Positions 1-64,000 of a stretch of 64,000 nt of DNA are shown piece by piece. Position 1 is the first letter of the stretch; each line of letters begins with the position of its first letter. A model generated the notes under the pieces. That model was not told the DNA's origin. It saw only the letters and a list, made by a program, of their open reading frames with translations, and searched no databases. The translations under genes and the position numbers were made by a program. This stretch comes from Brachionus manjavacas (taxonomy: Eukaryota; Rotifera; Eurotatoria; Ploima; Brachionidae), in the NCBI GenBank assembly GCA_019054805.1, contig JAHQIY010000008.1, positions 2,589,501-2,653,500 of the forward strand, read 5' to 3'.

Positions 1-3000
1 AGGCAGTTTAAAAGATAAATGAATTTTAGAATCTAGAGAAAAAAGGCTGTGAATTCTCTCAATTTTAATTTTATATCATTCCTGGTTCATCATTTTTTCT
101 AAATAATTTTTATAACAAAATAAACAAAAGATTTTTGGCCGCCTGTTATGAATGAAGCACATTGTTGCATTGAAAATCATTAAAAAAAAAGAGAAATTTT
201 ATATTATTTGTCTATTTTCTTGATACTTTTATTCAAAATTTAAAAAAAGCTTTCTAAAATTCTTTAAAACAATATGATTCTAAATTTTTTTAAGGGAATA
301 GATTAAGCAAGTATGAGTTAGATTCGTGTCAGATGGAAAATGAAAAATTACAGAATGAAGGTAAATTAAATTAAAAAAATTAGAGAACAATTATATGTAT
401 TCTAAAATTTTAAAAACAAGTCATTTTTTATTATCAGTATCTTACCTTTTTTCTTATCATTTTGAGAACAATCTATGTCGCAGGTAGGGTAAATTAATTG
501 CCCAGAGAAAACTAAATTGAAAAGGCAGTTTAAAAGATAAATGAATTTTAGAATCTAGAGAAAAAAGGCTGTGAATTCTCTCAATTTTAATTTTATATCA
601 TTCCTGGTTCATCATTTTTTTCTAAATAATTTTTATAACAAAATAAACAAAAGATTTTTGGCCACCTGTTATGAATGAAGCACATTGTTGCATTGAAAAT
701 CATTAAAAAAAAAGAGAAATTTTATATTATTTGTCTATTTTCTTGATACTTTTATTCAAAATTTAAAAAAGCTTTCTAAAATACTTTAAAACAATATGAT
801 TCTAAATTTTTTTAAGGGAATAGATTAAGCAAGTATGAGTTAGATTCGTGTCAGATGGAAAATGAAAAATTACAGAATGAAGGTAAATTAAATTAAAAAA
901 TTAGAGAACAATTATATGTATTCTAAAATTTTAAAAAACAAGTCATTTTTTATTATCAGTATCTTACCTTTTTTCTTATCATTTTGAGAACAATCTATGT
1001 CGCAGGTAGGGTAAATTAATTGCCCAGAGAAAACTAAATTGAAAAGGCAGTTTAAAAGATAAATGAATTTTTAGAATCTAGAGAAAAAAGGCTGTGAATT
1101 CTCTCAATTTTAATTTTATATCATTCCTGGTTCATCATTTTTTTCTAAATAATTTTTATAACAAAATAAACAAAAGATTTTTGGCCGCCTGTTATGAATG
1201 AAGCACATTGTTGCATTGAAAATCATTAAAAAAAAAAAGAGAAATTTTATATTATTTGTCAATTTTCTTGATACTTTTATTCAAAATTTAAAAAAAGCTT
1301 TCTAAAATTCTTTAAAACAATATGATTCTAAATTTTTTTTAAGGGAATAGATTAAGCAAGTATGAGATAGATTCGTGTCAGATGGAAAATGAAAAATTAC
1401 AGAATGAAGGTAAATTAAATTAAAAAAATTAGAGAACAATTATATGTATTCTAAAATTTTAAAAACAAGTCATTTTTTATTATCAGTATCTTACCTTTTT
1501 TCTTATCATTTTGAGAACAATCTATGTCGCAGGTAGGGTAAATTAATTGCCCAGAGAAAACTAAATTGAAAAGGCAGTTTAAAAGATAAATGAATTTTAG
1601 AATCTAGAGAAAAAAGGCTGTGAATTCTCTCAATTTTAATTTTATATCATTCCTGGTTCATCATTTTTTTCTAAATAATTTTTATAACAAAATAAACAAA
1701 AGATTTTTGGCCAACTGTTTTGAATGAAGCACATTGTTGCATTGAAAATCATTAAAAAAAAAGAGAAATTTTATATTATTTGTCTATTTTCTTGATACTT
1801 TTATTCAAAATTTAAAAAAAGCTTTCTAAAATTCTTTAAAACAATATGATTCTAAATTTTTTTAAGGGAATAGATTAAGCAAGTATGAGTTAGATTCGTG
1901 TCAGATGGAAAATGAAAAATTACAGAATGAAGGTAAATTAAATTAAAAAAAATTAGAGAACAATTATATGTATTCTAAAATTTTAAAAACAAGTCATTTT
2001 TTATTATCAGTATCTTACCTTTTTCTTATCATTTTGAGAACAATCTATGTCGCAGGTAGGGTAAATTAATTGCCCAGAGAAAACTAAATTGAAAAGGCAG
2101 TTTAAAAGATAAATGAATTTTAGAATCTAGAGAAAAAAGGCTGTGAATTCTCTCAATTTTAATTTTATATCATTCTTGGTTCTTCATTTTTTTCTAAATA
2201 ATTTTTATAACAAAATAAACAAAAGATTTTTGGCCACCTGTTATGAATGAAGCACATTGTTGCATTGAAAATCATTAAAAAAAAAAGTAAAATTTTATAT
2301 TATTTGTCTATTTTCTTGATACTTTTATTCAAAATTTAAAAAAAGCTTTCTAAAATTCTTTAAAACAATATGATTCTAAATTTTTTTAAGGGAATAGATT
2401 AAGCAAGTATGAGTTAGATTCGTGTCAGATGGAAAATGAAAAATTACAGAATGAAGGTAAATTAAATTAAAAAAATTAGAGAACAATTATATGTATTCTA
2501 AAATTTTAAAAACAAGTCATTTTTTATTATCAGTATCTTACCTTTTTTCTTATCATTTTGAGAACAATCTATGTCGCAGGTAGGGTAAATTAATTGCCCA
2601 GAGAAAACTAAATTGAAAAGGCAGTTTAAAAGATAAATGAATTTTAGAATCTAGAGAAAAAAGGCTGTGAATTCTCTCAATTTTAATTTTATATCATTCT
2701 TGGTTCATCATTTTTTTCTAAATAATTTTTATAACAAAATAAACAAAAGATTTTTGGCCACCTGTTATGAATGAAGCACATTGTTGCATTGAAAATCATT
2801 AAAAAAAAAAGAGAAATTTTATATTATTTGTCTATTTTCTTGATACTTTTATTCAAAATTTTAAAAAAAGCTTTCTAAAATTCTTTAAAACAATATGATT
2901 CTAAATTTTTTTTAAGGGAATAGATTAAGCAAGTATGAGTTAGATTCGTGTCAGATGGAAAATGAAAAATTACAGAATGAAGGTAAATTAAATTAAAAAA

Positions 3001-4656
3001 ATTAGAGAACAATTATATGTATTCTAAAATTTTAAAAACAAGTCATTTTTTATTATCAGTATCTTACCTTTTTTCTTATCATTTTGAGAACAATCTATGT
3101 CGCAGGTAGGGTAAATTAATTGCCCAGAGAAAACTAAATTGAAAAGGCAGTTTAAAAGATAAATGAATTTTAGAATCTAGAGAAAAAAGGCTGTGAATTC
3201 TCTCAATTTTAATTTTATATCATTCCTGGTTCATCATTTTTTTCTAAATAATTTTTATAACAAAATAAACAAAAGATTTTTGGCCGCCTGTTATGAATGA
3301 AGCACATTGTTGCATTGAAAATCATTAAAAAAAAAGAGAAATTTTATATTATTTGTCTATTTTCTTGATACTTTTATTCAAAATTTAAAAAAAGCTTTCT
3401 AAAATTCTTTAAAACAATATGATTCTAAATTTTTTTAAGGGAATAGATTAAGCAAGTATGAGTTAGATTCGTGTCAGATGGAAAATGAAAAATTACAGAA
3501 TGAAGGTAAATTAAATTAAAAAAATTAGAGAACAATTATATGTATTCTAAAATTTTAAAAACAAGTCATTTTTTATTATCAGTATCTTACCTTTTTTCTT
3601 TTCATTTTGAGAACAATCTATGTCGCAGGTAGGGTAAATTAATTGCCCAGAGAAAACTAAATTGAAAAGGCAGTTTAAAAGATAAATGAATTTTAGAATC
3701 TAGAGAAAAAGGCTGTGAATTCTCTCAATTTTAATTTTATATCATTCTTGGTTCATCATTTTTTTCTAAATAATTTTTATAACAAAATAAACAAAAGATT
3801 TTTGGCCACCTGTTATGAATGAAGCACATTGTTGCATTGAAAATCATTAAAAAAAAAGAGAAATTTTATATTATTTGTCTATTTTCTTGATACTTTTATT
3901 CAAAATTTAAAAAAAGCTTTCTAAAATTCTTTAAAACAATATGATTCTAAATTTTTTTAAGGGAATAGATTAAGCAAGTATGAGATAGATTCGTGTCAGA
4001 TGGAAAATGAAAAATTACAGAATGAAGGTAAATTAAATTAAAAAAATTAGAGAACAATTATATGTATTCTAAAATTTTAAAAACAAGTCATTTTTTATTA
4101 TCAGTATCTTACCTTTTTTCTTATCATTTTGAGAACAATCTATGTCGCAGGTAGGGTAAATTAATTGCCCAGAGAAAACTAAATTGAAAAGGCAGTTTAA
4201 AAGATAAATGAATTTTAGAATCTAGAGAAAAAAGGCTGTGAATTCTCTCAATTTTAATTTTATATCATTCCTGGTTCATCATTTTTTTCTAAATAATTTT
4301 TATAACAAAATAAACAAAAGATTTTTGGCCGCCTGTTATGAATGAAGCACATTGTTGCATTGAAAATCATTAAAAAAAAAAAGAGAAATTTTATATTATT
4401 TGTCTATTTTCTTGATACTTTTATTCAAAATTTTAAAAAAAGCTTTCTAAAATTCTTTAAAACAATATGATTCTAAATTTTTTTTAAGGGAATAGATTAA
4501 GCAAGTATGAGATAGATTCGTGTCAGATGGAAAATGAAAAATTACAGAATGAAGGTAAATTAAATTAAAAAAATTAGAGAACAATTATATGTATTCTAAA
4601 ATTTTAAAAACAAGTCATTTTTTATTATCAGTATCTTACCTTTTTTCTTATCATTT
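1..4656 (+). repeat. Tandem array of ~523-bp exon-bearing units, left part
   Basis: Nearly identical units of 522-527 bp start (at the aggcagttta motif) near 1, 523, 1045, 1572, 2095, 2619, 3145, 3668 and 4190. The last is cut by a LINE. Differences are mostly lengths of A or T runs plus a few substitutions, such as gccgcc/gccacc/gccaac and tgtctatt/tgtcaatt. Every unit contains one 66-nt segment bounded by a tttttttaag acceptor and a gaag|gtaaat donor. These mini-exons are at 295-360, 817-882, 1344-1409, 1867-1932, 2391-2456, 2917-2982, 3440-3505, 3962-4027 and 4489-4554. The array is already in progress at base 1, so its true left end is outside the window. Confidence 0.97.
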
Positions 4657-7600
4657 AATTAATTGTAAAATTGAAATTGAAAAGAACACACCAAAATATA
4701 AGCACACGTAAGCCAAAAGTAAGAAAAAAAAGCACAAGTAAGCCAAAATAAAATAAAAAGCACGCAGTTTTTGTCAAATGGACTCAAATTTTTTCTTGAA
4801 ACAAACTGGCCAACGTTTGGACAGGGAACCGTATCTGGGCATTCAAAAACTTTGCATGAATGGTGCGGTAATATTTCGAAATTCGTCCTGGAGCTTTCAA
4901 ATCATGTGAAACATCTAGAGGAAAGAGAAATTGAGAAAGACATTGAAATAAACAAACTGAAATCTGAATTGGCAGCAGCAAATAAAACAGCAAACTCATC
5001 CAACATCAGTAGTCAGTGGGTTCAAGTTGTAAAACAAGGGACAAAAAATGCAAAAACCAGCCGACCAGATAGCTGTAGCAAATGCAACCATCAGCGAAAT
5101 GAATGAAAGAATCAAAAGAAAAAAATGTGATCATTTATGGTGTGCCAGAATCAAAGAAAGAGATTCTAACAGACAGGAGGGCAGAAGATGAAGAAAAAAT
5201 CAAACAAATTTTGACCACTATTGGGAAAGGTGATGTCAAGCCAGCGTATTCAAGACGCTTGAGATCGAAAGACCAAAGTAAACCAGGCCCAATTCTAGTA
5301 GAACTCAAAGAAGAAGCAAACAGAAATCCACTACTACTAGCAGCCAAAAAGTTGCGAGATTCAAATAATTTCAAATCTATTTATCTTAGTCCAGATTTGA
5401 CTGAAACCGAAAGAGCTTTAGACTATGAATTGAGGAAACAAAGAAACGAAGCAAATAATGGTCTTTCACAAGACTCGCCCTTTCGATATGGCATCCGTGG
5501 AAATCAGATCGTCAAATTCAAGAAGCAATAATCGTTCATCAAAAGCGTCATCACGTGTGGATAATCTCGAATCTTTAAAATGTATGTATTTAAATGCTAC
5601 TTCCTTGGACAATAAACTTGATGAATTCAGTGTTGTTATTGAAACATATAGCCCACAAATTGTGGCAGTTAGTGAGACTTGGTTTAAGAGCAACTCAAAT
5701 GCAAACATTAAAGGATACAATTTGTACAGAAAGGACAGAAGTGATGGACGCAGAGGCGGGGGTGTATGTCTCTACATTGATGAAAATATCGATTCATTTG
5801 AATTAAATGATGCAGGTTTTAATTTAAGTAAAATAGAACAAATTTGGGTAGTTGTTAACTTTAACTGTGAAAAGTATTTAGTTGGCTGTCTTTACAGGCC
5901 AAACGATTTTGTTGATATGAACGATTTTGATTTAGTCTTCAAACAAGCTAAAGACTATGTGGATGAAAGAGGTTTTAAGGATATTCTAATAATGGGTGAC
6001 TTTAACTTTCCATCAATCATCTGGTCAAATGGCTGTGTTTCAGAAATCTTAAACGAAAATGGCATTGAACATAAATTCAGCGAAACGCTAAGCGACACTT
6101 TTTATATCAGCATGTAAATATTCCTACATTTCAAATGTCAAACGAAAAAGCTGTCAACACTTTGGATTTGATTTTCACGACTCAGTCTGGCAGTGTGTAT
6201 GCAATCGATACAAAATTTGTGCTTGGTAACATTAATAAAGGACATCTGGTTATCTTTTTCAATTTTGTACTCAAAAACAAGGTTAGTAAGGAATCATATA
6301 TTATTGAAAAATTTCTTTATAGTAAAGCTGACTTTGAAAAAATTTCTGATTTTTTATCAAATATTGATTGGGTGCACTTATTTGAGAATTTAAATATTCA
6401 GGAAATGTACAATGAGTTTATTTTCTATGTCAGCGAAGCTAGTAATCGATTCATTCCAGTAACGGATGGCTCTAAAAAGAAAAGTATCTCAAAACCTTGG
6501 ATAAAAGATGATCTCAAGATCTTAATTAGGAATAAGAAAAATCTAAGATACAGGAACTGTTCATGTAACTGGAAGGATATGAATCTTTATAATGATTACA
6601 AAAGTATCTGTAAATTAGTTTCTTCGGAAATAAAAAGAGCCAGACTCACTTATGAACAAAATTTAGTAGATAAAGCTAAGAAGAATCCAAAATTATTATA
6701 CAAATATCTAAATGATCAACAAGTAATCAGAGAATCAATCAAAGCATTAAAGAAGTCAAACAATGAATTAACGCAAGAACCGAAAGAGATATCAAATCTA
6801 CTAAATAAATGTTTTCAAGATGTTTTTGTTATTGAACAAGATGGGGAGCTTCCACCTTTTGTAGCTGAACTAAATGAAAACTGTTCAGAATATATTGACA
6901 TTGAACCAAATGATATTAGTTATGAAGTGGTTTATAAAAAATTACAAGACCTTAATCAAAATAAATCATGTGGTGTAGACAAGCTTCATCCGCTATTGCT
7001 AAAAAACTGTGCAGAAGCCTTTACTGTTCCTTTAACTTTAATTTTCAGAAAGTCTTTATCTAATAGTCAGCTTCCAATACAATTCAGATCAGCAAATATT
7101 ACTCCATTGTTTAAAAAAGGTGATAAATCAACGGCCAGCAATTATCGTCCCGTGTCTTTAACTTCAATTCCGTGCAAAATAATGGAAAGCATAATAAGAA
7201 CCAAAATGGAAGACTATCTTTATAAGAACAATATTATATCTAAAGAACAGCATGGATTTGTCAGGAAAAAGTCATGTACATCTAATCTTATGGAAACTCT
7301 AGATTTCATCTCAATGAGTCTAGACAAAAGTATTCCTGTTGATGTAATTCTGCTAGATTTTGCGAAAGCATTTGATACTGTTCCGCACAGACGACTAATA
7401 GCTAAATTGAAAGCGTATGGCTTTGATGGTCTGACACTAAAATGGATTGAAGCTTTCTTGAAAAATAGAAGACAACGAGTTGTTCAAGGTGAAATTTTGT
7501 CGGATTGGGTTGAGATTTTTAGCGGTGTACCACAAGGATCAGTGATTGGTCCACTTTTGTTCGTTTTGTATATCAATGATCTACCAAAAGGAATAGAGAA

Positions 7601-10600
7601 TATTGTCAAAATGTATGCAGATGATACAAAAATATTCTCGCAAACGGTATCAGAAATATGCGCAGTGAAAATTCAATCAGATTTAGATTTAATTTTCAAG
7701 TGGACTCAAGATTGGCTTCTTCTCTTCAACACATCAAAATGTGTGGTTATGCATTACGGTCATAAAAACAAAGAATTCACTTATTCTATTAATGGTAAAC
7801 AGTTATCAACGTCTGAAACCGAAAGAGATCTTGGAGTTATCTTCAATACAAATCTCAAATGGAAAAACCAAGTGATAGAGGCTACAAACAAAGCAAATCA
7901 AATGTTGGGTCGCATCAGGAAATCATTCGCTCGTTTTGATTGTAAGTTATTTAGATCATTGTATTTAACTTTTGTTCGTCCTCTTTTGGAATTTGCTGTG
8001 CCTGTATGGTCTCCATTTCTTAAGTCGGATTGTGAGAATCTTGAGAGGATTCAACGCAGAGCTACGAAATTTGTTTCTTCAATTAGAAACAAACCGTATG
8101 AAAGCAGATTGAAGGCTTTAAACATTCCAAATCTGGTGGAAAGAAGAAAAAGAGGTGATCTAATTCAATTATACAAGTTCATGCATGGAATAGAATTGGT
8201 TGAAAAAAGCAACAATTTTAATGTCACCAAAATCCAAGGAAGAGGTCACTGCTTCAAATATCACAAAGAAATTTCGAGGCTCCAACATAGAGATAACTCT
8301 TTTTTCAACAGAACCGCTAACATATGGAACTCACTGCCAAATCAATTAGTTGAAGCCCCTAATGTTAACAGCTTTAAAGCAGGCATTGATTGTTGGATGA
8401 GCAGCAATCAATCACATCAGCTGTCATAGTGTGCCTTATCAGCACACTCGCTGGCTAGCCAGCTACAGTCAAAACTACTACTACTACTATTTTGAGAACA
8501 ATCTATGTCGCAGGTAGGGTAAATTAATTGCCCAGAGAAAACTAAATTGAAAAGGCAGTTTAAAAGATAAATGAATTTTAGAATCTAGAGAAAAAAGGCT
8601 GTGAATTCTCTCAATTTTAATTTTATATCATTCTTGGTTCTTCATTTTTTCTAAATAATTTTTATAACAAAATAAACAAAAGATTTTTGGCCAACTGTTA
8701 TGAATGAAGCACATTGTTGCATTGAAAATCATTAAAAAAAAGAGAAATTTTATATTATTTGTCTATTTTCTTGATACTTTTATTCAAAATTTAAAAAAAG
8801 CTTTCTAAAATTCTTTAAAACAATATGATTCTAAATTTTTTTAAGGGAATAGATTAAGCAAGTATGAGTTAGATTCGTGTCAGATGGAAAATGAAAAATT
8901 ACAGAATGAAGGTAAATTAAATTAAAAAAATTAGAGAACAATTATATGTATTCTAAAATTTCAAAAAACGAGTCATTTTTTATTTGCAGTATCTTACCTT
9001 TTTTCTTATCATTTTGAGAACAATCTATGTCGCAGGTAGGGTAAATTAATTGCCCAGAGAAAACTAAATTGAAAAGGCAGTTTAAAAGATAAATGAATTT
9101 TAGAATCTAGAGAAAAAAGGCTGTGAATTCTCTCAATTTTAATTTTATATCATTCTTGGTTCTTCATTTTTTTCTAAATAATTTTTATAACAAAATAAAC
9201 AAAAGATTTTTGGCCGCCTGTTATGAATGAAGCACATTGTTGCATTGAAAATCATTATAAAAAAAGAGAAATTTTATATTATTTGTCAATTTTCTTGATA
9301 CTTTTATTCAAAATTTAAAAAAAGCTTTCTAAAATTCTTTAAAACAATATGATTCTAAATTTTTTTAAGGGAATAGATTAAGCAAGTATGAGTTAGATTC
9401 GTGTCAGATGGAAAATGAAAAATTACAGAATGAAGGTAAATTAAATTAAAAAAATTAGAGAACAATTATATGTATTCTAAAATTTTAAAAACAAGTCATT
9501 TTTTATTATCAGTATCTTACCTTTTTTCTTATCATTTTGAGAACAATCTATGTCGCAGGTAGGGTAAATTAATTGCCCAGAGAAAACTAAATTGAAAAGG
9601 CAGTTTAAAAGATAAATGAATTTTAGAATCTAGAGAAAAAGGCTGTGAATTCTCTCAATTTTAATTTTATATCATTCTTGGTTCATCATTTTTTTCTAAA
9701 TAATTTTTATAACAAAATAAACAAAAGATTTTTGGCCGCCTGTTATGAATGAAGCACATTGTTGCATTGAAAATCATTAAAAAAAAAAAAGAGAAATTTT
9801 ATATTATTTGTCTATTTTCTTGATACTTTTATTCAAAATTTAAAAAAAGCTTTCTAAAATTCTTTAAAACAATATGATTCTAAATTTTTTTAAGGGAATA
9901 GATTAAGCAAGTATGAGTTAGATTCGTGTCAGATGGAAAATGAAAAATTACAGAATGAAGGTAAATTAAATTAAAAAAATTAGAGAACAATTATATGTAT
10001 TCTAAAATTTTAAAAACAAGTCATTTTTTATTATCAGTATCTTACCTTTTTTCTTTTCATTTTGAGAACAATCTATGTCGCAGGTAGGGTAAATTAATTG
10101 CCCAGAGAAAACTAAATTGAAAAGGCAGTTTAAAAGATAAATGAATTTTAGAATCTAGAGAAAAAAGGCTGTGAATTCTCTCAATTTTAATTTTATATCA
10201 TTCTTGGTTCATCATTTTTTTCTAAATAATTTTTATAACAAAATAAACAAAAGATTTTTGGCCACCTGTTATGAATGAAGCACATTGTTGCATTGAAAAT
10301 CATTAAAAAAAAAGAGAAATTTTATATTATTTGTCAATTTTCTTGATACTTTTATTCAAAATTTAAAAAAAGCTTTCTAAAATTCTTTAAAACAATATGA
10401 TTCTAAATTTTTTTTAAGGGAATAGATTAAGCAAGTATGAGTTAGATTCGTGTCAGATGGAAAATGAAAAATTACAGAATGAAGGTAAATTAAATTAAAA
10501 AAATTAGAGAACAATTATATGTATTCTAAAATTTTAAAAACAAGTCATTTTTTATTATCAGTATCTTACCTTTTTTCTTATCATTTTGAGAACAATCTAT

Positions 10601-13600
10601 GTCGCAGGTAGGGTAAATTAATTGCCCAGAGAAAACTAAATTGAAAAGGCAGTTTAAAAGATAAATGAATTTTAGAATCTAGAGAAAAAAGGCTGTGAAT
10701 TCTCTCAATTTTAATTTTATATCATTCTTGGTTCTTCATTTTTTTCTAAATAATTTTTATAACAAAATAAACAAAAGATTTTTGGCCACCTGTTATGAAT
10801 GAAGCACATTGTTGCATTGAAAATCATTAAAAAAAAGAGAAATTTTATATTATTTGTCAATTTTCTTGATACTTTTATTCAAAATTTAAAAAAGCTTTCT
10901 AAAATTCTTTAAAACAATATGATTCTAAATTTTTTTTAAGGGAATAGATTAAGCAAGTATGAGGTAGATTCGTGTCAGATGGAAAATGAAAAATTACAGA
11001 ATGAAGGTAAATTAAATTAAAAAAATTAGAGAACGATTATATGTATTCTAAAATTTTAAAAACAAGTCATTTTTTATTATCAGTATCTTACCTTTTTTCT
11101 TATCATTTTGAGAACAATCTATGTCGCAGGTAGGGTAAATTTATTGCCCAGAGAAAACTAAATTTAAAAGGCAGTTTAAAAGATAAATGAATTTTAGAAT
11201 CTAGAGAAAAAAGGCTGTGAATTCTCTCAATTTTAATTTTATATCATTCTTGGTTCATCATTTTTTTCTAAATAATTTTTATAACAAAATAAACAAAAGA
11301 TTTTTGGCCACCTGTTATGAATGAAGCACATTGTTGCATTGAAAATCATTAAAAAAAAAGAGAAATTTTATATTATTTGTCAATTTTCTTGATACTTTTA
11401 TTCAAAATTTAAAAAAAGCTTTCTAAAATTCTTTAAAACAATATGATTCTAAATTTTTTTTAAGGGAATAGATTAAGCAAGTATGAGTTAGATTCGTGTC
11501 AGATGGAAAATGAAAAATTACAGAATGAAGGTAAATTAAATTAAAAAAATTAGAGAACAATTATATGTATTCTAAAATTTTAAAAACAAGTCATTTTTTA
11601 TTATCAGTATCTTACCTTTTTTCTTATCATTTTGAGAACAATCTATGTCGCAGGTAGGGTAAATTAATTGCCCAGAGAAAACTAAATTGAAAAGGCAGTT
11701 TAAAAGATAAATGAATTTTAGAATCTAGAGAAAAAAGGCTGTGAATTCTCTCAATTTTAATTTTATATCATTCTTGGTTCTTCATTTTTTTCTAAATAAT
11801 TTTTATAACAAAATAAACAAAAGATTTTTGGCCACCTGTTATGAATGAAGCACATTGTTGCATTGAAAATCATTAAAAAAAAAGAGAAATTTTATATTAT
11901 TTGTCTATTTTCTTGATACTTTTATTCAAAATTTAAAAAAGCTTTCTAAAATTCTTTAAAACAATATGATTCTAAATTTTTTTAAGGGAATAGATTAAGC
12001 AAGTATGAGTTAGATTCGTGTCAGATGGAAAATGAAAAATTACAGAATGAAGGTAAATTAAATTAAAAAAATTAGAGAACAATTATATGTATTCTAAAAT
12101 TTTAAAAACAAGTCATTTTTTATTATCAGTATCTTACCTTTTTTCTTATCATTTTGAGAACAATCTATGTCGCAGGTAGGGTAAATTAATTGCCCAGAGA
12201 AAACTAAATTGAAAAGGCAGTTTAAAAGATAAATGAATTTTAGAATCTAGAGAAAAAAGGCTGTGAATTCTCTCAATTTTAATTTTATATCATTCTTGGT
12301 TCTTCATTTTTTTCTAAATAATTTTTATAACAAAATAAACAAAAGATTTTTGGCCACCTGTTATGAATGAAGCACATTGTTGCATTGAAAATCATTAAAA
12401 AAAAAGAGAAATTTTATATTATTTGTCAATTTTCTTGATACTTTTATTCAAAATTTAAAAAAAGCTTTCTAAAATTCTTTAAAACAATATGATTCTAAAT
12501 TTTTTTTAAGGGAATAGATTAAGCAAGTATGAGTTAGATTCGTGTCAGATGGAAAATGAAAAATTACAGAATGAAGGTAAATTAAATTAAAAAAATTAGA
12601 GAACAATTATATGTATTCTAAAATTTTAAAAACAAGTCATTTTTTATTATCAGTATCTTACCTTTTTTCTTATCATTTTGAGAACAATCTATGTCGCAGG
12701 TAGGGTAAATTTATTGCCCAGAGAAAACTAAATTTAAAAGGCAGTTTAAAAGATAAATGAATTTTAGAATCTAGAGAAAAAAGGCTGTGAATTCTCTCAA
12801 TTTTAATTTTATATCATTCTTGGTTCATCATTTTTTTCTAAATAATTTTTATAACAAAATAAACAAAAGATTTTTGGCCACCTGTTATGAATGAAGCACA
12901 TTGTTGCATTGAAAATCATTAAAAAAAAAGAGAAATTTTATATTATTTGTCAATTTTCTTGATACTTTTATTCAAAATTTAAAAAAAGCTTTCTAAAATT
13001 CTTTAAAACAATATGATTCTAAATTTTTTTTAAGGGAATAGATTAAGCAAGTATGAGTTAGATTCGTGTCAGATGGAAAATGAAAAATTACAGAATGAAG
13101 GTAAATTAAATTAAAAAAATTAGAGAACAATTATATGTATTCTAAAATTTTAAAAACAAGTCATTTTTTATTATCAGTATCTTACCTTTTTTCTTATCAT
13201 TTTGAGAACAATCTATGTCGCAGGTAGGGTAAATTAATTGCCCAGAGAAAACTAAATTGAAAAGGCAGTTTAAAAGATAAATGAATTTTAGAATCTAGAG
13301 AAAAAAGGCTGTGAATTCTCTCAATTTTAATTTTATATCATTTATTTTATAAAATTCTTTAAAACAATATGATTCTAAATTTTTTTTAAGGCAATAGATA
13401 AAGCAAGTATGAGTTAGATTCGTGTCAGATTGAAAATGAAAAATTACAGAATGAAGGTAAATTAATTAAATAAATTGAATTTATAATATATATTTAATAA
13501 CAATTTAGCTGAAAAAATAGCTGACAAAATTCAAAGCCTTGAAAATCAAATTAAGATTTTCCTCGAGCAGGAGAGGTATTTCGAGATTGAAAATCAAATG

Positions 13601-13663
13601 CTTACCAAAGATATAGAGTTATGTCGAAGCTCTTATGATCCTCAAAAGAGTCAGCTTTTATGA
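295..13663 (+). CDS. Putative coiled-coil gene with ~19 tandem 22-residue mini-exons (3' part)
   Basis: Not recognised as a known family. Seen: 19 copies of a 66-nt exon (nine left of the LINE; then 8846-8911, 9370-9435, 9895-9960, 10419-10484, 10941-11006, 11465-11530, 11987-12052, 12511-12576, 13035-13100, 13391-13456), then a 52-bp intron and a terminal exon at 13509-13663 ending in TGA. Each mini-exon starts with two bases and ends with one base of a codon (phase 1-1), so any number can be joined without changing frame. The terminal exon is open in exactly that phase. The unit reads N-R-L-S-K-Y-E-L-D-S-C-Q-M-E-N-E-K-L-Q-N-E plus a junction Gly; the tail is Lys/Glu/Gln-rich. Both look like coiled coil, and 22 residues equals two hendecads. 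Copy 19 carries TAA in place of TTA, so full inclusion would truncate the protein. The 5' exons lie outside the window. Expression is inference; a satellite that captured an exon is the alternative. Confidence 0.5.
4771..5531 (+). CDS. LINE ORF1 nucleic-acid-binding protein, frame-broken
   Basis: ORF1 proteins of this LINE group bind element RNA. The first frame (4771-5106) has a heptad-rich helix (residues about 45-70, rich in Glu/Lys/Leu). The second piece (5103-5531) has the RRM-like core (NVIIYGVPESKK), the RLR...KPGPILVEL segment and the PDLTETERALDYELRKQR C-terminal block. Between them a third frame, about 5,045-5,120, reads DQIAVANATISEMNERIKRK, which aligns in style with the ORF1 of the second LINE at 61 kb. 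Protein continuity therefore needs two one-base shifts, both at A-runs (5043-5048 and 5117-5127). The first ORF opens with TTG, so the true ATG is uncertain. Confidence 0.8.
5458..8429 (+). CDS. LINE ORF2: APE endonuclease and reverse transcriptase
   Basis: The multidomain replicase nicks target DNA and copies element RNA. The N-terminal endonuclease (5458 to about 6,270) shows YLNATSLDNKL, SETWF, GGGVCLYI, YRPN and MGDFNFP. The usual catalytic SDH triplet reads KGH here, so the essential Asp appears lost. The reverse transcriptase in the second piece (6135-8429) shows NYRPVSLTS, LLDFAKAFDTVPH, GVPQGSVIGPLLF and the YADD catalytic box, then the RDLGVIF...LKWKNQ and RRATKFV C-terminal blocks typical of CR1/L2-like LINEs. 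The two pieces are joined by one missing T in the run at 6099-6103: the first frame stops at 6117, while the shifted frame continues through HVNIPTFQ into 6135. It overlaps ORF1 by about 74 nt. Confidence 0.93.
8427..8488 (+). other. LINE 3' UTR: two hairpins and (ACT)n tail
   Basis: Directly after the ORF2 stop there is a 6-bp stem, GTGTGC (8429-8434) and GCACAC (8442-8447), with a 7-nt loop. A perfect 12-base palindrome CTGGCTAGCCAG follows (8451-8462), then an (ACT)n run to 8488. Reverse transcriptases of CR1/L2-type LINEs recognise structured 3' ends followed by short microsatellite tails, so this is the likely template-recognition end. A related stem and (ACT)n tail closes the LINE at 62.6 kb. 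Confidence 0.75.
8489..13457 (+). repeat. Tandem array of ~523-bp exon-bearing units, right part
   Basis: The array continues after the LINE with unit starts near 8553, 9075, 9598, 10123, 10647, 11169, 11693, 12215, 12739 and 13263. The variants tttattgccc and aatttaaaag occur in the unit joints near 11140-11170 and 12711-12740, three units (1,570 bp) apart, which suggests a local three-unit higher-order duplication. The last unit lost about 255 bp of intron (joint near 13340), retains a shortened acceptor region and a mini-exon (13391-13456), and then leaves the array. Confidence 0.96.
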
Positions 13664-14830
13664 TTTATTATTTATGTCTATTAATTTTGTTTTTTTGACT
13701 TTATTTCGATTTTATAATTAATAAAAGAATTTATTATCCTTTTTATTTTCTATTTATAAGCAAATTGGTTAGATTTCAAACATTTCTTACTTTTTTTCTG
13801 CGTTTTTGATCTCCAGACTTTGACTTTTTGAAATTTTCAAATATTTTAAATAGTTAAAATTTTTCTTTAAGTTTGAACGATAGTTTTTGAACTCGTTTTT
13901 AATATCTTTGATCTCTTTAAACGATAAAGATATTTAATTTTGAACAAATTTTGATTCAAAACAAAACAACAAATCCAATGATGTTGAAGACAGTTACAAT
14001 ACCAAAGCCTGAAATTTATAAGATTCAATAAATAATTTTTCAAAAAATTTTCAATGAAATAGCATATTGTCCAGAAAACTTGAATATTTGTACACTTTTT
14101 TTGAATATAGTGTGAGTTCTAGTTTTAAGCACTAAAATCACACTTTTAACTAGCAATTTTTCCCCGACATTTTTTTGAAATTTTTTAGTTAAAATAGAAA
14201 AAAAATATAAAACATTTTGAAATGTTTAAGTTCGAATTTTTTATTTAAATAGGCAAAAGTAAACAAAATTTAATTAAGTAAAATTTAATAATTGTGAGAA
14301 ATAATCTGAAAAATCGAAATTCTACCAAATTGCGCATCTAGTTTATTTTGAAATTTGGTCAAAAATTTTCTTTGTCGAAAAAAAAAACTGAATCATGATG
14401 AGTAAAACTACCATGGTTACATGATAAAATCTTTTTAATAAATTAGAAAAATTCTAGAATCGAAATTTCCCGTACTTTCTTGGCTAATCCGGAATTTTTT
14501 TCTACCAAAATTATTTCCTATTAATACGGAAAATTTTCTTATTTTTCAAAGACAAAAATTTTGCCCCATCCTTATCTTGCTCATTTCAAATTTTGAATTT
14601 TATGCTCTTATCTTAAAAATCAATAACCTAAAACATAAATGTTCTTTTAACCGGACCAAGTGAACAATTTCGCTTCTTAGTTGAACCAATCATGTTAATT
14701 TTATGTTAATATAAATAAAGACAATATCATATTTTATTTTTATTTCAAATTTTTTCAAAAAACGTAATTCAAAATAGCTCTCAAACCAGTCGATTTTAAA
14801 TCTTCACAAATACACAAAACCTTTTATAAA
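13664..14830 (+). repeat. 3' flank of the exon-array gene, duplicated in pieces downstream
   Basis: No gene was recognised here beyond the preceding terminal exon. The stretch is a mosaic of segments that recur at 20-21.6 kb: 13664-13800 matches 20936-21066, 13964-14270 matches 20166-20470, and 14280-14830 matches 21075-21607, all in direct orientation with few mismatches. In the second location the order differs, with the 13964-14270 block lying upstream of the coiled-coil exons. That shows at least one rearrangement after duplication. Confidence 0.85.
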
Positions 14831-16149
14831 ATGTTCATAAAAATCTGAAAAGATTCCTTCAATCAAAAAATTGAAAAAAAATAAAAAAATTTTATATGAT
14901 GATTTTTAGATGATTTTTTAATGAATCTTTAAATGAAATCTAAATGAAATTGAGTCCAATATCTTTAAAGAATCATTACAAATTTTCCTCATGAAATCTT
15001 TAAAGAATCACTAAAATTGGGTTGACTGGGGAAGTGAGAATCTTCTCTTAATTCCAACTATTTTCCTTGGAAGATAATTGTTTATCAACAATTTGGTCGG
15101 TATTTTTGAGTTTTCTTATTATTGGTAAATACCAACTGAAGGATTAAAAATATTGCACTTTAATCATTTTTTTGAGATAAAATTTTTTCATTAATGATAT
15201 TGTCAAATTTAAACAAATAATAATATTTTCGAGGCTAAAGTTTTCTATTTTTGTGTGAATATTCAAATTTTATACTTTAAAAAAATTCTTCCGTGCTCAT
15301 ATTGCGATCACGATTAGTATTTTCATTAATCTGAAAACCAATTTGGGTGAGATTATTAAAAACAGTGAAAAATTTGAATCATAGATTTCCCATTCCTGAC
15401 ATTTTGATGTAGACTGTGAATTGTCTATGGAATTTTGTATAGATTCGCTTATGTTGTACCATGGGTTTAAATTAATGTAGTGCAAAAATTTACTTACATG
15501 TATAAATTTGGATATCATTTAAACCTGAAACACAATTGTTCGATTGATTTTCGTTCTTTTAGACTGGTATTTGATGGGATAATGGACAAGTTGGGCGAGC
15601 ATGTAAAAATCGGGTCAAAAAAAATCATATGAACAAAAAATCGGGTGTGTAAAAATCTGATTTATAATTAAATAAAAATTAGCTAATTGAGTTTGATAAA
15701 TTTTTTATTGATAAAATTATAATATATCATTAATATAATAAAAAAATATTAGGAATTGATAATATAATTAGATTGCTACAAATGTGGTTTTTTTTCGCCA
15801 ATATTTAAAGTTTCCGATTTAAAATTAGAAAGATAAGAAGTTTTAATGTACATGCTATGATTTTCATGCTATCGTTTTTATTTCTAATTTGTATCATTAT
15901 TTTTGTCTTACATTTTAATTTTACATTTTTTAATTTTAATTTTTTCGAATTAACGTTCCTTTTTATTTTAATAATTTTATTTTTAGGTAATAAGTATTAT
16001 TTTTCATTTTTTAAAAAAACAAAAAAACACAAAAAAATTTATTTTTTATCTCTTTTTTAGTTTTTTACTTCTCCTTAAAGGAAGCTAATTCAATTCAATA
16101 AATAAAAAAAAAGGGCAGAATTGGTCCTAAATAAAAAAAAAATAATTTA
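14831..16149. other. AT-rich non-coding stretch
   Basis: I see no supportable gene. The open frames at 15297-15518 (minus) and 15857-16060 (plus) are low-complexity Phe/Ile/Lys-rich translations. At about 16062-16105 a TTTTAC...TCCTTA..AGGA...TAATTCA...AATAAA pattern resembles the 3' terminus of the LINE relics at 43,425-43,465 and 48,885-48,925, so a LINE 3' end may sit here. Confidence 0.4.
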
Positions 16150-16325
16150 AAACCTTGGACAAATCTTAAATTTGTAAGGGTCTATTTTCAGTGACAAATC
16201 ATAAGCATAAGCTAAAGCCAATAAACCACAGTCGTTGTCACCATCTTTTTCAGCAACTTAGGCTATTTGAACTGTAAGTACCGAACGTTCTGGGTTCTCA
16301 TGTCCAAAAAGTCCAAGTTCACTTA
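16150..16325 (-). pseudogene. Fossil of an Ulp1-like (C48) cysteine protease active-site segment
   Basis: Reading the minus strand from about 16,290, one frame gives V-Q-I-A-stop-V-A-E-K-D-G, then DNDCGLLALAYAYDLSL, then KIDPYKFKI. A G-x-x-DCG-L-x-ALAYA stretch is the catalytic-Cys region of Ulp1/SENP-type proteases, which many animal transposons carry. There is an internal stop and no upstream His or Asp motifs could be found, so this is a decayed transposon fragment rather than a gene. Assignment rests on one short motif. Confidence 0.5.
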
Positions 16326-16899
16326 AAATTTTTGATATAATTTTTAATTATTCATTTTAATTTAAGTCAATTTACAGGAAGTACTTTACTTGATAAATAT
16401 TTTAAAGTCTTTTAAGTTTAATGAGAACTTTTCCCGAAAGATGAGAACTATTTTCGGTTTTTGTTATTATGAGATTAATTTAAATTAATTAGAAAAAATT
16501 TTAAATTAAAAAATTCTTTTTATGGTCTCTAAAAGGACGGCTCGCTATTTCAACTCGTATGAATATTTTAAATAATAAGAACCTTCGTTTAATTTCTGAT
16601 ATAAATATTACTAGGACTGGTGTTTTATTAAGAAATTCTAATTTTTCATTAAAAGTAATAGTAATTTCAATATTTTCTTACTTCCATTTGGCGTAATTCA
16701 TATCGGGCATAGAAATCATTTCTATTGAATGACGAAAAAGTTTTTCGTCATTTTTTTTTATCAAGTCCAAGTTCGTTAGTAATTAATGTAGTACATTGTT
16801 GGATTGAAAATAATAATTATAAAAAAGAAGAAATTTCATAAAATTCGTATTATTTCTCGTTGCTTTAATTCAAAATAAAAAAAATAAAACTAGAATTTT

Positions 16900-17312
16900 T
16901 GAAACAAAATGATCTAAATAAATTGGAAATTATTTTTTTTAAGGAAAAAGATAATCCAGATACGAGTTGGATTCGTGGCAGAAAGAAAATGAAAAATTAC
17001 TGAATGATTTTTCCACAAAGAGATCAAAAGAATTCTGAATAGAGGTAAAAATATCTTTACCAACCTGAATCAATATATCCTTTTCTGTAATTTTAACACA
17101 AAAGATGAATTTTAAATTTTTTGAAAAAATAATTATCTTTTAAATATTTTTCGACCACAATTAACTAATGGCTGACAAAATTTAAAGCCTTGAAAATCAA
17201 ATTAAGATTTTACTCGAGCAGGAGAGGTATTTCGAGATTAAAAATCCAATCCTCACCAAGGATCTAGAGTTATTTCGAAGTGCTAATGATCCTCAAAAGA
17301 AACAGCTTTTAT
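16900..17312 (+). pseudogene. Degenerate copy of the coiled-coil gene 3' end
   Basis: This is a second, more diverged copy of mini-exon plus terminal exon. About 16,945-17,010 reads R-Y-E-L-D-S-W-Q-K-E-N-E-K-L-L-N-D after an in-frame TAA. The terminal exon (about 17,165-17,312) keeps IFTRAA-scale similarity to 13509-13663 at the base level, but has TAA where the intact copy has CAA early in the exon, and other changes follow. The normal gtaaat donor is lost (gattttt). It is a pseudogene copy. Confidence 0.75.
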
Positions 17313-17380
17313 AATTTTTTATTTTATTTTATTATTTTTTGTATTTTTTGACTTTATTTCGATTAAATAATTAAAGATAG

Positions 17381-17635
17381 GGAAGCACGGCTTTATAATA
17401 TCGAGTAACGAGGCGTTAACTTTCAACTTTAATGTTATGTTTTATTTGCATGTTTATTATAATCTATTAGTTTCGAAAAAGTAAAAAATAACATGTAATT
17501 TGTCAATTAATGTGTATACTCTATTGACGATTTACGCCAAGAATTTTTTTAAAACTGTTCCACATACGATTTTTCTACGTGTCCGTGTCTGCTTAATCAG
17601 CTCGTCACGCGACCGCTCGTTCCTCGCAAAAAATT
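17381..17635. mobile_element. ~255-bp insertion with ATTAAA flanks in the duplicated 3' flank
   Basis: The surrounding copy of the coiled-coil gene 3' flank should read through attaaa into gaatttatta (compare 20,990-21,005). Here the two halves are separated by an unrelated and locally G+C-richer segment beginning gatagggaagcacggc and ending ccgctcgttcctcgcaaaaa. ATTAAA is present on both sides (about 17,375-17,380 and 17,630-17,637), consistent with a short target duplication. There is no ORF and no clear terminal inverted repeat. A related start (gggaagca.rgctttt...atcg) lies at 57,740. The superfamily is unknown. Confidence 0.55.
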
Positions 17636-17639
17636 AAAG

Positions 17640-19030
17640 AATTTATTATTTCTTTGTATCAAAATTCATGTCAAGCACATACTTAGGAGACGCACTGTCC
17701 AACTCTGACTAAAACGTCGTTTTCAAATGTTTTAAAAAAAAATAAATTATACATCCTATAATACTAAATCGTCTTAGGCAATTCTCGTAGACTGATGGCG
17801 GTCCAATTTTGTCACCTTTAAACAAATCAAAATAAAAAAAAAATTTTGTCGCCTTTTGATTACTTTTTCTCCGGTAGAAATTGAATTTATAGCAAAATTG
17901 ATATTTTAATCAATAAAGGAAATTTTTTTTAAAATGCTTTAAGAATTAAAATATTTTTGAATAAAGAATAATTTTCAGAAAAATAAATAATTATGAAATT
18001 TTTTTCAATAAAGCTTCTAAATTCTTATCCAGTTTTTAGGTCGTACGAAAAAGAAAAGGAAAAAAAAAAGAAAAAAAAAATAGGAAAATTAAGATACCAT
18101 TGAATCCTCGATTTGCCTTGTTTCAAAAATTTTGTTTCTAAACTGAATTTCGTTCGGTCGAAACCATCGAAAGAAAGAATAAATTTGAAATTTGAAAAAC
18201 GAAATATGCAAATGAATGGTAAAGTTGTTTAGTGAATGAAACAAACCAGTCTTGATTGCAAATTAAAACGTAAAACATTTTTTTTTTTTTGGTCGTGAGT
18301 GTCGATTTCAATCAAAAATAATTATTTACTGCTATAGCTTGTAAAAGCTTAACCCTTTTTTGGGTCTCAGTATTTTTTACTGACACTACTACTATCTTGG
18401 AGAGGAAACAAAATTATCATAATTTTTTACAGTTTTTTAATTAATTGGTTCTCAAACGACTGTTTTTGCTTGATTTTGCCTATTCAAATTAAAGTTTCGA
18501 ACTTAAATATTTAAAAATGTTTAATATTTTTTTAAACATTTTGACATAAAAAAATTTAAAAAAAAATGTTTCAAAAAATTTCATTCCTACAATGAATGAA
18601 GGGTTTCGTATGGTGACGAATCAGACAAGGAAAAAACTCTGACTTGGTTGTGAAATTTTTTGTAACTTTCACAAACTGCGCCATGCTTAATAATCTGCAC
18701 ATTAGGGTAAATTATAAAGATAAACAAAGTGCCACTGCGTACCCTCCGCGACTTATTTATCCATGTAATTTACAAAATTATTTCATGATGTATTAGCTGA
18801 TTAAAAATTTAAAAACTTGATGAAAAATTTTAATTTAGTCATGATTAAAAACACATTTTAAATATATCATAACTAATAAGACTTTTTTAAAAGTTAATAA
18901 AAAGACTGTTTTTGCTAGCTTTTGCCTATTAAAAAAAGAATTCGAACTTAAACATTTCAAAATATTTAATATTTTTTTATCTATTTTGACATAACAAATT
19001 TCAAAAAAATGTTTCAAAAGTTTTAATTCC
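17640..19030. other. Non-coding stretch with internal repeat
   Basis: No gene is supported. Two direct, diverged copies of a segment beginning gactgtttttgct and ending cctacaatgaat lie at about 18,457-18,597 and 18,903-19,037. Their reverse complement resembles 14,205-14,262 and 20,410-20,465. These are further pieces of the shuffled zone between the exon array and TCP11L1. Confidence 0.6.
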
Positions 19031-19033
19031 TAC

Positions 19034-19240
19034 AATGAATAAAGAAATGTTTACTGGGAATCGCTTGTGGACAAGTCCGACCGTGGCGAATTCTGAGAAG
19101 GACTTGAAGACAAAAAGGATAGAAATGGATTGGGGCTCTCAGAGCGTTACTTAGACTCGGAAGATTTATCGTTGTTTTCCATGTTGAGAGCAAAATATAA
19201 AAAACTATTTTTAACAAAGCTAGTTGAAATACAAAAAAAA
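19034..19240 (-). pseudogene. Inverted partial copy of TCP11L1 exon 1 with stop codon
   Basis: The minus strand from about 19,240 down to 19,050 matches the TCP11L1 5' UTR and first exon (21,690-21,870), including the ATG and the residues MENNDKSSESK. The codon after that Lys is TAA instead of AAA, and the reading breaks away near 19,050. It is therefore a truncated, inverted, disabled duplicate lying 2.5 kb upstream of the real gene. Confidence 0.85.
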
Positions 19241-19429
19241 TTAGATAAATTCAAAGATTATTAAAGATTAATAAGCATATTTTCTATTATTAAGCTGTGT
19301 AAATTTTTATTTTTAGGAATGAAAATTTTTGTTTTATTTTAGTTTGATATCTATCGTTGACTCTAAATGAAAAAATTAACTTTTTAAAATATTTGAAAAT
19401 TTCAAATACTCAAAGTCTAGAAGCAGCGT

Positions 19430-20157
19430 CAGCTATTTTTTCGGCTAAATTGTTATTAAATATATTAAAAATTCAATTTATTTAATTAAATTTACCTTCA
19501 TTCTGTAATTTTTCATTTTCCATCTGACACGAATCTAATTCATACTTGTCTAATCTATTTCCTTAAAAAAAATTTTTAAAAAAAATATTTTGAATCATTT
19601 TGTTTTAAAAAATTTTAGAAAGCTTTTTTAAATTTTGAATAAAAAAATCAAGAAAATTGACAAATAATATAAAATTTCTCTTTTTTTTTAATGATTTTCA
19701 ATGCAACAATGTGCTTCATTCATAACAGGTGGCCAAAAATCTTTTGTTTATTTTGTTATAAAAATTATTTAGAAAAAAATGATGAACCAAGAATGATATA
19801 AAATTAAAATTGAGAGAATTCACAGCCTTTTTTCTCTAGATTCTAAAATTCATTTATCTTTTAAACTGCCTTTTCAATTTAGTTTTCTCTGGGCAATTAA
19901 TTTACCCTACCTGCGACATAGATTGTTCTCAAAATGATAAGAAAAAAGGTAAGATACTGATAATAAAAAATGACTTGTTTTTAAAATTTTAGAATACATA
20001 TAATTGTTCTCTAATTTCTTTAATTAAATTTACCTTCATTCTGTAATTTTTCATTTTCCATCTGACACGAATCTAACTCGTATTTGAGTCTGGTAGCATT
20101 TGATTCGATTTCTTGAGAATGTTTATATTGAGGTATTAAAGCACATTCCTCCGATTA
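19430..20157 (-). pseudogene. Inverted copy of one array unit with two coiled-coil exons
   Basis: The minus strand shows an exon (about 20157-20034) that reads, near its end, A-T-R-L-K-Y-E-L-D-S-C-Q-M-E-N-E-K-L-Q-N-E and is preceded by sequence absent from the array (SEECALIPQYKHSQEIESN). Then comes one satellite-type intron and an intact 66-nt mini-exon (19561-19496) with a proper donor. Finally the start of the terminal exon (from about 19,444) breaks off after A-D near 19,430. This piece shows what the single-copy gene looked like: upstream exon, one mini-exon, terminal exon. The array is therefore an amplification of the mini-exon plus intron. Confidence 0.8.
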
Positions 20158-20513
20158 GAGCACAAAACAAAACAACAAATCCAATGATGTTGAAGACAGT
20201 TACAATACCAAAGCCTGAAATTTATAAGATTCAATAAATAATTTTTCAAAAAATTTTCAATGAAATAGCATCTGGTCCAGAAAACTTGAATATTTGTACA
20301 ATTTTTTTGAATATAGTGTGAGTTCTAGTTTTAAGCACTAAAATCACACTTTTAACTAGCAATTTTTCCCCGACATTTTTTTGAAATTTTTTAGTTAAAA
20401 TAGAAAAAAATATAAAACATTTTGAAATGTTTAAGTTCGAATTTTTTATTTAAATAGGCAAAAGTAAACATAAACAGTTGATTTACCTTTCTTTTTTATC
20501 TATATAATTTACA

Positions 20514-20935
20514 AAATCTAGCAAAAAAAATCATTAAAAAAAAAGAGAAATTTTATATTATTTTTCAATTTTCTTGATACTTTTATTCAAAATTTAAAAA
20601 AGCTTTCTAAAATTTTTTAAAACAAAATGATTCAAAATTTTTTTTTTTTAAATTTTTTTTAAGGAAATAGATTAGACAAGTATGAATTAGATTCGTGTCA
20701 GATGGAAAATGAAAAATTATAGAATGAAGGTAAATTTAATTAAATAAATTGAATTTTTAATATATTTAATAACAATTTAGCCGAAAAAATAGCTGACAAA
20801 ATTCAAAGCCTTGAAAATCAAATTAAGATTTTCCTCGAGCAGGAGAGGTATTTCGAGATTGAAAATCAAATGCTCACCAAGGATCTAGAGTTATGTCGAA
20901 GCGCTAATGATCCTCAAAAGAGTCAGCTTTTATGA
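20514..20935 (+). pseudogene. Third copy of coiled-coil mini-exon plus terminal exon
   Basis: A part of the unit intron is followed by a 66-nt mini-exon at 20664-20729, a 51-bp intron, and a terminal exon at 20781-20935 with the same length and stop as 13509-13663. The terminal exon is open and ends QKSQLL. In the mini-exon the conserved CAG (Gln) near its end is TAG, a nonsense change. Both splice sites are intact. Either a disabled duplicate or a gene that skips this exon; the phase-symmetric exon would permit skipping. Confidence 0.7.
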
Positions 20936-21607
20936 TTTATTATTTATGTCTATTAATTTTGTATTTTTGACTTTATTTCGATTTTATAATTAATAAAAGA
21001 ATTTATTATCCTTTTTATTTTCTATTTATAAGCAAATTGGTTAGATTTCAAACATTTCTTACTTTTTTTCTAAAAAATTTAATAATTGTGAGAAATAATC
21101 TGAAAAATCGAAATTCTACCAAATTGCGCATCTAGTTTATTTTGAAATTTGGTCAAAAATTTTCTTTGTCGAAAAAAAAAACTGAATCATGATGAGTAAA
21201 ACTACCATGGTTACATGATAAAATCTTTTAATAAATTAGAAAAATTCTAGAATCGAAATTTCCCGTACTTTCTTGGCTAATCCGGAATTTTTTTCTACCA
21301 AAATTATTTCCTATTAATACGGAAAATTTTCTTATTTTTCAAAGACAAAAATTTTGCCCCATCCTTATCTTGCTCATTTCAAATTTTGAATTTTATGCTC
21401 TTATCTTAAAAATCAATAACCTAAAACATAAATGTTCTTTTAACCGGACCAAGTGAACAATTTCGCTTCTTAGTTGAACCAATCATGTTAATTTTATGTT
21501 AATATAAATAAAGACAATATCATATTTTATTTTTATTTCAAATTTTTTCAAAAAACGTAATTCAAAATAGCTCTCAAACCAGTCGATTTTAAATCTTCAC
21601 AAATACA
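20936..21607 (+). repeat. Duplicated flank blocks (second copies)
   Basis: 20936-21066 repeats 13664-13800 and 21075-21607 repeats 14280-14830. The block 20166-20470 repeats 13964-14270 but lies upstream of the coiled-coil exons instead of downstream. Identity is high throughout, with only scattered substitutions and A-run length changes. No coding content is seen. Confidence 0.85.
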
Positions 21608-21738
21608 TATCTTCTTAGATATTATAATTAAGCAAAAAAATTCAATCTGGTTACGTAACCTTTGCATTTATCTAATTGTAGATTTTTGTATTTCAACTAG
21701 CTTTGTAAAAAAATAGTTTTTTATATTTTGCTCTCAAC

Positions 21739-24700
21739 ATGGAAAACAACGATAAATCTTCCGAGTCTAAGAAACGCTCTGAGAGCCCCAATCCATTTCT
21801 TTCCTTTTTGTCTTCAAGTCCTTCTCAGAATTCGCCACGGTCGGACTTGTCCACAAGCGATTCCCAGTCGCCCAGGTCACCAAGACAAAATGGAATAAAA
21901 ATACCTTTAGCTTCAGGTGCTTCTGTGTCCCAATCAATGCTCACTGCAGGTAAAAACACTTTTTGTTCTTCTTAAATCTAAAAATTAAATCAAAACGTTT
22001 TCAGCATCGCCGCCGCGCTTTGCAACCATTGAGCAATTCATGAACGCTTCCAATACTGTCCAGAACATGGCGCTAGCTCATGAAATCTCTGTCAACCAAA
22101 ATTTCAAGTTTGAAAAGTTGGAATATGAAACAAACAGCTTGGAAAAACAAATACATGACACGGTTCACAAAGCTTTCTGGAATTCTTTGAGAGAAGACTT
22201 CGAAAAAGACCCAGTAGAGTACAAACATGCGTTCACAATACTAGGCGAGGCCAAACAGGCTTTGATGGGTCTTCTTTTGCCTAATCATGTCAAGTTTCGT
22301 GAACAGATAGACACTATTTTGGACATGGCGTTGATTAAACAACAAATGGATAATCAAACTTTTAATTATCGTGATTACGCTTTGTTTATCATTGAGACGA
22401 TGTCTAAGCTGTGTGCGCCAGCTAGAGATGCCAAAATAGAGTCTTTGAAAAGCTTGATTGACCCCGTCGAGCTGTTCAAAGGCATCATGGAGACTCTTGA
22501 GCTGTTGAAGTTGGACATGGCCAATTATACTATTCAACAGATGAGACCTTACATTCAGCAGCAAGTCGTGGCTTATGAGCAAAAAAAATTCAAAGAACTC
22601 TTGGAAACTCAGCAAGGTTTGAACTTTAGTCAATTTTATCTCCGCATTTTAGCATTAGATATTTGAAAATTTGAATTTTTTTTTCAAATTTTTTTATAAA
22701 AGGAAATTAAGAATTTGTTTAAGGCTTGAAAAAGGAAAACAATTTTTGAGATTAATTGAGCTGCTTGAGTGATTAAAAAAAGGAATTCTTCTGGTCTTTT
22801 GGTCTTTTATAAATTGTTGATTTTATTTTGCATTGGAATTTAAAATTCTTAAAAATTAAAGCTAGCACTTTTAAATTTTGTGCTAAAAAAATTCAAAATT
22901 TTGTCATAAATGCGCAAAAACTAGTTATGGAGTTTTCTCTATAGTTTAGTTAATTAAAACCAAGTTAACTGGTCAATTTTTTTTTTTTGAACTAAACTAA
23001 AATCAATAACTATACGAACATGAGAATTCAGCTCTGCTAAAATTGATTTATAATTTTCTTTTTTGAAGATCAATGAGCATTTCAATTTCGAACCAATCGA
23101 CTTTATTAAGCTTGGCAATTTTTTACACAAATTTTTTATTAAAAACATGAAAGCATATTTCTTCTCTTTCTTAACTTTTTTTTTAATATTTTATCAAATT
23201 TTATTACAGAAATATTATCAAGAAAAATTGATTATTTTTTAAATAATATTTTAATAATGAATATATTTTGAGAAAATGGTTTTGAGTAAATTTTTATTTT
23301 TAGGAATGAAAATTTTTGTGTTACTTAGCTTGAGAATCTGGTCAAATAAAATGTTTTTAGGAGATAAAATAAAATTATTAATTACGATTAAACTATTAAT
23401 ACTTATACAAAATAATTAAAAATGCAAAAAAAACGCATCAATCTAAATGATTTACAAAAACTAGATACAGGAGAATATCGGTTATATGGAATGAAAAATT
23501 ATGAGCGTTATCTAGTATTTTCTATAAAAAAATTAGGTTTTATTTTTAATTAAGGCTTTATTTAAATTTATTAAAACAATTTAAAAAAGAAATAAATTCA
23601 TTTAATTTTAGTAATTGTAATTGAGCTTGGAGCAGTTTTAAAGCTTAGCTGTCTAGATACATGACTTTCATTATTATTTACATTTGGTTGAGCCTTGAAA
23701 TATTTCATTTTATATTTTATTATATGATGGTCCCTTTTCTATCCTAGCCGATAATGGAGCGACGCTCATCTCCTTTTCCAGTACCTTTTTTGGTTGACAC
23801 AGAGTTTACCGTATCGAGTTGATCATCTACACCGCAATTTTTGAGATCAATTGAGAAAAAACTTAAAGAAATAAAAAGAAAAAAAGGATTGAAATGTAAA
23901 AGCAGTTTTCTACATTCAGTAATTACACAGATTTTTTGAATCAAGTTTTTTCTTCAACAATTCTTTTCATTAATTGATGGTTATTAATAGGAAATTGTAA
24001 ATCTGTCAAAAAAAATAGTTTAGCTTTTTTCACACTTTAATTTATCGTTTTTTTATTTCAAAGTTTCAAATGAAATTTGAGAGATCTTGTTTGTTTTTTG
24101 AGTGTAGTTTGTAGTTGGGGGCTATGTCTCTTTTCAGAGAGACTCACATAACTAAATTGAAATTGTTGACCAAAGGCTTTTGAACAAAACGATTCATTTT
24201 ATTTTCCAAATTGTATTTAACACTAAAACATTATGAAATCTTTATAACTAATAACTTTTTTTACTTTATTAGTTCAATTTCTGATTTTTATATGCTTGCG
24301 CCTAATTCTTGGAATAAAAAAATTTTCTTAATTCTAAAATACTTTCTCGTTCTCCAGACAAAAAATAAAAATAAATAAATTACTTAAAAAATCTTTTTTT
24401 TGCCTCTTTTTCGAACATAGTGACATGTTACTTTAGTCGAAAAAGGTCAAAATGAAAGCCTGCATACAATACATAGGAACATGTCACAAAAATCGAGTGA
24501 TTACGTTAGTTTATTAAATTTTTTACTAATAATTAGTTAAATTAACAAAGTAGAAAAATTCATTAAAAAAATTTTGACAAAAAATTTTGCCACATTTTCT
24601 CAAAAATTTGTTTCCAAAAGCTTTTTAAATTAAAAAAATTAAAGTCTTTGAATAAAAATAAACTTAAAATGCGGAAAAATTAAAAAGATTAAAAGTTGAC

Positions 24701-25499
24701 AATTTTGGTTTAAAGAGGCTGGAATAGATGGATTGGAATCGACAAGACAATGGCTCGTTCGAGCACGCCAGCGAATCGATGAGAATAAAACAATAGGTTC
24801 TTATAAATTTCCATCAGGTACTACGCCAAGTGCGATAACAAATGAGGCTTTCATGGAGATATTTGTCTGGTCTATGGCGAACACTTTTCCGGAAACTTTG
24901 GCCATGGATGAAATAAGATTTAATGAAATTTACGTCAAGTGTCGTAAATTTTTGGTCGTATGTGCTATTGTAAATACTGTATTTACACTTGTTGGTGAGA
25001 GTATTCGCGGTCTGGAGGAGCTAAAGCAAAAATTAAAACAGAATATTTTGATTTTGTTAGAGGACTATTTGTCAACTACATTTGAAGATATGATGAAAAA
25101 CATTGGTGAACAAGTAATAAAATTAACCAACGATGCATTGGTTAAGCATGGAAGGTCTCAGCTAAATGATGAAAGTTCAAATTGCTTGAAAAACTTAATC
25201 GTAGATTTATCTACTAAAAATCTTCATGAAAATTCAGTTTATAAGCTTTTGTGTAAGTTGGATTGAAATTTTAACTTAAAAAAATTAATATTTTTTTAAA
25301 AAAAGTTGCACGATATGTGGATTTTTTGCAGAAAATATTGACAAAACAGAGCCAGGGTCCCGTCAAGTTACCTCAAGGAATGAGTTTAGTCGAAAAAGAC
25401 TTGTTGGAAATAACAGGACAATTTTTGAGGCTGGTCACATTCAATAAGAACGTATTTGGTAACTATTATGGAGAAATAATACAATCAATGGATAATTGA
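21739..25499 (+). CDS. TCP11L1: TCP11-like protein 1, four exons
   Basis: Exons 21739-21949, 22005-22616, 24728-25252 and 25306-25499 join in phase (all phase 1) to about 513 residues, close to the usual TCP11L1 length. Family hallmarks seen: a Ser/Pro-rich N-terminus, the SPPRFATIEQF and MALAHEISVN entry block, IHDTVHKAFWNSL, a long helical middle (LCAPARDAKIESLKSL, MDMxNYTIQ-type stretch LDMANYTIQQMRP), FPETLAMDEIRF, and the conserved LPQGMSLVEKDLLEI to NVFGNYYGEI end. TCP11 proteins are all-helical; their molecular role is poorly defined. The start is the first ATG, after ttttgctctcaac. Introns 1 and 3 are 55 and 53 bp; intron 2 is 2,111 bp and contains transposon debris. An inverted, stop-containing piece of exon 1 lies at 19 kb. 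Confidence 0.95.
22617..24727 (+). other. Oversized intron 2 of TCP11L1
   Basis: The donor is CAAG|gtttga and the acceptor gaatag|AT, joining Q-D-G-L-E-S. At 2.1 kb it is about 40 times the usual intron here. It holds a 92-bp hAT-type mini-element (22922-23013), a G+C-richer minus-strand tract at 23,727-23,850 of unknown origin, and a 10-bp inverted repeat GTGACATGTT/AACATGTCAC (24420-24429 and 24478-24487). No nested gene is supported. Confidence 0.85.
22922..23013 (+). mobile_element. 92-bp mini-element related to the hAT-type element at 44.7 kb
   Basis: It begins TAGTTATGGAGTTTTCTCTA followed by tagtttagttaa, closely matching the left end of the 44,661 element (TAGTGATGGGAGTTTTCTCT, then ttagtttagttaact). 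It ends gaactaaactaaaatcaataacta, which in reverse complement again starts TAGTTATTGATTTTAGTTTAG. It is thus a pair of short ends with almost no interior. I could not find a clean 8-bp target duplication. Confidence 0.55.
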
Positions 25500-25756
25500 A
25501 TCTCAGGGGATGCTTTCTGGAACAGCACAAGACCAAATTTTTTATACCCTTTTTATTTAAACTAATTCAATCAATTGTAAATTTGTTTTTGTTATCCTTG
25601 AAAATTTGAAAAAATCGAAAAAAAATCTTCTTTTTTTTGCAATTTTGGGGTATTTCATAAAATTTTGCAATAAAATAATTTCAAAAATTTTTTCCAAAAT
25701 TTACATTTTTTTGAATAATTATAAATTCTTAAATAAAAAAAATTGACTCGATTAAA

Positions 25757-27726
25757 ATGGAAGCTTTACCTATGGTTAAATGGCTACACAAAGAACTAAG
25801 TGTACTACTTGAGTGCGATATAAGTGAAGAATACGCAAAGTAATTTAAATTTTTAGGAAATTTTTTTTCTGGATTTTAAGAAGTTTTTTACTTTAAGAAA
25901 TATTTTAAATATTGAAACCCAGAATGAGATTCATGAGTTTATCGGAAGTCTTTTAGACCTAAGTATTGATCGTAATAAAAGATTTTTGAAAGAATTGTTA
26001 GAAAAAATTGAGAAACCAGCGCATCATCCTGATATTATTGTTATTTTAAATCGAAAAAAAAATGGATAAATATCATTTAATTTTTTTTAAAGGTGTATCA
26101 AAAACCTGAGTTGGATGAGCCTAAATCTAAATTCGACCGGAAGCTTCAAAAAAACGAAGCCGAAAATGTTAGTCCAATAACGCAATTAAAACAAAACAAA
26201 AAAAAAGAATTCAAATTAACTAATGATCATGCTCTTCAATCAAAAAATTTAAGTAATTCTAATTTTTTATTTAATAAATCCAAATATATTTTCTAATTGA
26301 AAAAAAATATTTTTAGATAGAAAGCAATGTGATTGTCAAGCAAGCAAGCATAAACTAATTGGGAATTGTCTCAAGTGTGGACGCATTGTGTGTGATCAAG
26401 AGGGCTCAGGTCCTTGTTATTTTTGTGGAAATCTGGTCTGTACTAGGGAAGAAATGGAAAAGATAAATCGAGGATCGAACAAAGGCCAAAAGCTTAAACA
26501 AGATCTTCTAAGCAGAAACTGGAATGCGTTTGAGCAAATAGAGCAAAGCCTCGTTGGTCAAATGAACCAAAAAGACGAGGAAAACCTGCTCAAGGCTATT
26601 GACCACAAGAATAGACTAATTGATTATGACCGGACAAGTGCCAAAAGAACCCAAGTGATAGACGATGAATCAGACTATTTTAACACAAACAGCAAGTGGC
26701 TATCTCAGCAGCAAAAGGCTTTACTTGAGAAAAAAGAACAAGAATTTCGCAATAAAAGATTTGCCAATAAACTTAGTAATCAAAAATTTACGCTAGATTT
26801 CGCTGGACGAAAAATAGTTGACGAAAAAGAATCGCTTAATCTCGGTGATGTTAGCTGTGAAATTGATAATATTATGAAAAGTAGTACTGAAACAGCACTT
26901 CATGGAGAGCAAGCTGGTGCCGTTGTAAATCGCGATATGGACTCGATAAAATTAAAATTTTTGGAGGAACGAACAAAAAAGAAGTCTAAAAAAGAGACAA
27001 ATGAAGGTGAGCTGGAAAAAAAGAAAACTACCAACTATAGAATTCAAAATCCTGAACTACAGGAAATGAAAGATGAGGGTATGTGCTTGAGTATGCATCA
27101 GCCTTGGGCATCTTTATTAGTGAACGGAATCAAAAAGTATTTTTCTAAATTTAGAAATTGGCAAAAAATATATTTTGTTCAAGGCATGAAGGCAGAAGCT
27201 GGTATACGCCTCTAAGAGGAAGATTATGGATACATGCTGCATCGAAACAACCATCAGAAACCGAAATCAAAGAAGTTGAGACTTTTTATAAATGCTATTA
27301 TTCAAGTAATTTAAGAATAACTTCGAAGAAATTAAAAATTATCTTTTTTTTTAAGATCATCAACTCGAATTTCCTTCATCTTATCCTACAAGTTGTTTAC
27401 TAGGTTATATTGATTTGGTTGATTGTCTATCTACCGAAGCTTATAGAGAAGAAGTAAATAAGCCAACACAATTTTGACCGGATAAAATTATTTTTTTAAT
27501 TTTTTTAAGTTCCCAAATGGAGAATCGGAATCGGAATTTGTGTTTATTTGCAAAAATCCGAATGAGCTTTTGGCAAAAATACCAATGTCTGGAAATCATA
27601 AAATCTGTAAGTTTTGTAAAATATCCTTTCGAAATGAAATAAGCTTTTATTATTAAAGTTAAACTTGATAAAAGCATTCATAGTATAGCAAAAAAAACAT
27701 CAACGATCCGTCACGATAAAAATTGA
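25757..27726 (+). CDS. TRIP4: Activating signal cointegrator 1 (ASC-1/TRIP4), eight exons
   Basis: A transcription coactivator and subunit of the ASC-1 complex. Exons 25757-25839, 25898-26039, 26093-26252, 26317-27136, 27184-27305, 27356-27453, 27510-27606 and 27659-27726 join in phase to about 529 residues (human about 581). The N-terminus (VKWLHKEL...DISEEYAKNIL) matches the TRIP4 N-terminal helical region. The zinc-binding domain follows from exon 4: C-D-C, GNCLKCGRIVCDQEGSGPC, YFCGNLVC. Then come the family blocks RTQVIDDESDYF and DFAGRKI. The C-terminal ASCH RNA-binding-like domain spans CLSMHQPWASLLVNGIKK, HEGRSWYTPLRGRLWI, CLLGYIDLVDCL, EFVFICKNP and KIFKLD. Introns are 47-64 bp with gt/ag ends and acceptors such as tttaag or ttaaag. 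It starts 258 bp after TCP11L1 on the same strand. The last exon and intron are partly duplicated at 28.1 kb. Confidence 0.96.
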
Positions 27727-27839
27727 TTTATTTTTCTTAATTTATTAAATACATTTAATTTAAAATAAAATTTTCAAAATGCAAAATTTTAAATTATAGA
27801 CTAGAAAGTATGATTTTCATTTATATCCATTTATAATAA

Positions 27840-29189
27840 TAATAATAAAAACTGCAGAAAGAGAGCGATGGCCTCTCACGGAGCCTGACACACGTAGATA
27901 TCTTTCTATGGCACTATACTTAATAAAAAGCGTTGTGTCCGTGTACAATTTAACATGCTTGTGGGATTGTATGCATTTTCTGGTGTTTTATTGTCTGCTC
28001 GAGTTAGTTCATTTAAATATTCGAAAATTAATCTTCTTAAAGAATTCAAAGAATTTTTTTCTATAGTATAGAAAAAAAAAATTAAATTAAAGATTAAAAT
28101 AAAAAAGATTTTAATAAAAAAGTCTTGAGAAAAATTAAAGATTTTGAATTTTGATTTATACTTGTATGAGTTTTGTAAAATATCCTTTCGAAATGAAATA
28201 AGCTTTTATTATTAAAGTTAAACTTGATAAAAACATTCATAGTATAGGAAAAAAAAAAACATCGACGGTCCGTCACGATAAAAATTGATTTATTTTTCTT
28301 AATTTATTAAATACATTTAATTTAAAAAAAGTTCTAAAATAGTTATTTTAATATATGGAAACTATTTTTTGTGAGAAAACTTTTTTATTGAATTAATTAA
28401 TTTCAAATTTTAAGTAATAAAAAATAATTTCATTCTGATTAACACAAAGAAAATCATTCAACACAACCAACTTTATATTAATCACAAAAATCAATGAATC
28501 TTTTGGAGATAAAAAATAAAAAAAAACATCCTAGTATAATGAAAAATTTTTAAGAAAATTTTATTCAACTAAACTCAAATTCGAATCATTTTTTTTGTTG
28601 TTGAAAGTTCTTGAAAATGGAAAAAAAAATCTGAAAATGCGGGTTTTAATTTAAACAACGCATAAAATTTAATCAGTCAAAATTGTTTTTCAAAATGTAA
28701 ATTAACACGCAACTTTTCTTTTTTCCTTAACTAAATGTGTTTTTTATTTTTCTTGATTGATTTTCATTTTAATTTTTGAGATCTTAAGTCTTTTACAATG
28801 AAAATAAAAAAATAGGCATAGATTCATTGAGTACTTCAAAAAATGAGAATTTAAAATCAACAAAAAGAAAACTTGCCACACAACATTTACCAAAGCTGGT
28901 CTTCGAAAAAAATTATTAGAAAACAAATGGAATGAAAATTAAAATTAGGAACTCATATATTCCTCTTGACCCAAATCCAACATTCCTTGGCAAATAATTC
29001 GATCCCAAAATCAATTACAAAGAACATTTGAAAATTATCAATTCAAAAAAATTTTTCTAAATTAACCTAATCAGAAAAATTAAAAGTTTTAATAGGTGAT
29101 CCTCTTTTATAAACAGAATTTTATATATGTCACTTTCAAGATCTTTATTGAATACTGTTTTATAATACTTAAATTAGGTACTCAAAAGA
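27840..29189. other. Intergenic, no gene recognised
   Basis: Apart from the TRIP4 exon duplicate, this is AT-rich spacer. A less AT-rich tract at 27,850-27,990 (ctgcagaaagagagcgatgg ... gtctgctcgagttag) stands out, but I cannot match it to an RNA or element. The open frames on the minus strand (28094-28276, 28744-28926) are low-complexity. Confidence 0.4.
28145..28310 (+). pseudogene. Partial duplicate of TRIP4 last intron and exon
   Basis: Sequence from tgagttttgtaaaatatcc through tcacgataaaaattgattt repeats 27,606-27,770 with a few differences and an A-run expansion from 8 to 10 A, which shifts the frame in KKTS. The donor side is lost. It is a small direct duplication about 540 bp downstream of the original, and not functional on its own. 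Confidence 0.85.
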
Positions 29190-29660
29190 TAAAAACCGAA
29201 ATGCAAAAAATAAAAAATCGAGTCTTAAGAATCATCAAATATTTTCCACTAAGGACAAATGTCGAAACAATCCACAAAGAGCTAAGAATCGACTTTATCG
29301 ATGACAGAGCAAAGAAGTTTTTTTCGAAATTTATTACTACCAAGCAAAGCCACGAGTTAATAGCTCGCGAGATCCAGGACTTTCTGCTTCAAAGACAATT
29401 CCAAAAACAATTCAAAACACCCTTTGATTAAATCACACCAAACTCTTAGCAGAAATTCAATCTAATAAAATTCAATCTAATAATTTTATGAATCTACAAT
29501 ATAAATATTAATTTTCTACTCTATTTTCTACTCGATTACATACTGCAACTATGTGGGCTGAAAAGAGGGCTCTGCCATTCGGAACTCCCCTGGAAAAACT
29601 TTTCCTAAATTATTTTTTAAATAAAATAAATGAAAAAAACACATAGAATTTTTCACGAGT
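29190..29660 (+). pseudogene. LINE relic, reverse transcriptase C-terminal tail
   Basis: The frame ending at 29431 reads M-Q-K-I-K-N-R-V-L-R-I-I, then TNVETIHKELRIDF, DRAKKFFSKF, and ends FKTPFD. This fits the C-terminal tail of Jockey-type LINE reverse transcriptases, where a QNKxLRII block precedes an HxxLxI block. A less AT-rich segment (tgggctgaaaagagggctctgcc) followed by A-rich sequence to about 29,660 looks like a 3' UTR and tail. The element is strongly 5'-truncated. Confidence 0.6.
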
Positions 29661-30503
29661 CAGTAATTATACAGTTACAATGTTCTAAAACAAATAATTC
29701 ATTTTAAATGAAAAAAGAAAAAAATTGTTTTAAATTATTTACTTGTCATTTTTACACAACTTTTTTATAATCTAATTTTGATTAAAAAAATTAATTTTAG
29801 TGATTTTCAAATTTAAAAAAAATCATTTTATTTGTTTTTCATCATTAAAAATATTAGTTTTCTTTTTAAGCGTGAATAACCTTTTTGTATGCTAATCTCT
29901 TTATATTTTTTTGGAATCTTCATCCAGAATATGCTATGCTTATAATGGCATTGAATTTTGTTTTATGATATATATTAAAATCAGAGTTATTAAAAAATAA
30001 GAACATAATTTTTTTAATTTTTTTAATTTATATTTGTAAAAGGAAGAATTCTTTTTGTGTTTATTCATTTTTGATTGTGTTGAAATGGTAGACTCTATTT
30101 TGAAAAAATTAATTTTCATATTATATTTAAAACTGTCTAAATACTAAAAAATATGAACATAAAACTACTGAACGAATTTTAACAATTTATCAATAACTAA
30201 ATTAAAAAAAAATATAATTGTTAAATTATTTCTGAAATTAGAAAAAAAATTCAAGTGCATTTTGAATATTTTTGCCAATTTTCACGATTTAAAATAAAAT
30301 AACAATTTTTAAAAACCAAAATATTTTGCATACAAGTACTATCAAAGAAAAGAAAAATTAAAATTCTCTTTCGTTGTTTTGTGCTAAAATCAACTAGTAT
30401 ACCGAATGAGGCATATTTTTTTCAAATAGTATATCTAAAATCCATTTTAATCAATACTATCCATTTAGATAATTAAATAAAGAATTTAATTATACAATAC
30501 AAT

Positions 30504-30945
30504 ATGGCACCACCAGTCCGTAAATTACCAGAAGGATACGAATTAGCTGCCGGTTACCACCGTGGTCGCAAAGTTACCAAGCACACAGTAGAGAAACCAT
30601 TCAAAACAAGACCAAGCCGTTTATCTACAGTAAATATTTTGCTGTAATTTAATCTTTTTTTCTAATTTTTTAAACATCTTAGCGCAACAAACATGCTAAG
30701 TTTGTTAGAGACTTAATCCGTGAAGTATCAGGTCTTCAGCCTTATGAAAAAAGAGTAATTGAATTGCTCAAAATCGGAAAAGACAAAAGAGCTTTGAAAT
30801 TTATTAAGCGAAGAGTAATTAATAAAAAAAATGAAAAATGAATCTACATTTATTTTTGTTATAGCTTGGTAACCACAGCCGAAGCAAGAAGAAGAGAGAT
30901 GAATTACAAAACTACTTACAAGCAAGCAAAAGAACAAAAGTTTAA
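30504..30945 (+). CDS. RPL36: 60S ribosomal protein L36 (eL36), three exons
   Basis: A large-subunit ribosomal protein. Exons 30504-30629, 30683-30814 and 30865-30945 join in phase 0 to 112 residues, the normal size for animal eL36. Diagnostic stretches: [72 protein letters not shown], and a Lys/Arg-rich end [19 protein letters not shown]. Introns are 53 and 50 bp with gtaaat and gtaatt donors and ttag/atag acceptors. An AATAAA lies at 30987-30992, about 40 bp after the stop. The upstream tract contains ctctttcgttg, which could be a pyrimidine-rich (TOP-like) start, but that is inference. Confidence 0.98.
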
Positions 30946-31971
30946 ATCAAATTAAATTAAACTAATTTGATCCTTTGCGACCAAAAAATAAAAAATTAAT
31001 TCAAAAATATTTTTTAAATTTTTGACTCTAAAATGAAGAGCATAACCCTTTGAATTAAGACTTAGATATTTTATAAGTATCATTAATTTTTTTTAGCTAG
31101 TTTTGGTGATCATTATGATTAATTTGTCCAAAAAAAACCTAAGATCGGTATAAAAAGGTTTAAGTCTTTTTAATGAGTCCTGTGGTACAATAGAAGTAGA
31201 ATAAGAATAATATTAAGTTTTAAATTAAAATCAGTTATTTTTAATTATAATTTGTCAAAAATTTATTTACTTATAAAAAGTTATTAAATTGGAAGAGAAT
31301 TGAAAAATTTTCTAAAAAAAAAATCAAAATTCTAAGATTTATTAAATATTAATTTTCTTAAATGATTGAAAATCACATTGTTTAAGGTTTGAGATATTTC
31401 CGAAAATTTAAAATCAGTTTTTTTTAGTATATATAACTCTTTTTGCCATTAAGCGTTAAAAAAATCCAAGTTATTCATGTTAAATTCCAATTCTTATGGG
31501 CATTCTGAATTATCATACAAACCTTCCAAAAATTTCAAAAATAAAATTCTAAAATCAAAAAACTTTCTGATATTTCAAAAACTTATTAAATTAAAAAAAT
31601 TATTTGAAGAATTCAATTTACTTGTAAAAATGAAAAAAAATAAAAAATTTCTAATGATATTTGCTTATTTGTTCATGTAATTTGGATTTTTTAATTTTGC
31701 ACCAAATAAGGACTATCGAGTTAATTGAAAGCTTGGTTGAGTATGAATAAAAAGGTGTTTTAATGTGATTAATAAATTTATGTTTAAAGAAAAAAAAATT
31801 CAAATAAAATTCGAAATAAAGACTTTTGCTTTTTATCACTAAAATTTAATGAATTTTAAAAATATGCTAATAACTTTAGCTTACATAGATATGCTTTTTT
31901 AATTTATATTTGGACAAGTAAATTCTAAATACCGTATTTTGATCTATAAATTGAAAAAACTTTCAATTTTA
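30946..31971. other. Intergenic, nothing recognised
   Basis: This is AT-rich spacer after RPL36. The small open frames here (31477-31680 plus, 31651-31839 minus) are Lys/Phe/Asn-rich and show no family motif. Confidence 0.5.
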
Positions 31972-32330
31972 ATAAAGCTTTAAAACAATCTCTAAAAATG
32001 AACAGCTTTGAATCTAGTATTCATGGGTGTTTTTTATTCCCATGGCACTTTGGAACAAATTTAAAAAAAAAAAAAAGAACACAATTAGCAATTCTTTGAA
32101 TGTCCATTCTTTTATGACAATTTAACTGCGATTTATTTTCCAAATAAAGAACTTCAAGATTTTCTAGCATTCAAAAGGTTTTTTATTTACGAAAAAAATT
32201 TTAAAATTTTAATCTTAAATTCTAGTAATAAATAATTTAATTTAATAAGAAAAATATTTTTACATAACATAATAAATTCTTTAAAATTCGATGAGTTTCT
32301 GCCAAAAAATAAAATAATAAAAAATTCGCA

Positions 32331-32419
32331 AGCAGCGAGATTCGATCCCTGTCTGAAACAAAATATGAAAAAAGAACAAAATTCCATTAACAAAAACACA
32401 TCCATTGAGCTATCTGAAC
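32331..32419 (-). other. tRNA-like unit (A and B boxes) divergent from 7SL copy A
   Basis: On the minus strand, TAGCTCAATGG (32412-32402) matches the RNA polymerase III A-box consensus, and GATCGAATC (32347-32339) matches the B-box consensus GWTCRANNC. The spacing fits a tRNA with a short intron-like spacer. The acceptor and D stems do not pair well, so this is a tRNA pseudogene or tRNA-derived unit, not a working tRNA. A T-run follows the B box. It lies head-to-head with the 7SL gene, about 100 bp from its 5' end. Confidence 0.6.
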
Positions 32420-32519
32420 ACATCGAAATTCAATTTTTATTTTAAAAATACTTTCTTTAAAATGTTGAAAATAAAGAGAGAGAGCAATTTTAAATATGAA
32501 AATTAAGTTTATAAAATTG

Positions 32520-32818
32520 GCCGGGAGGGGCGGCGCTCTCTTGTAATCTAGCTACTTGGAGGCCGGATTTGCGGGATTGTTTACATGTGGGAGTCCTGGC
32601 TATCGTTGTGCTATGTTGAACAGACGTCCGCACCAAGCTCGGCATCAATATGCGTGACTTTGGAGGAGTTCAGAGTCACCAGGTTGCCTAAGGAGGAGGG
32701 AACCGGTCCAGAGCCGAAAGGCAGCAGATCAAACCTCCCGTGTCGAGCAGTAGTGGGATAGCGTTTGTGAATAGTCAGCGGTAGACAGCCCATATTGTAA
32801 GTGAGACTCAAGTCTTTT
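32520..32818 (+). ncRNA. 7SL RNA (signal recognition particle RNA), copy A
   Basis: The RNA scaffold of the cytoplasmic SRP. It begins GCCGGGAGGGGCGGCGC and runs about 298 nt, like the human 299-nt RNA. Conserved landmarks in order: TCCGCACCAAGCTCGGCATC (Alu-domain side), ACCAGGTTGCCTAAGGAGG, the helix 8 loop with a GCC-GAAA-GGC tetraloop followed by AGCAG, and CAGTAGTGGGATAGCG (the SRP54-binding symmetric and asymmetric loops), then TGTGAATAG. It ends at an oligo-T polymerase III terminator (32814-32818). It differs from copies B and C by gagttcaga versus gagtccaga. The tRNA-like unit upstream may supply promoter boxes. Confidence 0.96.
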
Positions 32819-33032
32819 TGCTTTTTTTTATGTAATTTGGCGAAAAATATTATTTAAATTTAAAAAACTAAAATAATATTTAAAAAACTTAAAAAATTTA
32901 AGATGATTTGCAAATATTTCATTAATACTTTCAATTAATCAAAGCAATTTTAATTTAAACATTTTTATATTGTGTTTTGTCTGAGCATCATATTGTTCTA
33001 TAGAACATAAGGGGAAAGTAAATTGGGTTGCT

Positions 33033-33152
33033 TATCTTCTCTTGTTAAAGCATTTGAATATTATGATTTAACCCAAAGTATATGATTTTTTATTAAATTT
33101 GTAGGAATTACTTTTAATTAGATGAAAATATTTCACTCAATATATAAATTTT
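33033..33152 (+). repeat. 120-bp direct repeat, copy 1 (copy 2 at 33,382-33,503)
   Basis: A segment starting ttatcttctcttgttaaagc and ending tcactca.tatataaattt occurs twice, 349 bp apart, with two or three differences. The two copies bracket the tRNA-Ala pseudogene at 33,290-33,358, which suggests a local tandem duplication that once included the tRNA region. Confidence 0.9.
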
Positions 33153-33289
33153 TTCAAATTTAAAATAAGATTTCAAATGTATTCAATTTAAATTATTTAA
33201 AAAAAATTCGAAATTTCTCAATTACTTTATTTCATTTAAAAATGTGCTTTGATTAAATCACAATTTTTACTGAAACTTAAAAACTATAT

Positions 33290-33358
33290 GGGGATGTAGC
33301 TCAGTGGAAGAGCATTTGTAGAAACGAAAGGACTCGGGATCAAAACCCGGCATCTCCG
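33290..33358 (+). pseudogene. tRNA-Ala pseudogene
   Basis: The acceptor stem (GGGGATG/CATCTCC), D arm (GCTCAGTGGAAGAGC) and part of the T arm match the intact tRNA-Ala copies. The anticodon loop and stem are eroded and shortened (atttgtagaaacgaa), and the T-loop reads gatcaaaac. At 69 nt it cannot form a canonical anticodon arm. Confidence 0.9.
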
Positions 33359-34081
33359 AAAAATTTTTTGCGTAAAGAAATATTTATCTTCTCTTGTTAA
33401 AGCATTTGAATATGATGATTTAACCCAAAGTATATGATTTTTTATTAAATTTGTAGGAATTACTTTTAATTAGATGAAAATATTTCACTCATTATATAAA
33501 TTTGAATTTTAAGTATTTTAAGTATTTTTAATGAAAATAAAAATTATTCAGAAATTTAGAAATTTTTAAAATTAATTGTTCCTTTTTTTCGTTAGATAAT
33601 AGTTTGTTTGATTTCAAATTCTAAAGATTTCTATTCTCATCGTCTATTACAAAGTATTCAACATAATATTTGTATAATTTTTATATGAAAACAAATTTAA
33701 TTTATTTATCTTTTTACTTTTGTTCCTAGAAATATTTTTTTTGAGAAATTCTTAACTTTGGATGATTTCATTTGTTCAAAATGTAATGTACAGATTATTT
33801 ATTCCATTTTTCAGGACTAAAACTAATGATTTTTCATTCAAAAATTTCAATTTTTATTATTTATTAAAAAAATATATTTTGTACCTAAAAAACTTTCTTC
33901 GCCAATTTTTATCGTGTTTTTTCCTTTTTGTGATCAATTTATAAATCTAAATATTTTTATTTACCCGCGTCATTTATTTTTCACTATAGTTTCCTCAAAA
34001 TCTGTTTTTAAGATTATTTTATCATTAGATTTTTTTTTGAAATTAATAATTTCTTTTTTATTCAAAACGGCTAAGTTAAGA

Positions 34082-34153
34082 GGGGATGTAGCTCAGTGGT
34101 AGAGCGTTCGTTTCGCATACGAAAGGCCCCGGGTTCAATCCCCGGCATCTCCA
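34082..34153 (+). tRNA. tRNA-Ala(CGC)
   Basis: 72 nt including the discriminator A. The stems are 7-bp acceptor GGGGATG/CATCTCC, D stem GCTC/GAGC, anticodon stem TTCGT/ACGAA and T stem CCGGG/CCCGG. The seven-base anticodon loop TTCGCAT gives anticodon CGC (Ala, codon GCG). The A box (TAGCTCAGTGG) and B box (GGTTCAATCC) are intact, and an oligo-T terminator follows. It lies 131 bp upstream of the 5'-nucleotidase gene start. Confidence 0.98.
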
Positions 34154-34283
34154 AAAAATTTTTTTTTCTCGATTATTCTGAAAGAATTGAATAACTCACC
34201 GAAACCATTTAAATAAAAAAATGAATATATTATGAAAATTTTTTTAACAACTTTTTATTCTAAAATCAAATAATAGTTGTATA

Positions 34284-37200
34284 ATGTCTGAAATGGAAGA
34301 AATAAACGCAGAAACTATTTATCAGGATATTAATAACAATAATTCGGATCATCCAATATTGAATATTATCCATTTCAATGATGTATACAACATTGAGAGC
34401 GGATCGATTGAGCCAAAAGCTGGTGCTGCTCGATTTCTTACTACTATTAACTACCTAAAAAACAAAAAGTTTGCCCAATCTGTTGTTTTATTTAGTGGAG
34501 ACGCTTTTTCACCCTCTGAAAGTAAATAAAAATTTAAAAGAGTATTTATTTTTTATTTAATTACTTTTAGTTAGTGCCTTAACAAAAGGATCTCAAATGG
34601 TTACTTGCTTGAACAAGTTCGGTATTGACACTGCTTGCATTGGTAATCATGATTTTGATTTCGGAGTCGAAAGGCTTTCAGTCTTAATTCAAGAAACCAA
34701 TTTTCCATGGCTTATTAGTAACGTTGTTGATAAACAAACTAAAAAGCCACTGGCAAATGCCAAAGTAAAGCATGTCCTCGAGATAGACAACTTAAAAATT
34801 GGCTTAATTGGTTTAGTTGAGCATGAATGGATTGAAACTCTTTCGGCATTAGACATTGATGACATCATTTACGAATGCTTTGTAAGAGCTGGAAATCGAC
34901 TTGTAAATGAGCTAAGGACAATTGATGTAGGTTCAAACACATTTTATCTATTAAATTAAAAATAATTTATGATTAATTCTAAATTTAAATCTTACATTGA
35001 AAAATAAGAGGAAATTTAAGTCATAGTGGTTACTTGACTCTTGGAAATAAAAAATTATATCCAATATTGTCAATAGACTTTTTAAAAAATAGCTTCAATT
35101 AAAATTTTATTCTAATGTATTAAGGTCCATAATTTTCCTCACAGCTAATATTAACAAAGACACTACTATTTTAATAAATATAAATATAATTTAATAAATG
35201 TGCATATATTCTGATAAAAAATTATCTAATTTTATAATAACTACATCCAATATAATAAAGACAATATCTAACTTGATAAAGTTAAACAAAAAGATTTTGT
35301 TATTTTTTGAGCTGAATTTTGAACCCAAAAAATATCTTCTTTTAGCATTTGCAATTTGAGTCATATTTATTTTCTGCATTTGGAGTACAATTGTCAAGTT
35401 ATCTTTTATTCGCATTAGCAATGGGGTTTACAGGAACAGATACAAAAGCAGTTTGATTTTATCTGTTTTTTTTCATATGTAACCATTTTTTATTTTTTAT
35501 AGCATCTTTACTTTATTAATTTGTAATTGAGATATATTTTTGGTTAATTTTGAGGTAAGAGTTATCTAATATGATGACTTTTTAATTAAATTAGAAGAAT
35601 TTTAAACAAAATATGAGTATCAAAAAATCAAAAATCATAATGTGTAAATTTTTTTTTTTAAATTTTCAAATTTTAGCATTATTTTCAACAAATAGGCATA
35701 AAAATAAATTTTTTTTGATTTTTGTGATTTTATAGCTAAAATTTTTTTTACCATTCTTAATATATTAATGAAAAATACCTAATAATTAAAAAAATAAAAT
35801 GAGAGTAGAAATAAAAATTATTTTTTTATTTTCTTATGCTTTAGTTCACAGTTTTTTACTAGCAACTTGATTTTTTGACGACCTCTTTTATTTAAAATTG
35901 GAGGTACGTTTTCAACATCTGAAACTGATATAACTTTAATAGATAATTCTGATAATGTAGCTCGAGCTGTTGATGTAATTTATTGAGATGCAATTCTTGC
36001 AAGTTCATTTAATTGAATAGTCCATTTATTATTATTATTTTTGTTTATTTAAATTTAAATAATTATATATTGAAATAATTGGCTTTGTTTGAAAAGATAA
36101 ATTTGTTGAAAATTCACTGTTTCTGTCAAATGAAGAGTCTCCCTCGAAAACTGACTTCTTTTTGACAACGTTTTTAGTTGCTTCTAGAGAATTATTTATA
36201 GAATTTTGGTATTATCACATTTATAAGATGTTATCAAAATACATAAGTTAACAATTGATGTACAATAAAATTTTTGCTTAAAATTTTAATGTTTATTTAT
36301 ATTACTATTTATATTTTTTTCCGTTCCTCTTGTGTTCGCAAATCTAATTCATTTGATTTAGATGATTTATTTCATATTGATCTTTATAAAAATAAGTCCA
36401 AGAAAACATTTAAGATAGTCATATCAAAATACCTTTTCATTAAAAAAATTTTTAAATAAATCGATTTATAATATATAGTTAATTTTTACATTAAATAGAT
36501 AAAATATACAGTTATTTTTTATAAATTATTTTTATAATTAAATTTTACATTAAAGTTGCACAAAGATTTCAATATAAAAGCATTAAATATGATACATTTT
36601 CTTATATTTTTTATAAAAAGAAATATTTAAAAATCAATAAAATGCACATCAATTTCAAGCTTAATGTAAAATCTGTTTTCCTCCAAAAAAAAATGGCTCA
36701 AATTTAGTACATTTAAGTTTTTTCCATAGTTTCTGTCAATTATTCTGTTCCTTAATCGGTAACAGTGTAATGATAATCTGAAAGAGCTTAAATAAAGAAA
36801 AATATAAAAATTATTATTTGGCAAATTGAAGTTTATGATCAAATGTAAATTTCATATCAAAATTTTTAGTTTTTGGTTTAAAAAAAAGGTATTTTATATC
36901 AATTCTTTAATTACTAACTTTGTAAACTTTATTAAACATGATTTGTTTAATCTTTAATTAGGAATCAATATAATCAATATTTCGAAATTTTGCAATACAA
37001 AATTTAACTTTGTTTCGTTTTTGTATATTTTAATTAAAATTAAAATATCATTTAAAGCCATTATTTGGATGCTTTAATGTGGATTTTAAATTTGTCTTTA
37101 TAATTTTCAAATCAATATTTAAATAGAAATTCTTCCACCAGTCTAACGATCAAATGAACAGAATGACTCAATCCTGCCCTTGCATATCTCTCACTCAACT

Positions 37201-40200
37201 CAAAAAGTCGATTTGAGACTGTTAGTTGTTAAAGTTTATTAAAAGTCTCTTGGTGAAAAATATTGAAGGGGTATCATATTTCAGCTTCAAAATAGATCGA
37301 ACTGCTGAATTTTACATATCTTGTATTTTTTTATGTTAGTTTCTGAGAATGAATTTAAACAAGGAAAAGCATAATCCAAGATCGATCCTATCAAAGATTT
37401 GTAAAGATTACCTAAGGTTTTTTGGCTATAAACCCAATTTCCTATTTGAGAGATATTTTATTAAATTAAGCCTTGAATTACAGCGCCTTTTTAATTCATT
37501 CATCAAAAAAAGTTAAATTAATTATGAAATATATACATTATTCATACTTTACTAAAATTTAAATGAGAGTTTTGTTTTAATTTGTATGATTCGTTTATTA
37601 CTTATTTCTTGTATTTTTCATCTATTTTTAACACCACACACTGATTGTTAAAAATTAATTTTCATTTAAACTATAACTTAGAATAATAAGACACGTTGGA
37701 GCCATAGTTTGATTCAGAAATACAATGATCACAACTCGAGCTAGCGCTTTTGGATTTTATAGCAAATAAATGGATAATTTTGGATTTGATATCTGGTTTA
37801 TTGTAACAAAAATAATTAGATCAAAAACCTTCTGGTATTTTGATTCCCAAATGTCTGATTAACGTCTTCACTTCATTCCTTGTTTAGACCACAAATTTAA
37901 AAGTTAATGATCGGTTTTTCTCAGCTTTTAAGTCTCATGATAATATCATAAAGTATAGCCGTGACTAAATTTGATAATTTGAGAACGGTTCCTTCTCTAA
38001 TATTGTACCTTTATCCTGTCTTTTCAAGATCATTTTAATGCTTATCTTTTTAATCATTAATAAATAAACATTTTGATTGTAATTTTACTCAAAAAAATTG
38101 GATAAAATTATTTTACTTAACTCTGAAGGCATGTATTTTCTATGTCTTTTATAATAATTTTTCTTTGTTTATTTTTGTAATTTTTACTTCAGAGAAGGTA
38201 AGTTTATCAAAAAATAATTTGGTCATTTTTTCCTTAAAAAAATATTTTTCAGTCTTTAAATTTTGTTGTTTCCAATTAAATTGGGTCGTAAAATTTCTTT
38301 GTATGGTGATTCTGAATTTCTTTGTGTTTATTCTTGTTAATCCGATGAACTGATCATGGCTAATATTTTCAGACTTTTTATCTTAAAAATAAAAATTTAA
38401 TTTTTACTTAAAAAATTGTGAATTTTCAATAAAATTAATTAAAAATATTCTAATTTAATCTTGAAAAATCCAAAACAGGAGACTGAAGTTAAGAGGAATA
38501 GAGCTGGAGCAAATTTAAGGATGATAATAAAATTTGCAATGAAGGTGCTATAAATAAGGCTTTAGTTGTTTAACCTGGAAAAAAAATTTTACAAAAATTC
38601 AAAATAACTCTGTTAACTTGGAATCTGCTCAAAGAGTAAAGTTCTTCAATGTAAACCACTACACCAAACTGTTTCTATTAAGAAAATTAAAATAGATAAA
38701 TTGTAAAAGTAATGACAGGTGCAACATGTAAAAGTATTGAACAGTGATTAGATTTTTTAATTTATACTTTTTTCTTATTAAAAAAAATAGGAGATTTATT
38801 TTTACAAACTTTTATTACCTGAATTTAAATTACGAAAATATTAAAAATTAGAATGTTTAAGACTACAGGTTATGATTTTGCGCACTATACTAAGTGTAAA
38901 ATAATTTTTTATTATTAATTTATTTGAATTTTATTTATATTCTTAATTAATCTTTTTATTAGAAAAAAAGTAATCTCTATCTGTATAATATACTTGAAAA
39001 TTAAATTTTAAGTTTTTCAAAAATTATAGTTTACCTTTTTGACAAATGCCGAATTTTTAAATTTTTCCAAACAAGTCAAGATTTACACTTAAAAAAAAAA
39101 TAAGCTAAGGTCATAACTGTATAATTGATTGTATGAGACTTTTTCGGAACAAGTCGGTTTGAAGCTTTAATAAAGCTTTAAAATATAAATGTACCATTGT
39201 TTAAATTTTATTTAGATTTATTGAATGAGCACTTAAAATGACACTCGGAATCTTCCCCATTGCTTTTAAATCAACTCTTTTGAAAACATCTAAATAATTG
39301 ATTTAAATTAAATAAAATAATGAAAATTTTAAAGGATTCATTTGAAAAAATTTCAAAATTAGCTTTTTTGTTTAATTTTAAATAATCATGAAAACAATGT
39401 ATAGGTTTGTCTAAATTTGACTTTCCTAGCAATTTATCCTCAAAAATTTAAATTTAAATTTAAATTTTATAATTAAATTTTGTTTTAATTTTTCCAAAAA
39501 GGAAGTAGACATAGTGATAGCAATGACACACATGAGACTGCCTAACGATATTAAATTAGCTAATGAAGTTCACGACTTAGACTTGATTCTAGGAGGTCAT
39601 GATCATAACTATGTTTGTAAGATGGTAAACAATAAATGGATTATAAAAAGTGGCTGTGACTTCAAAAATTTGTCAACTATTGAATTAAGCAAAAAAGACA
39701 AGTCGGTGAAAAAAATTGAAAAATATGTCATAGATTCAAGCATACCTGAACACGATGATCTTAAATTTATAGTAGACGAATACATGAGTATTTTAAACAA
39801 AATATAAATTAAAAAGGTCAATTAATTTTAAAAATTAGAAATGATGACTAATAACGAAATTTACACTGATATTTTGGCCAAGTTGGATGTTGACCTAGAC
39901 GGCAGGTTTATAGTATGTCGTACACAAGAGTCTAATCTAGCTAATTTAATATGTGATATATTATTAGACTCAATTAAAGCCGCGGAATGCTGCATAGTAA
40001 ACTCGGGAACATTTAGATCTGATTGCATTAATCCGGCTGGATCTCACTTAACTTATGGAGACTTGAAAAAAAGTTTAAAATTAACAAAATTTTAACCAAG
40101 ATAATTTAATTAAATTTTTTTTTTAAAGTTATACCCGGAAACAATGAACTAGTGGTGATCAAGTGTTCAGGTTAATAAATTTTTATTTACAATGAATTTT

Positions 40201-40533
40201 TTTAAAATATTTTTAGGCAAGACAATCCATGATGCACTAGAGAATGGTGTTAGCACCTATCCTAAGCTAGAGGGAAGATTTCCACAAGTTTCTGGTCTCA
40301 GCTTTGAATTCGATCCGAAACGTGAACCATTCGATCGTGTTGATCCAAAAACAATTTATGTCAAAGGTAAAAAATTAGAGCTTGAAAAGGTAACAATAAA
40401 ATGTTTTTTAAATATGTAAAGTCGAAAATAAAATTTTAAACTCAAGGATTATAGTGTACTTGTTAAGAAGTTTATTAAAGATGGAAAAGATGGATACAAA
40501 TGTTTGACTCCGTGTCATGTGCTCGTAAATTAA
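34284..40533 (+). CDS. Cytosolic 5'-nucleotidase-like metallophosphoesterase, seven exons
   Basis: A two-domain UshA/5'-nucleotidase-family enzyme that would hydrolyse nucleotide phosphates. There is no signal peptide, so it is probably cytosolic. Exons 34284-34521, 34571-34926, 39502-39787, 39839-40072, 40129-40170, 40217-40389 and 40447-40533 join in phase to about 471 residues. Metal-binding motifs: IIHFNDVYNIE, FSGDAFSPS, CIGNHDFDFG, AMTHMRLPND and GGHDHNY. C-terminal substrate domain: RTQESNLANLICD, NSGTFRSDC, HDALENGVSTYPKLEGRFPQ and KDGKDGYKCL. Five introns are 49-57 bp, but intron 2 is 4,575 bp and contains a decayed LINE. The protein stops soon after the KDGYKC block, so the C-terminus may be short for the family, or a further exon is missed. 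Confidence 0.92.
34927..39501 (+). other. Giant intron 2 of the 5'-nucleotidase-like gene
   Basis: The donor ATTGAT|gtaggt and acceptor ccaaaaag|GAAGTAG preserve phase 0 and join LRTID to EVDIVIAMTHM, an arrangement the protein family requires. The intron is about 90 times longer than its neighbours. Its only recognised content is an antisense LINE relic (about 37,100-38,050); the rest is AT-rich with no gene seen. Confidence 0.85.
37100..37470 (-). pseudogene. Antisense LINE relic (Jockey-like C-terminal region)
   Basis: The reverse complement of 37,460-37,290 reads L-G-N-L-Y-K-S-L-I-G-S-I-L-D-Y-A-F-P-C-L-N-S-F-S, then ETNIKK, and after small shifts QNSAVRSILKLKYDTPS. This is the LYxSLIRSxLDYA...IQN-AxRxIL region at the end of Jockey/I-type reverse transcriptases. 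Further down, frames give NRLFELSERYARAGLSHSVH-like residues near 37,200-37,140. Several stops and shifts are present. More of the same element may extend to about 38,050 but is too decayed to frame. Confidence 0.65.
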
Positions 40534-40726
40534 ATAAATTTGGACAGCATAATTGCTGTCTATTTTAAAAATTATTAACTTTTTTTTTCAATTTAGATTG
40601 ATTTCTACCAATTTCCGTTGTATTTTACGATTATAGAAAATTATTTTAGGAAAAATCTAGCCTTGAACAATGATTTTCACATAGCGCCAAAAACAGAAAA
40701 TAGAATTGTCATTTTATGATTTTTTT
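40534..40726. other. 3' flank of the 5'-nucleotidase gene
   Basis: An AT-rich spacer up to the first recognisable base of the piggyBac-type end. No gene seen. Confidence 0.5.
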
Positions 40727-41522
40727 TAACTCTCAAAGGACAGATTTTTTTTATACCATTAAGGACGGTCGGGTTTATAAAACCCGACTTTCAAAAATCG
40801 GTCATAATAAATAAATTATACCCAAAACCTATATTTTTTTTAAACTAAACTTAATATTAAATACAAATTACAACTTTCTGTGAAAATATCTTAATCAGAA
40901 AAAAAAATTCCAATGTTAAAATGAGAAATAAGTAAAGAGCTATCAAAAAAAAAAAAGAAAATATTCTTAATTTTGGTTTTATTTTGAGAAGAAAAATTCA
41001 AATGACCAAAATATATTTCAGAGCTTCTTTCCTCTTTGATGACAATTTTTACAAAGTGTCTTTACGACCATTTCATGCAAACACTTCCCACAGGATGGCT
41101 GATGACATCCGTTGCAAGTATAATTTGATTTATTTGTCTTATTTGACACTTTGTTTTATTCGAGTTTTTTGATATTGGTGTGTTTGGTGATAAAACATTT
41201 CTTCTAAAGGATGCTGGAGTATAAGGCGTAACCTAATCCAAACTTTTCCACTTTTACTAGTTTTGTCTAAATTTGGGTCAGTTTCTGGATTATCATTGAC
41301 TTTTTGAATGGTAGCCTCGATCGCCTCTTCAATATGCATTTCGACTTCATCCTCTTCGTCCTCCTCTTCATTGTAAACATTTCCAACGAACTCCACCGAG
41401 TCATCATCATCAAACTCATTTTCAATTTCATCATTATCATCTTGATCGGAACAAACAGACTGGGTATCATCAGCAGTTTTCATTAGCTCTAAAGCTTTTT
41501 GGGCTGAAATTCTCTCAGACAT
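40727..41522 (-). mobile_element. Internally collapsed piggyBac-type element
   Basis: The minus-strand ORF 41522-41139 encodes a very acidic N-terminus (QDDNDEIENEFDDDD, then an EEEDEEDEVE run) followed by TSKSGKVW, the layout of piggyBac transposase N-termini before the catalytic core. Instead of roughly 400 residues with the DDD triad, the next recognisable coding, after two frame shifts, is a Cys-rich tail ending at 41018: YTCNGCHQPSCGKCLHEM and TLCKNCHQRGKKL. This resembles the C-terminal zinc finger of the same proteins. The outer end at 40727 reads TTAACTCTCAAAGGACAG, starting with the TTAA target motif, and a nearby GTCGGGTTTATAAAACCCGAC hairpin also fits. The other TTAA end was not located. 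Confidence 0.65.
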
Positions 41523-41789
41523 GATAAATTTTCTAAATTTCAGTATTTAATAATCAAATTTAGCTTAAAATTAATATTTTATTGCAAAAATTTAAATTAA
41601 AACACATTTTAATGTGTCAATACAAGACATTTTTAAAGATAATAAAGTTTAAATATTTTTAAAAGCTTTTTTCTTTTAATTATACAAATCATTAAGCTTA
41701 AAACGAGTAAATGATTAAATAGAAAAGAAAAAGTTTATAAGAAAAAAAATCAAAAAATTCCAATAATTAAAAACAGAAAACATCAAAAA

Positions 41790-41861
41790 GGGGATGTAGC
41801 TCAGTGGTAGAGCGTTCGTTTCGCATACGAAAGGCCCCGGGTTCAATCCCCGGCATCTCCA
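41790..41861 (+). tRNA. tRNA-Ala(CGC), second copy
   Basis: Base-for-base identical to the tRNA at 34,082, including the TTCGCAT anticodon loop, intact A and B boxes and a following T-run. Flanking sequences are unrelated, so the copies are dispersed rather than tandem. Confidence 0.98.
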
Positions 41862-42349
41862 AATTTTTTTTAAATAAAATCTAAATCAAAAAATTTTCTC
41901 TAAATTTAGAAAAAAAATAAACATTATTTTAATCAACTTTAAAATCAAAAGGGAAGAACGAATATAGATAAAGCGATTTTTATTAAAAATAAAGAAAAAG
42001 CTATGATGTAGAGAACCACATAGAATGAGGTCTTACGTACCCTCATTGTAATAGCTTGTTCTGATCCATTAAATGATTGAAATAATTAAGTTCACAATTT
42101 GTTGGGTCGATTTTTTCCAAGCACTCAAAACTGTTAGTGAAAAGATATTAGTTAAAAATGTATCTTTGATTGTAGCTTTTAACCATTGTCTCTACATCAA
42201 CAACAGCTCCTTCAGATTAAAAAAAAATCAAAAATCAAAAATAAACAAAAAGTTAATATAAGATAGAGTATTAAATTACATGAGAAAAAAAATTATATGA
42301 TATATAAGGTAGTTTAATGACTCTATTTTGAACTTATTCAAGCAAAACA

Positions 42350-42560
42350 ATTTATTTCTATAGAAATGAATCTAAACTTGTATTCAAATATACAAAATAT
42401 GGACTAAAAAAGGCTTTGTTTACTTACGGATTCAATGTTTTGAAATTTAAATGTTCTCTTGACCATTCTTAAAACCATATTCCCTCTACCAGCACATGAA
42501 TTAAATGGATTAGATTATTTCAAATCGTTTGAAACGATAATACCCAAATCTCTCTGAAGA
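42350..42560 (-). pseudogene. Antisense LINE relic (RT C-terminal region)
   Basis: The reverse complement from about 42,555 reads R-L-Q-R-D-L-G-I-I-V-S-N-D-L-K-stop-S-N, then after short gaps MVKRTFKFQNIESV. This is the ERDLGVIVSNDLKW...KRTF block found after the reverse transcriptase core in CR1/L2-like LINEs. Stops interrupt it. It is the same domain as in the LINE relic a few hundred bases downstream but in the opposite orientation, so it is a separate insertion. Confidence 0.7.
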
Positions 42561-42799
42561 CGATTCGTTATTTAATCATATATCAAATTAAATTATTATT
42601 TTTCCTTTTTTAAATTAGATTTAAGGGGTCCTGATAAAACACTGACCCCCACTTTATTTACAAAACATAAATATTTAAAAAAGTTTTAAAATGTCATTTA
42701 GTTTGAGATTTTGTGTAATTTTTGAAAATTAAACTAGCTTTTTTCCCAAATTTTTTTTTATGAAATATTTTAATTATTCTTATTCAATTTAATATTTTT

Positions 42800-43465
42800 A
42801 TTGACTTCCTGTCTTGCTAATCTTAAATTGACCACCATTATTATGATAGAAAATTACAAGAGCTATACAATTATGTGTTTAGTTTTTGAGATATTTAGAT
42901 TAAATGGAACGAACATGAAAACTTGGCTAGAAAATCTTTACCTGAAAAATTGTAAAGCTATGTATCAAGAGAATGGAAAGAAAAAAGTCAAATACTTATT
43001 ATCAAAACAAAATAAATGCATCATTTTTTAGAAGAGATTACCGAAGAAAAAGACTCGGGTGTTATTATTAAAAATGATTTAAAATGGAGCAAACAATGTA
43101 CTGTAGCAGCAATAGGTCAGATAAGAAATTATTTTAAGAACCTTGGCAGGAATCATTAAGACATCTCTATACATCACTTATGAGACCTTATCTTGAGTAT
43201 GCAATCTGGAGTTCGTGTTTAAAAAAAGATACTAAAATCCTTGAAAAGTTCAAAAAAGAGCGACAATACTGATTGCTACTACTAGAACTAAGCTATATGA
43301 AGATAACAGATACGTTTCAAAAAAAGTAAAATAAAGAGAAAAATTTTAATTCAATTAATTGATAAATTATTTTGAAACTAAAGATGTTTTTTTATTTTTA
43401 TTTTTATATTTTAAATTTTTTATTTTTACTGTTCCTTATAGGAGATTAATTCACCATTAAATAAA
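42800..43465 (+). pseudogene. 5'-truncated LINE relic
   Basis: Successive frames read TWLENLYLKN...KYLLSKQNKCIIF, EEKDSGVIIKNDLKWSKQC, RPYLEYAIWSSCLKKDTKIL and, shifted, ATT(R)TKLYEDRLRI-like residues. This is the C-terminal third of a CR1/L2-type ORF2. It ends in a TTCCTTATAGGAGATTAATT motif (a small TCCT..AGGA stem) and AATAAATA near 43,465. The same 3' end occurs at 48,885-48,925 and perhaps at 16,062-16,105. Several stops make it inactive. Confidence 0.75.
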
Positions 43466-43740
43466 TATATTGAAGACATTTTTCGTTGAAATTCTTCATA
43501 TTTCTTTAAAATATAAAGATTTTTATATTTTTTATTTAAAATAATAATTTTTTAATTTTTTTAAATTTTAATTAGATTGTTATAGTTCAATTATATTTTT
43601 AGAGATAAAAAACAATTTACTTTTTACCTCTGACTATCTTTAAAATAAGTGGGGGCAAGTATTTTAGTAGTTCCCGACTTAACTATAACTGTTTTGAAAA
43701 ATTTTTAAAAATTAAGTAAAAAACATAAAAAGAAGCAAAA

Positions 43741-44037
43741 AGACTTGAGTCTCACTTACAATATGGGCTGTCTACCGCTGACTATTCACAAACGCTATCC
43801 CACTACTGCTCGACACGGGAGGTTTGATCTGCTGCCTTTCGGCTCTGGACCGGTTCCCTCCTCCTTAGGCAACCTGGTGACTCTGGACTCCTCCAAAGTC
43901 ACGCATATTGATGCCGAGCTTGGTGCGGACGTCTGTTCAACATAGCACAACGATAGCCAGGGCTCCCACATGTAAACAATCCCGCAAATCCGGCCTCCAA
44001 GTAGCTAGATTACAAGAGAGCGCCGCCCCTCCCGGCC
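43741..44037 (-). ncRNA. 7SL RNA, copy B
   Basis: Minus-strand SRP RNA with the same landmarks as copy A: GGCCGGGAGGGGCGGCGC at the 5' end (44,037), GCACCAAGCTCGGCATCAAT, the GAAA-capped helix 8, CAGTAGTGGGATAGCG, and a T-run at the 3' end (43,741-43,737). It differs from copy C at one position in the Alu domain (agccctggc versus agtcctggc on the RNA strand). The tRNA-like unit lies about 108 bp upstream, divergent. Confidence 0.96.
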
Positions 44038-44144
44038 AATTTTATAAATTTAATTTTCATATTTAAAATTGCCCACTCTCTCTCTCTCTTTATTTTCAAC
44101 ATTTTAAAGAAAGTATTTTTAAAATAAAAATTGAATTTCGATGT

Positions 44145-44240
44145 GTTCAGATAGCTCAATGGATGTGTTTTTGTTAATGGAATTTTGTTCTTTTTTCATA
44201 TTTTGTTTTAGACAGGGATCGAATCTCGCTGCTTGCGAAT
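44145..44240 (+). other. tRNA-like unit (A and B boxes) divergent from 7SL copy B
   Basis: A box TAGCTCAATGG at 44152-44162 and B box GATCGAATC at 44217-44225, in the same arrangement as at 32.4 kb and 49.6 kb. Cloverleaf pairing is poor, so it is not expected to make a tRNA. The CT-rich run between it and the 7SL gene varies in length among the copies. Confidence 0.6.
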
Positions 44241-44660
44241 ATTTTGTGTCTGTTTTCGAATTTTATTTCAGAAAAGGTTAAATTTAATTTTTAATCAAAT
44301 AATGATTTGTTTCCTATTTATTAAAGAAAAAAATATACAAATAAAAATTTATTTTAATTTTTTATTAATTTCCATTTAAGATATTTTAGTAATATATTCT
44401 TAATAAGATTATTTTTGATTCTATTTTTAAAATTTGAATTTTTTTTCCAATTCCTTTTTAAAATAAAGAAATCCATCAAAATTAAGAAAATCTTAAATTT
44501 AAATTTTTTAATTTACTTCTCAATTACATTACTAACTGATCGGTAAAAATCAGAAATTATCTTTATATCCAAATTCATATTTAAATTTTCTGATTTAAAT
44601 GAGAAGTATCAATCCAATTTTTTCAATCTACACAGTAGTTTTAAGATACAGTATATTTTT

Positions 44661-45731
44661 TAGTGATGGGAGTTTTCTCTTTAGTTTAGTTAACTAAAAT
44701 TTAGTCGACTAGTTTTTAGCCAACTAAAATTTAGCCAACTAGTTTTTAGTTAACTAATTTTTAGTCCGTTTTTTTTTATTCAACTAATTTTTAGTTGACT
44801 TATTTTTAGTCGACTAAACTAAAATTATTAACTAAAGTTTAATTTTTAAAATCTATTTTTTTTTTAGAAAATTTTTACTAAATAAAAGTTATAACTAAAG
44901 CAATTAGCATTATTTTTCTGTAGCAGAAGCTCAAATAAATTAAAATATGAGTAAATTATCAATTAATGATTCTTTAAACCTTTGAATTTAATTGATTATA
45001 AATTATGGAATCAACAAATTAAAAAATGTTATGTTTATTTTATTAATCAACCAATAGAATAAATAAATAACATTAAATAAAGACTTAAATTAATAACATC
45101 TGGTTTTGTTACCTATCCTCTTTTAAAAAATTTTCACATAAAAAAAATGTATAACTGTCTAAAAAAAGGAATGTTTCTTTTAATTAAAATTCAACAGATT
45201 AATTATCAAAATCAAATCCAAGATATTAACTAAAAATTAAAAAAAAATTATATAATGTCAAATCAATGTTTTTAAATATTTTTTTGTCTCACTATTCCTT
45301 AGATGTATCGCTTTCTGCATAATATCCCGCTATTCCTAAATTGTCTCACTATTTCAGCAGCCACAATAACTACCTGGAACGGTAAAAGGAACATTTGGCC
45401 GCAGCAATAACTACCCGGAACGGCAAAAAATTCATGTTGCTCAGACTTTTTTTTAAAAAAATTCATTGACTTGACTTGAGACTTCTAATTTTAAACAAGT
45501 TTTTTAATATCATCCCGAGTAATTTAGCCAACTATTTTTTAGTTGACTAATTTTTAGTCGACTAGTTTTTAGTTTACTTATTTTTCGTTAACTAAATTTT
45601 AGTTAGCTAAAAACTAGTCGACTAAAAATTAGTCAACTAAAAACTAGTTGGCTAAATTTTAGTTAACTAAAAATAAGTCGACTTAATTTTAGCCGACTAA
45701 ACTATATTAGTTAAGTTAGGACCCATCACTA
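44661..45731. mobile_element. Non-autonomous hAT-type transposon with palindromic subterminal arrays
   Basis: Ends TAGTGATGGG...CCCATCACTA are inverted, and the element is flanked by a perfect 8-bp duplication ATATTTTT (44653-44660 and 45732-45739). Eight-base duplications and TAG/CAG...G ends are hAT features. Each end carries a dense run of 14-17 bp units alternating TAGTCGACTA, AGTTAACTA, AGCCAACTA and TAGTTGACTA, spaced by A- or T-runs (44,687-44,830 and 45,525-45,710). The interior (about 44,880-45,500) is AT-rich without an ORF and has a short direct repeat, cagc(aa)taactac(c)ggaacgg. The arrays are plausible transposase-binding sites. Confidence 0.85.
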
Positions 45732-45739
45732 ATATTTTT

Positions 45740-47533
45740 AAAATTTGTTTAGATTTTAATTTTTTTTTACTTGAGGATGCATGATTTAGATGATGAAGTT
45801 AAAGGCTAAAGGAATTTAAATTAAAATTAAATAAAAATATCTTCTTTTGATTTAAATTAATTTTATCAAAATTAATTCTCTTTTTTTTCTCTCTTATCTG
45901 TTCTCTATTTACAAAAAATATTTAAAATTACTAATTTTAGGACCATTTTTTCTTTAATAAAAGTTGTGAAAAATATTATTTATTTCAAGACAATGACAAA
46001 AATTAAGAAAAATCTTCCTTTTTCTACAAAATTTAAACCAAATGTATTTATTTATTAGGTATTTTTAATTTTTTTATTTACTAATCTTGATATATGAAAA
46101 ATATTAATTTAAACTTGTATAAAAGTTTAAATTTTCAATTTGAATACATTCTAACAATTAGCTTTTCAAATATTTGATTACTTTTTACACATCATAAGCT
46201 TTAAATGAATTTTTTATTTGAGATTTTTTTTGTTTTAGAATTTTTCGACTTTTTTAACTAAAATAATTAAATCTTGGCAAAATTGAGTCTTTTTCATTAT
46301 TATGAATTAAGCGACCAAGACACAGAAAAATTGAAATTTAAAAAATTTTTTAGATACTGATCTCATAATTTAATTAAATATAAATTAATTTTTTAATTCT
46401 TTAATTTAAGAATCTAAAAATTGAATCAAAAAATCAAAAAAATAAAATTTTAAAATATTTATCCATTATAACTTTAGTTTAAATTATGTTAATATTCTTT
46501 AATTGTTTCGAACAGCTAATATTCTAGGCCAAAATATTCAATTATTTCAAAATTTATATTAAAACTGAATCAAAAAATAAATAATTTTAATTGTTTTAAA
46601 ATGATTCAATAAATCAAATTCTCTCAAAGTAGGTCTTATTTTTTTAAAGATTTTTGTTATCATGAAGCCCTTTTATAAAACAATATAAATTATTGCCTTT
46701 TTTAATTTGGCCTAGTTGCTCGTGATTTTTTATTTTTATCGGAATTATCTAAAATTGGTAATCTTTAATTTTTAAAAAAAAAGTAACGTTATAGAGTCCT
46801 AATTATATTAGCACTTTAATATTTGTGAACAAATAATTTATTCAATGTAAACTAGGTCCAGTAAAAAATGAGTTTTCTTAAAGTGTCCCAGATCATAAAC
46901 AATAGTCTCAGAAGTTCTAATTTATAATTTTTTTGAAATTTAAACTTAGATAACATGAATTTTTAAACAAAAATTTACCCAATAATTCTAAAGAAATTTA
47001 CCAGCTTTAATTTGAATTTGAAATTGGATATCAATAAGATACCTATATATAATAAACCAGATTTTATTTATTAAAGAACCCTTAAATCTCAAATCATTTT
47101 CAGGAAAATAAATATCAAAATTCATATAGATCAAATAAATAATACTAAAATTTAAATTTTCAATGAGCAATTTTTAAATCTAATTAACAATAAATGAACG
47201 GTTTCCTTATTTAAAAAGGTAAATATTTCTCTGATAATAAATTGAATTTGATTGATGGCATTAATTGAGAAAAAAACCCAATTTTGTATATGCAAAAAAT
47301 TGGTTATTTTTCATTTTGATTAAAAGAGTGTTATATCAAAATTCAATTAATTTTTCGATATTATCTACTCTTTTAGCCATAATTAAACGATCAAGAAATA
47401 TAAGTTCAACTCAAAAAATCTCGATGGTTTTTGAATCAAATCTGTTATATTAAATTTTAAGTTTGCTTCTAAAATAATTTTCATTTTATTAATAAAAAAG
47501 CAAAAAATTAACGAAGATTAAAAAGAGCAGATA
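45740..47533. other. AT-rich intergenic, nothing recognised
   Basis: No gene, RNA or element could be identified. The open frames 46988-47170 (minus) and 47265-47453 (plus) lack any family motif and have AT-driven composition. Confidence 0.5.
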
Positions 47534-47605
47534 GGGGATGTAGCTCAGTGGTAGAGCGTTCGTTTCGCATACGAAAGGCCCCGGGTTCAATCCCCGGCAT
47601 CTCCA
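47534..47605 (+). tRNA. tRNA-Ala(CGC), third copy
   Basis: Identical over all 72 nt to the copies at 34,082 and 41,790, with anticodon CGC and intact internal promoter boxes. A short T-run follows. Confidence 0.98.
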
Positions 47606-48651
47606 AATTTTTCTTGATAAAAATTAAATTTAAAAAATTTTATTCATAAGACAATTAAAAAAAAGTAAGCTTTATTTTACAAATAAAAATTATTTTATTT
47701 AACACTTCATCATTATCCAATTTTTTAAATTTTGTTTAAAGAAAGAAACTATCTTTTTTTTCATCAATAAATTGTAATTTATCAATTAGATATATTTTCG
47801 ATATTCATATTTTAAAAAAAAGCCATCAACAAAATTTTTGTTTAAAAAAATTAATTTTAAGGTAATAATTAAAAAAGTTTACTTACAAAATTGCAAATTT
47901 ATTTACACTCACATTAATTACAGTGTAGAAAGACGTCAATATTACTAGTTAAGAGAAAAAGGTTGATTATGGTGGCAATTTATTTTATTTTAACTTTTTT
48001 ACATAAATTTTAAATGTTTAATTTTAAGTTGTTACTTGTTTTGATTTAAAATTTTGTTGAATAAAAATTAGTAAAATTTATTAATTATTTAACTTTTCTT
48101 GAAGATTTAATTTTTCCTATTGTTAACAGAGTGGTAAATGTTATTTTTTTGTTTAATGGAAGAAATATATTTTTTTTTTCAAAATCTTAGTACAAAGATT
48201 AAAGTAAAAAAATATAAAAAAGAAATGGAGGTACTTGCAAATTCTAATTAATTCATTTTTTCGTTATCGAATATTAAAGCATTTAAAAAAATTAGAAAAA
48301 AAAACAAAAATCATCAAATTTGTGATTTGAATTTTTGATTTTTTAAACAAATTAAATTATTGTTCAAAATCCTCTTTAATCGATTAGGTATTTAATCAAT
48401 TAGATAAATATATATTTTTAATTGATTTGTTGATAATTTTTGGGATTTCGCTTTGACATTTTAGAATATCATGATTAGAACAACTTTTTTGGAAAGACAT
48501 CTATTTTATTTGAAATAGATTTTTACCTTTCCAGTTGAAAGCTATTCAATTTCTCTTGCCTTCTAGCTTTCAAAATCGGTCTTTTTTCTTATTTATTTAT
48601 TTTTTCTTTTCTTTTGTGATTTTTTTTTTATTTTTTTTTATTTTTTTTTTA
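47606..48651. other. AT-rich intergenic
   Basis: Nothing was recognised. It ends in a roughly 60-bp T-rich run (about 48,590-48,650) directly before the duplicated LINE/7SL segment. Confidence 0.5.
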
Positions 48652-49204
48652 TATCTTGAGTATGCAATCTGGAGTTCGTGTTTAAAAAAAGATACTAAAA
48701 TCCTTGAAAAGTTCAAAAAAGAGCGACAATACTGATTGCTACTACTAGAACTAAGCCAAATGAAGATAACAGATACGTTTCAAAAAAATTAAAATAAAGA
48801 GAAAAATTTTAATTCAATTAATTGATAAATTATTTTGAAACTAAAGATGTTTTTTTATTTTTATTTTTATATTTTAAATTTTTTATTTTTACTGTTCCTT
48901 ATAGGAGATTAATTCACCATTAAATAAATATATTGAAGACATTTTTCGTTGAAATTCTTCATATTTCTTTAAAATATAAAGATTTTTATATTTTTTATTT
49001 AAAATAATAATTTTTTAATTTTTTTTTTAAATTTTAATTAGATTGTTATAGTTCAATTATATTTTTAGAGATAAAAAACAATTTACTTTTTACCTCTGAC
49101 TATCTTTAAAATAAGTGGGGGCAAGTATTTTAGTAGTTCCCGACTTAACTATAACTGTTTTGAAAAATTTTTAAAAATTAAGTAAAAAACATAAAAAGAA
49201 GCAA

Positions 49205-49503
49205 AAAGACTTGAGTCTCACTTACAATATGGGCTGTCTACCGCTGACTATTCACAAACGCTATCCCACTACTGCTCGACACGGGAGGTTTGATCTGCTG
49301 CCTTTCGGCTCTGGACCGGTTCCCTCCTCCTTAGGCAACCTGGTGACTCTGGACTCCTCCAAAGTCACGCATATTGATGCCGAGCTTGGTGCGGACGTCT
49401 GTTCAACATAGCACAACGATAGCCAGGACTCCCACATGTAAACAATCCCGCAAATCCGGCCTCCAAGTAGCTAGATTACAAGAGAGCGCCGCCCCTCCCG
49501 GCC
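49205..49503 (-). ncRNA. 7SL RNA, copy C
   Basis: Minus-strand SRP RNA, 5' end at 49,503, with the same conserved Alu-domain, helix 8 and SRP54-loop landmarks as copies A and B and an oligo-T stop (49,207-49,203). It shares agtcctggc with A and gagtccaga with B, so the three genes differ only by single substitutions. The divergent tRNA-like unit lies about 108 bp upstream. Confidence 0.96.
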
Positions 49504-49610
49504 AATTTTATAAACTTAATTTTCATATTTAAAATTGCCCACTCTCTCTCTCTCTTTATTTTCAACATTTTAAAGAAAGTATTTTTAAAATAAAAATTGA
49601 ATTTCGATGT

Positions 49611-49706
49611 GTTCAGATAGCTCAATGGATGTGTTTTTGTTAATGGAATTTTGTTCTTTTTTCATATTTTGTTTTAGACAGGGATCGAATCTCGCTGCTT
49701 GCGAAT
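49611..49706 (+). other. tRNA-like unit (A and B boxes) divergent from 7SL copy C
   Basis: A box TAGCTCAATGG at 49618-49628 and B box GATCGAATC at 49683-49691, followed by a long T-run (from 49,708) that could terminate polymerase III. Otherwise as at the other two loci. Confidence 0.6.
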
Positions 49707-50054
49707 TTTTTATTAATTTTTTTTTGGAAGAAACCCATCGAATTTTAAAGAATTTATTATGTTATGTTAAAATATTTTTCTTATTAAATTAAATTATTTA
49801 TTACTAGAATTTAAGATTAAAATTTTAAAATTTTTTTCGTAAATAAAAAACCTTTTGCATGCTAGAAAATCTTGAAATTCTTTATTTGGAAAATAAATCC
49901 CATTTAAATTGTCATGAAAGAATCGACATTCTAGGAATTGCTAATTGTGTCCTTTTTTTTTTAAAAAAAATTTGTTCCAAAGTGCCATGGGAATTAAAAA
50001 CACTCATGAATAGATTCAAAACTGTCCATTTTTAGAGATTGTTTTAAAGCTTTA
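49707..50054 (-). repeat. Inverted duplicate of 31,972-32,330
   Basis: This continues the inverted match between the 7SL copy A and copy C regions beyond the tRNA-like unit, ending at attgttttaaagctttat. No coding content. Confidence 0.88.
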
Positions 50055-52640
50055 TTTAATTTGAAATTTCAGTATTAGGCTGAAAATATCAGATATCTTT
50101 AGAAATTAAAAAAAAATTTTTTATCATTTTTTAAGTAATTTAAATTTATCAATTATTTTTTTATTGTATAATTTTTTAGAGTCAATAGTCATTATTTTTA
50201 GAATAAAATAAATTAATTTTTTTAATTTTATGAAATAAAAGAACATAATTTACTTTTTATCAAATGCAAATATCTGCAATCAAGAGACCCAGCAGCTTTT
50301 TTTTTAATCATAAACAATTGTTTAACTAAACGATTAGTTATTGCTCATAGATCTATTTAAAAGTGGTAATTTAATAGATTGGATGAATATTTTATTTATT
50401 TGTTTCATTAACTAGCAATCTAAATCGACTAATATAGGCCAGTTAATCCAGGTCTTTGCTTGAATATAAACATAACTAGACCGAGTAAAACAACCGAGCG
50501 AGAGAAAAAATATACCGAAGTATGTGTTAAAACTAGCAAAAAAGAACCAAGTCACTATCTAGCAAAAAATAGAAATAGTTCGGGCAAATTCAAACTTATA
50601 TCTCTAATTTTTAGTGATGACGATGACAAACAAATGAATTATAATATTTTAAAGAGCATTTATTTATTTTTTTCACTATGATGAATGTACCTTAGACTGC
50701 GTTGTTTTTTTTAGTTTCAAATTATTTCAACAAGCAAGAAAAAATTGATTTTATTAATAAAATAATTTCAATTAACATATTCAAATTTTATCAAAAAATT
50801 GAAAACAAAAATTTATATCAAGTACTCAAATTTCGTTGCTATTCTACCATTTTCACACACAAGGATATCAAAGATTCGTAGCTATTTTGTTATTTCGTTG
50901 TCCATGCATTCTAATTTAATCAAAAATAAACAATGAATAAGTAAGTCTTTTTTGTTTAAGTCTAATTTGAATTTTTGAAAAATTTCCCAAGTTTCTAAGA
51001 CCATTCTATGTCTTGTATTTTTTATGAAAATTTTCAAATAAGTGCTAATCTGAGGTTGTTTAAGGAAGTTTGTTTGAGTTTAGGCAGTATAAATAGACAT
51101 AATTTTAGGCCAAAATAAACAGATATTTAGACTATGAATTTTATTAGCTAAAAAGCCCTCTAAAGCAAATAGATCACAAGTAATTTGGTATGCTTCAGTG
51201 ATACTTGACCTTACAAATTTCCAAATTAGATCTCTATTGAACGATTCTCTAAAAAGGCTTTTAATTGCAAAAAAGATTTCTTAGTAACCTGATATTTTTA
51301 GTTTTGGGCAAAAAATTTTTCAAAAAATTTTATTTTATTAGGTTAATTCATTTTTAAATTTTTTTTACAACCAAAACCCTTTTTAGCTTTTTGATTATTT
51401 TTTATTCAATTGATTTAAATAAAATAAATTTGCAGCTTTTATTTTGGATAATTAATTAAGCTTTTAATTTAAAGTAATAAGGAAAATTTAGCTTTTTTAA
51501 AATTATTTAAAAAAAAAATTAACATTACAGAAAATAAACTCTAGATTTGTTTAAAACTTGAAGTTTTATCAGGGTTTTTTTCTCAAGTCATAAAATTGAC
51601 TTAAACTTGAGAATTAAATAAAAGTCTATAATTTATTTTAATAAATTGAATTAAAATTAACTAATGAGAAAATTTTTTTATCATAGTAAAAAAACCAGCC
51701 GGTTAAATTATAACTGAAAGAGATTTAAATTTTTTTCTAAAATTTTCAATTAATCATTTTAAGTAATAATTTGAAATAAAATTTTATGCGATTTTTCAAA
51801 ATTTAAGTGCGTAAAACGATTTTTTGTTACTAATTCCCATCAACTATTTCTATCACATTTTTTTAGAAGCATAATTTAGCTTTATCCACAAAAAAATTAT
51901 CATTATTTTATTCTAAAATAATGATTGAGTAAAAATTTAAATGAAAATTTATATTTATATTCAATTAAAGGGAATTTAATTTTTTTACGAAGTCAAAAGA
52001 GAGTATCTAGTTTAAAGAGTGTCATGAGACATAATAATTTCTAGAATTATTTATTAATAATTCTAAACATAAATTCTCTATGAATCTGATAGTTTATTTA
52101 CTAAAGTCAAAATAATTAATTATTACCTAGAGTTAAAAAATCTTGATCTTTCATTTGAAGAGTCAAAAAAAAATCAAAGAAATCTTTTAAGTGTTTCGAG
52201 TTTATTATTGCGAACATTTTAAAAAATTTGCAACAATTCGCTTTCGATTAAGCTATTTTTTTAGTTTGAAAAAAATTTAAAGTTCTGATTCTCGGTATCT
52301 TTGTAAATTAAGTTGAGGTCAATTATGTCATCTAATAAAATTTAAATAATCAATTTCTTATTTTAGTTAAAAGATTTAGATTTTTTAACGTGAAAATTGA
52401 GACTAAAATCAATAGGAAATTTACCAAGTGTCTTAAGTGTATTTTTTAGACAAATGTATTGAAATTTTTAATAATTTTAAAATAAATTTAAAATGTTATT
52501 GTTTTTTAGTAAATACTCATAAAATGGTTTTTTATCGACTCGTTTTGCTTGTTTCGCATTTTTCTCAATATTTTTTATCATTTATGAAAATTTTATTTTG
52601 TCATCAAATGCTAAATAAAAAAAATATGGCAAGATTTTTT
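50055..52640. other. Intergenic, one unexplained ORF
   Basis: Mostly AT-rich with nothing recognised. The frame 50460-50681 (plus; opens with TTG, 73 residues) has more balanced composition (TRPSKTTEREKKYTEVC, then a Ser/Asp stretch) than its surroundings, but no family is evident. At 50,933 ATGAATAA|gtaagt looks like a short first exon with a perfect donor, yet no continuation was found. Confidence 0.3.
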
Positions 52641-52650
52641 TTTCATATAT

Positions 52651-53322
52651 ACATTTTTTACCTTAAATTTATATGGAATTTTTATAAGAAAAAAATATTT
52701 TTTTATTGACGCATCAATAAAACTTTTAATCTTTTCATTCACTGAAATTTTTTTTAAATTTATTATTAAAAATAAATAATAAATTTATTTGCATAGCTGG
52801 GAAAGTGACTGTGCTCTGAAAACAGATCACGCTACCACCCTAGCCATCTTGAGCATCGGGCCCGAGGTTCCATCCCTCTCAACATCGAATCAAATTACCA
52901 ACAGCCAACTAGTTCTCCACGACACTGTTCTTTTTTTTCAAATATTATTATCATCTTTTAATTAATAATATATTATCATTTAACTAATTATAAACTGTCA
53001 TTATGAATTCTACTGATTAAGTGAGCATACCACAGTTACCATAGATGGGATCCTACTGTTTCCCATCTTCGTGAGTCTAGCTTGCCAGCTTGTAACTTAT
53101 TTTATTATAATTTATATTTTTTCCATGAAAAATAAATCTAAATATTAAAAATTTTATTCAAACTTTGTATTTTGGTTCTTAAAAGATAATTAATAAATTA
53201 ATAATAATTAAAAAATTTAAAAAATTTTAGTGAATGAAAAGATTGAAAGTTTCGTTGATATGTCAACAAAAAAAAATAATTTTTACTCAAAAAAATACCA
53301 TATAAATTTAAGGTAAAAATGT
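52651..53322. mobile_element. Foldback-type element with ~110-bp inverted arms
   Basis: The left arm 52651-52761 (acattttttaccttaaattt ... tcattcactgaaattttttt) is the imperfect reverse complement of 53205-53322 (aaattttagtgaatgaaaag ... taaatttaaggtaaaaatgt). The roughly 450-bp centre contains tRNA-like sequence (see 52,793-52,890). It is compatible with a MITE/foldback element, or with an inverted duplication around a SINE. No target duplication was identified. Confidence 0.6.
52793..52890 (-). repeat. tRNA-derived (SINE-like) segment
   Basis: On the minus strand, TGGCTAGGGTGGTAGC fits an A box and forms a 4-bp D stem (GCTA/TAGC). It is followed by a hairpin GTGATCTG-TTTT-CAGAGCAC where an anticodon arm would be. 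The tract is much less AT-rich than its surroundings. No good B box follows, so it is probably a SINE head or decayed tRNA. Confidence 0.4.
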
Positions 53323-54188
53323 ATTCACGTTAATTTATTTACGTTAAGGACGAACTGTACGAATTTTAAATCATAAATTGTAAGAATTGTCTTTAAATTT
53401 TTTTAATATATGTAATAGAATTTGTACAGGAAGAAACAAGGAGTTCATTTATAATTTTTTAAATAAATTCAGTTTCTTAAAATTTGATACAAGACAATAC
53501 TTTTGCATTATCAAACATTTTTAAATATTTTTAATATAAATAATGTGTTTTTTTAATTTTAAATGAATGTTTTATTAAACGGATTTGCAACCCTTTGGTC
53601 TTTAGCAAAAAAAATCAGCCTTTAAGTGTTAAAGAAGCAAAAAAGCTGACAGAATTATTTGGAAATTAAATGCGTGTCTGGAGAGAATCTTTCAGAGGAA
53701 TATCTTAACAAAAATAATTTGTTAATTTTGGAATTTATTTTTAAAAATTAAAATTAATTTAAAAGCTAAGCTATTTTTTGTAATTCTGTATTAATGGATA
53801 AAACCTAAAAGATACAAATTTTTGAGAACAAAAATAGCGCATATTCGCAACTAAATAGAAATTTTATTGTTTTTATAATTAAAATTTATGAAATAAATTA
53901 AAATTTTAGTCGAGGATTAAATTGCTTATCTAGACACTAGGACCTAAATTTGAATCGAAAATTGATTTATTAATCTCTCTTTTGTCCTAAGTTCGAATTC
54001 AATTAATCTAAACTTTTGTTTCATCTATTCTTGGTTTAATCTAGTATAAACAGAAAAAATACCAACAAAAAGTTTTTTATATTAATTTTTTGTTTCCTTT
54101 AATTAGAATAAAAAAGATGTAATGAAATAAAATCAGCTTGTTTTTTGTTGTTCACAATTGTTTTTGACATAACTAACTAAATTTAAAA
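53323..54188. other. Upstream region of AVL9
   Basis: AT-rich with no gene recognised. The last 60 bp before the AVL9 ATG contain tttgttgttcacaattgttt, with no obvious TATA-type element. Confidence 0.45.
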
Positions 54189-56794
54189 ATGAGTTCAAAA
54201 AGCGATCGAACTATAATGTACATAATGGTTGTTGGCTTTCATCACAAAAAAGGCTGCCAACTAGAGTACGTCTATCCATGCGATTCACTGATACGCAAAA
54301 AATCGGCTTCGTCCGACCCGGGCGATTTGTACGAGCTTCCAAAAAAATGGAAACACATGCCCTCCTTAGCGCTTCCGGACGGCTCCCACAACTACGACCA
54401 GGACTACGTCTACTTCCACTTAGAAGACTGTGTGCCTGACCAGAACTCAAAAAAACATCCCAACAACACCATATTCGGTGTTTCGTGCTACAGACAAATT
54501 GACGCATCCCAACTTCTAAAAAAAGATTCCGAGGTGACAAGAAACACTTTGCAAAAAAGTGTGTGCATTTTGTCCCGTGAGCCTATTTACTCCAGTCTCA
54601 GGCTTAAGCTGCACTCGATTACCACCGCTTACTTTGCCCAGAAGGATTTTCAGATGACTCAAATTTTAAAAAATGCCTTTGACAGTCTGTGCGTCAGCTA
54701 TGCGGAAAATGTGGAGAGCAGCAAAAATGCGGACTTGCTTGACCAAAAGTCAAAGTATCTCATGGGACTGTCGCTGGGAGACTTGGTCATAAAATATCAG
54801 CACAAAATTTTAATCCTTTTTAAATTAATTTTGCTGCAAAAAAAATGCCTGTACCAAGTAAAACCGGTTTCGAATTTGTCCAATACCATCATGGCTCTGG
54901 TATCGCTCTTCCCGGACATTTACTCACCGACCGGTCTGCAAAAATCCTCCGGCTACTTTGACTCAATCGACCTGGTCAACTCAGAGCTGAACAGAAGCGC
55001 TCATGCAGAAGACAATATGCTGATCACCTTACCATCTTTGGACAAATTGAGCCGCAAAATGCACAAAAAAGCGCTCAAAAACAAGCCAAATCGCTGCGCA
55101 GCGTTCCCCAATCGATTTCGTCGCCAGCCATAGCCAACCAACTTCACACTGATGTCAAGCGTTCTGTGGCTCATGACAGCCCAAATAGAATAGACGCTGA
55201 TCTTGACCAAGACTCTGACTTTTTTAAGCTAGCATTCGATGATGACAAAGTTGAACTAAAAAATTCCAAGCTTGATCTTAAACACTCGGACTCGGTCAAC
55301 TCTCTCAACGAAGAGGAAAACATTGGAGAATTGCTAAAAAACAAAGTGAATAATGTTATCAGCTGGTCTGGTAATGGTAGCAGAAAATCAAATTTGGTCA
55401 GATCTGAGTCTGTGAACAGCAAAGCAGCAGATAGACAACAAATCGATGTTCAACTAACTGACTTATTGGAAATAAACTTCGGCATGCCATTGTTTCTGTT
55501 CAATGAGTTTAACATTTTGCACCCCTATTTATCCTTGCACAATTTGGATTACTTTATGACCATCAATAAGATGAACACAAAATTGTACTGTACCACTGCG
55601 TTGATGATGAACATGATGAAAGAGAACCGAAAGAGTCAATTTATAGAAGATGAGGTGAGCGAAGAGCCAAAACAGTGTGCTCAGCCTGCCAAAAAAATGA
55701 GCTAAAGTCAGTCGGGTACACCATAGGCGCCACTAATATACTCTTTAAACAACGACTCTATGACGATCTGGACGCTTTCATCGACGACTCTGAGATTGAT
55801 CTAAAAAATAATGAAAACTTAAAAAAGTGCTTCAATTGAGCACCGCCGATCTCAGATTCACGGACTATTTGATCAAAAATGTCAACGCAGCTAGATCAAT
55901 TGGCGAAAAGTTGAACACCCCCACACTTCTCTCGTTCAAAAAAACCCTTTCCTATTCCAACATGGACAAAAAAGACATCAACGACATGAGCTCACAGTCG
56001 TCCACTTGGGAAGGATCAGACGACTGGATAAGACTCAACTTCAAATGGTATCTTTACACTCTCCTGGGCTCAATAGTTAAGGAGGACGCGTGCCTATCAA
56101 TTAAAAGTGACTTGGAGAATATTCTAATCGGGATCAATAATGAGTTGAGCTCTAGCTCGAGCAGTTTGGACAACGAAGTTGTGGATATAGAAGAGTATAT
56201 TGAAAAGGTAAATAGCAATGGCACTTTGAATAGAGAGGTGAGGAAAAATCGGCAAAATTCCTCGAGCTCAGCATCGACTATTTCGTCATCACAGTATTTT
56301 TATGTGGTAAATAATGCCAATTCTTTTTCCAATTACCGCGAGGATTTTAACTCAAGCTTTGTTAATGAATTGAAAAAACTGATTGTATGAGGCGCTGGTT
56401 GGCCTCTAACAGGACCATGATAGAGAAAAATTTGTTCAAGTTCGAGTGTGAGAGGATGATAGAAAATTTGGCACTTGCTCATCAACCAAGTCAGAGATTT
56501 CAAGTTTTGTTTCAGAATTTACAAGATTTGGAACAAGTTCGCCTTAGTCACCCATTTAATGGACAGATGAGTGTGAGTGATATCAAGCTTAAGTTTAATT
56601 TTTTGTTCTCGACAACAGAGTCGGGACGAAAAATTAACAAGGCATTGGCCGAAGGAAGCAAATTGGTCAATAACACAGGCAGAGTTTTCGGTGATGCGTT
56701 CAATCATGCCAAGCTGGGTTTTAATTCGTTTTTTGGTGGCTGGAGTTCTAGTTCATCAGATGAAAAAAGTTCATCTAAAAAAGCTAAAAATTAA
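54189..56794 (+). CDS. AVL9: AVL9 homologue (late secretory pathway), four frame breaks
   Basis: AVL9 acts in late secretory transport and cell migration and has a DENN-type fold. The start MSSKSDRTIMYIMVVGFHHK is followed by KGCQLEYVYP, FGVSCYRQID, SVCILSREPIYSSLRLKL and LVSLFPDIYSP, all AVL9 hallmarks. Later come MPLFLFNEFNILHPYLSL, SVGYTIGATNILF, TADLRFTDYL, HPFNGQMSVSDIKLKF and TESGRKI. The frame must shift by one base four times: at the A-run 55077-55081, between 55669 and 55696, at 55821-55826 and at 56373-56378. Each is a one-base loss. With these ignored the protein is about 869 residues. No nonsense or larger damage is seen, and a second copy at 63 kb has an extra A at the first site and is in frame, so sequence error is more likely than decay. 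It has no introns, unlike neighbouring genes. Confidence 0.9.
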
Positions 56795-57778
56795 TTTTTT
56801 TTATCTCACCAAAAGTGTATGATCATGTTTTATGTTTATTCTTTTTTTTTTCTACTGCATATTTGAAGATTTTTTTTTATTTAATTCCAGTATTTTATGT
56901 TTATTTAAAAATTAACTTATGTAAGTTGGAATAATCATTATTTTTATGAAATAAAATTTGTATGATACTTCTGCTTTTAATTTTTTCATTTTATCAGCTA
57001 CTATTGTAAATTATTTACATTTATTAGAAACAATGTTTTATACCGTATGACCTTGCTAGGTAATTCGTGCCCAAAACCTCGAAATTTGGATTTGGTCCGC
57101 AGAGCTACTTAAAATAGACCCTAATAACAGAAACATGTTCTTCAATCCGAAAATTGGGTTTTTAAAAAATAACCTATATAAAAATTAAGTTTTAAAAGTT
57201 ATTTAAGGAATAGTTTTAATTATTTTTCTATATAAAAATTTAAAATCATAATTTTTAATGCAGCTATAATATTATAGAACTTAATTCAAAAAGAAAAAAA
57301 ATTAATTTTTTGAATTTTTCGAGATCTATGATGATATGAAAATTGCTGATAAATTAATTTAATTCATTCATAAAATAAAATACAATAGTACAATGAATTT
57401 ATGTTTTTTTAAGTAAAATTTAGAAAATTAACGATAACATTGTCATCTTTTTTGTAAAATTTGAAAAACTGCATTTTAGTTGAAATATCAATCTTAATGA
57501 TAAATTGGGAAAAGTTTTTGAAAGATTTTATGAAACAAATAATTTTATAAAATCAATAATTTCAAATTAAAGTTTTTTATTTAAAATTTTAATTTAAAAG
57601 AAATTAAACCGAAACTATAATTTTTGTTATTATTGGCATAAAAGTAAAGAATTTCTAAAAAATAAACCAGATAATAATAAAGGTTTATCTAGTTTAAAAA
57701 TAAAAATAATTTTTTCCATTCAATTTAACAGTAAAATACGGGAAGCAGAGCTTTTGATCGCGAGCAATAGTGACTATA
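56795..57778. other. Intergenic, nothing recognised
   Basis: AT-rich spacer downstream of AVL9; a GAAATAAAATTT polyadenylation-like site lies near 56,950. A tract at 57,736-57,776 (acgggaagcagagctttt) resembles the start of the insertion at 17,381. Confidence 0.45.
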
Positions 57779-58025
57779 CAGTATGTTGCAAAAGTTTAGA
57801 TATTTTTTTTTTCGTTAACAAAAGAATTGTTTTTGCGTATATAATAGGCGGGAAAATAAAAAAAAGCGGTGTTTTTTTCAAATTTTTATTTGTCATCAAT
57901 CCAAGATCATAATATCTTAAAAAAAAATTAAGTGAAAAAAAAAATCCCAAAAAAAATACAAAAGAAAAAATGGATACAATAAATTAAAAAAAAAAAAAAC
58001 GGTTCAAAAGTTTAGAAATTTTTAC
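57779..58025 (+). mobile_element. Tc1/mariner-type end with IR/DR structure
   Basis: After a TA dinucleotide (57777-57778), CAGTATGTTGCAAAAGTTTA starts a Tc1-like terminal sequence. A second, similar motif, GGTTCAAAAGTTTAGAAATT, lies at 58001-58020, about 215 bp further in. Paired outer and inner transposase-binding direct repeats about 200-230 bp apart are the IR/DR pattern known from many Tc1 elements. No transposase and no opposite end follow; the sequence runs directly into the broken 3' part of a LINE. Confidence 0.6.
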
Positions 58026-58034
58026 ACTTATATC

Positions 58035-60506
58035 TTTTTTGGCAAGTTCACCAGTTCCAATGAGGAGTACGAGAAGGTAAGCTTGATTCGGCACGCTATC
58101 ATCGTCGCCCTAGACGCCGCTCTCTTGGACTGCTCAGTCCACTTAAGGTCATTTGTGATAATGATTCTGAGGTCTCGCTCTTTTGTGGTCTTTTCAAATG
58201 TATGATCGCCTAGCATGTACTCGTAGCAATCGTTCTTGACCCCAACATGCATGACCACACACTTCTTTTTGTGGAATTTCATTCGCCAAGTGTCCGACCA
58301 TTCTGCAAGACGGTTGAGGTCAGACTGCAGCCTCCTAGAGTTCTCCACACGTAGTACCGAGCTTATTAGCTTGCTGTCATCAGCATACAGCTTACAAACA
58401 GATCCACACACGTCTGGCATATCATTGATGTAAATGATGAAGAGAAGCGGGCCAATGACCGAACCCTGAGGAACGCCGCTCGTAACTGGTACCCATTCCG
58501 ATTCTGCTTCGCCTATGACTACTCTCTGTCTTCGGCGGCTCAGGAAATTACGAATCCAGCTAACAATGTTATCTGGAATGCCGTACGCTGCTAGCTTGAC
58601 CAGGAGCAGTTCGTGTGATACTTTGTCGAACGCCTTCTAGAAGTCCAGGTATATTATATCTACAGGCTCTTTACGACAGGCGCAGTCTGTCAGGTAGTCA
58701 ACTGTTTCAAGCAGGTTGGTCACACATGCCTTATGTGCCACAAAGCCATGTTGTTTCTTGGTAATCAAATTGTGTTTGTCCAGGTGTTTGACGATGTAGT
58801 CCTTAATGAGTGATTCCAAGACCTTGCATGGGACTGAGGTAAGAGAGACTGGGCGATAGTTGCCAACTGCGGATCTACTTCCACTTTTGTAAATAGGTGA
58901 TACATTTGCAATCTTCCATTCGTTGGGAAGTGTAGATGAGCTAAGAGACTGTGAGTAAATAAGCGAGAGTGGTCCAGCAAGCTCCTTGAAACACATTTTA
59001 AGCGCGTGCGTTGCTACTTGGTCGACTCCTGCGGACTTGTCACTGCACAATTTCATGAGCTTGGCTTGCACTTTACAAGGAGTAACGACTTCACTGATCC
59101 TAAAGCTTGGATCGGCATGAGAGCGCCTAATAAAATTATCTTTAGCTCCCCTAATGTCTTCCCGTGAAGTTGGAGGCTCGAAGACCGAGAAGAAAAACAT
59201 GTTTAACCTGTTGCAAATGCTGGTCCGGTCAGTGATGGTCTGGTCGTCGTGGTCCGTCAGGGCAGCTATAGTTTCCTTTGAAGCAAAACGACGGTTCATG
59301 TAGGAGTAAAGGAGCTTAGGGTTCCTTTTAGCTGCTTGTGCAACCTTCATTTCGTACTCAATAATATTCATCTTCACCGTGAATTTGACTAGTCGGCACA
59401 ATCCTGCATGGTTTCTTGCCAATTGGTCATCGTCCCGTTTGATGCGTTTGCGGATGAAAAGGCGCCGCTTACGACGCACAAGCGATGATATCTGCTGATT
59501 CCACCAAGGAGGCTTCGCCGAGGTAAACGCCTTTTGACGAAAAGGTCCGCCGCCTCGCCAAAGATACCGAGGAACGAAGTATAACTGTCTTGAGTGTGTC
59601 GATTGTTGAGTGCTGAGTGCCAGTCAATTGTGTTGAAGTGCTTGCTCATGGCGACGAGTGACCATGCTTCCAGTTAAACTTTCTGCTATCGAAGCTCGTC
59701 GGTCGCGCTGTTGGCCAGTAGAATTTGAATTGTATGCTGTAGTGGCTTCTGACCGACCTTTCGTCCAGTGGTGGGCCAATCTTAACTTCCGATACTCTGT
59801 TTGGGTCGGTGACCAACACTAAGTCGAGAAGACTGCTTGGCTTACCGTCGTATGAGAACGTCTTATTTGCTACAAGTTGGACAAGGCTGGAGTGACTAAG
59901 TGCATTGGTGACGTGTGCACTTGCTGATGCAATGTCTCCCAGGACTGGCGAGCCGAATTCGTTCCATTCAACGTCTGGCATGTTGAAGTCACCCATTGAG
60001 ATAGTTGTCGAGTATACATTCTTAACAACGCCGCTTACAGCTGATGTGATTGACCGTGCGATTCCGCCGTCAACATTACAAGGCATGCTCGATTCGGTTT
60101 GCAATGTCGGTGGTCTGTAAATGCAACCTACTAATAAAGGTTTTTGGTCTCTTAATTTGATTGCAACCCAAACCTGCTCACAATCAGTGCTCAGTAAACT
60201 CGACTCTGCCGCTCTAAAGGCTTCGATTCCATCTTTCACGTAGATGCAGACACCACCGCCTCTCACGTCAACCAAGCGATCTACTCTAAACAGCTGATAA
60301 CCGATGAGTTCCGGCACAGAACTTGGGCAAAACCAAGTCTCTGTGATGCCGATTATATCTGGTTCCAAGCTAAATGCCGTAGATTCGAGCATGTGCATCT
60401 TGTTGTTAAGACTAGTAGCGTTCGTGTACCAGAATTTAGTCCTATCTGGGCATTTGACCAACGATTCAGAACTGGACTCAAACGATGTGCTGTCCATTGG
60501 AGACAT
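58035..60506 (-). CDS. ORF2 of the G+C-rich LINE, disrupted
   Basis: The endonuclease part (60506-59646) shows YTNATSLNNKM, GITETWF, VRGGGVCIYV, GCIYRPP and MGDFNMP. Frame shifts near 59,650 and 59,540 lead into the reverse transcriptase (59479-58637) with KSAGVDQV, NYRPVSLTSVPCKVLE and IIYLDF. A TAG at 58635-58637 falls where the family has Ser in LDFSKAFD, one base from TCG. The frame then continues through GVPQGSVIGPLLF and LYADDS to about 58,035 and is cut. Between ORF1 and ORF2 an approximate 60-bp tandem duplication encodes Thr/Asn/Lys-rich repeats (60,760-60,880). Confidence 0.88.
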
Positions 60507-60947
60507 TTGTTGTAAAGAGCTCGAAGAGAGAAATGATGACGACGATGATGTCGATTACGAGCAAGAAAACGAAGAGAAAGCTGATCTATTCATTGACACG
60601 TCTGGACTCACTACAGGACTGCTCGTCACATTAGCCGTCGGAGTAATTTCCTGCATATTACGAGCTGATTCAACGTGATATAACGACAAGCATGCCGATT
60701 GAGCTGTGAATATATTTATCGTAGGATCATAAGGAACTTCTATGGGACCCTTGGGTCGACAGGATTTGGCTGAATTGGTTAAGGTCTTGTTTACAGCTGC
60801 TTTGGTTGCTACGGGACGACTGGAGTTGGTTGAGTTGGTCAAAGCTTTGTTAACTGTTTCTTTGGTTGCTTCGGTGCTGTTTTGATCAACTGATTCATTG
60901 AGATCAAATGAGGCGATGATCTCTCTTGATTGCAGTTTTTCTTTTTG

Positions 60948-61839
60948 CTATAACTGGTCAATATTTGACATGACCAGCTTTAATTCACCATTTCTTATTC
61001 CCCAAAATCTCTTTTTTCCGTCCTCGCATGTTTTGAACTTGAGTGTACGGCCATTTAAAGTGTTTGACTCCGACAATTCACTATTTTTGCGATCTCGTTC
61101 TTGACGAAGCTTCCGATCCGCAACTTTGACTTGGCGTAAGGTCTTCATTAACATACACGTCTTTGAATTCGGGGTTTTTACGAAGCGTTTTTGATTTTCG
61201 CAGCATTTCCATTTTTGCATCAATTGATTCCATCTCAACCACAACAAGAACTGGATTGTTTCTCACATCACATCCTAAAATTTCTGGTAAATCAGTACTT
61301 GCTCTTTTGCTAATGCGCTTCGCCTTCTTAACTCTTGAACCTGGAATGCCCATATGTGTTGCCAATTTCTTTGCGAAATCGGCTTCTCCATCAGCAAAAG
61401 TAATGATTGATGCCGGAATAGCTAGTAAAACATTTTCAGCCCGTTCTTCCTTTTTCTTCATTTCGGTTGATTTTGATGTCATTAACGCTACTGCATTTTC
61501 ATCTTTGTGCACACATCCCGAGGCTTCTTTAGCCCAGTTAATCGAACTAGATGAAGCCGAGGTCACTGGCCTTTTCTCGATTGAATCGATCCGATCTCGA
61601 AGCCCGGCAATCTCAGCTTTAAGAGCGTTGATGCTATCTTCTTTATCAGCCATACACCTGCGATATGCGCCGTCAAGCGACCTAATAACAGCAACTAAGT
61701 CAACTTCCCTAGCGTGCGGATTGCCGGATCTGCCTGCAGGCTTGTTTGCACTAAACTTTTGACAAAGGGCATCCACAAGAACAACCAAATCGTCCGCATT
61801 TGACACTGGACAATTTAAATCCATTGATAATTTATTCAA
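60948..61839 (-). CDS. ORF1 of the G+C-rich LINE, frame-broken
   Basis: It starts MNKLSMDLNCPVSNADDLVV and has a predicted helical region (DSINALKAEIAGLRDRIDSI), a Ser-rich linker, and the RRM-like core (AENVLLAIPASI ... VKKAKRISKR ... PVLVVVEMES). The first frame continues to 61081. The conserved tail (QVKVADRKLRQERDRKNSEL ... GELKLVM) lies in the next frame, ending at 60948, so one base change near 61,117-61,135 breaks it. It has the same domain order as the ORF1 at 4.8 kb. Confidence 0.82.
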
Positions 61840-61909
61840 AAAATTTCAAATATCAAATTTCAAATAAGTTAGCAGAATTTGCAACCCTATTTGATTAATG
61901 TCTTTAATG

Positions 61910-62610
61910 TTATGGGTTATGGGCACGTCGGAATCAAGGTGGAGAAATATTACAAGTGGTGTGCCTCAAGGATCAGTATTAGGTCCCTTACTTTTCATGA
62001 TATATATCAATGACTTGCCAGACAAAATAAATAACATAATGGAGATGTACGCTGATGATAGTAAGGTGATTTCAGAGGGGAATGAAATGTCACAATCAGA
62101 TTTACAAGCAGATATAAATAAAATAGATAACTGGTGCAATAAGTGGTCAATGTCCTTAAACAGTAATAAATGCAAAATCATGCATTACGGGAAGAAGAAC
62201 CCTAGAAACAAATATTACATTCAACATGGTGAAGAAAAAGTATGGTTGCAGGAATCCGAGGTTGAGAAAGATCTGGGTATTATGGTTTCAAATGGTGGGA
62301 AGCATAGTAAACAAGTAGAAGCAGCGGTGTCTAAAGCTAACAGTGCTTTAGGTAGAATGAGAAAAACTTTCAAATTGTTTAAAAAGCTGTACCCAGCTTT
62401 CGTCAGAACGCATTTAGAATTCGCCTCGGCGGTATGGAATTCTATGACTAGAAGTGAAATTAATAAGGTCGATGGTAATAGAATGTAATAGAATTAAGAG
62501 GATTAGAGTACGAAGAAAGACTTGCAACCTAAGTTGCCAACTGATAAATGGCAGCGTTATGAACTGCACTCACACTTATGTGTTACAGCTCACACTACTA
62601 CTACTACAAC
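61910..62610 (+). mobile_element. 5'-truncated LINE with (ACT)n tail
   Basis: The frame 61898-62488 carries the end of a CR1/L2-like reverse transcriptase: ITSGVPQGSVLGPLLFM, MYADDSKVI, SNKCKIMHYGKKN, EKDLGIMVSNG, and a shortened FVRTHLEFASAVWNS. A shifted frame adds LRGLEYEERLAT, and much of the C-terminus is then deleted. It ends with a CACA-CTTA-TGTG stem (62571-62582) and an (ACT)n tail to about 62,606. It abuts the 5' end of the oppositely oriented G+C-rich LINE and is a different family from both full-length LINEs here. Confidence 0.88.
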
Positions 62611-62694
62611 TTCTAAATAATTCATTCATTTGTTATTGAAAAATTCTAATTTTTATTTAAAAAAATTTTTTAAATAGTTTTTTCAACGAATAAT

Positions 62695-63210
62695 TCATAA
62701 ACAATGACAAAGCTTTCTTACATCTTTGATTAAATGAAATTTGTTTGAAATCTTATTCACACAATAAGAATGTGATCCATAAACATTTATACGACTAATT
62801 GATGCAATTGGATCAATTGAATATGATCCATTTTTTTCGTAAGAGATTGTTGCTTCATAAAATCCGCCTGTGGGTTTTGTGACAAATACCAATCTAAATA
62901 CTTTTTTATCAAAATAGTATGTATATTTAATAGAATTTAAAGATTTTAATTCTATTTTGGCACAGTATTCTTTTACATTTTCTATTGCAATGTTCATCTC
63001 TTTTATTACATCATTAACAACTTTGACTGACAGATTATCTTTTTCATTTAAATCAATCCAATCTTGTAGACATGTACAAAAATGAAGTTGCATTCCAATA
63101 TCTATACATGATCTGTTTATTGGAATAGTTTCCAAAACACTTATAGAACGTAATTGTCTATCCCTGGTTCCTTTTCCGTCCAAACATGTCAATTCCCTAA
63201 TTGTCTTATA
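62695..63210 (-). pseudogene. C-terminal fragment of a DUF229-type protein
   Basis: About 170 residues are open on the minus strand. The block RSISVLETIPINRSCIDIGM followed by HFCTCLQDW resembles the end of DUF229 proteins (alkaline-phosphatase-fold family of nematodes and arthropods), where a SL..IP..R.C..AGI..HWC.C segment follows the catalytic domain. The remainder (FRLVFVTKPTGGFYEATISY, SRINVYGSHSYCVN) is compatible with the divergent family tail, ending at 62695. The 5' side stops exactly at the breakpoint with the AVL9 duplicate (63,212), so the catalytic part is missing here. It could also be a last exon; no acceptor is evident. Confidence 0.55.
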
Positions 63211-63211
63211 A

Positions 63212-64000
63212 CAATACCATCATGGCTCTGGTATCGCTCTTCCCGGACATTTACTCACCGACCGGTCTGCAAAAATCCTCCGGCTACTTTGACTCAATCG
63301 ACCTGGTCAACTCAGAGCTGAACAGAAGCGCTCATGCAGAAGACAATATGCTGATCACCTTACCATCTTTGGACAAATTGAGCCGCAAAATGCACAAAAA
63401 AGCGCTCAAAAAACAAGCCAAATCGCTGCGCAGCGTTCCCCAATCGATTTCGTCGCCAGCCATAGCCAACCAACTTCACACTGATGTCAAGCGTTCTGTG
63501 GCTCATGACAGCCCAAATAGAATAGACGCTGATCTTGACCAAGACTCTGACTTTTTTAAGCTAGCATTCGATGATGACAAAGTTGAACTAAAAAATTCCA
63601 AGCTTGATCTTAAACACTCGGACTCGGTCAACTCTCTCAACGAAGAGGAAAACATTGGAGAATTGCTAAAAAACAAAGTGAATAATGTTATCAGCTGGTC
63701 TGGTAATGGTAGCAGAAAATCAAATTTGGTCAGATCTGAGTCTGTGAACAGCAAAGCAGCAGATAGACAACAAATCGATGTTCAACTAACTGACTTATTG
63801 GAAATAAACTTCGGCATGCCATTGTTTCTGTTCAATGAGTTTAACATTTTGCACCCCTATTTATCCTTGCACAATTTGGATTACTTTATGACCATCAATA
63901 AGATGAACACAAAATTGTACTGTACCACTGCGTTGATGATGAACATGATGAAAGAGAACCGAAAGAGTCAATTTATAGAAGATGAGGTGAGCGAAGAGCC
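63212..64000 (+). pseudogene. Direct partial duplicate of AVL9 (internal segment)
   Basis: Matches 54,881-55,668 base for base over 789 bp, except for one extra A at 63408-63413 (six A versus five at 55077-55081). With six A the AVL9 frame stays open (KKALKKQAKSLRSV ... MMKENRKSQF) to the window edge. It begins abruptly inside the gene (NTIMALVSLF) next to the DUF229 fragment, so it lacks the AVL9 start. It is either a very recent duplication or an assembly duplicate; how far it extends is unknown. Confidence 0.93.

Follow-up and report, generated by a model that had tools for sequence, protein, structure and literature searches.

The window analyzed here, a 64,000-nucleotide stretch of the Brachionus manjavacas genome (C8:2589501-2653500), opens inside a tandem array whose units carry an exon-like segment of 66 nt together with its splice signals. 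This raises the question of whether these mini-exons are parts of a working gene, one that encodes a coiled-coil rod of variable length as a sequence-only reading of the window had proposed, or the remains of a gene carried along in satellite DNA. We conclude that the array is quite probably a young, single-locus satellite, grown by unequal exchange from a broken coiled-coil gene.

A single head-to-tail array of exon-bearing units

The array is represented in the window by the following features.

1..13342 (+), window part of the satellite array, with units of 520-527 bp
295..360 (+), first of the mini-exons that lie in the window (66 nt, phase 1-1), GNRLSKYELDSCQMENEKLQNE; 18 of these are open, this one included
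13035..13100 (+), last open mini-exon of the homogenized array

A scan of the window and of 40 kb upstream reveals 62 copies of the mini-exon, arranged head to tail from C8:2567323 to C8:2602891. Nineteen of these lie in the window (starts at 295, 817, 1344, 1867, 2391, 2917, 3440, 3962, 4489, 8846, 9370, 9895, 10419, 10941, 11465, 11987, 12511, 13035, and 13391), which is the number originally counted; the array of 295..13663 described at that time is real within the window but incomplete, since 43 more copies reach 22 kb further upstream. Successive mini-exon starts lie 520-527 bp apart in all but two of the 61 intervals, in keeping with the unit of ~523 bp first proposed, and the two aberrant intervals measure 4357 bp (with a LINE within) and 356 bp (a truncated unit). 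This regularity is far beyond chance. The array as a whole is ~36 kb long and begins abruptly near C8:2567038, 22 kb ahead of window base 1 and inside a segment that is 86% identical to window 17628-17992. A relative of the same gene, in decayed form, lies beside this start, and the search there turned up no upstream exon.

We searched the genome (114 Mb, 61 contigs) with the unit and its mini-exon, and all 40 matches scored, which are the best 40 of 66 candidates, fall at C8:2567155-2602608. The sequence-only reading had allowed that the unit might be dispersed elsewhere as ordinary satellite; no full unit away from the locus is present among the matches scored. Pairs of units differ by a mean of 3.6 substitutions, and adjacent units are more similar, with a mean difference of 3.1 at lag 1 versus 3.9 at lag 30 (none of 2000 permutations reached so low a value), a gradient that is as expected under continued unequal exchange. 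Two marks of satellite DNA, head-to-tail units of high identity and local homogenization, are both found here, and the earlier phrase "a satellite made of exons" is apt for a unit that consists of an exon-like segment and its intron, derived from a probable former coiled-coil gene.

The introns of the units harbor two further features.

446..672 (+), intron stretch, recurring in each unit, that matches, at 68-84% identity, the terminal part of an old family of dispersed repeats
4655..8491 (+), retrotransposon of the LINE type that contains a reverse transcriptase domain and has an ACT repeat at its end (approximate limits)

The LINE is inserted in the intron of one array unit, which it splits. 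The repeat makes up ~225 bp of the intron, and, of the 42 matches listed, 32 put it elsewhere, at the identity given above. A candidate explanation in which the whole unit, exon included, forms a dispersed repeat family was rejected: alignments at ~64% do cross the mini-exon, yet the mini-exon part reaches only 51-63%, and a shuffled sequence control gives 66-68%, above the values seen (5 loci of 16 fetched, 32 listed). Because the mini-exon is outside the repeat family in the 5 loci tested, the dispersed matches correspond to the repeat and not to the satellite.

A fragment of a dispersed repeat in each unit, in a large homogenized single array between two recognized genes (dynein and Tcp11) that are transcribed away from it, might point to a non-coding function, for instance in the production of small RNAs or in forming heterochromatin locally, in which case the exon-like part would be irrelevant. 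However, nothing sets the array apart from inert satellite DNA, and we consider such a role unlikely.

The mini-exon and its reading frame

TTTAAG precedes and GTAAAT follows the mini-exon in 62 of 62 copies, which bears out the acceptor and donor initially noted. The phase symmetry and the 22-residue length hold as well, in that the segment is phase 1-1 and the repeat reads GNRLSKYELDSCQMENEKLQNE in a frame that is kept whatever the number of units. Exactly this peptide is encoded by 28 of the 62 copies, while 22 carry V at one place, seven carry I there, four have other single or double changes, and one has a stop, such that 61 of the 62 are open. The G+C content of the exon is 0.318 versus 0.215 in the remainder of the unit.

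The further proposal that the 22 residues form two hendecads is weak, as the 11-residue halves, compared by eye, lack any identical position. The 22-residue repeat alone shows hydrophobic periodicity at 3.667 with p = 0.12 versus composition shuffles, its strongest harmonic being 2.44, and for this reason a regular hendecad rod is only putative. In contrast to a hendecad pattern, the protein obtained by joining the terminal exon to exon A, an upstream exon described below, has a hydrophobic moment of 0.71 at 3.5 residues and of 0.17 at 3.667, which fits ordinary heptads.

Tandem units of ~500 bp with a short segment that ends in a donor are reminiscent of spliced-leader arrays. The array might on this basis be a tandem small-RNA gene, for example one for a spliced-leader RNA whose leader would be the 66-nt segment; however, an acceptor precedes this segment, which is also homologous to exon A. 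The sole Rfam match with E up to 1 (window 200-1500) is mir-684, with E 0.5 and 20 bits versus a gathering score of 100, and the bdelloid leader gives 0 matches at up to 3 mismatches. Furthermore, an EST survey detected no trans-spliced leader in Brachionus plicatilis (PMC1925144). On the Rfam, bdelloid leader, and EST evidence we reject a spliced-leader identity of the unit, and a small-RNA gene has, in our view, next to no chance of being the explanation.

A broken junction with the terminal exon

The downstream end of the array is formed by two exon-like segments.

13391..13456 (+), final mini-exon, adjoining the terminal exon; differs from the array consensus at three positions, with an in-frame TAA created by one of these changes
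13509..13663 (+), terminal exon, open in phase 1, AEKIADKIQ...SQLL, ends TGA

As anticipated by the sequence-only reading, the array ends in a terminal exon of matching phase, which is open to its TGA and is followed downstream by AATAAA at 13720. The adjoining mini-exon translates as GNR*SKYEL..., and a transcript joined in silico from the array, 13391, and 13509 halts at this TAA. The frame stays open if the array is joined to 13509 with 13391 skipped, and only in this way is there an unbroken frame from array to 3' exon of the LPA KIV-2 type considered below.

A living gene would call for a distant or unrecognized 5' exon joined by splicing to all 61 open mini-exons or a subset of them, with the stop copy skipped, and its product would be a putative rod of up to ~1,340 residues (61 x 22) plus the terminal exon, the length of which would depend on unit number or exon skipping. 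The symmetric phase, the 61 open copies, the splice signals in 62 of 62, the exon G+C of 0.318 versus 0.215, and the frame that is open with 13391 skipped are all consistent with such a gene, whereas the stop in the last mini-exon, the failure of a weak test to find any 5' exon candidate within 5 kb, the presence of exon A at one place only, inverted and downstream, and an exon constraint that is not significant argue against it. We therefore judge a living gene very unlikely. It is a slim prospect indeed that the length of a coiled-coil rod follows directly from satellite expansion, with up to 61 exons of 66 nt spliced variably and the stop copy skipped; were the array spliced, it would represent an extreme exon-number array in an easily cultured animal.

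Outlying copies of the same gene

Beyond the array, the window contains relatives of the mini-exon and of its neighboring exons in three places.

16944..17009 (+), decayed mini-exon relative, in-frame TAA (by eye)
17167..17313 (+), decayed terminal exon, internal TAA
19428..19445 (-), terminal exon of the inverted copy, cut short (ends approximate)
19496..19561 (-), open mini-exon belonging to the inverted copy
20034..20160 (-), exon A, likewise from the inverted copy, SEECALIPQYKHSQEIESNATRLKYELDSCQMENEKLQNE; ends near 20160 at a duplication breakpoint
20664..20729 (+), mini-exon of a separate copy, in-frame TAG
20781..20935 (+), terminal exon of the separate copy, open

Exon A is the only upstream exon found, and its sole copy belongs to the inverted copy downstream of the array (window 19428-20160). 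In this copy, exon A and the mini-exon can both be read without a stop, but the terminal exon breaks off after ~18 nt. When the long intron of the inverted copy is aligned to that of the array, 8 of 457 aligned bases mismatch and 16 columns contain gaps. Over 67 bases, the 3' part of exon A is 96% identical to this copy's own mini-exon together with the beginning of the intron that follows it. The claim that neighboring copies preserve an ancestral layout of upstream exon, mini-exon, and terminal exon is thus upheld for exon A and the open mini-exon of the inverted copy, but not beyond this, as the terminal exon there is truncated, the copy at 20664 carries a TAG, and exon A occurs in the inverted copy only. 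Both decayed copies (one of them at 16944) have a TAA at the same codon as 13391, and four of the five mini-exons outside of the homogenized array are broken (exon A uncounted). We found no complete copy of the coiled-coil gene in this interval.

The surrounding locus

A 1.4-kb segment, 99.5% identical between its copies, flanks the array on both sides (C8:2561872-2563308 and window 15206-16643), which suggests a recent duplication across the locus. The 5'-end region of the Tcp11 gene is likewise present as an inverted copy of 95% identity, 19053-19260 (-) versus 21656-21868 (+), that adjoins the cluster of gene fragments. Further downstream, three full-length matches to SRP RNA lie within 17 kb (242-244 bits; 32520-32817 (+), 43739-44036 (-), and 49205-49502 (-)), interleaved with three matches of equal score to tRNA-Ala (CGC) at 34082, 41790, and 47534, a pattern that suggests a duplicated RNA gene segment. 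A probable short DNA transposon is found at 44663-45733, with inverted ends TTAGTGATGGG / CCCATCACTAA, which we take to resemble hAT ends, and many 15-bp TTTAGTCAACTAA-like units just within both ends. LINE-like fragments at 58028-60554 and 61895-62488 contain reverse-transcriptase-like frames by eye, and 59649-60551 matches an endonuclease family.

Search for a 5' exon and a parent gene

The 5' exons that had been expected upstream of base 1 were not found beside the array. We defined a candidate as having an ATG start, phase 1, a length of at least 30 nt, and one of nine common donor hexamers, and obtained 0 candidates in the 5 kb before the first unit, a weak test because rough two-base-block shuffles yield just 1.7 candidates on average. 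The nearest recognized gene upstream encodes a dynein heavy chain and lies on the minus strand, opposite to the array; in the 10 kb nearest the array start, one of seven frames of at least 80 residues was compared with Pfam and gave no match. Trans-splicing is unlikely to supply the 5' end, because the EST survey of Brachionus plicatilis detected no leader (PMC1925144).

No intact parent gene was found elsewhere in the genome searched, with all 69 matches (E up to 1) on C8 at this locus. A DNA search with the terminal exon gave six matches, all on C8, and exon A proper matches itself alone among the best 40 of 66 candidates scored. The joined protein of exon A and the terminal exon has 21 weak Pfam matches, all under the cut-offs, many of them to coiled-coil families; one of these, bZIP_1, was rejected as the family of the old gene, since the match has an E of 0.12 and is below cut-off.

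Variation among units and older copies

To compare exon and intron, we used 59 units, without the three mini-exons that come before the LINE, before the truncated unit, and last, and set aside 25 gappy columns from the non-exon count. Variable sites amount to 4 of 66 in the exon (6%) versus 46 of 451 elsewhere in these units (10%; Fisher p = 0.38, low power), and no significant constraint on the exon relative to the intron is seen. All four variable exon sites change an amino acid, as would 147 of the 198 possible single changes. Diversity across the 59 units is 0.0112 in the exon versus 0.0063 in the remainder, the exon value being higher because of one common L/V/I site. Since just four exon sites vary, and a stop would result from 19 of the 198 possible single changes, 61 open frames of 62 are expected without selection too.

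The last array copy and the copy at 20664 differ more in the mini-exon, at 7 of 66 positions, than in the non-coding flanks, at 6 of 232 (p = 0.011); in the terminal exon they differ at 6 of 155 positions. Older divergence in two chosen pairs, the array consensus versus the mini-exon at 19496 (-) and the two best terminal exons, comprises five silent and five amino acid changes over 36.7 and 182.3 sites, respectively, corresponding to a pN/pS of 0.20 (p = 0.014, small numbers). This divergence is partly silent, and a real coiled-coil gene therefore probably existed. In the five pairs of terminal exons with a decayed member, pN/pS ranges from 0.54 to 1.75. Taking old and recent divergence together, we read these patterns as those of a past coding constraint that was probably then lost. 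A gene at work today that encodes a length-variable rod, the main proposal of the sequence-only reading, is not supported, given the TAA in 13391, the 5' exon that a weak test did not find, and the lack of significant constraint.

Origin of the array

For the satellite that we favor, the starting point would have been a small coiled-coil gene in which exon A was followed by a long intron, the mini-exon, a short intron, and the terminal exon. Given the near identity between the mini-exon and the 3' part of exon A, unequal exchange between them could have produced a unit that consists of the mini-exon and the long intron, and further unequal crossing-over, together with conversion, would have led to ~61 near-identical units, with the exon sequences carried along as fossils. 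The splice signals and open frame would then be intact because the array is young and homogenized, and not through selection. What we infer from the present arrangement is that crossing-over took this route, that the gene was once active, and that no product is made today.

The locus would make the birth of a satellite readable, with the inverted copy holding the likely seed layout, and two near-identical exon segments in one gene account for a unit that is exactly one exon and one intron. It also follows that intact splice signals and an open, symmetric phase, even in almost all units, are not evidence for a gene where the units are young copies of each other.

Comparison with known systems

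A limited search of the open-access literature found no described case of the same kind, whether as a tandem exon array or as a satellite derived from a gene; one paper that it brought up concerns homogenized silk genes of spiders. The exon-and-intron repeat of human LPA is a close point of comparison, and in LPA unique exons flank the repeat. The LPA kringle IV type 2 VNTR has a unit of 5.6 kb and 1-40 units per allele, with exon and intron together in tandem units as in the rotifer array (PMC11462820). LPA, however, is an expressed gene, whereas the rotifer units are only a tenth as long, the final exon of the series contains a stop, and the first exon was not found.

Within the Brachionus plicatilis complex, mmr-a and mmr-b are described as near-identical tandem coding repeats that undergo concerted evolution; these repeats are uninterrupted, number one to nine full repeats, and come with a signal peptide and a stop (PMC3495898, PMC2746195). 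In contrast, each exon of the array described here sits in an intron-bearing unit of 520 bp, and a complete gene is not seen. A published 26-nt Brachionus manjavacas mmr-b primer (PMC2746195) has an exact match on C7 and two one-mismatch places, with none for the reversed control. These places lie at C7:5017989-5124088, and one locus has a 261-bp tandem period with 2.9 copies; the published repeat length of mmr-b is 261 bp. On these grounds the genome analyzed is assigned to the Brachionus plicatilis complex.

Finally, tandem satellite DNA is known from the same genus as rotiSat1, rotiSat2, and rotiSat5 of Brachionus asplanchnoidis, with reported monomers of 154 and 143 bp for rotiSat1 and rotiSat2, respectively, and arrays of raised G+C that extend up to a few megabases (PMC8447722). 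The array characterized here is likewise tandem satellite DNA but differs from these in its 523-bp unit, its A+T-rich composition, its confinement to one 36-kb locus, and its derivation from a gene, the last of which is probable on the evidence presented above.
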